The notes under the pieces are model-generated. The model was not told where the DNA came from. It searched no databases and saw only the letters and a program-made list of their open reading frames with translations. A stretch of DNA of 64,000 nt, taken from Ziziphus jujuba (lineage: Eukaryota; Streptophyta; Magnoliopsida; Rosales; Rhamnaceae). Each line of letters begins with the position of its first letter. The first letter of the stretch is position 1. Positions 1 to 64,000 of this stretch are shown here, piece by piece. The stretch spans positions 14,873,001-14,937,000 of the forward strand of contig NC_083389.1 in assembly GCF_031755915.1 (NCBI RefSeq). Direction: 5' to 3'. The position numbers were made by a program, and so were the translations under genes.

Positions 1-538
1 ATTAGGAGGACGACGGGTGGTACACAGATATTTCGATATTCAATTAGCAGATTTTCATTCACTTTTCAATTTGTTTCTAGCTTAAACTTCTGTTTGTGTT
101 TGTGTGTGTGTTTTTATTTATTTATTTATGTTTGCAATTACAATATTGTCTAAATTAAAGTGGGGAGTGATTTTATCAAGTTCAGTCTGATCGAATATAA
201 AATTTACAAATGTATTTTCAGTGATTTTATTACTTGTTAAAGTTTATGAATACAAATTTAGGCTCTCTTTGGAATTAGAAAATGTTGGATTAAAAAAAAA
301 AAAAAAAAGGGGGAAGAAAGAAAAGAAAAAAAAAAAAATTGGGAGGAAAAGAACGTAAAATGTTCCCTCATGTTTTGATTACATGAGGAAATGTAGAAGG
401 AAAAGAAAATCGGATTTCAATTTGTTTCTAGTTTAAACTTAATGATCTTTTTTTCCTTTTTCTTTTTGGTTAAACTGTATTTAACTAAATTTTTTAATCT
501 AATGCAGCAACTTTCAATAGAAGTATCATAACAGAGAG

Positions 539-1961
539 CAGTGCCGAGTTCCAGGGTAAGGCCACGTGGCCTAAGCCCCAAATACCCGGTTGTCAAATAT
601 TGTATATATTATATATATATATATATATAGCTTTTACAATTTTCAAAAAAAAAATCCATTTTATGAACTATCCGTATACACAGATGGTCCGTATTTTAAT
701 ATTATTTTATTTATATATATATATATTTATAAAATTTTTATGGTGAGGACTGTTTGTATGAGCATTGCAGTATTAGTGATAATTTTTTATAATATTAATG
801 ACGGTTTTTTAGAAAATAATCATCAATACTATAAAAAACCGTCACCAATACTATGATCCATATGAAGACCGTCTATACCATAAACGGACTATATATATAT
901 ATATATGCATAAATACACACCAAGGCTGTGGCCTAAGGTCCTCAAATATCAGGTTCTCAAATACTGTATATATTTTATATATAATAGGTATATCTGTGTA
1001 TATATATATATATATATATATGCGCATTTGTTATAATAATAGATTATATCTTTTTTGTCCAAATATAGACCTACATCTTTAAAATATCAAAACAAAAAAA
1101 GAATATTAATCAACAATTAAGGTTAAAAACATAATTTTATAATTCACTCAAAATTTGAAATTAATTGATTTGTGGATTTAAAAAAAAAAAAATCTATAAT
1201 TGGAACATGATTAATTTAATATCTTTTGGAAAAGGTAAATATATAATTACATTAAAAAGATTATTATCCTATTTTTAGATTATATTTTTTTTTCCAATCT
1301 TCAGTATTAATTTTCTAATGTCAAAATATTCAATAATCATTGTTTTTCCTCCACATTCTTCATCTTTTCCAAACACTGCAAGACTATAACCATAAAATAT
1401 CACAATATCCACCAATTCTGTTATACTGTTCAAGTCAAATTTCAAAGTTATTTTCTATTATTTTTATTTATTTATTTATTTATTTAAGCAAAGAAGTAAG
1501 AAGACAAGGGGCCATTCTTACACCTAATTGTATGCTTTGTGCCTCTCTAACTCTCACAAACATATATTCTTGCTCTAGAAGGCTTTGTTTGTTCCCACAC
1601 AAAAAATTTAGATTCTATTGTTCTATAGCTTTTATATTGTCTTTACGTGTATGTTATTGTTTACTGTTAGTATTTGTTTGTTGTATTTGGTTTTACTTAT
1701 TATAATGTCTACTAGAAATTATCAATCTGGGTATGAAATTTTCTTCCTTTTTTTTTTAAAAAAGAAAAAAGAAAAATTAATTTTAAATAACTATTTCAAA
1801 TTTTCTTCTTTTTAAAAAAAATAATTAATTATTTTACTGTTTAGTGATATAAATTAATTATTATTATTATTTGTTTTGCAATATCTTATAAAATTTATTA
1901 AAAATTAAGGCCTCATTTTTTTCACTTGCCTTAGACCTCTTTTATGGTTGAGCAGGCCCTG
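539..1961. mobile_element. hAT-like non-autonomous DNA transposon (1,423 bp)
   Basis: The left end reads CAGTGCCGAGTTCCAGGG and the right end, read inward on the other strand, CAGGGCCTGCTCAACC, a short imperfect inverted repeat of hAT type. The flanking 8-mers are ACAGAGAG (531-538) and ACAGAAAA (1962-1969), six of eight matching. The paralogous copy at 10153-10160 carries a single ACAGAAAA with no insert, so the boundaries rest on an empty site as well as on the termini. A subterminal motif GTGGCCTAAG occurs twice (567 and 930 regions). There is no transposase ORF, so the element is non-autonomous. hAT assignment rests on 8-bp duplication and terminal bases. Confidence 0.85.
668..891. mobile_element. 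MITE-like nested inverted repeat inside the hAT element
   Basis: The outer arms pair imperfectly: TATCCGTATACACAGATGG on the left against the complement of the ACCGTCTATACCATAAACGG region on the right. An inner hairpin pairs 800-812 (GACGGTTTTTTAG) with 829-843 (CTATAAAAAACCGTC). The element carries no coding sequence and is flanked by (TA)n runs. It resembles the hairpins at 10.8, 28.2 and 45.8 kb in size and arm motifs. Confidence 0.6.
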
Positions 1962-2731
1962 ACAGAAAAGAAAATTATGCTAATGAAATACGTTCCTTCC
2001 AGAAATTGAAGAGATCTATTTTTGAATTATATTTTTGTTGCAATGTTTTCTATACACAATCTTCTTGATTCTTCACATTTTTGTATACATATAGATAGAT
2101 AGATAATTGATTAAACTGACACTAATCTATTTATACAGAGAAAGGAAAAGAGATGAAAGGCAACAAAATAATGAGTGGAATTATAAAAAAGAAGGAAAAT
2201 TTATTAGAAAAATTAGTGTGCTTATTAACTGTATCTATTATACCAAATAATAGATAGACACAAAAGTTAAAATTTATTCTACGTAATATAATATAAAAAT
2301 AATAATAAAAAGAAACAATTAGAGAAATTGAAGGAAAATAAAAATTTACAAAAACAAGCAAATTTTTTTTTTTTTTTTTTCCGTAATCGAGAAATCTTTC
2401 TCATCAAATTTGGGCCTAATCGGGCTATACTTTTGTGCTCAAATATGGGAAAGCCCACATTGTACAGTGATGAAAACAAACCCCCAAGTTTTTACGTTTC
2501 GCTTTGGGAGGAGAATTTTAGTATGGTAGTGAAAGAGGAAATTAGGAGGACGATGGTTGGTATACAGACATTTCGATATTCAATTAGCAGATTTTCATTC
2601 ACTTTTCAATTTGTTTCTAGCTTAAACTTCTGTTTGTGTGTGTGTTTTTATTTATTTATTTTTGTTTGCAATTACAATATTGTCTAAACTAAAGGAGAGA
2701 GGGATTTTATCAAGTCAAGCCTGGTCGAATT

Positions 2732-3240
2732 TGTTAGATATTTTATGGATCTAAATATACATAATAAATTCCATAAATCATAAATTACTAACCTCTAAAT
2801 GTAGCCATTGATAAATTATATCTTTAATCCTGTAAAATAGAAACAATGTAAAGTAGTGCCTATGGACACACTACTCTCAAACCACTCTCAGATCTCTGAA
2901 AACCCTAATCTCCAAAATACTGTATGGTATTCTTCATGTCTGCTTGCCCTAGACTTTTAAATAGTATCTGCAAGTCAGACTTATCCATTAATTTTGACAC
3001 ACATAAAATAATAATAATTTGATAATATAATTATACTAGGAAAAATATGGATAAGTCAATGGGCTTATAAAGAGAGTTGGTCCTCCAGTCCAATGGGCCA
3101 ACTGGAGTCTTATAGAGAGTGTGTGACCAAGGGCCCTACTACAAAATAATAAAATAAGCCAGTCCCATTAATGGTATAAATAGGCTCTGTAAGTGAGTAA
3201 TTGATTATGCTAAGTCCACAAATATTAATTTAATTCAACA
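2732..3240 (-). repeat. 3' LTR of the Copia element (left in window)
   Basis: A 509-bp repeat that starts TGTTAGATATTTTATGG and ends TTTAATTCAACA on the plus strand, giving TG...CA ends in either orientation. It matches 9312-9819 throughout, with about 18 differences including one single-base indel. The element is read on the minus strand, so this is its 3' LTR; the polypurine tract lies just inside at 3241-3251. Confidence 0.96.
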
Positions 3241-3251
3241 TTCTCCCACTT
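3241..3251 (-). other. Polypurine tract of the Copia element
   Basis: On the minus strand AAGTGGGAGAA directly precedes the LTR start TGTTGAATT. This is the expected position of the plus-strand primer tract used in reverse transcription. Confidence 0.85.
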
Positions 3252-3766
3252 GGACTGCATAATCATCATCATATAAACTTCAAATTCACTTACTAATGCC
3301 ATTTCATCCAAATATATAGTATACCGACAGGGCACAACAATATACTAGACTAGGCAGTAGAGATTCTCTCAGTAAATTTCCCAAAATATTATACCATTTC
3401 AACTGAGTACTTTGCATGCCATAAACTCAGTCTAGGTAGTAGAGATTTACCTAACCATGTGCAATCCCCCAACACACAAAACTATTTCATTCAAGCATAT
3501 TGCGTATCGACAGGATACAACAATATACCCAAACTAGGTAGTAGGGATTCACCATGGCACCTGTGGATTAACATACACATATACATAGACTAATAGTCTC
3601 AACAGGCCTGTAAATACAAGGAGCAATAATATGTGTTATAAATCATCTCATAAATAAATAATGATCCACATACATCAATGTATTAAAATATTCAAAGAAA
3701 TAAATAATACTCAACATGGATATTACTACAGAAGACATAACAAACTCCCACTGACCCACAGCAGTC

Positions 3767-6700
3767 TTAACTGCCTAACAATCCCATACGGAACACATGC
3801 TCCTCAAATATGCCTACCGATAAAGCCTTGGTCAGTGGATTTGCCACCATGCTATAAGTCGGCGTGTGAACAACAGTAATGAGACCTTCTTCAACTTTCT
3901 CCTTTACCACAAAATATTTCACATCAATGTACTTCGCACCAGGAGTACCTTTTAAATTATTGGAGAAAGACACCGCTGCAGTATTATCACAATACATCAT
4001 AATAGGCCTCTCAATGGAGTCAACTACTCCTAAATCATGGATAAAATTCCGTAGCCAAACTGCATGACAGGTAGCCTCATAACACGTCACATATTCTGCC
4101 TCCATAGTAGAGGATGCTGTCACTGACTGCTTGGCTCTCCGCCAAAACACAGCACCTCCTGCCATGATAAATATATAACCAGTGGTAGATTTCTTATCAT
4201 CTACACAACCTTTATAGTCTGCATCACTATAGCCCACTACTTCAAGAGAGTTGGTGCGATGATATGTCAACATATGATCTTTAGTACCCTGAAGATAGCT
4301 GAAAACCTTTTTAACTGCTTGGTAATGAATAGGACCGGGATTGCTCATAAATCTACCAAGCACACCCACAGCAAAAGCTATATCAGGCCGTGTACAAACT
4401 TGAGCATACATCAAACTACCCGCTACTGAAGAATAGCGAACATTCTTCATTGCCATCCTTTCTCTATCATTCTTGGGACACTGATCTTTAGAAAACTTTT
4501 CACCTTTTGTAACAGGTACACTTTCAGGAGAACAATTATGCATATCAAATCTCTTAAGAATTCTATCAATATAAGCTCTTTGATACAATTGCAACACATA
4601 ATTAGTCCTATCTCGAACAATCTTGATGCCCAAAACAAAAGAAGCCTCACCAAGATCTTTCATATCAAAATGGTTGTACAACATTTGCTTTGTCTCAGCT
4701 AATAGGTCAATGTCATTAGTAGCCAAAAGTATGTCATCAACATACAACACCAGAAATATAAAACTGCTCCCACTGACCTTCATATATATGCATCTATCAA
4801 CAACATTCTCCTTAAAGCCATTTTTGGTGACAACCTCATCAAACTTAAGATACCATTGTCTTGAAGCTTGCTTAAGACTATAAATAGATTTCTTAAGCTT
4901 ACAAACCAAATTACCATTCCCTGTTTGTTCGAAACCAACTGGTTGAACCATATATACATCCTCATATAAATCACCATTCAGAAAAGCAGTCTTGACATCC
5001 ATCTGATGCAACTCCAGGTCATAATGCGCCACAATCGCCATAATGATTCTAAAAGAATCCTTTGTGGATACAGGAGAGAAAGTCTCTACATAATCAATTT
5101 CTTCCTTCTGGCTAAACCCTTTAGCTACAAGTCTAGCCTTATACTTCTCCACTTGACCATTGGAGTCCTTTTTAGTCTTAAAGACCCATTTGCACCCAAC
5201 AGGCTTGTTACCCTCTGGTAACTCAACCAAATCCCAAACTCCATTTGATGCCATGGATTTCATTTCATCTTCCATTGCATCCAACCAAAAATTTGAATTT
5301 GAACTGTTTATGACCTCCTCATAAGTGACTGGATTTGAATCATCACTTATGTCAAACTCATGCTCCTGCAAATAAACCTCATAGTCATCAGGAATAGCTG
5401 ATCTCCTAGTTCTTTGTGACCTCCTCAAAGGTACATCAGCATCTGCAATAGCTGGAATATCCTGCTCTTCAACAATAAGTTCATTCTGACCAACTACTGG
5501 TTCATCAACTACTGAATCAACAATATCTCCATCAGGAACAATTATACTGGGAATGAAAACACTTTTTTCTCTAAATTAAGGCCCCTTGTTCCATTATTAT
5601 CATCAAATCCAAAATCATCTTCAAAATAAATGGCCCTGTCTGATTCCACGATCTTGGTGGTGTGAGAAGGACAAAAGAATCTTGAACCCCTAGATCCTAT
5701 ACAATAGCCAACAAAATATCCACTAATGGTTTTAGGATCCAACTTCTTAATTTGGGGATTATAAATCCTTACTTCAGCTTTGCAACCCCATATTCGAAAA
5801 TGGTACAAATTAGGCTTTCTTCCTGACCACAACTCAAAAGGTATCTTAGGAACGGACTTACTTGGAACTTGATTCAAAATATAAGCCGCTGTCCTTAAAG
5901 CCTCTCCCCACAAATAATCTGGCAACCTAGAATTTGCCAACATAGACTGCACCATATCCAACAAAGTTCTATTCCTTCTCTCAGTTATGCCATTTTGCTG
6001 AGGTGTACCAGGCATCGTATATTGCGCATCAATGCCACACTCACGCAAATAAATAGCAAAAGGCCGTGGGTTCCTTCCAGTCTCATCATATCTACCATAA
6101 ACCTCACCACCTCTATCAGACCTTATAGCTTTATTTTCTTATTCTTTTGAAGCTTCATCTTTACCTTAAACTCTTTAAAGGCAACTAAAGAATCTGACTT
6201 CTCACGAATAAGCTTAACATGTCCATAACGAGAGTAATCATCAATGAAGGTAATAAAATATCTATAACCACCCAAAGCAGTTGGTGTAAAAGGTCCACAT
6301 ATGTCAGTGTGGATTAACTCCAAAACATCTCCACACCTAGCTAACTTATCCTTTCTTACCTTAGCAGTTAACTTCCCTTTCACACATTCAACACAAGTCA
6401 ACAGATCAGAGAAATCAAGATTAGGAGGTATCCCATCCTTCACTAACCTTTCCATTCTGTGCCTAGAAATATGTCCCAAACGTTTATGCCATAACATTGA
6501 GAAATTGTCATTAACTCTTGGGCGTTTGGAAGCAACAATAGGAGCAACAACAGAATTAACAGAGAAATTGAGACCATTATTAAATAAATCAAGCTTATAT
6601 AAATTGCCACATAAAGTTCCAAGACCAACAACTTTACCATCCTTAAATAATTCAACTTTGTTATTTCCAAACAAAAAACTATAACTTTGACTATCCAAAA

Positions 6701-7838
6701 CAGAAATAGATAACAAGTTTATTCTTATTGAAGGTACATAAGAAACTTCTTGCAACTCCAAAGCATATCCAGTGGCAAGCTTCAACTTGATTGTTCCCAC
6801 AATGTCCACCTTCACTCTTGAGCTATCTCCCATATAAACATGCTGCTCAAGATTGGTTGGGCCCCTTCGGCTTATCATTCCCTGCAATGAATTAGTAACA
6901 TGAATTGTTGCTCCGGTATCTAACCACCAAGAATTCATAGGCACATCGATAATATTGGTCTCAATCATTAAAATATTACCTTTCTTCTCTTGCTTTCCCT
7001 TTAAGGTCCAATAGTCTATCTTCTTGTGCCCAACTTTATTGCAGTATCCACACCTTCCATTGAAGTACTCTTTCCTTTCTCTAATCTGAAAACCACCATC
7101 CCTCGGCCCTTTAGGCTTCATACCAGAAAACTTCTTCCTATTGGGGTTAAAACCCTGCCCAGGCTTGAAACCTTGTCCTGGCTTGAATCCTTGTCTGTTC
7201 TTTTGGAAAAACTTCGTGGACTTATCTACCTGATGTGAAACCATAGCAACAGACCTAGACTTACTTAATTTAATATCATCCTCTTCCTTGACAAGGATAG
7301 CAGTCAATTCCTCCAAGCTACAACCTTCTTTCTTAGTATTCAAACTCGACCTTATATTATCAAACTGTGATGGAAGACTCCTCATTATCGAATAGGTCAA
7401 GAACTCCTCTCCAATGTCCATCTTAAGATCCTTCAGCTTATTATAATAGGAGGAAAGTAGCATAATATGGTCCCTTACTCCTTTAATACCATCATACTTG
7501 GTATTATTCAATAGGTCCAAATAATGATGCTTCTCATTCATATCAAACTTGATAAACTTCTTTCCTATCTGCTCAAGAAGTCCATTTGCAGTATCCACTA
7601 TAGGAATACTAGCATATATGGCCTCATCCATGTAATTCTCCATCATCATCATACAGCACTTATTAGAGTGCTTCCAATCCTCATAAAGTTTCTTAGCTGC
7701 TGCAGTACTCTCATCAGTCGGTATCTCTGGTGGATCTATCTCCAAAGCCAAATCCAATTTCATAAAGGTCAAATTCATAATTAAGATTTTCTTCCATTTC
7801 TGATAATTTGTCCCATCCAATTTCATCATGGCAGTCAT
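3767..7838 (-). pseudogene. Copia gag-pol polyprotein, frameshifted
   Basis: It reads right to left in three pieces. Piece 1 (from the ATG at 7838 to 6123) has gag with a zinc knuckle, protease with WWLDTGAT, the GAG-pre-integrase HHCC region (LWHKRLGH ... CVECVKGK) and the start of the integrase core (HTDICGP, FIDDYSRY). A one-base loss near 6128 shifts the frame. Piece 2 (to 5542) completes the core with [15 protein letters not shown] second shift near 5565 leads to piece 3, with reverse transcriptase (FLVLYVDDILLA) and RNase H (YSDADYKG, STMEAEYV), stopping at 3767. The zinc knuckle reads CGYCNKVGHKKIDY, with Tyr where the last Cys of CX2CX4HX4C should be. The two shifts and this loss indicate a non-functional polyprotein. 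Confidence 0.93.
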
Positions 7839-9297
7839 GGGCAGAAGGTTTGGGGTGCTACTAGCTGTAAAAATAGTAAACAATAAGACATTCAAAAAAT
7901 TTAAGACAATTCAATTACTATTCTCCAGCCCCTCAACACAAAAACACAAACATAAATATCGCTTAGGGTCTTTGTAGCACTAAAGATACCCTTACGTGGG
8001 CCAGGGACAGTCAACCAAATAACCACTATCAAATGCATTGAACTGAATCACCGACAGGGCAACTTCGAACCCGCAATACATGGCATTTAATTAACTTCCA
8101 TTGCCATTCTAGACGTTATACAAAGCGACTAAAACTACCGACAGGGTAGCCTAGTTACCCGTATAGACCCTGGCTAATAAGTGGGAGATAATTAACAAAT
8201 TGACAATTTCATGATATAGGTAAAGAAAAGATAACCCATCCACTATGCCAACACACATTACATTGGTACACATAATGCAGACAAAATAAGTCTCACGATA
8301 GGTGAGTACCTAAAATCCCACACTACTATGCCAACTAGGAACAAAGCCTCTTTGGGTAAGCTCACACAATCCAATTTTCCAATCATAAATATTTAATTTA
8401 ATTTAATAAAATTGGAATGTGATAATTAAACAAATAAATAAACAATAAATAAATAAATTGAACAATTGAGTCACTAAATTAATTAATAAATAACCAACAA
8501 ATAAATCAATAAAAAAAAAGTTATTATTATTTTTTTGCCTGCTGACGTCATCTGCTGACGTCGGCAAACGACGTGTCGTGCTGACGTCAGCAGATGACAT
8601 CAGCAGTCAGCCCAAACGGCACGTCGTTCGGGCCTTCTTCCTCAGCTAGCCGGGTCGGGCTGATGCGATTCCAAACTGTACGGGTCCCGCGACCCGACTT
8701 CTTACCCGAATCTATCTCGCCGTTCCGGATTCCGTTTCCGGCGATACTGGCGACGATAGTTTCGTCTTCCCTTGGGCAACGTTTCCCACAAATCAATTTG
8801 ATTCAAAATCAACCCAAAATAAACATCCAAGCAAGGTTTATATTCGGCCATGGAAGTTTCAAAATCAACAGTTTTTACAAGGTTTTGAACAAAATTGATT
8901 AATCTAAACTGCTACATGCAATTAATAAATTCCAATAAAACATAGCCCAGTTTTCAAACAGCATCAATAACCATTATTTGGATTTTAAGGATTTGTTTTT
9001 TTTTTTTTTTTTAATGAATAAATAGCAATCGGGTTATATATATATATATAGATATTCATACATAATCGAAAGTATTATCACATAGATTCCAGCAAATATA
9101 TAAACATCACAAACACAATCGGGCATGAATCTTATATATATTCACAAGATATGTAATTTTGATTCTCTTAATCTACACATGTATTCGAATCGGAGAAGAA
9201 GGAAAAATAAACAAAAAACATGTATAGATTATTCAATGGCAGAACATACAGTAATAATCCGAATAATCACATGAAATTTATTATACATATTAACCAT
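7839..9297 (-). other. Copia 5' leader between primer-binding site and gag
   Basis: This 1.46-kb untranslated leader carries no recognisable ORF; short open frames at 8587-8796 and 8594-8902 match nothing I know. It is AT-rich except for a GC-rich block at 8535-8760. That block holds an almost perfect 27-bp inverted repeat (8540-8566 with 8579-8605) built from TGACGTCA/TGACGTC boxes, plus a second pair, AACGACGTG (8567-8575) and CACGTCGTT (8621-8629). The leader could fold strongly as RNA or bind bZIP/TGA-type factors as DNA; both are inference. Confidence 0.7.
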
Positions 9298-9309
9298 GCT
9301 CTGATACCA
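9298..9309 (-). other. Primer-binding site (initiator tRNA-Met)
   Basis: The minus strand reads TGGTATCAGAGC two bases inside the 5' LTR. This is the standard plant Copia PBS, complementary to the 3' end of initiator methionine tRNA. Confidence 0.93.
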
Positions 9310-9311
9310 AT

Positions 9312-9819
9312 TGTTAGATATTTTATGGATCTAAATATACATAATAAATTCCATAAATCATAAATTACTAACCTCCAAATGCAGCTTTTGATAAATTAGA
9401 TCTTTAATCCTGCAAAATAGAAACAATGTAAGTAGTGCCTATGGACACACTACTCTCAAACCACTCTCAGATTTCTGAAAACCCTAATCTCCAAAATACT
9501 ATATGGTATTCTTCATGTCTGCTTGCCCTAGACCTTTAAATAGTCTCTGCAAATCAGACTTATCCATTAATTTTGACACACATAAAATAATAATAATTTG
9601 ATAATATAATTATACTAGGAAAAATATGGATAAGTCAATGGACTTATAAAGAGAGTTGGTCCTCCAGTCCAATGGGCCAACTGGAGTCTTATAGAGAGTG
9701 TGTGACGAAGGGCCCTACTACAAAATAATAAAATAAGCCAGTCCCATTAATGACATAAATAGGCCCTGTAAGTGAGTAATTGATTATGCCAAGTCCACAA
9801 ATATTAATTTAATTCAACA
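9312..9819 (-). repeat. 5' LTR of the Copia element (right in window)
   Basis: A 508-bp repeat nearly identical to 2732-3240. It is followed by the second copy of the GAATT target duplication (9820-9824) and then by the rest of the interrupted host repeat. Confidence 0.96.
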
Positions 9820-10312
9820 GAATTTAGAGTTTGAAAATGTATCCTCAGTGGTTTTATTATTTGGCAAAGCCTATGAATACAAATTTAGGCTCTCTTTGGA
9901 GTTAGAAAAAGTTGGATTAAAAAAAAGTGGGGGGAAAAAGAAAAAAAAGAAAAAATGGGAGGAAAAAAACATAAAATGTTTTCTCATGTGTTTGATTAGA
10001 TGTGGAAATGTAAAAGGAAAATAAAATTGGGTTTCAATTTGTTTCTAGTTTAAACTTAATTGTTTTTTTTTCCCTTTTTTTTTTTTTTGGGTTATAATGT
10101 ATTAAACTGAATTTTTTAATCTAATGCAGCAGCTTTCAATAGAAGTATCGTAACAGAAAAGAAAATTATGCTAATATAATATGTTCCTTTCAGAAATTGA
10201 AGAGATCTATTTTGAATTTTATTTTTGTTGTAATGTTTTTTCTAGACACAAATCTTTTTAATTCTTCACATTTTTGTATATATAGATAGGTAATCGATTG
10301 AACTGACACTAA

Positions 10313-11615
10313 CTTTCTTCACATTTTCATAGGTTCAATTAATTATAGGTAAAAAAAGAAAAAAAAAATAATTATATATTATTACAATGAACATAATTTT
10401 TTTTTTTCGGAGAGATTTATATAAATAATTAATTTCTTATCCTAACTAATATTTGCAACGCTTGAGCAACAAAGGGGTGTGAGAGTTTGTTAATTATATT
10501 ATTATTTTTTGGTGAAAATATGTGTGTAATATAAAATGTAATGCCAAGCAACTGGTTTATGGCAGCTAGTTTCGTACTACTTGTTAAGGAAAGAAATCAA
10601 GAAATTAATACCAATTGCTTCACATAATTATGGGATCTGTCTTTTGTAAAGACCTATAAGAGAGCTATTGTACCAACATTTATCTAGCATCTCAAATTAG
10701 TGTATGCATTTCTTATTCTCTTTTATTTTCCTTTTCTAAAACTTTTACACTATTATGTCTAGTTTTGTTCTAGCTCAATCACTATTTAATTAGTTAAATT
10801 TTCTTCGATATAAATACGTAGGGTACTTCTATGATGCAGTCCGTCCTTATAGACCCATATCAAAAGCTAATGTTTTTTAAAAAAAATGTCGATTTTGTTC
10901 TGATTTTTTTTTAAAAACAATGACTTTGGTGTGATCTGCATGCCGATGGTCAGTATTGTTGCCTCACCCTATATATATGTATATATATATATATAAATCT
11001 CTCTATTATGTTATTATGTATATTCCTAGAACCAAAAATATTATATCATTTCATAGAAGAAAACAAAGCTATACATTCATTGGGCAGTTATAAAATTCAA
11101 TGCTACAGAAGCTAGCTAGATTGCGAGGGCCATTAATTTCCAAACCGTGCTATATATATATATATATATATATCAATTTTGATCTATTGAGGACATGCTT
11201 CTGAACATGCTTCCAGTTTTGGATGAGAATTGTACCACATGGCAAATGATAATAATTGTCACTTCAATTTTTTTAGTTTTTAATTCAAATTTGTCAATTG
11301 AATTAGTATGATTCTAATTACTGTGTCTACGTCGATCATGCAATTTCTAACATACATAAACTGAATTAGATGTGAACCAAAAAGCACTCTTCATATATAT
11401 TTATATGCATACAGAAAAAAATGGAGATTAGCCGGATCCACTAAGGCATGAAATATGTACATAAGCAGATCGTGATTGTGTGATACTCATAAATACGAAA
11501 GAATAAAATGGAAAAAAAATTTAAAAAAAGAAAAGAAAAGAAAAGAAAAGAAAATAGAAATACTTGTATATAAAATAAATTAAAGAAGCTTGTTTATATA
11601 TATATATATATATAA
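10313..11615. other. Intergenic, no gene seen
   Basis: AT-rich sequence with (TA)n runs near 10975-10996 and 11153-11172 and an AAAAG repeat at 11527-11551. It contains one MITE-like hairpin at 10818-10971, listed separately. No ORF with family resemblance was seen on either strand. Confidence 0.6.
10818..10971. mobile_element. MITE-like hairpin element
   Basis: The left arm (TGCAGTCCGTCC ... CCATATCAAAAGCTAATG, then a T/A tract) pairs with the complement of the right arm (CAATGACTTTGGTGTG ... CATGCCGATGGTCAG). The middle is TTTTTTAAAAAAAATG. It has no coding content. The arms resemble those at 28,226-28,386. Confidence 0.6.
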
Positions 11616-11978
11616 TCAGTAGTCCCGCAAGAGGTCATCCATGGTAGGCATGTTTCTAAGCAATTTGTCGAAGTCCTTAAAGGAGATATCTCTTTCCAAA
11701 ACACCTCTATTCCCTGCAACAGATTCTACACTCTGGTGTGTGGACCTCTGTGCTTCTTGATGATCAGGATTACGATTACGGTCACGACGATGATGACGAC
11801 GAGAGGCTGAAGAGGAATCAAGATCATCTTTACCGGTGAGCTTCTGCACAACGGATTTAAAGCTCACAGCATCAGTTTCTACATACTCAGTATTGATGAT
11901 CACAACCCTAGGAGCAGCCACCTTATGACCACCATCATCTCTCATCATCATCATCTTCTGCTTCTGCCCACCTGACAT
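11616..11978 (-). CDS. VQ-motif-containing protein (120 aa)
   Basis: VQ proteins are small plant nuclear cofactors that bind WRKY transcription factors, and sometimes MAP kinases, and tune defence and stress transcription. The single-exon frame starts at the ATG at 11978 (MSGGQKQK) and stops at 11616. The core motif FKSVVQKLTG is at residues 40-49 and fits FxxxVQxLTG exactly, preceded by VVIINTEYVETDA, as in the short VQ1/VQ10-like subgroup. A basic stretch RRHHRRDRNR (about residues 60-69) could act in nuclear import. The acidic tail ends MDDLLRDY. Length and lack of introns are normal for the family. A TATA-like TATATAAAC (minus) at 12091-12099 gives a short 5' UTR, and several W-box cores lie upstream. 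The exact subfamily member is not certain. Confidence 0.92.
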   Translation of the reverse strand: MSGGQKQKMMMMRDDGGHKVAAPRVVIINTEYVETDAVSFKSVVQKLTGKDDLDSSSASRRHHRRDRNRNPDHQEAQRSTHQSVESVAGNRGVLERDISFKDFDKLLRNMPTMDDLLRDY

Positions 11979-12090
11979 AATCAAATCGATTGATCTTCTT
12001 CTGCTATCTCTGCTTCAGAGCTAATATCCGTTTCGATCCCGATGAGATTATAAATTATGTGGGATATTTGTTTTGTTTGTTTAGGGTTGT

Positions 12091-12099
12091 GTTTATATA
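12091..12099 (-). promoter_or_regulatory. Probable TATA box of the VQ gene
   Basis: The minus strand reads CTATATATAAAC about 115 bp upstream of the ATG at 11978, a normal distance for a short plant 5' UTR. Confidence 0.6.
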
Positions 12100-12174
12100 T
12101 AGAAATGGAGATATTGGAAAAAGAAAGAAAAGGGGTTACTGCATATGGAAAAATTTGTACGGCTGGTTAGGGTT

Positions 12175-12313
12175 TTGACAGAGTTCGAGTGCAGGGGGTT
12201 GGGGATAGGAAATGAGAAGGAAAGGAGGAGAAGAGCTCGAGATTGACCGTTGTGTTGTGTTTGCTGTCTAGAAGAAGAAGTTGATAGGCTCGGGTCAAAC
12301 CACGCCGCTTGAC
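12175..12313. promoter_or_regulatory. W-box core cluster upstream of the VQ gene
   Basis: TTGAC cores occur at 12175-12179, 12243-12248 (TTGACC), 12293-12298 (GGTCAA, that is TTGACC on minus) and 12309-12313. W-boxes are WRKY binding sites, and VQ proteins are WRKY partners. Feedback control is inferred, not shown. Confidence 0.45.
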
Positions 12314-12347
12314 ATGGAAGGAAAGGAAATACGAAGAAGATCTCCAT

Positions 12348-12387
12348 CGAGAACTTATGTCTCCTCCTTTTTTTTTTTTTTTTTTTA

Positions 12388-12424
<37 letters not shown>

Positions 12425-15309
12425 ATGGTACAATCTCACATTATTTAAAAATCTTAGCAAATAAAATTAAATGAAATAAAAAAATGAAATGAGACTATAT
12501 TAAATGAAGAAGCAATAAACGATCTCCATCCTGCAATAAGAGACAGTTGGACTATATTGTTTGGAACTTTTGAATTGCTTACAAATTAATTCTTACTGCC
12601 ACATTTATTAAGCCAAGTCAAAAAGTAAGAGGGCATCTAGATATTCTAGAAATTTGAAGAAGTGTGACAGACACAAATCATGTAGCTAATTTATTTTTTA
12701 TTCTCTTATCTTTATTAATATTTTATTTTATTTGGGAATAAAAAAATATAATTATGAGGTTTTCATTTGACTTGTTGTTTTATATTATATGGGATGAATA
12801 AGCTAGACAATTTTCTTTTCAACATTCTTGTCGTAAGAAATTAAGACAAGTGCATCAATCAGCTGCTTGAAATTATATACTTGTGTTTTAATTAAGAAAA
12901 AAAAATGATGGCTGAGTTTGTCTTACATGGAAAACACAGAAATATCAGTGTATTTGGTTCAATACGCGCTTTGAAATTTGAAGTATGAAAAAATAATAAC
13001 AATTAACAAATCCAAAAGAAAAGCAGTTCAACTCTTCAACCTAATGCCATACTATATGTATCGCACAAAATATAGAGCCGGCTTATAAGATTAATCAAAT
13101 CTTAAAACTGGTAAGTTTGGTTAGAATAGAAACGGTCAGTCACTTTATGTAACTTCCCATATAAAATATATATTGAGAACGATTATTTCATCATCTGGTG
13201 GTTTGAAATATGAACCACTATGATCATGCATGTTAGATGGTTTGAGATCTTTATCATAAAATTGTTCTAGATTGATGATTTCATATTCAGTGCTAACAAT
13301 GACATATAAAGTATTTGAATTCGACCAAAAAGGAAAAAGCTGAAAATCATATTTGTAGAATTATAAACAAACATATATGTATATAAATTGTTCGATCGAT
13401 ATGGACGCAAAATTATTTGGGATTGTAAGGGTGTTACCAATTTTTGCACAACACCTTGTGCATTGAAAAAAAGTTTTCCTTTTATGGGCAATTTTTCACT
13501 TAAACATAATGGAATTCAAAACTTTTTTTGTGTATCAATAGCATGCAAGTCAAGAGACAAAATAATTTAGTCGTGTTTGACCAAAAATTAAAGAACAAAA
13601 ATTTATATTGTGGTCCTCGTGGGACCTGTGTTAATTTCAACTTTAGACCTTAGAATATTGTTATTAATGGTTGAGATATGAAGAGCGTTTATTGATTTAG
13701 TCCTCAGAAAAACTAAAGTAGATACGCAATCTAAAGAATATGAATCACACTAGCTCTCTCACACAATATATCCATAATTATTTATCCGTTTATTACTTAT
13801 CTTTCCTTATTTCCTTGTTCATTTTGTTCATTGTTTTGTATATATAGACATATGCTTTAAAATATTGACCCCTTCCTTTTCGCTTATGGATACCAACAGA
13901 TTCTGATCTCTATTTGACCTCTAAGATGATTCTAATTTAAATGCCACGTTAATTTCATCACTCAAATATATATGTTTATTTTTCTGAACTTGGAATTTCA
14001 TTTATAACTTCTATTATTGCCAAGTCATTTATAACACTTTTATGTAATTTTACTAGCGTCATCAAATGGGAAAAAATATCTTTATTTTTGCTATATTTGT
14101 ATAATCACTTATTCAGCTGATTAATTAGAGGAATTGATCGTCTGTGTTAATTTAAATATACTGCTTTTCTTGACGTATAATTTATTCTAGTATAACTTAA
14201 TTGACCCTAATTGCAGCTCCAAAAAAAAAAAAAAAAAAAAAACCAATTGTCATTGTCAAAAACAAATTATAAAATAAAATAAAAACGATAATCTTGACTC
14301 TATAGATGTATATGTTGGAAAGTCAAATCCACAAAAATGATTGGTTTCTTTCACTCATCTTCCTCTCATATTCAAGGGGCCAACTGATTATATATATATA
14401 TATATATATTAATTAAACTCTAATTACTGCATGTTTTCACAGCTCTAGACCAGGTCTAATGAATTACAAGGTATTGGCTTAGTCTCTCAATTTGTTGAAA
14501 ATGTAAACATCTATAGTATATGGTTTAATGAAATCATGCTATAATTTTGCTTCCAAAAATAATATTAATATTAATTGATTTTTTAAAATGAAAAAATAGA
14601 CACAGATTTAACCAGATTCTTCTATTCCATCTTTTTTTTTTTTTTTCCTTTTGAATAATGATCTCTAATTCCATCGTTTTAATTTGTTTTTTTGGGCAGT
14701 GTTTTTGTTAATTTGACCGTCCTTTTTTTCAAAAAAAAAAAAATTTCTTTTGGCAATAATTTGACCATCCTTAATTTTGATTGGAAATTAAAACAGAAAA
14801 GGATATCGTTCTTTTTTTTTTTTTTTTTTTTTTTTTGGTTAAAAATTCTATTGATTAGGTAAGCGACACGAAATCATGGTAATATATTGTAAGTATTTTA
14901 TTTACTTTTGATTAAATTATGTTCCGACCAATCATAAAATAAGTTATTAATGCACCAGCTAGTATTTCTCTTTACAATGCAAAAAATGTCTGTGTTATTA
15001 ATGGCTGTAATCACCCTAAATCAATATTTAACATATTAGATATTGGAAGTTCCCAAATATTTCTAGTAATGCTTTTTCATCTTCTTCACTTAGTATCATC
15101 CACAGAAAGAAATAACCACATATACCCATTCATGATCCACCAATAAAAGGAAAAGAAATTAGAATCATATTAGCAACAATAAGCATGCACATAAATGAAA
15201 TTTGTATCAAATTCGTGCATATAAGGAATGAAGAATACCATAAAACCATTTTCAATATATCAAGTACACAAAGGAACAAAGAGAGAGCTCAAAAAGGCAG
15301 CAAGCAATC
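12348..15309. other. Intergenic, no gene seen
   Basis: AT-rich spacer with a T tract and (TA)n at 12368-12421, poly-A at 14220-14242, (TA)n at 14390-14410 and poly-T at 14813-14836. There is no supported gene. The last ~200 bp before 15310 presumably hold the polygalacturonase promoter; I could not single out a convincing TATA box. Confidence 0.6.
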
Positions 15310-17507
15310 ATGGGGTTCATGATATTTTGTTCTAGGGTTCTCTTCTTGATGTTCTTGTTGGTATGGTGCATGGAAGAAGCTGAAGGTGATGAATCCAAAA
15401 CTTTCAATGTCATGGAATATGGTGCTGTTGCAGATGGCAAAACAGATAACAGTCAGGTAATAACTCTTTCCAATATTAACTAACCAAAATCTGCATTCTA
15501 CCTCATAATTAAAGAGTTTGAATCCTCGATTGAAATGAATTTGTTTTAAACTCTTATAATCACATATGTATATACATATACATATACATATACATATATA
15601 TATATATGTTATCTTGATGATATAAATTAGGATATCTTGACTTTAACGAAGTGTAGAAGACCATAATAGACTAATCTTTATCCTACTGATAACAAAGTTT
15701 GGACATTCTAATATAACAAGGACTATTTTATTTTTAACATACTCATAAATTCTTATCATTTATTTAAAAAAAAATCCATAACATCGTGATCTAGTAATTT
15801 TGTACGAAGTTCCTAAATGTCGAATTTGTTTGTACATGTGCTGGTTTTGTTGGGCCTGAGCATATTTTTTGAAATTAAATGTATAAGGTTAATAAAGGTT
15901 TTTAGTGTAATATATAGGAGAGATTGCATATGTTGTTTATGTTTTTAAAATTAAATTTAAAAGGTTAACGGTATATGTTGTTTATGCATAATTTTAGGCT
16001 TTACTGAAAGCTTGGAGCGAAGGATGCCAATGGTCTAATGGAAAGGCTAGAGTTTTGATTCCCACTGGGAGTTACATGTTGAATTCAGTGCAATTCTCGG
16101 GTCCATGCAAAGCTCCAATAGCCTTTGTTATTAAAGGGACTCTGAAGGCTCCAACTTATTTACCAAATAGTAATAATGGCAATTGGATCAACTTCAGATA
16201 CATAGACCAATTGACTGTAAGTGGAGGGGGTATTTTGGATGGTCAAGGACATTCAGCTTGGCCTCACAATGACTGCAGCAAAAATTCCAATTGTCCTATT
16301 TTTCCCATTGTAAGTTCTTTCTCTTTTTAACCAAGTAAATATATAATTAATTTTATAGATATGTGCAACCTGTTGTTTATTAGGTCGATTTAATAGTTTA
16401 AGTCTAAATACTTGCATCATAGACTATATATAGCCAGAAGGTTCAATTCTACATACCAACATATTTGATAAATGTTTTTGAAATCATACATGGATGTGCT
16501 GTCACTTGATTACCACTATTAAGCAAATGCAAGTCTATGAAGCAAGTACCAATTTTATAACATTCAAATTCATCCTGGCATGTATGTGACTTTATATATA
16601 TATATATATATATGTGGGTGAATTGTAATTTTTTTTTTTTTTTTTTTTGACATATATGTAAATGCAACAGTCATTGGCATTCGATTTCATTAACGATTCA
16701 AAGGTTCACCACCTACGATCAATCAATAGCAAGAATGCACATTTCAACATCTACGGATGTAGAAACATGAATTTGAGCAAGATAAGATTATCAGCTCCAG
16801 ATGAAAGCCCAAACACAGATGGAATTAAGATTGGAAGCTCTCACAGAATCAAAATCTCACGCACGGTGATCGCTACTGGGGATGACTGCATAGCCATGTT
16901 GTCTGGAAGCACAAAGATACACATCTCTAAGGTTGTTTGTGGTCCCGGCCATGGAATCAGCATTGGAAGCCTTGGAAGGTATGATGGAGAGCAAGATGTG
17001 AGTGGAATAGTTGTCAAGAACTCGACCTTCACAGGGACTACTAATGGAGTCCGGATCAAGACGTGGCCTACTCCTACTTCCTGCAAGGCTTTCAATTTTC
17101 TATTCCAAGACATTATCATGGAAAATGTCTTTAATCCCATCACCATTGATCAACTCTATTGCCCACATGGTGGTTGTGATCAACAGGTATAAATACTAAA
17201 CCCAAAGATTGAATATTGCATTCAACTAATTATATATGTTATAAATGGTTTTCGTACTTTTTTGTTCTGTTTTTGTCTGTAGGCTTCTTCTAACGTGCAA
17301 ATCAGCGATGTTACATACAAAAACATAGTGGGAAGTTCAAGTTCAGAAGTGGCAGTGAGTCTGATTTGCAGCAGAAGCAAGCCTTGTAACAAAGTAATCC
17401 TGGACAACATCAATCTAGAGTATGTTGGTAAAGGAGATTCGAAATCATCGTGCGTTAATGTTGTTGGCGTCTCTTATGGACAACAAACCCCTCCTACCTG
17501 CTTTTAG
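15310..17507 (+). CDS. Exopolygalacturonase-like, GH28 family (4 exons, 399 aa)
   Basis: A secreted pectin hydrolase that cleaves alpha-1,4-galacturonosyl bonds of cell-wall homogalacturonan. Predicted exons are 15310-15456, 15998-16309, 16671-17186 and 17283-17507. All introns are phase 0 with GT-AG ends, and the open frame joins cleanly. Residues 1-26 form a hydrophobic signal peptide (MGFMIFCSRVLFLMFLLVW). The GH28 motifs are all present: SPNTDG (199-204), TGDDC (222-226), GPGHGISIGS (244-253) and RIKTW (281-285). The catalytic Asp residues (203, 224, 225) and His247 are intact. Length and the NTD/GDD/GHG/RIK set fit the plant exo-PG clade, whose members are often pollen-expressed; pollen expression here is inference. 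Nothing suggests it is broken. Confidence 0.93.
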
Positions 17508-18360
17508 TTTCTTCTCTTTTGTAGCATATTATGACTTTTAATGGTTTGGCACCCTAGCTTTGTTCTATCAGTTTTTATGTTCCATCTAGCTCTACCCACC
17601 ACTATGTATTTACATTTTCAATTTTACCACTTTCTTGATAGTTTAGATATCGCCCTGCTTGCCCTGGTTCAAAGAACATGAAATAATGTATAGCATCATT
17701 AAAGTCATTTTGAATAAAAACTTATTCAAAACTTGTTGGGTTTAGTTATATAAAGAATTCTCATGTAAACCATCGCCTATCGCCTAGCTTATAATGGATG
17801 ACATAATAATGTAGCAAAGATGTTACAAAATTTAAAACTAAACATCTAGTTGAAAATGTGTAACCATAGACATTTGCTACATCGTCAATATGAGACATCG
17901 TCAATATGAGAATGTCTCACATTATAAGGAGGTAGATGGTTCTCAGGATATCAAATATGCATATATATAGTTTAATATTTGGATGAATGTATTATCTCTC
18001 TGATACATGCCCATCAGAAATTAAATGGATGATGTATATATATTGATTGGTGCAACTAACATATTCTATTTTGCATGAGAATATTTAAGAATTTCATTTT
18101 GTTTAGATTTTCTTTTCTGTAATGGAATTCAAATACCAAACACATACAGAAAGAAGAAACTAGAATTAGTGAAATTTTTTTAACCTAGTTTTCCAATTCC
18201 ACTCGTTTAGATGGCTTCGCATCCAAACCACGCCTAACAAAGGAACTAGAAAAACATGTTAAATAAGACTGCTATATGACAAAAGACAATATGTGATAAC
18301 TTACATTTACTTGGCAAGTTTCGACTGTCATAAGCAAGATGACAAAAGAAAAAGAAAAAC
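17508..18360. other. Spacer between convergent genes
   Basis: This holds the 3' UTR of the polygalacturonase and, near the right edge, probably the 3' end of the minus-strand RRM gene. A small direct repeat, ACATCGTCAATATGAGA, occurs twice around 17879-17911. No ORF was recognised. Confidence 0.55.
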
Positions 18361-18893
18361 TAGACATGAGAATGACCCCCCATTCTAGGACATCTTACCC
18401 AAATTCATAGCAACATCCATCCTATGGTCAAATTTGTGTCCGCTTTTGCCCAATATTCATAAGTTTCTCGTTGCTGCTCCATTTTCAGACCCTTCACATT
18501 TGCGGAGGGCAGAGCACTGGCTACCATTAATTGCACCATCTGATCGGTAGCCAAAGTGGTAACAGGGCTATTTTGAGAGTACATGCACAAGTATGACCAA
18601 GGATATTCCCACAATGACCACCGTACTGAGACTAGTATTATCTAAAGATAATAGAGAACATTGCCAAAACAAAGAGGACTGAATAAGGTAAATTCTCAAG
18701 ATCGAAACCATCCTGTAAAAAACTTCAGTTGAAGCAGGTTCCCGGTATGTTCAGTCATAGAACAAGAATTGTTGCAACAGAGAAGATGGAAATACTGAAA
18801 GAAACTAAAGTTTCACCACCCCTTTCAAACGCAGCGAAGTATCTCTAAATTGGGATGTGGACCAAGTTTTCTGGATTACTCTTTCATGGTAAT
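18361..18893 (-). other. Probable 3' UTR of the CID-type RRM gene
   Basis: This follows the TAA at 18894-18896 on the minus strand and carries no recognisable domain. Its base composition is less AT-rich than the flanks, consistent with transcribed exon. The poly(A) site was not determined. Confidence 0.4.
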
Positions 18894-21800
18894 TTAGTGC
18901 AATGCTGAACGAGTAACTCGTGGACGAACTGGTGTCTTTGAAGGACTTACCCTGAAAAATTAACAATATTGATGTGATATTATAATATTGATAAAAATTT
19001 GAGCTCGGAAGTAAAAAACAAAAAAGAAAGTCATCTAGTTCAGCAATGTTACCTTATTGGTTGGGTTCCAACCACCATGCCGCTACAATTCAGTGCAATT
19101 ATAGCACTTTCTGCCTGCATATGAAAATCAAAGTATTATCAAACCTCACTAATATTTGTCAATACAGATTCGTTGTCTATCACTGTACACAGAAGATCTT
19201 TAAGCTCCTCAAACCACATTCTGTCAAATGATTGTTAAATAAAAATAGAGTCAAGGGTGAATGAATTGTATAATATTAGTAAATTAGCCCAAAATCTTTC
19301 AAACATTAAAGATTTTACTTAAAATATAATCAGATTACAGATTTTCCAATCAGAAATTGTATCTTTCCATTAAACACCAAGGTATCTATCTCTACACATG
19401 TTCATCCAGAATCCAAAGTCAAAAAGAACAAGGGCATAATGACTAGAAAACTTATCAGAATTCATATATTTGCAAGGGTATATCTGATATCATTTGACAA
19501 TCACTTATTATAACCTTCATAAGATGGGCAGGAGGGGAGAAGAAAGAAAAAGAAAGGGAAGAAGAAAACTCTACTGAGAAAGTAGACCCTAAAATTTAGG
19601 AACTACCAGAACACAATTCACAAAATGATAAAATAGGAACTATAGTTTCAAATAATCAGGAGTTCGCATAAACATGAATCATTCTATCAAGTTTTTACTA
19701 CCATAGCTCTCCGCAACAAACGTCTTTTCCAATACTTTTCTTTTACCTTTGTTTTTTACTAAATTCTGTACAGTGTTTACATGCATCCCAAGAAAAAATA
19801 TAATGCTTCAGACGTGTTGATGACAACACCCAAATCAAGGCCATTTTGAAGAAAGAAATAATGCTCAAATAGTAGTATCCTTGTGACAACATATGAGCAA
19901 GCAAATGAAACTCAGCGAAGACATGTAGTTAACAATGTTACACAAGACCATTAACCTTTATATATAGCATTATGTTCCAACTCCTGCCTTAAAAAAGGGA
20001 TAACTAAATTCATCCTTGGCAAGGATAGTACATCACCATGTACCATTTATTGGGGGAGGAAAAAAAAAAAAAAAATTGAAACAAATAACATATGGATCAA
20101 GTTCAATGCAAAAAACAATTATAGCATAACAAAATATTAGGTCTACAATCTTCAATAACCTTCATGCTGCCTTACCATTGCAAATTCAACAAAAGCTATA
20201 CGAGTTGAATGCACATTATCCCCTAAAAGCCTCAAACGAGTAACCTGAGAGAAGAAATTGCAACTATAAAAAAAACTGCCAACAATAATAATTATCAGTA
20301 TGGAAAACCAACAAACAAAATGACATATTTTTTTAACTGTCCCAACCTCGCCACAAGATGTTTCAAAGAAAGTCTTGACTTCAGCTTGAGAAACCTAAAA
20401 GCATTGAAATATATTTTAGAGAAAAGTTACGGCACTCCATCAACTCTTCAGAAAACAATAAATGACAACGACCAATCTACCAGAGCAAGATCCATATCAC
20501 AAAAATGCAATCAAATTAAGATTATGTATAAAAGTACTAAATTAAACCAAGAAATACTTATATACCTTTTTATCAATATTTGTACAATAGACAGTCCTCG
20601 AACACATTTCCCGTTCATCATCCGACTGCATTTTATAATAAACATTAAAACTCCCACTAAGCAAAAACTCCACCATGTGCATCCTTACTGGTAAAACCAG
20701 AAGAAAGATGCAAGCATTGTGCTCAAATCACGAGAAGTCCAAAGAGTTACTCATTCATACCCTAGGGAGGAATGTGGGATTGACAGGAAGGATGGCAGTT
20801 TTTGAAGGTAAGACCCTAACTGGATAGTAGCCTAACACTGTCCCGCCAAGGTTTAGAGCTTGTCTTGCCCCATCTGTTGACATAGATTCCACATGACATG
20901 AGATGTTTAAACAATCATTAACTCCTTGTTGTGCAAAATCTCAGAGAGACTTGTAGGGGAAAGCAATTAACTTACGCTCATCAGCAAACTCCACAAATGC
21001 AAAACGAAGTACTGAATGTGGATCACCACAAACTCGGCAATCAACAACCTTCAAATATGAATATGAATTAAGAAACATCATATTACTATCTCATCTATGA
21101 CATGAACCTTTTAGTTAAAGAAACTAAAGCCAGCACCAATAAACCTAGTATCTTTGCATAAAGGAGTAAAAGCAATCCCATTAAAAAAGGCATATAGTTT
21201 TAAAGCTCTTAATGGCAAAGAATAAGGGAAATTCCTGATCAGGAAACATATGTAATGGGAAATGACACAAAACAGACATAAGTATCACAAATAAATATAA
21301 CCTATAATCCTTCAAACAGAAGAAGCACATATGAACAGTTTATCCAACCAAACAAACAGACAAACAAAAATGAAAATGTAGATTGACCTTCAACAAAGGC
21401 ACATAATACTTTTATGCATGAAAGGAATACTGAAATAGCTATCGAAATACAAGACCAGACAGACAATGGTAATGGTAACATTTTAAGTTAGTTTTAATCC
21501 CAAAAGCTTTAGCTAAAAGGAAATGGCCCACATAGATCAAGCCTACAGAAAATAACCTTAACAAATAGAATTAGCTATGTGAAAGGTAAATGTAACTTTC
21601 CATCCTTGTGGGCATGTAACTCTTCCATTCTTGTAGGCATGACAAGATAAAAGTTAGAAAGTTCTTTAATATTGACATATTAAAAACATGCCTCAATTGA
21701 TGGGGAAAGTACAAAAAAATATCTTGAGAAGGGAAGAAGAAGGTAGTAGAAAGTGAAAAATAAATAAAATTCCAAATGCAGTCAAAACATCAATAAGCTT

Positions 21801-24636
21801 GAGTTTGTTAAAATAATCAATTAAACATATTATTTTGATATTTGTAGGCCATGCTCGCTAGGAAGCAATTTTAATTCTGCAAACACCTCACCATGCTTTG
21901 AATTTTATTAACTCAGCACGACAATATCCAAAAGGAAAAATACCTGGTTGTTGAGGTACCAAGTCAATGATTAAGCCATATAAACAAAAAACTATTTTGC
22001 AAAACAGTAAATTAAAACCAGAAAGCACTTCCAACTTTGAGCATCCACTGTTCTGCATAATACTTGTTTCAATAAAATTAGCAGATTCATCAGGCTATAG
22101 TGTTATACAAATGCCTTAATCTACATAATATTTTGAAAAATACTCAAAAATCCTAAAAGATTCAGAAGCTCCATATGGTCACCAAACAAGTGAGCAAATC
22201 TATTCTCAATATAGATAAAATTATAATCCAAAATTGCAAGTACAGCCCCAGATACCATGTCCATGTCGTCTACTTGTGCTTACCTTCACTTCCTTTAACA
22301 AACCTCAATAAATACGAATTAATACTGGTACAAATTGGTAGCTTCCAAATAGCTATCCCATAATTTTATAATGGACATAATTGAAGCAGTTAAACCTGTG
22401 CTCCATTGCACATAGGAACTCCTTTAAGTTTTCCAAATCTGCTAACTATCCCCCTGTACCTTAATCTTGAAGAGATATGCCAAAACATTCACCTCTAGCC
22501 ATGCAATCCAACAGCTCCTCAACGTGTTTAAGCATCTGTTAAGTTTGTCTCTCTATAGAAATGTCTTCTCATTCAATTCTATGTTTAAAAATGTGATAAA
22601 ATATTAGTTTCTTTGCATGATTGTGCTATTTCCTTCTATATGGAAACATCTCTGCATAGATGGTGGAACTTCTCGAGAAAATAATTAATCAGAAAAACAA
22701 GCATATTTTTGTTCCCAAAAGGGAGAAGCATAGGCGGCTTAGTTCAATGGTTCTTGTAGAAAGTAGTGCTTGTGTTTGGCAATATCAGTTATATAATGTT
22801 GCAATAGTGTCTATTTCTGAATGCAGAATATTCTCAGAAGGTTGTGACTTTTATTTAATAATACTCATTCAATTTCCAATTTAAGCTACTTAGAAGCCAG
22901 AAATACACAGATTTGCAACTGTAGCTCTGTTTTTAACCACATATCCATTATAGCTTTTCAGAAATCATATTGATAACTCATATTAGACAATGAAAAATAC
23001 AATATATGGGCAGAACCCAAACAGGAATAGAAAACAACCAAAATATTGACATATATGCATAAACACGGTTAATATTTATAAATTAAAACAATAGTACAAA
23101 AGAGAATAAAGAAACTAAAGCTTTTTCTCAGAATATGGAATGGTTACTTCAGCATGTAGCATAGTTTCTCAAAAATTAAGTAGAGGGGGTGAAAATTAAA
23201 AGAGTCCAGCACGCCCTTAACATTCAAAAGAACAAGGGAAAAAATAGATAACTTGTCTAGAAAAAGAATTCGAGGCAAGCGTAACTGCTGGCTACAAGCC
23301 ATGAGCATAGATTTTTATAAGGAAGGTTTAACGTACTCATTAATAATAGGAATGCTACTTAAACTACAAAAGATTTCAATTGTAAACACATTGATAAAAC
23401 TCTTGAGTAGAAAGCCCTGGAGGTAAATCATGAATATGAAACAGCAAAACTCCTATTGTTACATGATTCAATTCCTCACCCCTTGGGTTGAATGATGATT
23501 CAACAGTGTGGGAATAAACAGATTTCGTTTTGGTCATGGCAAAGGAAAAAGAAAACAAAAATGGACATAACAATCTAGCAATCAGAACACGATACCGTGA
23601 AAAATCAGAATAAGGTACACAAGTCTCAACTCATTAAAGTATTAAATTTAACCAACTTCTTAAACCAACTAACAATCTAATCTGAAGTAATTGAAGTTCA
23701 AGTGAGTAGAGTAACTTACTTGTCCACAACTACTAAATAAGGCAGCAAGGCGCTCTTCAGTGACCTAAATCAAAGAGAATTTTTGTGAAATCTATTTGCT
23801 CATAATAAAGGGAATAAGGCAATTGTATATAATATACAATGAGTGAAGAAAAAGATCTCCATCTTCCTCACCTGCTGATCAATATCAGAAACATATACTG
23901 TACGCCTAACGCTATTTTCTCGTTCAGCTCTAAAGGCTCTACCATTTAACCTTCTTCTCCCCTGGCTATAGTTATTTCTTCTCTGGAAACAGGCAAAAAT
24001 ATAAATTATCAAAAAACAGTGAAGACAGAGCAAAAACTATATCCTAATTAACTCTTTTCTAATAATACACTATTCCCTCCCCCCCGCTAGAGTTCCATAA
24101 TACAATAAGAAAATAAATGATACTAATTATGGGATACTTTCCAAAACATATAAAAGTCACATATTGAATGAATAAATTAGCTTAAATGTAAAGCAATTTG
24201 CCAATAATTTCTGAAAGTTTTCTGAAACAAGAATCAAAAAATATTTCCAAATAATTAGCGCTTTGTACATAAAAATAATTGATACACATAACTAAATTGA
24301 AATACTTATAAAACACAAATTGATAACCATCAAATAATTAATTCCAACTATATTAGCAATGAAGTTACATTGAAACAAGTGAAGACCGGAAGTGAAAGAA
24401 ACTATATTCACAGCTAAATAAATAAATAAATAAATAAAAGACAAACTATGTCAACAATGAAGCAACTTCAAATACTCTTTCCCTTAGTAACATCACATAC
24501 CAGTTCTGATAGGGAATTCAAATCACATTAACCAAAGCAGTACTTAACAAGTAAAAAAATTGAAAAAATCTCTATTTGCTGACAACTTTATCAAGTACCA
24601 AAAAATCATAAATTTAATTCCCATTCCACCCAAATC

Positions 24637-24681
<45 letters not shown>

Positions 24682-25094
24682 GTAATAATAACTTGAAATA
24701 AAAAAAATCAATCTCTCCACAAGAAATAAGCATGACCCATCATTCAAGTTTAAAAAAGGAAAATTTATCAACAATTAAAAAAAAAAAAAAAAAGGATCAA
24801 ATGAGAAATGAAAAGAATGAGTACCCTTCTGTTGTTTGGGTAATTATCGTTGACCGACTGTTTGTTATTGGAGGGCAGAGAGTCGTCAGGAGAAAATTGG
24901 TGATTGATCTTGAGGTTGTTGTGATGACGCTGAGACAAAGATGAAGGGAAAAATTCTTTGGCTAAAGGATTCAGCTTTGTGAACATATCAACCAGCTTCT
25001 GCACATTGAATTCCGATTCCGTTATCGTCTTCGATTCCAAGTTCGAGTTCTTGGCAGCCGCTGCCTCACCGGAAATCTCAGCAACCGCAGCCAT
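18894..25094 (-). CDS. PABC-interacting (PAM2) protein with two RRMs, CID8-13 type (10 exons, 302 aa)
   Basis: CID8-13 proteins bind the MLLE domain of poly(A)-binding protein through PAM2 and contact RNA through two RRMs. Predicted exons, in transcript order: 25094-24825, 23982-23872, 23764-23720, 21048-20976, 20873-20761, 20625-20566, 20394-20347, 20244-20176, 19114-19053, 18951-18894. They sum to 909 nt with matching phases. The PAM2 core LNPLAKEFFP is at residues 41-50. A basic patch RRRRNNYSQGRRR follows at 89-101. RRM1 has RNP2 VYVSDI and RNP1 RFAFVEFA (157-164). RRM2 has VYCTNI and RIAFVEF (255-261). The tail SPSKTPVRPR is typical of this group. The start is the ATG at 25094; an upstream in-frame GTG was rejected. 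Exon 7 ends at a weak donor (GTTGGG). Intron 3 is 2.67 kb. Confidence 0.9.
24636..24690. repeat. (AAT)n microsatellite in intron 1 of the RRM gene
   Basis: A long run of AAT/ATA triplets with one interruption (AATAGTAATAAT). On the minus strand it creates a spurious poly-Tyr reading frame. Confidence 0.9.
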
Positions 25095-25511
25095 AGAATC
25101 AAACCCCACTCAACCAAAAAAGACAGAGCTACTACAAATAATATATATATATATATATGAACGAAAATGAAACTGAATTTAATATAAATTAGACAGCTCT
25201 TCCTTATTATTTATTCCCTTTTTTTCCCTCCGGAATGAGGGATTAAAGCTTGCAGATTTTGAGCCTAAATCAGATAAACCAACCCAAAAAAAAAGAAAAA
25301 GAAAAGAAAAAAACCCAGAAACAGAATGATTCTACAAACAAAAAAAATGGGTTCTTTGGAAGAGAACGATCAGAGTATAGGTGGCGGTGGTGGTGATGGT
25401 GGAAGGTTAGGAAGAAAGAAAAATTTGAGCTTTTGGGGGTCTTTGTAAATTTTTGTTTAATGGGTTTTTTATTTTTATTTTTTATTTTAATTTATTTTGC
25501 TGGGGTTTCAA

Positions 25512-25512
<1 letters not shown>

Positions 25513-25545
<33 letters not shown>

Positions 25546-25605
25546 AGAGCTGAAAGTCCATTGTATTTAAGAGAAAGAGAGGGAGAGAGAGACAGAGGGA
25601 GAGAG
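25513..25605. repeat. GA-rich tract upstream of the RRM gene
   Basis: Two (GA)n blocks (about 25513-25547 and 25571-25605) in the presumed promoter or 5' leader of the minus-strand RRM gene. Read on its sense strand this is a CT-rich tract, common near plant transcription starts. Confidence 0.7.
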
Positions 25606-26959
25606 AACGTTAGAAATGGAAAAAAGGAAAAAGAAAACACTGCTAACGTAAAGATGACTTCACCCAAAAACCTTTTTTATTTATTTATTTATTTAGTTTC
25701 TGTGAATCAATTATCAGGGAATGGATGTCATGCTTTGTAAGTTGTAACAATGGTTTTTTGGGATTTTGGATACATATCCATTTCATAACTGCCATTACAA
25801 CCATTTAGGCTTTTCTTTTTTCTTATTTATTTATTTATTTATTTTTCATTTTATCTTCTACTTTACTTTCTTCCTTTTTTGGATTTATTGGTTCAGTTAT
25901 GAAATTTTTATTTATTTTTCATAGTATTATTTTTTTCTTTTATTTTTGGAGATAATTTTTTGGTTCTTGTTTGCAATTTGTCAAAATATGAAGGGTTTTG
26001 TTGGAACAGTAAGGTATGTACAACTCTATTTGTTTTTTTTTCCCTTTTCTCTTTGGTAATAATTTTTTTTTAATAGTAATTAGTAAAGTGTAAATTTTAA
26101 AAATTTATAATTTTTAATATTTTAAAATTTGAAATTTGAGACTGTAATATGGGTGATCTGCAAAATTTTTCTTTTTTTTTTTAACGAAATAAAAAGTTGT
26201 AAAATTTTAAAAATAATTGCACTTTAGTAATATATTCTAACTTGAAAATATTAATACAGTATAATATCAGTCAAATGAGATAACTGTCATTTGGTCTCTT
26301 CTATTTTTCTTAGAGGACATTCCTGCTAAATTAAACTCTGTAATAAAAAATTAAATAAGATTCAAATTATAAATAATTGAAAAATTAAGTGTTTGCTAAA
26401 TCGAAAAATTAAAAATTAAAATTGTAAATCTTTAAAAGTTGAGGATAACAAATTAGTGAAATTAGTCCATTAGAATGTTAGTTAATTATGGATGTTTAAT
26501 TTGTTAAAGAAAAAATATATAAAATGTTAACATATTTTGTAGTGGGTACTTACACTTATTTATTCATTTTTGGAAGAATCCTCTCCATCATTGCGAACCT
26601 GTCGACGAATAATGTATTGATCTGAAAAGAGCAGAGAAAGTTTGCAAGCTCAAGGGGATTCCTTTTGTCTCTTCTATCTGTCCATCCATCCAATTAAACA
26701 TTACCAAGTTATAACTTAATTTAGTAAGTACATTGGATGTATTACATTTTTGGATTGGAAGTATGCAGCATGCATGCGCATTAATAATGATGACGATGAT
26801 GATGCCATTAAACTATCCTATTGAGACTGTTAACATAGTATACTTACTTCTACTACGGGGACGTTTACATAATAAAAAAATTTTAAAAAAAATTATTGTA
26901 TAATTCATCTGTATATGAATCCGTACCAAAATTACATTTAAAAAAAACAAAACGTAGCT

Positions 26960-27003
<44 letters not shown>

Positions 27004-28225
27004 GTTCTCTCATCTCCATTTAAAAAATTAATTCCCCATAAATATAATAAAATATCATATAACTCCAATTCCAAGAACAATTACATTATAGTTTCTTTTG
27101 GTGATTTATGCTCATAACATTGTTCCCCAAACTGTTATACAAACGGCTTGGTGTCTGTGATATTGGAGGTCTCTTACCCTCGAGTGAGGGAGACTTGAGA
27201 GAATGACAGCTACTTGTGTTTTTGTAACTTAGAGTTTCATTTATATTCTATGAAGGTTTAACAATGAAAAATTCTCACCCATGAAATATGGCACTAAATT
27301 GAAATTCAAATGAAATATATGCAATTACTAGAAAATTAATCATATATTTATGTAAAGTTTTTAAATTATGAAGGATATATTTTTCGTGTAAAATGTTGAT
27401 TTCGACCAAAAAAAAAAATTTTTTACAAAAATGTTTTGTTTTTCTTTTTTGTTTTATATTCGAGGTGAGATATTCAAATTCCAATCAATGATTAAGGAAA
27501 CAGTAGCTTTGTTGTTGCCCAAATAACATGGTCCTTTTGCATTCAGATTGACAAATACTAAAATATTAAAATGCTATAAAGTAATGACCAAAATTTACTA
27601 GTTTTATTGTATGATAGAATTCAAACTTTTATGCTTATACATGGTGTATTCGAACTAGCTAACTATGATATTAAATATAAGATGATAGCTGTTGATCCTC
27701 ACAGGATTATTACATCTAAGGTTTGACATGTATATATATATATATATCATTCACTTGTCTTAAATTGGGTTGTTAAGGTCATCGGATAATCTAGCTGTAT
27801 AAAAAGTATATTGTATATATGAAATTTCAATACTTTATATTATAGTTTTTCCAGGGGTCCCTTTTATCAAAAAAAGGAAAAAAAAAAAAAGTGGTTTTGG
27901 GGTCCTTCATTAGTGTTGACAATCATAGGTTGATAGCTTTATGGATTGTTAAAAGTATGAGCAGTAATAATAACGTTAATTTTGTATTCGAAAGAGCATT
28001 ATTCTTTGTTAGTATAAGCTATTGTGCGAACCATTAAAAAATTTAAGGGTAGATGAATTTTTGTAATTAAAGGATTATTTGCAATTGATATATTGTTCAT
28101 TTCAATAGATAACTCAAGCATAAAATAATTTGGGCTTTATATGTACATTTTAATTAGTACCATTTAATTTGCTAGAGAAAAAAATCTTTACTGAGATAAT
28201 TCAATAGTAAAATAGAATGAGGTTA

Positions 28226-28386
28226 CGATGCAGACTGTTTACATGCGGACCATATTAAAATCGATGTTTTTTAAAAAAAAAATGTTGATTTTGCTGTTAC
28301 ATATACAAAGCAAAACCGATATTTTTTTTTAAAAGCATCGATTTTGATATGGATCTATATACGAATAAAGCATACTGTAAAATTAC
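28226..28386. mobile_element. MITE-like hairpin, best-preserved copy
   Basis: The left arm GACCATATTAAAATCGATG plus T/A tract and TTGATTTTGC pairs with the complement of the right arm (GATCCATATCAAAATCGATG, T/A tract, ATCGGTTTTGC). The pairing runs across almost the whole element, with only short unpaired centre and no coding sequence. Confidence 0.75.
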
Positions 28387-31300
28387 TTTATATATATATA
28401 TATATATATTGTAAAATAAAAAATTGAGACCTTTTTATGGCATGGAAAATGAACGCATGCTATTAGATGCATTTTAATACCCTCAAATTTTTAATTGATA
28501 CATTTGATTTTAAGCTATTTTTCTATCATCACTTTTATTTGATATGGAAATTACTAACTCATAAGTATTGTATGAAAGAAGGGCAAAAAAAAAAAAAATG
28601 TTTGAAAATATAAAGTATATGTATTATTATCACTTGAGGCACATTTTTAGGATTCTTTCAACTAGGTTATTATCAATTGTCTTTAATTTAAAAACCGAAG
28701 ACCTTGATTGGAAGAAAATTGTAAGCCTTAAGGCCCAAAAGTGTCATTTTGTTTGTGACAACATGAGATTTTTTTATGAAAGTTATTTTTTTCAATGTTT
28801 GGTTAATTTTTAAAAGGTGGAAGATTTTTTAAAAAATTTAATTTTTAAAATTTTAAAAAATAAAGTGGAAAATAATTCTTATAAAAAATATATCATTCTT
28901 AATTTCCCTTAAATTTTCCTTTACTCACCACATACTAACAAAAGAAATTCCTACATAATTAATTTTCAAAAAACTAATTTTTTAAAATCTTTTTTTTTTT
29001 CAAAACTTCGATAGTTGTCAAATAGTTAACTTCGATAGTTGTCAAATATAACTAAATAAAATTGATCCAAACAAAAAGTCTAAAAAAAAAAAAAAACTGA
29101 CAGATAAAATTAGGAGTACTCCATTTACAATAGTTAATTTTTTCTATTGGACAACTCCATTTACAGTAGTTTGCATCCGAAAATAACAATAAAGAACTAT
29201 ATATAAAGAAAAAAGAAATTATATATTTAGATTATCGCAACTCCTATGGTTATTTTCAAACTAAATACTCGCAAACTGTGTTTAATTGTATAATGTAATT
29301 TACTCCCCGTGTGGATCCCTACTCGGTTTTCATTTTCAAACCGCAAAACTTTGTTTACATAATTCAAGTAATGTGAAGCATGCCTTTATTATTTTATTTT
29401 AATGATAAGGAAAATTGCTGACAATGAGAATCACCTTTTTGTCTCTTTTTCTAAGGGGATTTGCTTTTTCATCCTTTTTACTTTCCTATGTACCTTATAA
29501 TTTTTTATTAATTAATATAATAATTTTCTTAATTAAATATTATGGTTGTAGCTTTTGATGCATGATTAGGCTGGACAAAAGTTATTACAAACATAAACAT
29601 GCACATATAAGGACAATTAACATGACATGCTGGAATTGTTGAATTCAGTGCAAGTTGAGTTTTAAAAAAATGCCTCAATTTGTCATCACAGACAATATTT
29701 ATTATATAAATTAATATAACATTTTTTTTCCCCTATTTTCTGTCTTTGCTTAATCATTACCCACGTCTTATTTATCCTTAAAACATTAATATGAAATCTC
29801 AATTTCTTTTTTTCCATATTCTTTCTGTTATCAAATATCATTGCAGAAAGCTGCTTAATATGGTATTTTTTTTTTCCCTTAAAGATTCTTTTGTGAATTG
29901 TGATCTCTTTATACTAGCAAGCATAAAAGTGAGGTATATATGATGAAGCTGGAATTTCATTCTAAAATTATATATATGCTATTTTTCAAAATAAAATATA
30001 ATTCATTAAATTATTTTTCTCATGTACATACAAGTTAGTTCCCCCAATATCAAAGAACGAAAAAAATAAAAAACAATAGACAAAAAACAAAGAAAAAAGA
30101 TGCTAGTTGGATGTGTATTATGAACTTTATGCATATTATATGTATTATTAATTTATCATGTCAATCTGTATGTAATTAAAATAATGATTAGAGATTGATT
30201 ATATACAACAAGTAAACGAACTTTCTTCTTTATGTGCAAAAAAGTTAGAGAAAACTACATATATAGTGTTAAAAAAAAAAAAAAAAACTGGCATCTTCAA
30301 ATTTAACATTTTATAATGCTTTTCAACAATAATTTATTATACTGAGACTGTGGAAAAGGAAAAATTTCCATCCCACCACAAGTAGAGCATGTAATGGAAA
30401 GGGATTGAAGAATAAATTAAAAAGCAACAATTCTTGATGATATAAACTATAATCGTGTCCTATAAACTTTTATCTTTTTTTTTTTTTTTTTTGGTGGCCC
30501 CATTGAAAATGTTTACGCTGCTTTTTCTTATATGTGGTGGGAATTTAACGTTTGCACTTAAAGGCAAAAATGCTTGTTGAGTAATTTGGCTATATATATT
30601 ATCATGAACCTAACCTTTTTTTTTTACTTTTTAAATAGTTTTAAATGACCAAAGTATTTGTTTATTACACCGAGGCATTTATGCTATATTCTCTTTCGCT
30701 ACATATACATTCTAAGGGATTCTTGCAGGTTTGATGGTGGACAATAAAACAAAGATAATGCTTCAATATTTGAGATTTTTAGAAAAATATATTACGAAAA
30801 ATAAATGCTGGTGCTTCAGTATTGATTAGTCATGTTCATACATAAATTTTAATGAATTTAAATTTCTTAATTAATATATTTTGATAGATAAAATTCTTTA
30901 TTTTTTGAAAAATTAGTAGCACTCCAATTTAGAATACAGATTGAATTTATTATTTAAATTTTATTCCAATTGAATTTTATCTAATTTAAAGTAGTCTGAT
31001 TTAATTAGATCAAATTTAATACAATCAGTTCCAATATAGATCAATAACATTAGTGGGAATATAAACTTGCACCACACTTATTTGGATATAGCTTGATCAG
31101 TGAAAAAGCATATATATATATATATATTTAGGATTGAGCATGGGTTCGATTGATTCGGTTTTAGATTAAAATCTAATCCAACCAAAACTGTTTAATTGAT
31201 CTAATATAACAACTCAATTCAAATTATTGTTAACTCTAAAACCAAATATATTTAAACCGAATATAATCGGTTTGGTTTGAATTAGTTAGTTAGTTTGGGC

Positions 31301-31683
31301 TTAGGATTTAAATTTGTTTTTATTTGTAATTAATTTCCATAACATATTGTCAAAATTTTTAGCCCATATTCAAATTGAGATTTTTAAATTTTAGTTTATA
31401 TATTTTTATTGAAACACTTATAGTAAAAACTCTATAAATGGATATTTTCGTAACTATAAAAATTATTCATTTAAAAAGGTTATTTATTTATCAATAAATA
31501 AATAATTTGTTAATTTATCAATGAATATTTTTAAATTTAAAAAGAATTTATACTATTTTTGAGAAATAATTTTACTAACTATATAATATATATTAATAAA
31601 CAAACAGATTGATTAAGCTTAATCAAATCAACAATCACGAGATTGATCCCATTCAATTTACAAGTAAAGAAACAAGAATATGA

Positions 31684-31970
31684 AGAGTATAAGTTGATCA
31701 ATTCTTGTTTCAAATCTTATTTGTTTTTTTTTATTTATTTTACGTCTTGATAAAAGCAAAAAACTTTAAATGTATATTTTGGACCCAAAAAAAAAAGCTA
31801 AATTGGAAAAAAAATTAAAAAAAAAGAATCAAAGGAGTACAAGTTGATCAATTCTTGTTTCAAATATTATTTCTCTTTTCTTTTACATCTTAATAAAAGT
31901 GGAAAACTTTAGATCTATATTTTGGGGGAAAAAAAAAGAACCTAAATTGGAAAAAAAGAAAAAAGAAAAA
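31684..31970. repeat. ~150-bp tandem duplication
   Basis: AAGTTGATCAATTCTTGTTT occurs at 31691 and again at 31841. The following ~130 bp match with a few substitutions and differing A-tract lengths. Confidence 0.85.
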
Positions 31971-33522
31971 AAGCTATTGAGTAAAATTTTTGTACGGTAA
32001 ATTTTTATGTATATTATTAATTTTTTTTACAAGTTTAATCTAATATTACTTTATGTATTCAATGAATTTTAAAAGATTTTTAAAAAAAATATTATCTTAT
32101 ATATTTAGCGAGTTTATTTATTTAATATCGAATTGAAATCGAATTTTTTTTTATTTAATAAGATTATTCATTTATTGGACATTTATTTATCAAAATTATA
32201 TGTACATATTAATAAAATGTAATATCTATTCACATAATAAAAAAGAAAACTCTTCAAACATATTCTAAAATCTAAATTTCATTCATCATCCGAATAATAA
32301 TAATAATAATAATAATAGTAATAATAAATTAATAAAAGTATATGCACATATATTAACTATTTTAATTATATTATATTATATTGAGTTTGGGTTAAGTTGG
32401 ATTAGTTTTTCCACCTTCAATCCGTCAACCATACCAAATCAACGGTTTTTTAATAATTATAATCCAATCAAATCTAATATATATAAAAAAAATAAATCCA
32501 AATTGTCGAAATGATTTGGATTGGTTAATTTGCGCTGGTTAGTTTAGTTTTTTCCCACCCCTATATAACTCAAGTTGGAATAATGGCTGAATTAGGTGGC
32601 TCTGTGGTCTTATTAGGAAAGATTCAAATGCCGTATAAATTATTCTATGTATAAAACATCCTAATTATATTTCAACAAGAAAATAAAAAATAAGATAGCT
32701 TTTGTAGTTAGCATCCACCACTACATTGACAATCACATGATTGACAGTATTTTTGTATTTAGTTTGGCTAATAAACCCTAATTAATTTCCTACTACAAAA
32801 ATTTTCTGGTTAGTTATATTTTTACGCCTTTTTTTTTTTTTTTTCTTTTTCCAAAGTTTTAAAATCAGTTTAGAACTAAATTTTAATTTTGTTTTCATGG
32901 TAACAAATTTTTCAGGACAATTGATAATCAACCCTTAACTCTTACTTAAATTAATATCTCAGTTTTTTAACTTCTAATTATCACTAACAAATAATATTTT
33001 TATTATAAGATTACTTACACCATTTTTTTATTTCTTTGATGGAACTAACTACCAATTTAATAAAAAAAGAAAAAGAAAAAAAAGAAGAAGGATATTAAAT
33101 ATATGGTTCTGATTTTTCCATAATAGATTCAGTGTCCTAAATCTTTAATAGACGTATCTCACACCAGCATATCCATGAAGAAAAAGGATGTAGAGTACGC
33201 TGTCGTTTCTTTTAATTTCATACCCATTTCCATGTTAAACAAAAAATAGTGATGATTTTCTTCTGTCTTTTTAGTTTTAAAAACGAAGTGTTAAATTTGA
33301 TCCGGATTGAACAACGGAATGGGAGCTTTGGATGTCCTTTTCTAATAAAAACATAAAAAGTTAAAAACTCATTGTCCTTGTCTCCTTAGACCCTTTTCTC
33401 TATTTCTGCTTCCCTTAATGATCATCTTTTGCAACATAATTTCTCAATTTCTAAAGCATGTTTTTTCGATTTTCTTTACCATTTCAATAATTATCATAAC
33501 CAAATTAAATCATTATGCTCTC

Positions 33523-33553
<31 letters not shown>

Positions 33554-33878
33554 GCCCTTTGAGATTAAGGAAAAGTGATTGCGTTCATCACTTTCAAAAC
33601 AAGCCAAAGCAACCTCATTTATCTTACTTTCTACACAACTTGTCATTAAATCAAATGAGCTTAATTAGCTGCTATTCTAACAAGACAAATAATCAAATTT
33701 TCAGCCCCCAAGACACTTTATCATATGGATTTATAATTTGTACCTTCCCAATATTCCTTTAAAATATTTATGGAAATTATTTCTATCCTCTCTCTTTTTA
33801 ATTTTTTTGTTTTTCATTAACTACACTTCAAATGTGGTAAAATGTCTCTTGTGCAAAAAAAATTTCTGGCATTATTTG

Positions 33879-34760
33879 TAACATCCTGTCCATTAGCATT
33901 CCTTCATTCTTTTGCTTTATCAATACTGTTTTCAATTTTGCCATCATACTCTAGACGATATGAAATTTTTATTTAAATTTTTCAAAGAGTCATCCATTCT
34001 AGAATTACTCCCACAACAACATGCTTAATCACAAAGTTTTTTAGAACCCTAAAACTTAACACTCTTAAAATATCTTGGTTGTTAAAAGAGTAACTATATT
34101 TACATTTGAAATATTATGGTTTAACACTCAAGCAATGTGAAATTCCTCATTGATCTTGCTCCTTTTTGCCCTACATCCTTCAGGATTCACAGGTTTTACA
34201 ATCTACTTTTTTCAAAGCCCATCATCCTCACTGGCATATCCTGCATCCTTCAGGATTCACAGATTTTACGATCTATTTCTTTTAGGAACCAGTGTCCTTG
34301 CTAGCATATTTTCGATTGGGTATAAACTTTGATACCATCTATAATGCCACACCAATTGGCATCCCATCCTTTACTCTCTTGCTCTACCGATATTGCTCCC
34401 AATTTCATCACCACACTCCAAATGGTATAGGGTTTTTATTTATAAATTTCCTAGGAGGTTATCCATTTTAAAATTATTTCTACTAGAGCTCGCTTAACCC
34501 TAAAGTTATTTTGAATTCTGAAGCTTAACACTTAGAAAAGGCCTTCGTTGTTAGAGAATGATTATTTTTATATTTAAACCATTATCGTTTCATATATAGA
34601 CAATGGGGGATTGCTCATTGATTTTACTCCTTCTTGCTTTGCATTTTTCAAGGTTTACAGATTTTATAATGCACCTTCCAATTACTCACTTATGTTGCCC
34701 ATTCTTGCCTTGTATCCTTTAGGACCCATAAATTTTACAATACCCATCATAAATTTGCAT
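33879..34760 (-). mobile_element. Decayed LTR/TRIM-type element or repeat pair
   Basis: A segment starting at TGTAACATCC (33879) is repeated in degenerate form from about 34339: CTTAACACT plus GTTGTTA, then CTCATTGAT and TTGCTCC, then a TTCA-rich GGTTTACAGATTTTA block. Between them lies TTTGATACCATC (34329-34340), which on the minus strand is GATGGTATCAAA, resembling a tRNA-Met primer site. The arrangement, including 'CATCCTCACTGGCAT' before it, mirrors the fresher TRIM-like element at 35932-36320. No coding capacity. Confidence 0.5.
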
Positions 34761-35033
34761 ATTATTGTAATTATGATTTATGAAATTGAAGCTTAAGTTG
34801 GTGACACAGTCAATTTGAACAATAATATCAAGACATTTATTTTCTAACTATATATTACAATAGGAATTGTCATGTAGTTAGTAAAATAAATTGGGAAATT
34901 CTCCGAAACAATTTTGATTTATTCCAGTAAATATGCTAGAAAATCCAAAACAGTGTATGTTTTTGTGTTGTTGTTGTAGTTGTTTTTTTTTTTTTACTAA
35001 TTATTTTACTCCAGCAATATTTTGACTTTTGAG

Positions 35034-35070
<37 letters not shown>

Positions 35071-35314
35071 CTAGTCTTAAATCATGTCCTTGATATCAAG
35101 ATTAATGCAAGACCTCATTTTTCAACAACTGCATATCAATAGCTGATTTTTGAAATTGTATTTATTAATTATCAAATTCTAACAGGATTTATTTTTCCTA
35201 AATAAAATTTTTATATGTTGATAAATCTATATTTTATCATTTGTAAATTTTAAATCTTGATGTAATATAAAAACTAATAAAAAAAGATCTGATATTAAAA
35301 TTACCAACTTATCG

Positions 35315-35316
<2 letters not shown>

Positions 35317-35354
<38 letters not shown>
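35317..35354. repeat. (TA)n microsatellite
   Basis: A long uninterrupted TA run just outside the left end of the Mutator-like element. Similar runs occur throughout the window (for example 12396-12421, 35037-35064, 46904-46936, 50155-50178, 56317-56350 and 57956-57980). Confidence 0.9.
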
Positions 35355-35358
<4 letters not shown>

Positions 35359-35535
35359 TATATTATAAATAACATGTATTAGGCTTCACAATCAAAGACG
35401 AGAACAAGACTAACAACAGGTCAAGCATGGGCTGATGCTTTCAATTTTAACCCTTACGGTCCACCCGAAGGCCCCAAATCCACAACTAGATCACATCCAT
35501 TTCTCATTGATTAATACTCAAAATCATTATTTCAA

Positions 35536-35650
35536 GGGGAATTTTGCCCAATGCCCTCTTTAGAAGGGTCATAATGATATATACCCTTGCATTTGTGAAC
35601 TTTTTTGTTTTACCCTTTAATATCCATTACACCCTTAAAAAAATTTTAAA
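35536..35650 (+). repeat. Left terminal inverted repeat of the Mutator-like element
   Basis: Matches the complement of about 45425-45535 with gaps: GGGAATTTTGCCC, then ATGCCCT against ATACCCCT, TATATACCC, TTTTTTGTTTTACCC and AATATCC. Identity fades inward, so the inner edge is approximate. Confidence 0.88.
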
Positions 35651-35728
35651 AGACTTGGATGTCCTTTATTTTAGATCTAATACAAGGTTACCTTCTCACT
35701 TGTGGTCATTTCTTTTTTGCTGCTTTAG

Positions 35729-36473
35729 AAATACTTGAATAGTGGATCGGAAGAATCTGAGTCTTTAGCAAATGGGGGTATTGTTGCCATTCTACTAGAA
35801 TTTGTGGGTGTTTTTAAGTTTTTGACGTTGCTCACCAAGGTTTCTTATGAAAAATCTGCATTGAGGAGGTCAGAGAAGCAATTGAATGTTCTCGTTGGGG
35901 CTTTGGGAGCCATAGCTGGGAATATGGTTTGTGTAACAGCCCAGCCCATACCACCTGCATGCAGATATTGTCCGCTTTGGGCCCAGTCCGCACGGTTTTG
36001 TCAAAATGCATCTGCAAGGGAAATGTATCCACACGCTTATAAGCCATGTTTTGTTCCCCTTTCCAACCAATGTGGGATCTCATAATCCTCCCCCTTTGGG
36101 GCCCAACATCCTCGTTGGCACACCGATCCGGGTACTGGCTCTGATACCATCTGTAAACGCCCAGTCCACCCGCATGAGATATTGTCCACTTTGGGCCCAG
36201 CCTGTACGGTTTTAAGCGTGTGGATATCTTTCTCTTGCAGATGCGTTTTGACAAAACCGTGCGGGCTGGGTCTAAAGCGGACAATATCTGCATGCAGGTG
36301 GTCTGGGCTGGGCTGTTACATTTTGCTTCCTAATTAGTCCTTTGGTTCTGGATTTCAATTTTGGTCCACTTGATGGTTTTGGTAGATCTTCAATTGCTAT
36401 TTTAATGGGTTGCTTAGCTTTTCTTTTTATGCTTGGAATGAAGAGTTTATCTTTTTACAGGTAAGAAACAAAA
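35729..36473 (+). pseudogene. Captured exon of an unidentified multi-pass membrane protein, split by a TRIM-like insertion
   Basis: After a plausible 3' splice site (TTTTTTGCTGCTTTAG at 35713-35728) a frame runs open to 35931: KYLNSGSEESESLANGG then hydrophobic IVAILLEFVGVFKFL. The TRIM-like element occupies 35932-36320. Reading past it and one copy of the 5-bp duplicate keeps the same frame (FLISPLVLDFNFGPLDGFGR, then AILMGCLAFLFMLGMKSL) to a donor GTAAGA at 36473. So this was one exon of about 350 bp when the retroelement landed. At least two hydrophobic stretches suggest membrane segments. I do not recognise the family, and no neighbouring exon of it was found. Confidence 0.6.
35932..36320 (-). 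mobile_element. TRIM-like retroelement, rearranged, with inverted end
   Basis: The minus strand carries LTR-like sequence starting TGAGATCCCACATTGG (~36082) and ending CTGGGCTGTTACA (35932), a purine tract CAAAGGGGGAGG just before it, and a primer-site-like GATGGTATCAGAGCC (36138-36152). The start of a second LTR follows (CAGTCCACCCGCATGAGATATTGTCC on plus, from 36152). This miniature LTR-PBS-PPT-LTR layout is that of terminal-repeat retrotransposons in miniature. The expected right LTR is replaced: 36232-36320 is an inverted copy of 35932-36020 with only about six mismatches. Flanks GTTTG (35927-35931) and TTTTG (36321-36325) look like a 5-bp target duplication with one change. Confidence 0.75.
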
Positions 36474-36482
36474 ATAAAGATT

Positions 36483-36614
36483 GCATAAAAAACTCGGAAG
36501 CTGTAAAAGTATTGCAGTTCGAATCTGATTATTGTAAAGTTGCCTCATCTTTTTAGAGAAAGCAAAAAAAAACTCAGAAGATGTACAAATATTGTAGTTC
36601 GAATCTGATTACTA
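36483..36614. repeat. ~80-bp direct duplication
   Basis: Two similar blocks, each ending in GTTCGAATCTGATTA (36518 and 36598 regions), with aligned AAAACTC-GAAG-TGTA sequence before it. Located just right of the captured membrane-protein exon. Confidence 0.6.
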
Positions 36615-36680
36615 CGTAAATCACAAGGACACCATTCAATCTATACATATGTGAAACAACACAATTTGAACAGAATCATC

Positions 36681-38095
36681 TTATGTGGGTAGACTAGATT
36701 CATTAACATCAAAACTGGATGCTTGTGCAAGATTTGACAACTCTTGTTCACCACTCAAAACCTGCAAGAAACACCCATCTTTGATGAGAAATGGATGAAT
36801 TTCAAAGGGTGAGAAAATAAAATGTCGGGAGGGGAGAAACTCCAATGGCAATTTCATCTTCTCCAAAATGAGTAATCAGTAAAATCAAATGAATGAATTT
36901 TAACGCTTTCTCACTTGCCCATTTATCACCCATGTTGGGAAACCTTCAATTCTAGCATCTGCGCATGCCTTTAAAATTTTGGTTCCTTTCTTATAACCAT
37001 CAGGGAAGCATTCAACATAATTCAACAGTAACATCTGCATTCAGTGTCACCATGCAAATAACATAATGTAGCAAGTAATTCATTTTTTGAAAACAAAACA
37101 CACAAGAGATGATCAATGTGAATACAGTTACCAATTTTTCAATTGTATTAACCTCATGGTTCGAATCAGCTTCTAAAACAAAAGTTACAGAGTGCAGAGT
37201 TATCTGCTTTTGTTCTAGGTAGTGTGAACACCAGAAGCCCCATACATTTTAGCACCAATTGATTGCAGATGCTTTGCAAGAGAAAGAGCAAAAGGACTTG
37301 ATGGTGACGTTATCTCAGTTGTAAAATATGGCAGTTCAATTTCAGCCAAGCTGACCAAGAAATAAAACAAGGGAAATAAATCACTGAAAATGTCTTATAC
37401 ATTATAACCATATTTAAAATTATAATTTTAAACATTAATGACAGCATAACAATCACCAATTTTCTATAATCTGTCAGCATTCTTGTACAGTTTACATTTC
37501 TATTATCTATGCTATTTTATTTTAGTTGAAATTTATAAAATTCTTGAAAATAAAAAATTGGGTTATTGACATCTTAGGATTATGGAAAACAGGAAAACCA
37601 ACGTTATGAGTGGACAGAGTTGAATAGCCTGCCATAATGCTAGCTTCAAGTCACACCTTGATGAATAAAGTAACTAAACCCCTATATTGCATATTCAAAT
37701 AGAAAAAAAATCACTGCGCAGAGAGAGAGAGTAATTACCTTAAGGGCACAAGTTGTGAAGAGTTATATGATGAATTGAGAGCAAGAACCACCAAACTAGC
37801 TATAAATAGCTATAAACCCACCACTTTCTGTATCTGTTGCAACCCAAAATCCTAGAATACAAACATCAAAGGAGTACATAGTTATTTTTACTACGACATA
37901 AACGCTTTGTTTTGTAAGTTTTTGGGAAATACAAAGATAAGAAAACATGGATACACTGAACAAATAGTTTACCTTTTGAGTGATGAAAAATAAGCTGAAT
38001 GATAGGAGAGCAGATAATAAACAGTAAGAGCATGACGCTTCCGTAAATTTAGTGCTTAAAATGTATAGGAAATACGCACTTGAAGTAGCCATGGA
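36681..38095 (-). pseudogene. LTO1: LTO1-like (thylakoid VKOR-thioredoxin) pseudogene fragment
   Basis: LTO1 is the plastid lumen thiol oxidoreductase that forms disulfides; it has a VKOR membrane domain fused to a thioredoxin-like domain. Five exon pieces in order remain on the minus strand. Exon a (~38095-37973) reads SSAYFLYILSTKFTEASCSYC, keeping the VKOR CxxC. Exon b (37851-37739) is DFGLQQIQKVVGL then a TAG at 37810-37812. Exon c (37350-37204) is LAEIELPYFTTEIT to AKMYGA. Exon d (37034-36915) is NYVECFPDGYKKGTKILKAC to EGFPTWVINGQ. Exon e (36761-36681) is VLSGEQELSNLAQ. Lesions: the nonsense codon in exon b, a one-base loss near 37235 before the thioredoxin WCxxC, TGC to TAC turning the second Cys into Tyr (37219-37221), a lost GT donor after exon c, and several codons missing at the start of exon d. 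The N-terminal exons are absent. Confidence 0.88.
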
Positions 38096-38544
38096 GGTTG
38101 TAGTTCATACCCTACTCCAGATAATATGGTTGTATGTAATAGTTATATCCTACATATTCTTTTCTGTTTTTGTAATTTTCATGTCTCTTCATAAGGAAAT
38201 TTTAAGTAATCAACTTGAAGCTGTGCCTTTTCGATGAATGTTTTCTTGTTACTTTTTCTGCCTTTTATGTAAAGCACTTCACACGGTACTGACTTAAACA
38301 TTCAGGATCTGTTTTGTTGTTACAGAATGTATTTATGTATATGAGGACGAAAGGGTTCAAATACTAACTCATCTCCATGTCATGGTCTGTTGTCCTTATC
38401 ATCTTTAGCTTATTCTTAAGTGGTCCAAAGGGTGACTGATAGTGAATTTGGCGACTCCTCTGTGTGTACCTATCTCCATCCCTCCCATACTTGTTCAATG
38501 GGTTAAGCATTTTGCAAATTTAGATTATTTCACTTGCAAATTTA

Positions 38545-40210
38545 GATAATTACCAAAACCCCTATGGGTATCACATTTTACCAATTTTTTGGCCCCATGA
38601 ATCCCCTAATGTGTGTTAAATGCAACAACATGCAAAATATACATTTTTCAATAATTCCAAAGAAAAAAAACCCCAAAAGTTCTGAAAAAGTTCTCAAATT
38701 GGCACAAAAATTTGATTACCGTAGGGCATTCGGTCATTACCGATAAAATCTATAGTAATCAATTTGTAGTTGCTTAAAATATTACCGTAGGTTTCATTGG
38801 TAATTACTGAAACTTCTATGGTAATCACATTTTACCAATTTTTTGGCCTTCACAAGTCCCCTAATGTGTGTTAAATGCAAAAACATGCAAAATATACATT
38901 CTTCAATGATCCTAAAGAGAAAAAAACCCCAAAAATTCTGAAAAAGTTATCAAATTGGCACTTACCGTAGGACATTCAGTAATTACCGATAAAACCTACG
39001 GTAATCAATTTGTAGTTACTGAAAAAATTACCGTAGGTTTCATCAGTAATTACCGAAATTCCTATGTTAATCACATTTTACCCATTTTTTGGCCTGCACA
39101 AGTCCCCTAATGTGTGTTAAATGCAACAACATTTAAAATATACATTCTTTAATGATCATAAAGAGAAAAAACCCCAAAAGTTCTGAAAATTTTATCAAAT
39201 TGGCACAAAAATTTGATTACCATAAGGCCTTTGGTAATCACCGATGAAATCTACAGTAATCAATTTGTAGTTGCTCGAAAAATTACCGTAGGTTTCATTG
39301 GTAATTACTGAAACTTCTATGATAATCACATTTTACCAATTTTTTGGCCTCCACAAGTCCCCTAGTGTGTGTTAAATGCAAAAACATGCAAAATATACAT
39401 TCTTCAATGATCCTAAAGAGAAAAAACCCCAAAAAGTCTGAAAAAGTTATCAAATTGGCACAAAAATTCGATTATTGTAGGGCCTTCGGTAATTACCGAT
39501 GAAATCTACAGTAATCAATTTGTAGTTGCTGGAAAAATTACCGTAGGTTCGGTAGTTACTAAAACCCCCATGGTAATCGCATTTTATCAATTTTTTTGCC
39601 CCCATAAGTCCCTTAATGTGTGTTAAATGCAACAACATGCAAAATATACATTCTTCAATGATCCTAAAGAGAAAAAACCTCAAAAGTTCTAAAAGAGTTC
39701 TTAAATTGGCACAAAAATTTGATTACCGTAGGGCCTTCGGTAATTACCGATAAAACCTACGGTAATCAATTTGTTGTTGCTGAAAAAATTACCGTAGGTT
39801 TCATCAGTAATTACTGAAACCCCTATGGTAATCACATTTTATCAATTTTTTGGCCCCCACAAGTCCCCTAATGTGTGTTAAATGCAACAACATGCACAAT
39901 ATACATTCTTTAATGATCCTAAAAGGAAAAAAACCCCAAAAGTTCTGAAAAAGTTCTCAAATTGGAACAAAAATTTTATTACCGTAGGGCCTTCGATAAT
40001 TACCGATGAAAGCTATAGTAATCAATTTGTAGTTGCTGAAAAAATTATCGTAGGTTTTATCGGTAATTACTGAAACCCCTATGATAATCACATTTTACCA
40101 ATTTTTTTGCCCTCACAAGTCCCCTAATGTATGTTAAATGCAACAACATGCACAATATACGTTCTTCAATGATCCTAAAGAGAAAAAATCCCAAAAATGG
40201 TCAAATTCAG
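38545..40210 (+). repeat. ~254-bp tandem repeat array (about 6.5 units)
   Basis: The landmark GTGTGTTAAATGCAA recurs at 38611, 38866, 39112, 39367, 39618, 39873 and (as GTATGTTAAATGCAA) 40129, giving periods of 246-256 bp. Each unit holds ATTACCGTAGG, CGGTAATTACCGAT and CCTACGGTAATC, which are inverted copies of one another, so each unit can fold. Units differ by scattered substitutions. Apparent ORFs across it are by-products. Confidence 0.95.
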
Positions 40211-40740
40211 TAATTACCGATGGAACTATCAATAATTTTTCCAGCAAACATTAGAACTCCTAATATGGATTACCGATGACCTGTCGGTAATTAACTTTGG
40301 GTGAAATTTTCTAAGTTTTTCCAAACTTTTTTGTGGATTGTATTGTTGAGGATCATTAATAAAGCTATATTTTGCATATTCTTAGTGGAAACACACATTA
40401 TTGAAGTTGTCGGATTGAATTGTGATGATTTGCTTTGAAAATACATGACAAATTGAAATTATGGATAAGGTATCAGTAATTACCGATGTAACCATCGGCT
40501 TTGGTAATTACCCATGCACCATCAGTAATCAACTTTATTTGGAATTTTTCCACTTTTTCTAGTCTTTTTGTAGATTATTTTGTTGAGGATCATTAATAAA
40601 GTTAGATTTAGCATGTTATTGGTGGAAACATACATCATCGAAGTTGTCGGATAAACAATTGTAAATTACCGATGGTGTATCAGTAATTACTGAAGGAAAC
40701 TGTTAGTAATTTTTTCAGCAAGCACATAGGCTCATACATA
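40211..40740 (-). repeat. Inverted, diverged units of the same repeat
   Basis: Two ~250-bp units marked by GAGGATCATTAATAAAG (40350 and 40585 regions) and AAACACACATTATTG / AAACATACATCATCG. They match the complement of the array unit (AGGATCATTGAAGAATGTATATTTTGCAT region ... AACACACATTAGG). The same ATTACCGATG motif occurs throughout. The array therefore flips orientation near 40,220. Confidence 0.75.
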
Positions 40741-41074
40741 ATAGTTCTTGCCATACTATTATTTATTTATTTTATTTTTTTTTTTGGTTGACAGCAAACC
40801 ATCAAATATACCATATATATTGAAAAGGCTAAAATATAAATATAAATATTTAGACAAACATATGTATATAGGATATAAATGTAAATACTACCAACAACAC
40901 AGTGGCCAAAAAAATATTTAATGATGACATACTCATTGATTCCAAATTAAGAGAAGCATAACAAAAACACCTTGGAAACATTAACAAATTTTGAATATAA
41001 TTTTATATCATACAAGATAGATGTAGTATGCAAATAGAAAAAATTACAAATTGTTTGTGAACTAATCTCGAGAT

Positions 41075-41373
41075 CAAAAATGACTTGCAAACAGGTAGTG
41101 GATAAAGAAATAAGCTGCCTGAAGAACACCAAATGCAGCTAGCTAGCTCAGAGAGAAGGACTGAAGTAACTTGGCAACATAGCTAGACATCCAGGTTACA
41201 TTACTAAGATTTTTCAGTTGCCTGGCCATGCCCACTCTAGAACAACAAACCAAGCCAAGGTATCCCATGCTAATATCTCACTTAAGCAATCATCCCAATC
41301 AAGGACTCCTAACAAAAGGATTATAGATAAACCAATCATTGCAGCTACAACTATTGCTACACCAAGAGCTTCT
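41075..41373 (-). pseudogene. Plastid dicarboxylate translocator (DiT-type) pseudogene fragment
   Basis: DiT proteins are chloroplast envelope 2-oxoglutarate/malate (or glutamate/malate) exchangers. After an AG acceptor (41374-41376) the minus strand reads EALGVAIVVAAMIGLSIILL, then GVLDWDDCLSE and AWDTLAWFVVL, strongly like the DiT transmembrane region. A two-base insertion near 41238 shifts the frame. In the next frame similarity resumes (GMARQLKNLSNVTWMSSYVA, SFSLS). There TGGCCA has become TAGCTA, giving a stop in place of Trp, followed by AAFGVLQAAYFFIHYLFAS. Similarity then ends. This is a clear non-functional fragment inside the Mutator-like element. Confidence 0.85.
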
Positions 41374-41673
41374 CTGCAAGCATACCAAAAATACATGGTA
41401 AATCAGAAATATAAGAAAAATGATGTATATTCTCAACAAATCGCATACATATTATGTATGACACAATAGAAATTGTGCAAATACATTATCGAGTGCAAGT
41501 AGTTGACTTCCATTCAATTTATGGTCATTTTAGCAGGCATGACATGGTGGAACCTAGTACAGAAGATAGTGGCAATTTCAGTTGCAAGTTTTACAATGCA
41601 GAGAATTTTAGATAGCTAAAGAGAGAATACTCTAGAAATTTGGGTGCTTTAGTTGAATAAGAGATAAGTGATG

Positions 41674-41891
41674 CCCATATATCAATCTTCATAAACACTA
41701 AGATCCTGGAAACAAAACATCCTGGAAATGAAGATCCTTATACAAAATAATTTTAGAATTTGGTGGGAACTAAATTGTCTTTCCCATATATCAATCTTCA
41801 TAAACACTAAGATCCTGGAAACAAAACATCCTGGAAATGAAGATCCTTATACAAAATAATTTTAGAATTTAGTGGGAACTAAATTGTCTTT
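41674..41891. repeat. 109-bp tandem duplication
   Basis: CCCATATATCAATCTTCATA begins at 41674 and 41783. The two 109-bp units differ at essentially one base (TTGGTGGG against TTAGTGGG), so this is a recent duplication inside the Mutator-like element. Confidence 0.95.
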
Positions 41892-41991
41892 CCCATCCAA
41901 TGGAAATTATTTCTATTGATTTATTACTGATGAACCACTATTGCCCTCATGGTTCCATGGACTACTATTGATTTGTGCAGAAGGACTCTAC

Positions 41992-42106
41992 CTGATGATT
42001 TCAACATGCTCAATTGCACCACAATAAGTGAAAAAATCATAAACATCCTTTTCTATTGCTTTTGGAGATAAGCTTGTAACTTCTGCAGATAACCACCCGG
42101 GTACAT
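41992..42106 (-). pseudogene. BPA1-like RRM protein, first-exon fragment
   Basis: BPA1 and its relatives are plant RRM proteins that bind the lipid-transfer protein ACD11. From the ATG at 42106 the minus strand reads MYPGGY, the family's typical start. A one-base loss then shifts the frame, and the next frame continues AEVTSLSPKAIEKDVYDFF then CGAIEHVEIIR, the first half of the RRM, up to a GT donor at 41991. The second half (RNP1, usually beginning SGEYACTAYVTF) was not found downstream. The frameshift four codons from the RNP2 strand and the missing exons make it a dead fragment. Confidence 0.85.
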
Positions 42107-42923
42107 TGCTTTTTAAGACTTACAAAAAGTGGAATTGAGTGAACCAGAGAAAAGGGATTTAAAATAATAGGAAAAAGTACAACCAAAAGCCAGATTATAT
42201 AATTATATATAGCAAAATGTATCATAAATTTAATGTTAACATTTCATGGTAACAAACAAGGGCATTGTTTAATCCTTTATCTTGAATGAAGAAGACCATG
42301 TTTTGGATGAAGAAAGAAAAGGGATAAGGGAAATGTTAGAAGTTGATGAAAGACGTATCATATAATTTGGATGACCTTGCTTTGTGTGACAATGCTCATG
42401 TTAATTTCAGCCAGTTCAGTGACCACTTGTAAGGCTCATATGTAGCATCTTTATTCAAAGTCTTAATAATCAAACCCTCACAACTGTAAACTACGATTAA
42501 TTAAGATTATAAATAGTACAATAAATCAATGATAAAGTCTGTGGGAAAAAAATAATAATTATACACTAAGATGCAACTAGCAGTGAAAAATTAATTACAA
42601 ATATTCTAGACTAAATGTAATTCAGAGAAGCTAATACAAACAACATAAATTCGTCTGTGGTTCTCATCATTGGTGAAAAGAACTTCTACACAATTAGCAT
42701 CACTTATGCCATCCAAATGCAGGATTAACATATTTACATAATTAAAATTGTTTCATCCAGTACATCATGTTTGGAATATCCCTTTTTTTTTTTTTTTCCT
42801 CCAATGCTCTAGGCCTAACCACCTGGACTTGGGGGTAAAAAGAAGAGGTCATTGCTATTTGGGTTGTCATCAAGGGGACTAGAATAACTAATTTACTAAA
42901 AGCTAAAAAGTGAATACCTTGCA

Positions 42924-43040
42924 TCAATAGCAGCATCAAGAAACTTCTATATTTCATCAATATCATTCGATGTTATTGCTGTAGCAAACTGAAAATATCC
43001 AGCTTCTTCCTCAAAGACTCATAAAGACACTGCACAATGC
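42924..43040 (-). pseudogene. Exon-like fragment, unidentified
   Basis: One frame reads VFEEEAGYFQFATAITSNDI then DEI, a TAG where Gln or Glu might stand, then KFLDAAIDAR up to a GT donor (GTATTC). The other frame reads LYESLRKKLDIFSLLQQ before stopping. It looks like a captured exon because of composition and splice-like edges. I do not recognise the gene. Confidence 0.35.
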
Positions 43041-43660
43041 AAAAGATGCACCAGTTAGAATGCATCAAGTTTCACTAATTTTAGAATGCTATACAAACCC
43101 AGCAGACTAATACAATCAGCATATAATTAGCAAATAAATATTCAAAAACATGCAATCCACAATGAGAAAATTAAATAAAATAGCTTATGCTGGTACGTAG
43201 TTCTTGCAATCAATAATTTTTACTACAAATGTCCTATAGCTATGTTAATATTGATACTGAAGTAAAATAAGTGAACTTGTACGATACATTGATTGCCTTA
43301 CATCTCGTTTCCAGCTGATTTGTCTACATGGCATGCTTTGGCCAATGTACATTTGGAATAGGAGTTCTAGTAGGTCTATAACGATTTGGAGTCGCTAGTT
43401 ATGCACATAATATATGTTCATGTATGGGATGGGACATATATATATATATATATTAGAAGCAATATAATATATGGATTTAGATATTCATTAACCCTATTTA
43501 GATATTACAAAGCCCCAGTCTCTTCAAGATCTGTTCAATGCTAAATATATATATATATATATATATGACCTTTATAAAAGTATGTATAATATGTTCTTAA
43601 ATTCAGAAGATATTTTATCGTGAAAAGAGGTTTGATCAAGAACGGCACTGTAGATGACAG

Positions 43661-43703
<43 letters not shown>

Positions 43704-43969
43704 GAAGATACTAGAGGAGTGATCTGAAATAATTCTACTACATTCTAATCAAAGAGAGTTCTGTTTACATTTTAAAACATAAAGATTGAATAATTTATGC
43801 ACAATTCATGTTGGTAGAGGCATGAGCATCATGTATGTGTATTTATGCCTCCATTTATGTAATACAATATATAAGTATGAGATGGAAATGTAAATCCAGC
43901 TGACAAGTTGAATTTGTTTTAACACAATAGATAGTTAATTTGAAATACATACATCATCAACAAGCAATC

Positions 43970-44059
43970 CCTTGACAAAATGGCACCATAGATGTTGGTA
44001 ATCAAAATTGTCAATAAAAATTATTAGAACCTCTGGGGAGTAGACGTCAATGTAGCAAT
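43970..44059 (-). pseudogene. Exon-like fragment, unidentified
   Basis: Between CTCATTTGTAG and a GTATGT donor the minus strand is open: DCYIDVYSPEVLIIFIDN then FDYQHLWCHFVKGLLVDD. A nearby 41-bp piece (44447-44487, PAKPGDQTYEFIL) is also bracketed by CAG and GT. The phases of the two do not join into one frame, so they may come from different genes or be damaged. Confidence 0.35.
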
Positions 44060-45179
44060 CCTACAAATGAGAAATTCTGTAGGCAGAGATTCAAGATTCA
44101 ATCAAAATAAGAAATGACATGCCCATGGAAAAAATATCCATGTCTATCATGCATACCAGGACCTTAACTCTAAAAGACACTTTGGTACATAAAGCCATAG
44201 TAAAAGGAAGGAAGCGAACAAAAAAGAAATTCTATCTTCCAATAACAGCATAGGACCTTCATCTGTCCCAACTCAATACAGCTTCCACTACTGTGTTCCA
44301 GTGAACCCAATAATATACCTTATAGGTCCACCAATCAACTAGGCTTTAAAGAATAGATGGTGATCTGTAGAACTATTATTTATCACAAAGTACAACACCA
44401 ACCACATAAAAGCAATTAATGAGGCAATCTAGTTGAACAAGCATACCTTAAAATGAACTCATAGGTCTGATCCCCTGGCTTTGCAGGCTGATTAAGATCA
44501 TAAAAAACAACATTAAGAAAAAAATTTTCCAAAACTAAAACCATGTTTAACTAATCTAACTTTTGTTTAGACACTGAAGAAAATCCTTAGTGAAAAACCT
44601 TGTTTTAGACCAAAATTTAATATAATTAACTAAAAAAAATCAATATCTTTTGCTCAAAAATGCGAATTTGATATTTTAAAAAATTAACTTCTCGCCTCCC
44701 TTTTCCAAGATTTTCTCAGCGGCCAACAAAATTCTATAAATCAACAACGACAATAAAAAAAAAAAAAAAAAAAGGATGGAAAAATTACTCACAGTTGGTA
44801 GGATTAGGCCCTCTTGAATACTTCACCTAAAAATTTATCATAAAAACATATATAGTCAAGAATTCAGAAAACTTGACAAAACTTAACTGCTAAAGTTTTG
44901 CATTTTTAAAACAAATTTTCACTTTTTTTTTTTTTCTCTCCCTACTCAAAGCAAGAAAAGCAATAAAATTAAGAGAAAAAGATTAAAAGTATAGCAGAAT
45001 TGACTCTAACCATGGATGATTCCTCCAGCTGTGGCTTCCAAAATAAACTTCCATTTGGCAAGTCTCTATGACAAAAACCAAGCTAGGGTTCCAATGATAG
45101 GATTCTAATTGTATTTTTCCATTTTGAAGATTTCTTGAAAAACCCAAGAAAGACCACACCATTAAAAGCATACCCAGAA

Positions 45180-45359
45180 GAGGAGGAGGAGGAAGGACCA
45201 AAGAGTTTGCTGTAGATCTACTTGCCAATTAGGTCGACGTCGATGAAGGGACTCCAAGGCCAAAATCGAGAAAGGCATGGCTGGGCTAATTGCTGAACCT
45301 AGGATGCTTCCTCCACTCATCTCTCCTCCTGAAGAACTCTCTGGTAGCTGCTTCGCCAT
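45180..45359 (-). pseudogene. Gene-start fragment next to the right TIR, unidentified
   Basis: An ATG at 45359, about 65 bp inside the right TIR, opens MAKQLPESSSGGEMSGGSIL, then SAISPAMPFSILALESLHRR and a hydrophobic LWSFLLLLFW before a possible GTATGC donor. The less AT-rich composition suggests a captured first exon. It matches no family I can name, and a functional short gene cannot be excluded. Confidence 0.4.
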
Positions 45360-45424
45360 TCTCTCATTTTCCCTTTTCTCTTTTCGTTGGGCGTTTCATG
45401 TGTATTTTCCTTTTGATATTTGAA

Positions 45425-45535
45425 AAGGATAGTTTAGGAATATTAAAAAATAAAAGGGTAAAACAAAAAACCTTGAAAGGAGAGGGGTATATTTCATTAA
45501 AGGCTTTCAAATAGGGGTATCGGGCAAAATTCCCT
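45425..45535 (-). repeat. Right terminal inverted repeat of the Mutator-like element
   Basis: Complementary to 35536-35650. It ends GGGCAAAATTCCCT at 45535 and is followed directly by the TTATTTCAA target duplication. Confidence 0.88.
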
Positions 45536-45825
45536 TTATTTCAACTATTTTATTTGTTTTTGTTTTGTTTTGGATCTTTTTATTTATTTTTTTTTTTTCT
45601 TTTAGAGCTTTGAATCTATGATAAGGAAGAAAAAAAGAAGTTTTAATTATCCTTTTTTTTTTTAAGTAAATTACCGATTGTATATAAAAAAAATAATATG
45701 AAAATTAAATGTACATTCTTATTTTCAATGAAGATATGCATTTCAATTTATTGCTTTATTGGATCCAAATTTCATACATGACTGGAAACAAAGAAAAAAC
45801 TCTATAGATCACATATATATATATA

Positions 45826-46006
45826 GAAACAGTCTTACATGCGGAAAATTTTCAACAAATTTTGTCCTAAATAGTTAAGAAAATGATGATTTTTTAAGAA
45901 ATTTTTGTCTATCACAAATATATTGATGACTATTTTAGAAAGTAAGCATCGTATTTTCCATTGTCTTGGACAAAATTCATCTGAGATTTCTCACATGTGA
46001 GACACA
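45826..46006. mobile_element. MITE-like hairpin element
   Basis: The left arm GTCTTACATGCGGAAAATTT and AACAAATTTTGTCC pairs with the complement of the right arm (GGACAAAATTCATCTGAGAT, TTCTCACATGTGAGAC). It lies 300 bp outside the Mutator-like element and has no coding sequence. Confidence 0.65.
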
Positions 46007-46155
46007 TTATATTTTTTGTTCTTCAAATGCAAAAGAGGCACACTGATATATTTTAACAACCTTTTTTTATTTTCTAGCTAGCAACAAACTGATAGCAGTT
46101 TTTTTTTTTTTTTTTTCTTTGGTAATAAAATTAATAGTAGTTTTGTTAAAGGTTT

Positions 46156-46482
46156 GCTGAACTTATAGCTATTATTGAAGCAATTTGTTTTTGTGTAGAG
46201 GCTGGTTTCCTTCATGGTGAAATTGTTAGTGATTGTCTCATTGCGATGCATGCTGTGAATTCTGTTACCAAAGTCCAACACCTAGACCCTAACTGTTTTC
46301 GACCTATTCAGGTTTAACATGCTCTTTTCAACCAAGGGAGACAAATAATGTTGTTCACTGTATTGCCAAATATGCAGCAGGTTTAGTTCACCATGAATCT
46401 CTGCTTGAAGTTGGCCCACAATGGCTCTCTGTTCTACTTGGGCTGATTGTTGTACCCTTGTTTCTAAATTATTATATGGTTC
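46156..46482 (+). pseudogene. RNase-H-like (RVT_3) retroelement remnant
   Basis: One frame reads AELIAIIEAICFCVEAGFL, then EIVSDCLIAMHAVN, and stops at a TAA just after PIQV. A second frame then continues CSFQPRETNNVVHCIAKYAA and PQWLSVLL. This is the order of the plant RNase-H-like domain found at the end of LINE polyproteins and in orphan RVT_3 genes: the Glu and Asp (SDCL) region, then the R-E-x-N-x-V-A-H-like segment. An A-rich stretch (46491-46528) follows, as at a LINE tail. The part upstream of AELIA is missing, so it is a 5'-truncated, frameshifted remnant. Confidence 0.75.
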
Positions 46483-46902
46483 TACTATTTCCAAAAAAAG
46501 AAAAAAAGAAAAAAAAAGAAAAAAGAAAGATGGAGGGGCTTTAGTCTGCAAGGCCGGGGATCACCATTTCAGTAATGGGCTTAGTATCCGGCTTCTTGGT
46601 CAAATCTAGTGATAGGTATGAGAGGTAATGGAGAAAGCCCAATCCCTTTTGGTAATCATATGTAACACACACAATTAAGGAAATTGTATACACCCACTTT
46701 CAATCATTTCAAATCATCTTAAGCTCTCTTAATTTGTCATATTTTCTTGCCTAATCTTCTTTTATGAAAAAACATCGCTGATCTTCTTTTAAAATCTCTA
46801 AATTGTTTCCTAGAAAGCAGATGAAAAAGACCTGGATAAAACTTTATACTAATGGCTGCTTCAAAGCAAATTCTATTAGTTGCATGGGAAGATAGGAAGC
46901 AA

Positions 46903-46940
<38 letters not shown>

Positions 46941-48483
46941 CTTGATACAAGAAATAGGGCTTACTCATAAGTGTACTTTTGTTATAAACTTATAATTTAC
47001 ATGGTAGCTTGCCTATAAAAAGATTGGAAATTTTCTTTTATTATTATTATTATTATTTTTTATTTTGGATAGGGGATAAAAATCCTTGCCATCTACCAAT
47101 ATTTACCGTTAGAAGTGTCGAATGCACAACAAGGCCCATTGAGCTGTTGATCTATTCATGTTCGTGTTGTGTTATGCCGTTTATTAGACATTGTTGTGCT
47201 TGTATCATGTCTATACCGGTTTGATTTGTATTACAACCCAACTTACTTTTAAAGTATGTCCACTATTTCCAAAGAACTTATAAAAATTGAAGTTGTAATG
47301 AATTCTTTTTTAGCCTTTGCTTGGGTCAAATTAAAATGGGATGGGCCATGACATCCTCTCGTTTTAGTTAGCAACATAGTATACATTTCTAGATGGGTTC
47401 CTCCGCAAAATGTCAATTTTGTTGTAAACGAGCAATGACTTTATAAAGTCTTTTTTTTTTTCTTTTTTTTTTTTGGGTTAAATTTTTTTTTTTTTCTCTA
47501 TCTTTGACCTCCTTTTTGTCAACAAATAACTAAATCACTATTATCATCAATAGAAAGATCACCGACAATTTGAGACCAAACGCTAGGCTCTAACAAGTAG
47601 GCGACAATCCTTTGGTCATAACTAGTTAGAGGGCTTTTGTAATAAAAAGAAGAAAATAAAAAGTAAACAACATCTTAATATTATGATTTGGAGTTAGAAT
47701 TATATAAAACAAAAATAAAAACGAATTACATACTTGAATCTATAGAAAACATTTACAACTTGTATACATTTTTCGCTTTTTTTTTTTTTTAAGTTACATT
47801 TAATTTTCTTTACAATTTTTTCAAAAGTAAAAAATGGAAATTAAATACTTCATCTATTGTTTTTCCTTTTTCCCTTACTTTTCTGCTATCCAAACATCCC
47901 CAGGAAGTAAAATAAAAAAAATAAAAAGGAAAAATAATATATATATATATATATATATATTTTTTTTCTTTAGAGTTTTATCGTTCATTGAACGTTAGAA
48001 GTGGGTGCATATAGTTTTCTTTTCGGGTGCATTTAGACTCACTGCACCGCCATTGCTGACCCATATGCAAAGGAAGCACAATCCAATGCCCCAATAAAAA
48101 GAAAAAGTTTCCAATTGACTAATTATGATAGTCATATACAATAATTTTAAGATTGTGGGGTTATAGATACTAATCATGATTATTTCATATTGAACACTTT
48201 CATTCATTCTTAAGCAAATTTCTAGAGTTTGTCAAATTAATTGGAAAATCTTATCCAGAAACATGAATTCCAATAATGGGTATTAACAAATTTGGGGACC
48301 CAGTTCAACTTTTCTTCTTAATACCTAAAATCGATTCACTTTTTGAGTTTTGTCAAACTCAATTCATTGATAAATTACAAAGTTAGCAAAGATGAAATTG
48401 AATAAGCAACTAGAAAAAAGATTTACCTAAACAAAATCAGTACATGGACTAAAATCCTTTTTTTTTTAATTTTTTTTAGCAAG

Positions 48484-48514
<31 letters not shown>

Positions 48515-48792
48515 TTAGAAAACACTAAGAACTATCCAATGCTCCCACATTACAAATTTGATTCTCTCTGGGGCCCAACATGTTTCTTCAATGAAAATCA
48601 CTCTTCTAATAGAAGAATATAATCTCATTGACCTCTCCATCCATATAATTGCCAAGACACCTCAATTTTCAAAAGTGGTCAATTTTTTCCATTTTTCTCC
48701 CTAAGAAAAGTAAAATAAACGACGTATGGATGTTGCGGAAGGTAGGTTAGGCAAGGTGGTGAAAGAAAAGGAAATGTTCTAATTTCCAGCCC

Positions 48793-48823
<31 letters not shown>

Positions 48824-51800
48824 AAGAAAGAAAAATCAGAGAAAGTGAAATTTCTACAAGTGCGGTGGTGGGTTTTACTTTGGAGCTTGAGTGGAATAAA
48901 AGAGATGGAGATCGAAGGGTGGGTCAAAACGCATCGTTTTGGACACGCGGCGTAAAGTGGGCGGAGGATGTAGACGTTAAGCAATTTTTTTCAGGTTGTC
49001 GGTATGTGTCGTAGATTCGAAGGTGGCCACGTGTCAATAGAAACGGGGTTTAGGTTTTTTGGCGGCCGTTTTAGACCGTTGAAACTGTTACGTTTTCGAC
49101 GAAAATCTGGGTTTGTCGTTTTCAATTTTTTGTGTGATAATTTAGTTGACATGACACTTTCATCTTCATATTTTGTCACACGCATCATCTTTTTTTTTTT
49201 TTCTTTTTCTTTTAAATGCTTTCGGTTGGTTTTATGCTTTGGATTTGATTGGATGTCTCCTAAAATCTTTGTTTTAATTAGTTTTCTCATTTTATTCGAA
49301 GAAGAAAAGAAAAGTAATCAATGCGTACTTTCACTCTCATATTTTTATTATTTTATTTTTAATCAAAATTTACCTTTAATTGTATTTATTTTTAATTTCG
49401 AATTTGGATTAAAAAAAAGTGTTGTCATGAAATAGTATTAGTATTAATTTTATATAATTAATATATTGTTTGCGTGCCTCACTTGATTGCATATAATCCA
49501 AAATTCCAGTTAGTACTTAGAATTTAAGAGAGATAATTCTATGGGATTCTAAACATTAATGCGAGGGCATGCAAAAATCAAGGTCGGAGCTATATCATTA
49601 CGATAACTTTCTTTTAATTAATTATGAATGTCCACCTGGCAGGTTTCATAATTAATTATATAAATTTATTACATTTTTCCATTAACATTTTGCATAGTAT
49701 ATATAATAAGAATGGCTTTGCAATTACAAACTAAAATGGGTCCAGTCTAATCATTGTGTTGGGAATTAAATTTTTATTACTTGATTAATTACTATATATA
49801 ATTGTTGTTCTTTTCCATCATCTTTTGAAACTATACCAGCATTTAAATATTTAGGATGGAATATTTTATTTGAAAAAGCAAGCTTAAGAAAATAAAACTA
49901 GCTTGGGATAAGACATGAAGGCTAGCTTTTACTAATTTAAATAATAATCTTCAACCACAAAATACAAAGGGAGAGGGAATATTATAAAACTAGTATTAAG
50001 AAGGACCAATTTGATTAATTAGATGAGTATATAGAACGTGGTATTAAAATTATTTAATTTCATTAGTATAATGGTGAGTGTTTTTCGTGAGCTAAATAGA
50101 ATAATTAAGTTACTCTTGATTATCAATATATTATTGATACATTGAAACTTGCATATATATATATATATATATATATATAGACTTTCTCAATTTAAAGGTA
50201 AGTGGACCTAATCATTTAAAGCTTTTGAATTTGATATGTGATAAAATGTTATATTAAATTTAAAAATTCTAAATAATTGCATTAATAGAAAGAAACCTTT
50301 TTTTTCAATTTTCTTAACCAAGAAACTGATAAATCTATTTTCTATGCATTTTTCTATAAGTTGCCATATATTTTCTTTTCTAGACATGCATTAAACATGA
50401 AAATTAGCTTCTTCGTTATATAATTTTCGATGACATTTGAGGTGGAATTTTGGTGAAGGGATAAATATTCTGGAAATTAGTAGTAGATCCTAAATTAGGT
50501 GGCACAATACATTATTATATTCGTCAAATTTTGATAAATCCCTGCATTGTTGGAAACCCTAAAACTATTGATCATGAATTAATATGATAGAACGGTCCAA
50601 TATAAATAGAATCCTATAGTGATTTTGGAATATATCATCTGGTGTACCAGTCTTGAAAATATTAATATAGCTCATGATTATACCCAAAACTTAATTTTAA
50701 ATTTGAATAAAAAGGACAAAGATTATACTCTACCTGGAATATGTATTTATATATATAAACAATAGAATTAATACTAATTATTGATATTCATTGTTATAAT
50801 TTGGGTCTAGTTAAGAAAAATTCAAGCTTAATTTCCATGTGAACGGATTTGAACATAACCATAGAAATATAAGGTCAAGAGAGACTAAATAAAGACCTGG
50901 TTTGTGGACCCATTCGGTCAAAATATTTTCTCTTCCATTTCCTCTCCCCGGCCAATAGCTATGTAGGATGGTACTGATTTAAATATATATATATATATAT
51001 ATATATATGGCTTATTAGTTTTGAAAGAGAAATGCAATCTGTGACTAATTGTAGTTATCTTACCAAACTCTAAAGATAATCTTATATATTGGCGGTGCAT
51101 ATACCAAACTTTATATTAATTATGTAATTAGAAACAAAGATTTTTCACAGAAAAAATATGAAACAGAAAGGAAGAAAAACATTAAAACTTTGACCGGTCT
51201 ATATATACACTGAATTTGTCCCAAGAATACCCACCGACCACCCCCCACCAAAAAAAAAAAAATCAATAAAACAAAGGGACTTGAGAGCTTGCTTGGGTCG
51301 ACCAAGCTGAAACCAACACAAAAGGCATTAAGTAACAAGTGTTTAAAGCTTATCTTGCCACATGTCCTTGTGTCCTTTTTGATCAAAATGGCATCAATTC
51401 GTAGGATATTCCTAGACATGTCCCCCTAAACAAGAATTTCCTTATCTTCTTTTTCTTGACTCCTTTTGGCATATGGTCGATGATTCAAATTTACAATTAT
51501 TATATATGAGAAATAATTTTACTAAATTATCCCAGTAACTATATGTATAGTTCCAAAAAGAAAAGAAAGAAAGAAAAAAGAAAAACTGCTTATAAATTTG
51601 AGGTATATAATATTTAAGAGGTTTATATAAGTCGGTAAAACATTTAAAGAAGAAAATTAACGTGAAAGAAGTTTCCCTTAATTTTCCTTTTTATTTTATT
51701 TTATTTTTTATCTTGGTAAATGAATTTTCCCTTAGTTTCAGTCAATGTGCGCATGCATGATATTATAGAATTTCTTTATTTACATCCCTTTTAATACTTT

Positions 51801-52758
51801 TGTCCTTGTACTACTGTAGTCCTTGAGGGCTTCATTGAATTGTCCAAAAACACAGTAAGTACATGCTTGGAGCTAGCTAGCTATGCAGAACCGCACAGCT
51901 GGTCCACTTCATGAAACTCTGGCTGTGCGTTTCATCTATTGGCTAAAGCTCAATCGTACTACAAGAGTTATGTCTGAAGACTGAAACCAAAACTGATGCA
52001 TATAAAGCATAAGTTTTCCTCTTTGGAATTTGATGGGATCTTTGTCTTTTTTCTTCTTTATTAAAATGGAATGGAGAATCTACATGCTGAATATTTGTTT
52101 TTTCAGCCCTACTTCACGTGAGCATGTACGAGTGCTTAATTATTAAGAAAATTAATTTAATTCTATATATCCACGTTAAATTGATCCTCTGAGTCTTTTT
52201 TTTTTTTTTTTCCTTCATCACTATATCAATCAATAATATATTGTTATATAATTTTAAAAAATTAATAAAAAAATAAATCAAGTCAAAAAACAATTAATTT
52301 TTAAAATAATTATTTTATCATTGATCGGAATATTTATAAAAAATCTGACGATCCCTCTCCTAAGAATTATATATATTATCGAACAACATATATAATTGGA
52401 TGATAAATGGATCAAGATATTTTATCTTGTTTTACATAAGCATATTAGTAAGTTCTTAGTAATTAATTAAGACAATTATTAATGGAATTTTTTGAAGTTC
52501 AAATTAACAGAGTTATGGTTGTTTTCTTAACAATATTTATATATAAAACCATTTTTCTATTTCTAAGAACAAACCCCTGGAAGGAAAAACATTTATCTTT
52601 TTAATTTAAAAAGTTATTTATTAAATTTTAAAGTTTTTACATATCAATGAAGTTGGAGCTTGTAGGACGTTTTTACCATGTTTAAATTTTTATATATTCT
52701 AAATGTTCAAAATCGAAGGAAGTAAGCTGTATACACTTTAATATTACTCGTTCTTAGT

Positions 52759-52800
<42 letters not shown>

Positions 52801-54272
52801 TAAATATGTTTAAGTTTAGAATAAATTAATTTATGACTTTGATGATCAATGAATGCATTTGCTATTAAGTTTCTCAAATATATCTAGTGTTTCAAAATGA
52901 ATTATTGTTTTAAGTATTATATGTATATAAAAGAAACAACTCGATGAAAGTTTGACACGTAAATAGACTTAAACTTTCCTGTCACCACTTGGAACAAATG
53001 CATGTGATATGAGCATTAAATTTCTATACACAAATAATTGGATCGTTTATATTTGAACAAATAATAATTGGTTGGTTTCTGTTTGTCTTGTAGAGAACCC
53101 TAATAATTTATCCTTAAAATTTGTGTTTGATTGTTTATGGGAAACAAAGTTCTAAGTAGAGGAGGCCGAGGGAGTTTTCTTCCTCGTGACCTCATTGTAA
53201 TTTTTGTACGATTTTTGTTTGGTTATGCACAAAAACTGGGGAGGAAAATCAAAAGATTAATGTACTTTTTTTTTATTTACTTATTGATCTTTAGTGAAAT
53301 GTCTCTAAATTATATTTTAAAATGTATCAAAATAAATGAGTGATACTCACAGAAAGTGGTAACTTAGTGGAAAGAAACCACTTAGCTTTCATACCTACGA
53401 ATTCGATAATTGAGATTTGAGTCTTGATAAGCTCCATTATTGCCTTGGATAGTTACATGCTCCAATACCATATAGTGCAGAGCTACGACCTAATGCTTAT
53501 GATACTATCAGGAAATATATTTGTTTTTTTTTTTAAAAAAAAGTACATTATTAAATAAGTAAAAAATAAAAATAAAAAGATTTCATTATTAATCATTTTA
53601 ATTTTTTTTTTTACATGGATTATAATTTTTTTTCTTTTGACTTGGATAAACATAAAAGAAGGAAACAATAAAAATAAATAAACAACTAGGGACTGTTTGG
53701 AAAGTAATGCTAGTGGGTCGGCAGGTATGTTATAGACAAGTATAGTGATTCACAATTATTAAACGAATTGGGGATTAGGCCCCACTCCAACTGAAACCGA
53801 TTTGACGCTACCCAAACATGCCACACACAAAGAACGTCTAAAACACTTTGTGCTATTCATTCATCTAATCCGTTGATGATGCGGACCTCGGCAGACCCCT
53901 GATAGCGGGGTCCACCATGTCAAAAACCAAGAGCGAGCTCCAAATTGCTTCATTGTTTGTGTGTTTTTTTTTTTTTTTCGATTTTGTTTTGTCTTGTAAT
54001 TTTATTTTATTTTTAATCTCCTCCTTATCCTGACAGAGCGTGTCTCCAGGGATTGGACTGAAAAAAGAGAACTCAGCCCCAAAACCCAAGAATAAAACCT
54101 CTGTGGGTTAAAGAGGAAAGTTGGCCCCACGCCCTCCAGACAGATAACAGACAAGTATTAAGCCCCACAAAAAGGCAAGCCCACTTGGACTGTCGTAAAA
54201 ACATCTTGATAAAAATAATCCACATTTAACGGTTACATCGTATCATCTTGTAATAGACCATTTATTATCATT

Positions 54273-54382
54273 TATACGATATTATCTGTGCAACGATTGT
54301 ATATAAATTTTCACCGTCAATAGTGGTTATACAATATTATCTGTATAACGATGGTATATAAATGTTCTCCGTCGATAGTGGT
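54273..54382. repeat. 55-bp tandem doublet
   Basis: TATACGATATTATCTGTGCA (54273) and TATACAATATTATCTGTATA (54328) begin two aligned units, both ending in GATAGTGG/AATAGTGG. Confidence 0.85.
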
Positions 54383-56222
54383 GAAAATGACACCGCAAGA
54401 ACTCTTCTATATAGTTCTTGAGATTCATGTTCTCTCTCTTTCTCTCTTTGCTCTATTATTACACCATCTACACACCCCCAATAATGTGGGAAAAACATCA
54501 TTAGGTTTGTGAAAGAGAACTCCCAAGTTTTTCAACTCCAACTCAAAAACCAAACTGTCTACTTTGTCGTCATCCTATGTGGAGAGGTCCACACACCAGT
54601 AGCATACTCCCTCTGGGTGTCTGGTTACGAGTGGGGAAGGTGGAAAAACTCAGTGGGAGCTCCAGGTGGCATATGGTGAGCCGTGACAGGTTTCCAACTT
54701 ACATGGAATTTTCTGCGTCAGGTTTTTGGAGGGGGTTGATTTGTAATTAAATCACTTTGTCCACTTTGCATACACTTTGTTTTTCAGATGACACCCACCA
54801 CGACGGCTATTATAGCTCTTTACTATGCCTAGTTTTGTTTTTCACATTTTTTTTTTCTTTTCTTTTGTAATACAATCAAAGATGTACACGTGGGTTGCAC
54901 ATTTATTACGTGAACCGTCTCTATGCAGCCAATTGGAATCAAAAGTTTTTCTGTCTGCTACTTTCCTAGACACTTCTTCACGCATGTATGGAATCTTCCT
55001 TTCTTTTTATATTTTTTTATATTTTTTTATTTTTCTTTCTTGCAATTATTAAGTTGCACTATAATCTAATTTGCTAATATATATTTCACTCAGATTTCTA
55101 CTGTTTTTAGATGCACAAGGATGTATATAAATAAAAGATTAATGCTAAATTAATCTAAGAAATATGAAGGTATAAAGGAGAAGGAAGATTTTTGAAATGT
55201 TGAATTAAACTTAGATGAAAATTTAAAAGAGCTAAATGATATTAATAATTTGTGTTAAAAAAAAAAAAAAGAAAAGAAGAAAAAGATGATTCACTCTCCC
55301 ATATTAGTTTGTGTTTGAGATGTTTGTGTGTCCATATATATATATATATATATATATGAATTTGATATCGTGGGGCAGCATCTCTTTATAGAGATGGACA
55401 TCCAATATAATAGCTTAATTATATCGTAATTGTCATTTGATTATATACTACCATATTAATTGGATGGTAATATAATAATTATAATAATTAGAGGGGCTCA
55501 AAATGACATCCATAATAACATTTTTGTATATATATATATATATATATATTATAAATTATGTCGGAAAATAAAAGGGAGACCCCATGTCTGAATGGTTTCC
55601 AACAACAGCACGTCGGGAAGTCCCTGTTGAATATGGATTCAGGTGTGCCTTCCAACACATTTCTTTCAATTCGGGACATCAGACATGATGGGATGCTACT
55701 GTTACTTGCGCTTTGCTCTTTTCTCTCAGCTCTTCCTTTATTTTGTGTCAAATCTTCTCATAATATGCCTCTTTTCTATCAGTGAGGTCATGCATCTATA
55801 TATATATAGCCATTATTAAAGCTACCTAGCTAACCTGACTTTTTCATCTTTCAAAGTCTTTGACTCTCTGCAGCTTTATATATATATATTCGTTTATTTA
55901 TTTATTTTATTTTATGAAATGCATGAACATACCAAGTAAAACAATCCAGTGTGGGAGACATAAAAAGCAGCATAAATTAATAGATTAATTACATATTATT
56001 TATTAATCCAAATTAGATGTTCGTTTGGGTTGACAGTTTTTTCTGGTAAAGGGGCACCAAGACTCTCATGGGGTTGGTATATATCTCTCTAATTAATCTT
56101 TTGAGAGACTTCTTCCATTACCTGTGGTCACACTTGCGTCTATGCTATCCAGCGTTTTATATTATCTAGATAAGAAAGAGATATGATAACTCAATATTAT
56201 TATATGTTTAATATACATAGAT

Positions 56223-56311
56223 GCTATATATTTAAGCTCGGATGCATGAAATGTGTGGTATTCATATGTGTGAGCAAGTCAATGCTTCACGCTCCCCGCT
56301 TTTGTTTTTAT

Positions 56312-56353
<42 letters not shown>

Positions 56354-56612
56354 ATGATCGAACACTACTCTGCATTAATGTAGTTGATTAAGAATAATTA
56401 TAAACCAAAAAAGAACCCCAAAACTTAAAGCTGCTATATATTTAAGCTCGGATGCATGAAATGTGTGGTATTCATATGTGTGAGCAAGTGAATGCTCCAC
56501 GCTCCCCGCTTTTGTTTTTATCAAATATATATATACATATATATACATGTGATGATCGAACACTAATCTGCATTAATGTAGTTGATTAAGAATAATTATA
56601 AACCAAAAAAAA
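56223..56612. repeat. ~210-bp tandem duplication
   Basis: GCTATATATTTAAGCTCGGA starts at 56223 and 56433. The units are nearly identical through TAAACCAAAAAA and differ mainly in (TA)n length and a few bases, so the duplication is recent. Confidence 0.92.
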
Positions 56613-57953
56613 TAGTTAATTAAAATATGAGTAAGCTTATATCAATCGATCTGATGTTTTACCACCAAATTTTTCTTTATTGTTGTTTAAATTACTTGAA
56701 TAACTGAAATTTAAAAATATATTAGTGGACTATATATAAATGTAATAATAAATTACTACAGCTCTACATAAGCAAATACAGTATATGAATATATATATAG
56801 ACTATTAATGTATTTTTAAATTTTAATTGTTAAAATAAATTAATGATTATTAATAGAAATTCTTATGATTGAACCATAGGTTAGTTTTAATGTGAGCTTT
56901 CTTGATTAAGATATTATGTGAATTGACCGACCATCCCGAATACAAGGCATTGGGTGGGGGGCACATAAACCCAATAGTTCAGATTATCGTAACCTTAATT
57001 ACTTAACTTGTAAGTTATAATTAAAATAGGCATGACATATATATATATAAGAAAAGATATATCTTAAATAATGTTAAGCTTGACAAAACTGGACAGGTAT
57101 TAACTTAATTTAGATGGGAATTTGATTAATATTGGGTTTCGTGTGTGGCTATATGTATAATATATGGTTCCCATGATCCCTAATTAACCTCCCATTTTTG
57201 CCCTAAACCGACATATTTGACAATAAATGAGGATCAACCTAGGGATAAGAAAATAATATCTCTTAAGCATGTGCCACCATGTGCACACGTGGATAGGTTG
57301 AGGACTCAAATGATTTGGTGCTCTGCTAATTTGCCTGTGTGTGTCACTTCAATTTAATATGCAATTTTAATTCACTTTTTCGGGTTTCTGACACATATAA
57401 GAGCAACGTCTCCAATGGCTCAATTGTTCAAAATTCTCTGATCCTTATTTTGATGATTAATTTCAACTCCTTTGTATAACCATATAAATTGTTTGAATAT
57501 TCTTTTTCGCCGAGCATTTTTTGTTTTAGAAAATCTTTTCTGTTTCAGTTTCCTTTGTGACTTTGGTGTATACCTGCAGATTGTGCATGTGAGTACTCCT
57601 GGTATAGCAAATAATTAAGATTGCTACTTATTAATTAATTTCTTGATTTTCTCATTACCAAATGTCACACATGATTCAGTAATGTAATCCATGTTAGCTG
57701 CAATTATTATTATTATTATTTATACAAGCCGCAATAATTATTAGTTTGAATAGTTACGCATACTGCTTATGGAAGAAAAATGAACTCTAACCATGTGAAA
57801 CTCCCTATTTTTTTAGAATTAACTTTCATTAATTTATTGATTAAATCATTTTTTCTCTCTTTATAGTGATTTAATTATCTTCATAATTCAATGGTTTTTT
57901 GGAAGCAGTTCAATAGCATGTTTTCTTTATCGATAATTCGAAACTTGAATCTC

Positions 57954-57984
<31 letters not shown>

Positions 57985-60647
57985 GATATACATATGAACA
58001 TATAAATCTTCAAAAATTTTCAATGCTTGGTCATAGACGATAGCTAGCTATGTAATTATATATGTTTATATAATATTCATTTTAGCTAGCTAGGTACTTA
58101 ACAAAAATGTGAACATATTTATCTACCATAAGCATATTAATGTCTATCTATATATTGTATTAATTAATATTTAAATTAATATTATATATATATATATATA
58201 TATATTTGAACAAGTTATCTAATTTATAAACTATCCAAATCTCTTGCATTCCATATTATTAGAACCTACATTCTCATAAACATAAATAAGGATACTTAAC
58301 TATTGAAATTAACTAGTTTCGTCAAATTAATATTATATATATGTATAAGAATTATTCGTTTTTCTCCATAAAAAATAATTGCTTTTTCATTACTATTTTT
58401 GCTTTGCTTGTTTATATATACGTGAGCATGATTTTTAAGCACACTTTATAATTAGGTAAAGAGATCAGGAACCTACTATAAAATGAACTAACCCTCCTTC
58501 GGTGGCCTACTTTGTGCTTTTGTAGTGGCCTAGCCGCGGAGAAAACATCATTAATCGCAAAATCAATTTTTAATTTCTTTCAATAATCCAAAATCATTTA
58601 GTTTTGATAACTGCGAAGAGCAATTAATCTATCCAGGATTCTTAATTAATTACCAATCTTGACCGTGGCATGTGTGCACTATCAAGTAAACCCTGCCGAC
58701 CCTTCTGTTTCCTACAATTATTAATCAAAAGTTCATTACTTAGTTTTAACTAAAATATAATCCATAACATTCATATAAAATTACTATTTGCAACCTAAAC
58801 ATATTAATTTTTTTTTTTAAATGAATCTACGCTACTATATAGCTTTTTTTCTTTTTATTTTTTTTTAATTTTTTTTTTTAGTTTATGATTATTTAAACTC
58901 GGACTTATTCGATCGTTCTCGAAATTGATATAAATAATAAAGATTATGATAACTGCAAAATATAAAGAAGTTTTTTTAAAAAAATGAAGACCCAATTATC
59001 ACAAAGTGTGTCATTTGTCACTAGCTAGCAAAGTGGCTCTGAGAGAAGGACACATAGATAGCTTTGGAATGTTGAAGATGAGATCTGACGAGCCAATGTT
59101 GGAACATTAGATCATCTCTATCAAAAATCATGTTCTCAAACAAATATTATATTAATTAAATATATGTAAAAAAAAATGTACGAAAACTATAAAATATTCA
59201 ACCATTTTCATAGGGTTTATATAGGGTCATCCATGACATTAGGGGGACTAATCCCACTTTAAAAAAATAATAATAAGATTATTTTATATAGAAGAACATG
59301 AAGGAAGGATATGGTTGTTAGCCCATGATTGGGAAGTTGAAAGCCATGTTTGATTACTAAAGTAAATACATTATCAAAAAAAAAAATCACTAAAATAAAT
59401 ACAATGCTTTCTTTCTTGCTCATGAGAAAGGAATCTCTACCTATAAATCACAAGGAAAATTTATTAAATTAATCAAATTAAATGTAGTCGTTTTGATTGT
59501 CAGAAAAGAAATCTTTACAGGAGATTTGCTTGCTTGCTAAGAAAAATATAAAATTATACATATAAGAATTAAAACAACAGCTGAGAAATATTTGCTGTTA
59601 GATTGGGTACCTAACCCTCACCTGTCTCCCTATGGAGGGGTAAAGTATTGATTTAGGCCAGCAGACTATTAACTCCTACATGTTCTATATGGGCTTTTTT
59701 TTTTTTTTTTTTTAATTTCTATTTGGATTTCAATAAAATTTTGATAAATTTTGGTCATATGTTCTGGTTCTAGATCCTCTTGAACCAACCTTATCATATT
59801 AGATAGACCAAGAATCTCTTCTTCTTTTAAAAAAAAAAAAATTATTATTGGTTGGTTTGTGATGAGGGTGGTTATTTTTTTAATGAACGTTTTTCTGATA
59901 TGAAAAGGATATAAAGTAAGATTAATGTTTTATATTATAGATTAATACTTTATATTATATTTTTTAACAAAATTTCGCTTGGGATTACTGAAACATACAC
60001 ATTTGTTCACATTGCATTTTCTGAGAAAATAACGTAAATTTTATAAAATATCCTGTATGACCTTGACATCACTTTTTCCTGTCAACAATACTGCTTGACC
60101 TAAATTGGTGGTTAAAATAGTCAAAATTGTGCTTATTTTATTGATATAATTTAATAAAATACCCAGATTTTAATTTATTAATTTTCGATACAACTTTCCT
60201 CCACGGTCATTATATTTTTTCTTCCCCTTAAAAACCTATTTCCATGCACGTGGAGCTTTCATATTTTATGCAAATTAGCTTACAATCATTGCTGTGATAA
60301 AATGCAATCATAGATGGACATTTGGACAAAACCCAAGTTTTAAATATGAATGCTAGTTATTAATATCATGCAAGAAAAAAAAGAGCTTGAATGAGTTTTT
60401 AATAATTAGAAAAAGTAGCCTGACTTTTTTTTATATCTTTATTTTATTTCTATTCCTTAATTAATTAATTAATTAAATGTAGCTTGATTTTCACGGTTAA
60501 GAAGAATTTTATAATTTGATAACTTTTTTTTTTTTAAAAAAAGAAGAAATTAGTGAAAGGTGGAAATATAGAAATTGGCGTGTGGGGCATTTTATTTGAT
60601 GTGACTGTGATTTTCAAGGAGAAGAAGAAGGCCAACACAAATTAGGC

Positions 60648-60722
60648 CACGTGTGATAGAGGCGACTGTCTACTTTCAAGATCCTCTTGTAGAGGGAAAA
60701 ACGCGGATTTAGTAGGACGTGT
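60648..60722. promoter_or_regulatory. Distal G-box/ABRE-like motifs upstream of NCED
   Basis: GCCACGTGTG at 60646-60655 holds a CACGTG G-box, and GGACGTGTAC follows at about 60715-60724, with AACGCGG between them. ACGTG-core elements bind ABF/bZIP factors. The G-box lies about 1.43 kb upstream of the NCED start codon. Function is inferred. Confidence 0.4.
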
Positions 60723-61604
60723 ACACCCAGCACACCCAAATCTTAGTTTAGTTTACCTTTTTAATATAATATTTTTTAAAAAAGAAATTTTAATATAATG
60801 ATTATTGTATTAAAAAAAAAAACAATTATTTTCCCATCATTTTTGGACATAAACACATTCCGTAGAATAGAGATTTTCTATACCATTTTATTTTCCCACG
60901 TTTATGTCACAATCTTAATAAAATTGATTATTGTTATTTATTATTATCATTTTTCTAATGAAATAGCATTATATCACTATATCTAACACGTACACACGGC
61001 ATTCGAGAAATGTATTAATACTTTTTATTGTTAAAAAAAAAAAAAAAAAAAAAGGTTTCTCAAGTAGTTAAATTATGAATTTTTACAACTTATAAGATAG
61101 AATGGCAATTTTATATGTTGATAATCAAGGTTGACATAACTCTTTAAATAATATATGTATTTTTAAACATGGAATCCACCATTAAAAGTTTAAAATAAAT
61201 AACCAAATTATTGATGTAATGTATGATGATCACTAATGTTGAGTAAAAAAATTTCAACCGCATTACCGGACCCAACCAAACCCCATAAAAAGATCTTTCA
61301 TCATACTAGTAAATGGGACCAATAGGGGTATTTCGTAGTTTCCCAAATTCCACATTCAACACCACCATATTGTGATATTGCTTTCAATGTCATTATGTGG
61401 TTTTCCAAATTTAGTGAACTTTCTTACCCTGTAAAAGAACTCTCTTATTATATTTTTTCTTTACATATGTTAATATAATAAAAATAATAATTAAAAAAAC
61501 AATCCAAAGTATATAATTGGGTAAAAATAGAGATGAGTGTAATGCATATGTGTTTGTGGGGACAGGATGTGGTCGTGTCAAAATATTAGGCATGGTATGT
61601 CCCA

Positions 61605-61611
<7 letters not shown>

Positions 61612-61635
<24 letters not shown>

Positions 61636-61642
61636 CCTCTCT
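61612..61642. repeat. (CT)n microsatellite in the NCED promoter
   Basis: A pyrimidine-only run of CT dinucleotides about 150 bp upstream of the probable TATA box. Confidence 0.85.
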
Positions 61643-61747
61643 CTTCCACATTGTGTTTTGGTTCATCACTTATTGGCATACTAGTAAGCAGCAAAAAAAG
61701 AAAAAAAAGAAAGAAAAAAAAGAAAAGCATTCTTACTAGTAACCTAA

Positions 61748-61795
61748 CACGTGGTCTTCTCTGGGGGACCTTAACCTTGCTCAACCTTATATATA
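61748..61795 (+). promoter_or_regulatory. NCED core promoter: ABRE/G-box and TATA box
   Basis: ACACGTGGTC (61747-61756) contains a CACGTG ABRE/G-box. TTATATATAC at 61788-61797 is a good TATA box. A transcription start near 61820 would give a 5' UTR of about 260 nt, pyrimidine-rich with a poly-T tract at 61936-61953. ABRE just upstream of TATA suits a drought- or ABA-responsive gene. Confidence 0.65.
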
Positions 61796-62080
61796 CCCCT
61801 CCTCTCTCTCCTAACTCCCCTCAACTTTCTTCTTACAAAATTTGCCCAATCACTCTCATACACTCTCTCACTCTCTTTGTCTATCACATCCAAAGTTTTC
61901 TTAGAAACCAATCAAACCCTCTTCTTCTTCTGCCTTTTTTTTTTTTTTTTTTTGTTTTACTACTGTACCATATACTTCACAGTACCTTCTATATACTTTA
62001 CAGTACCTTATTTATTTATTTATTTTTATTTTTATTTTTATTTTTTGTTTTCCCTCTTTACTTTACCAATATAGATTGCC

Positions 62081-63847
62081 ATGGCTTCTACTATTTCTTG
62101 TTCAAGCTCTTCTTCTTCGCCATTTCTCGAATTAGGTAACGGTAAAAAACGAAGACCCAATATAAATTGCTCTTTACAAACCCCATCTGTAATTCGGATC
62201 CCGAAACAGAGTCCGAGCACTTATCAGCCATCAAACACCACCACCATTAAAGAGAAATCAACGCCCAACTCTGTTTCTGATAAACCAGTGCCGTTTCAGC
62301 AATGGAATTTCCTTCAAAAAGCAGCAGCTATGGCTCTACAAGCGGTCGAAAGCGCTCTGGTTGAGCACGAGCGCAAACACCCACTTCCCAAAACAGCCGA
62401 CCCAAGTGTCCAAATCGCCGGCAATTTCGCTCCGGTACAGGAACAACCTGTCCAACACTCATTACCGGTGACCGGAAAGATTCCGAAATGCATTGAAGGT
62501 GTTTACGTTAGGAACGGAGCGAATCCCCATTACGAACCCGTGGCCGGTCACCATTTCTTCGACGGAGACGGCATGGTTCACGCCGTTCAGTTCAAGAACG
62601 GAACGGCAAGCTATTCATGCAGGTTCACAGAGACCCATAGACTTGTTCAGGAGAGAGCTTTTGGCCGTCCTGTTTTTCCTAAAGCAATCGGCGAGCTCCA
62701 TGGCCATTCCGGCATAGCTAGATTGCTTCTCTTCTATGCTCGTGGAATTTTCGGACTTGTCGATTCTAACCACGGCATGGGAGTGGCTAACGCCGGACTC
62801 GTCTACTTCAACGGCCGATTACTCGCCATGTCGGAAGACGATTTGCCTTACCATGTAAGAATCACTCCCTCCGGCGACCTCAAGACCGTCGGAAGGTACG
62901 ACTTCAACGGCCAGTTGAAATCTACCATGATCGCCCATCCGAAACTCGACCCTGAAACCGGCGAGCTCTTTGCTCTTAGCTACGACGTCGTTCAGAGGCC
63001 GTACCTGAAATACTTCCATTTCTCTCCCAGTGGCAAGAAATCCACTGATGTTGAAATCCCTCTTTCGCAGCCCACCATGATGCATGATTTCGCAATAACC
63101 GAGAATTTCGTGGTGATTCCGGACCAGCAGGTGGTCTTCAAGTTGCCGGAGATGATCCGCGGCGGCTCTCCGGTCATCTACGACAGAGAGAAGATGGCGA
63201 GGTTCGGGATTTTGGATAAGAATGCAACTGATGCTTCCGGGATTAAGTGGATTGAAGCTCCCGATTGCTTCTGCTTCCATCTATGGAACGCTTGGGAAGA
63301 GCCGGAGAATGATGAGGTGGTTGTTATTGGGTCTTGCATGACTCCTCCAGATTCCATTTTCAACGAATGCGAAGAGAACTTGAAGAGCGTCCTTTCAGAA
63401 ATCAGGCTCAATCTCAAAACAGGGAAATCCACGCGCCGCCCCATCATCTCGGAGCAAGAACAGGTGAATTTAGAAGCTGGTATGGTGAACCGGAACCGTC
63501 TCGGGAGGAAAACCCGGTTCGCTTACCTTGCTCTAGCTGAGCCATGGCCTAAAGTTTCAGGATTTGCTAAAGTTGATCTTTTCACCGGTGAAGTGAACAA
63601 GTTCATGTATGGCGAACAGAGGTTTGGTGGTGAACCCCTGTTTCTGCCTAAAGACCCCAACTCGGAAAATGAAGATGATGGGTATATATTGGCTTTTGTT
63701 CACGATGAGAAGGAATGGAAATCGGAGCTTCAAATCGTAAATGCCATGACTATGAAGTTGGAAGCCACTATCAAACTCCCTTCCAGAGTTCCATATGGTT
63801 TTCATGGCACATTTATAAGCTCCAAGGATCTGGAAAAACAGGCTTAG
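62081..63847 (+). CDS. NCED: 9-cis-epoxycarotenoid dioxygenase, NCED (intronless, 588 aa)
   Basis: NCED cleaves 9-cis-violaxanthin or 9'-cis-neoxanthin to xanthoxin in plastids, the committed step of abscisic acid synthesis. The ATG at 62081 opens a Ser-rich N-terminus (residues 1-~60) typical of a plastid transit peptide. Residues 76-100 form the amphipathic helix ([20 protein letters not shown]) linked to thylakoid association. The carotenoid-oxygenase (RPE65) beta-propeller follows. The four iron-binding His are in place: H286 (MIAHPK), H335 (MMHDF), H400 (FHLW) and H575 (GFHGTF). The lack of introns and the length are normal for NCEDs, and it resembles the stress-induced NCED1/NCED3 group. 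It is more GC-rich than its surroundings. The frame is intact, with a TAG... wait-free stop TAG at 63845-63847. Confidence 0.97.
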
Positions 63848-64000
63848 TTGGTTATATATTTTAGTCAGGTTGATCGCCATGGTCCTCTTCATCGGTTTCT
63901 TCTTTTTTCGTTATGTTTGTATGTAAATTGTTAGTAGATTGAAGGAGATTTACCAGAGGGATTGGCTTTTCTAATGCGTCCCCGGAATCTTCTTTGTTCA
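63848..64000 (+). other. Start of the NCED 3' UTR, cut by the window edge
   Basis: Follows the stop codon and runs T-rich to the end of the window. No poly(A) signal could be fixed. Confidence 0.6.

Follow-up and report, generated by a model that had tools for sequence, protein, structure and literature searches.

A probable 10-kb Pack-MULE carrying pieces of six named genes in Ziziphus jujuba

Results

Boundaries of the element

In the 64-kb window, by which we mean the whole stretch of DNA analyzed, the segment 35536-45535 is directly flanked on both sides by TTATTTCAA, an exact direct repeat, and ends in inverted repeats between which gene pieces and repeats are found (Table 1). Target site duplications of Mutator-like elements (MULEs) are commonly 9 bp long, and the perfect 9-bp duplication that a preliminary description had placed at both edges proved exact at these coordinates. 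The 9-mer occurs three times in the window and its rarity alone is unremarkable; the weight of the repeat comes from its position directly outside the inverted ends. Its exact 9 bp lie within the 8-11 bp that serve as a criterion for MULEs in the available text of PMC3903597.

Long terminal inverted repeats, likewise a criterion for MULEs, are present as ends of about 120 bp (~116 and ~125 bp), where about 110 bp had been described before. They are identical at 82% of the ungapped columns, and the end-to-end alignment comprises 90 matches, 20 mismatches and 21 gap columns; without gaps, the arms span 88 nt and are 73% complementary. The local score of the inverted ends was 89, whereas 2,000 pairs of 150-bp stretches drawn at random from the window scored 73 at most. 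When up to 2 mismatches were allowed, the 13-bp core of the ends was detected in the 64-kb window at the two ends of the element only. In a joint test, inverted 13-mer pairs lying 80 bp to 12 kb apart were screened for an exact 9-bp repeat directly outside the pair or one base out. Of 14,324 such pairs in the window only one passed, namely the element's own ends, and no pair passed in 60 first-order simulated windows, for which alone low-complexity 13-mers were left out of the count.

Table 1. Features of the element and its borders, in window coordinates.
Feature	Position	Strand	Remarks
9-bp target site duplication, left copy	35527-35535		exact match to right copy
Left terminal inverted repeat	35536-35652	+	alignment of both ends
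Plus-strand exon, membrane-protein-like by eye	35729-36460	+	AG acceptor, GT donor; interrupted by foldback element
Foldback (MITE-like) DNA element, 389 bp	35932-36320		nested in plus-strand exon
VKOR-thioredoxin fragment	36681-38104	-	five exons to stop codon, introns kept
Tandem array, 255-bp unit, 6.5 copies	38547-40196		repeat analysis
DiT2-type dicarboxylate transporter exon	41077-41373	-	frameshift and stop; appears cut inside exon
Tandem duplication, 109 bp, 99% identical	41674-41896		repeat analysis
RRM gene, BPA1-type (presumed), first coding exon	41992-42106	-	frameshift near start
DNA ligase 1 fragment	42402-43029	-	two consecutive exons and intron; in-frame stop
eIF2B-epsilon exon	43953-44060	-	AG acceptor, GT donor
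Possible further exon, weak	44447-44487	-	splice-like ends; no database match
NDUFB3 (complex I), most of coding sequence from ATG	45150-45359	-	frameshifted, stops
Right terminal inverted repeat	45410-45535	-	alignment of both ends
9-bp target site duplication, right copy	45536-45544		exact match to left copy

Gene pieces between the ends

Pieces of six named genes (LTO1, DiT2, RRM, LIG1, eIF2B-epsilon and NDUFB3) lie within the 10 kb, five of them identified by significant matches and the sixth, RRM, by a weaker one. Fragments of at least three unrelated genes had been described, and the LTO1, DiT and RRM pieces named for them are present, RRM weakly; LIG1, eIF2B-epsilon, NDUFB3 and the plus-strand exon come in addition. 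All six named fragments are on the minus strand and consist of one to five exons each; two appear cut inside an exon, and stops or frameshifts were found in five of the six.

Stitched queries were built after the exons had been recognized by eye, and E-values are also given for the unedited whole frames. The match to DiT2.1 reached E 1.4e-38 stitched and 4e-15 unedited, and the VKOR-thioredoxin fragment, which we take to be of the LTO1 gene, gave 5.2e-23 and 4.7e-5, with a VKOR Pfam score below the curated cut-off. It carries an in-frame stop, a frameshift and one donor in which GT is replaced by AT. The NDUFB3 piece (4.3e-16 stitched, 3.5e-7 unedited) and the eIF2B-epsilon exon (9.8e-6 and 8e-5) were identified in the same way, and neither gave a Pfam match. 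For DNA ligase 1, the stitched exons (43029-42918 and ~42483-42402, the second of which appears truncated) matched in Pfam at 5e-12 and the unedited whole frame matched in PDB at 0.0034. Singly, the two exons reached 0.064 and 0.00066 in Pfam and were adjacent in the profile; in the search that gave the eIF2B-epsilon match at 9.8e-6, no ligase match was obtained with the first exon at E up to 5. The RRM exon, presumably of a BPA1-type gene, matched Pfam RRM_1 at E 0.0037 on 32 residues, below the curated cut-off, and had no significant match in PDB (best E 0.56). In PDB, nothing matched the plus-strand exon up to an E-value of 5.

Introns are retained in the LTO1 and ligase pieces, which argues that DNA and not mRNA was copied. 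Pieces of host protein-coding genes, a criterion for Pack-MULEs, are present, their host origin being inferred from the plant-like sequence. That two fragments encode plastid proteins, as had been pointed out before, does not hold as a pattern, since among the added pieces NDUFB3 encodes a mitochondrial protein, LIG1 a nuclear one and eIF2B-epsilon a cytosolic one.

Repeats and coding capacity

A repeat array had been described inside the element and was found with a unit of 255 bp; degenerate repeats related to it extend to ~40700. The foldback element has arms of 111 nt that are 92% complementary and ends in TGTAACAGCC/GGCTGTTACA.

Whole-frame Pfam scans of the six frames of the element gave no transposase match, and comparison of the three minus-strand whole frames with PDB, by which plus-strand pieces may be missed, yielded neither transposase nor reverse transcriptase. 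The lack of a transposase inside, as is typical of a Pack-MULE, refers to an intact one (Pfam, six frames); a decayed piece may escape, because whole-frame Pfam scanning detected the small pieces of this element poorly and overlooked the DiT2 exon. Three weak matches were obtained in these scans, at E 0.0078, 0.084 and 0.15. The third corresponds to the DNA ligase piece, whereas the other two lie in the repeat array and are regarded as chance matches. A control scan of the right flank (45601-55600) in all six frames produced one weak Pfam match (E 0.21). Nine stretches between the fragments were without Pfam match and seven further ones gave three sub-threshold matches (E 0.023-0.11). Likewise, no match was detected in Rfam across 35300-45800 or in Pfam for the ORF immediately left of the element.

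An internal retroelement, which had also been proposed, was rejected: no reverse transcriptase, integrase or gag match was found by Pfam in the six frames of the element, and no LTR-like direct repeat pair is among the 15 repeat families listed. The Copia-type element of the window is located at 3770-7910, outside 35536-45535.

Discussion

Taken together, the inverted ends, the exact 9-bp duplication, the lack of a detectable intact transposase and the gene pieces between the ends suggest that 35536-45535 is one large, highly composite non-autonomous Mutator-like element (Pack-MULE), to which we assign a probability of about 87%. The earlier proposal of a single Pack-MULE-type element with pieces of several loci is thereby supported by those of its features that could be tested. 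Gap repair or template switching between the ends would have brought in the gene pieces earlier, as DNA and probably one step at a time. A transposase from another MULE would then have recognized the ends of the 10-kb unit, which may have inserted at TTATTTCAA in a single event; the foldback element would be a later addition, as would the 109-bp duplication.

Several points stand against this reading: the two ends differ at 18% of the ungapped columns, some of the gene identifications are soft, a decayed transposase piece may be present, and the orientation shared by all six named fragments is usual for Helitrons too, in which multiple gene pieces frequently point the same way. With all six on one strand, a Helitron or a CACTA element might have collected the pieces and later come inside a MULE acting as outer carrier, a course of events that we consider improbable. 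Four candidate Helitron 3' ends (a hairpin plus CTRR-T) were detected in the window, one of them inside the element, where it lies within palindromic repeat sequence next to the array. For CACTA elements, soybean provides a documented five-gene carrier (PMC1947982, available text); of three CACTA-type termini (CACTA[CG][AT]A) in the present window none is inside the element.

It is similarly improbable that at least two smaller Pack-MULEs, each with its own few fragments, were fused or nested. The long array does part LTO1 and the plus-strand exon from the remaining fragments, but the terminal 25 bases do not recur inside the element at up to 6 mismatches, and outside repeats no pair of internal ends flanked by an 8-10 bp duplication was detected: all ten nested pairs found lie in the foldback element, the array or AT runs. 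The scan for end pairs picks up only ends that agree over their first seven bases and would miss the element's own outer pair, because the first base of its ends differs. An old segmental duplication, or an assembly join between chance inverted repeats, is very unlikely: the introns of LTO1 and ligase are kept as in duplicated DNA, but partial exons of six unrelated genes in 10 kb, one to five exons each and two apparently cut inside an exon, fit badly with duplication, and the combination of ends and 9-bp repeat occurs once in the window and in none of the 60 simulations.

The Pack-MULE reading places the element beside those of rice, tomato, maize and Arabidopsis, with which it shares Mutator-type ends, a target duplication, host gene pieces and the lack of a transposase; what sets it apart is a length of 10 kb together with six named genes. 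That Pack-MULEs can draw on more than one locus is already known (PMC4858842, PMC8903248, available text), and two or more parents are recorded for about 5-10% of the MULE-derived genes of most Oryza species (PMC4858842). For tomato Pack-MULEs, the accessible text of PMC3310237 gives a size peak of 1.0-1.2 kb and low abundance above 2 kb. Size alone has a precedent, since the rice Pack-MULE benchmark set ranges from 300 to 15,000 bp (PMC8903248, available text). Also close is Tgm-Express1 of soybean, which, according to the available text of PMC1947982, is a transcribed 5.7-kb CACTA element in an intron; its inverted ends enclose exons as well as introns from five unrelated host genes, with splice sites retained. 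The present element, in contrast, has MULE-type ends.

The element belongs to a known kind but stands out as large and of unusually mixed content. No Pack-MULE with six or more donors was met in the literature searched, which consisted of the titles and abstract openings listed, with subscription papers mostly outside, and we do not claim that none has been published. Multi-gene Helitrons of maize are alike in carrying several gene pieces, often in one orientation; Helitrons are not known to have inverted ends or a target duplication, both of which are present here.

Most likely the element is of no present use to the plant, the carried pieces being decayed, but transcription from an end could splice the carried exons together. 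It is conceivable, if rather unlikely, that the element acts as an exon collector, taking up short DNA blocks repeatedly, in most cases one or two exons together with their splice signals and largely in the same orientation, with chimeric RNAs possible from the right end. If so, exons of six unrelated genes would be spliced into chimeric RNAs, and as compared to the chimeric RNAs of Tgm-Express1 (PMC1947982, available text), the carrier would be of Mutator type and the donors more numerous.

Six named donors and retained introns mean many junctions in one molecule. We know of no settled account of the uptake of gene pieces by Mutator-type elements; read against the host genome, such junctions would show by their microhomology, order and age whether gap repair proceeded stepwise or template switching occurred in a single burst.

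A sharply bounded element with Mutator-type ends

The putative Pack-MULE, i.e. a Mutator-like element (MULE) carrying pieces of host genes without a transposase, is a real and sharply bounded unit of 10,000 bases (35536-45535), as follows from its flanking repeat, the score of its inverted ends, the uniqueness of this pairing in the window and its absence from simulations. The 9-mer TTATTTCAA is located at 35527-35535 and 45536-45544, immediately flanking inverted ends that start with GGGGAATTTTGCCC and AGGGAATTTTGCCC, and the 9-bp duplication noted in the preliminary description is exact. Inverted similarity over about 110 bp, also described there, was found in a gapped alignment of ~116 versus ~125 bases (90 matches, 20 mismatches, 21 gap columns), and the ungapped arms comprise 88 nt at 73%. 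The alignment score was 89, versus a maximum of 73 in 2,000 random pairs drawn from the same window. Among the 14,324 inverted 13-mer pairs lying 80 bp-12 kb apart in the 64-kb window, a single one, the element's own ends, had an exact 9-bp repeat outside; in 60 first-order simulated windows, with low-complexity 13-mers dropped, no such pair was obtained. Judging from the inverted ends, the 9-bp duplication and established knowledge of MULEs, the element would have been inserted by a MULE transposase working in trans.

Features within the element
Feature	Position	Strand	Description
Plus-strand exon	35729-36460	+	with acceptor and donor; membrane-protein-like by eye
Foldback element, 389 bp	35932-36320		splits the plus-strand exon
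VKOR-thioredoxin gene		-	five exons including stop codon, with introns
Tandem array, 255-bp unit	38547-40700 region		rich in palindromic motifs, e.g. TTACCGATG/CATCGGTAA
Distinct 99-nt repeat	40317-40415, 40554-40652		after the 255-bp array
DiT2-type transporter		-	one exon, on the far side of the array from the VKOR-thioredoxin exons
RRM gene piece		-	first coding exon, after the DiT2 exon; Pfam RRM 0.0037, under its cut-off
DNA ligase 1		-	two consecutive exons, after the RRM exon (left to right)
eIF2B-epsilon		-	one exon, after DNA ligase 1 (left to right)
NDUFB3		-	most of the coding sequence, near the element's right end

Mostly degraded gene pieces on the minus strand

The three whole minus-strand frames were compared, unedited, with PDB (E up to 0.1). 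One frame gave no match, and all matches of the other two were relatives of DiT (best E-value 4e-15), NDUFB3 (3.5e-7), VKOR-thioredoxin (4.7e-5), eIF2B-epsilon (8e-5) and DNA ligase 1 (0.0034). Two of the three pieces named previously, DiT and the VKOR-thioredoxin gene, which we take to be LTO1, were thus recovered; the RRM piece, presumably BPA1-type, is softer, as these frames did not recover it within the same limit and the match of its exon to PDB was not significant. Joined, both DNA ligase 1 exons matched the Pfam ligase domain (5e-12), and taken singly (0.064 and 0.00066) they covered adjoining parts of the profile. No Pfam match was obtained for the NDUFB3 and eIF2B-epsilon pieces. The previously described repeat array is present as well. 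For the plus-strand exon, PDB gave no match at E up to 5 and the Pfam match was insignificant (0.11).

Since splice motifs guided the visual placement of the exon limits, the presence of AG in 10/10 placed acceptors and GT in 8/9 placed donors (LTO1 exon 3 has AT instead) is partly circular. Stops as well as frameshifts interrupt DiT2 and NDUFB3, and the LTO1 piece has one of each; the RRM exon is frameshifted and DNA ligase 1 contains a stop, while the eIF2B-epsilon exon reads open. Judged against PDB relatives, the DiT2 exon and the second DNA ligase 1 exon appear to end within the exon. Because introns are kept, the LTO1 and DNA ligase 1 pieces were copied from DNA and not from mRNA.

A retroelement had also been placed inside the element; Pfam scans of all six whole frames matched neither a reverse transcriptase nor a transposase there. 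The Copia-type retroelement in the window is found a long way to the left of it (3770-7910, minus strand; gag, integrase and reverse transcriptase domains across three ORFs). As the same scans overlooked the DiT2 exon, they exclude an intact transposase alone.

Relation to known carriers

The element is of a known kind, and its breadth is unusual. Among the literature consulted, the nearest structure is Tgm-Express1 of soybean, a CACTA element of 5.7 kb that carries parts of five unrelated genes and gives rise to many chimeric RNAs by splicing of their exons (PMC1947982). Our element is similarly multi-gene, but has Mutator-type ends and six named donors. The route by which the pieces were gathered is one we infer rather than observe; the models put forward for animal Pack-TIR elements are gap filling on the one hand and, on the other, fork stalling with template switching (PMC8277862). 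In the genomes covered by PMC8903248, wider Pack-TYPE carriers are reported to hold more donor loci, and size and content of the element are thus mutually consistent.

Insertion site and surroundings

A short ORF at 35383-35511 (35383-35514 with the stop codon), with a splice-acceptor-like start and ending ...TGQAWADAFNFNPYGPPEGPKSTTRSHPFLID plus stop, had no Pfam match and is either the end of a host gene or another fragment. The left 9-bp copy starts 12 bases past its stop codon, so the element may lie within a 3' untranslated region. The G+C content is 33.4% in the element, 25.6% in the left 10 kb and 29.5% in the right 10 kb. Elsewhere, the window contains polygalacturonase (glycosyl hydrolase family 28) exons (15998-17189, plus strand), minus-strand ORFs for a VQ-motif protein (11619-12014) and with a PAM2 motif (24771-25109), and a plus-strand carotenoid oxygenase gene, presumably NCED-like, with one 590-codon ORF (62075-63844; RPE65 family, 2.7e-134).
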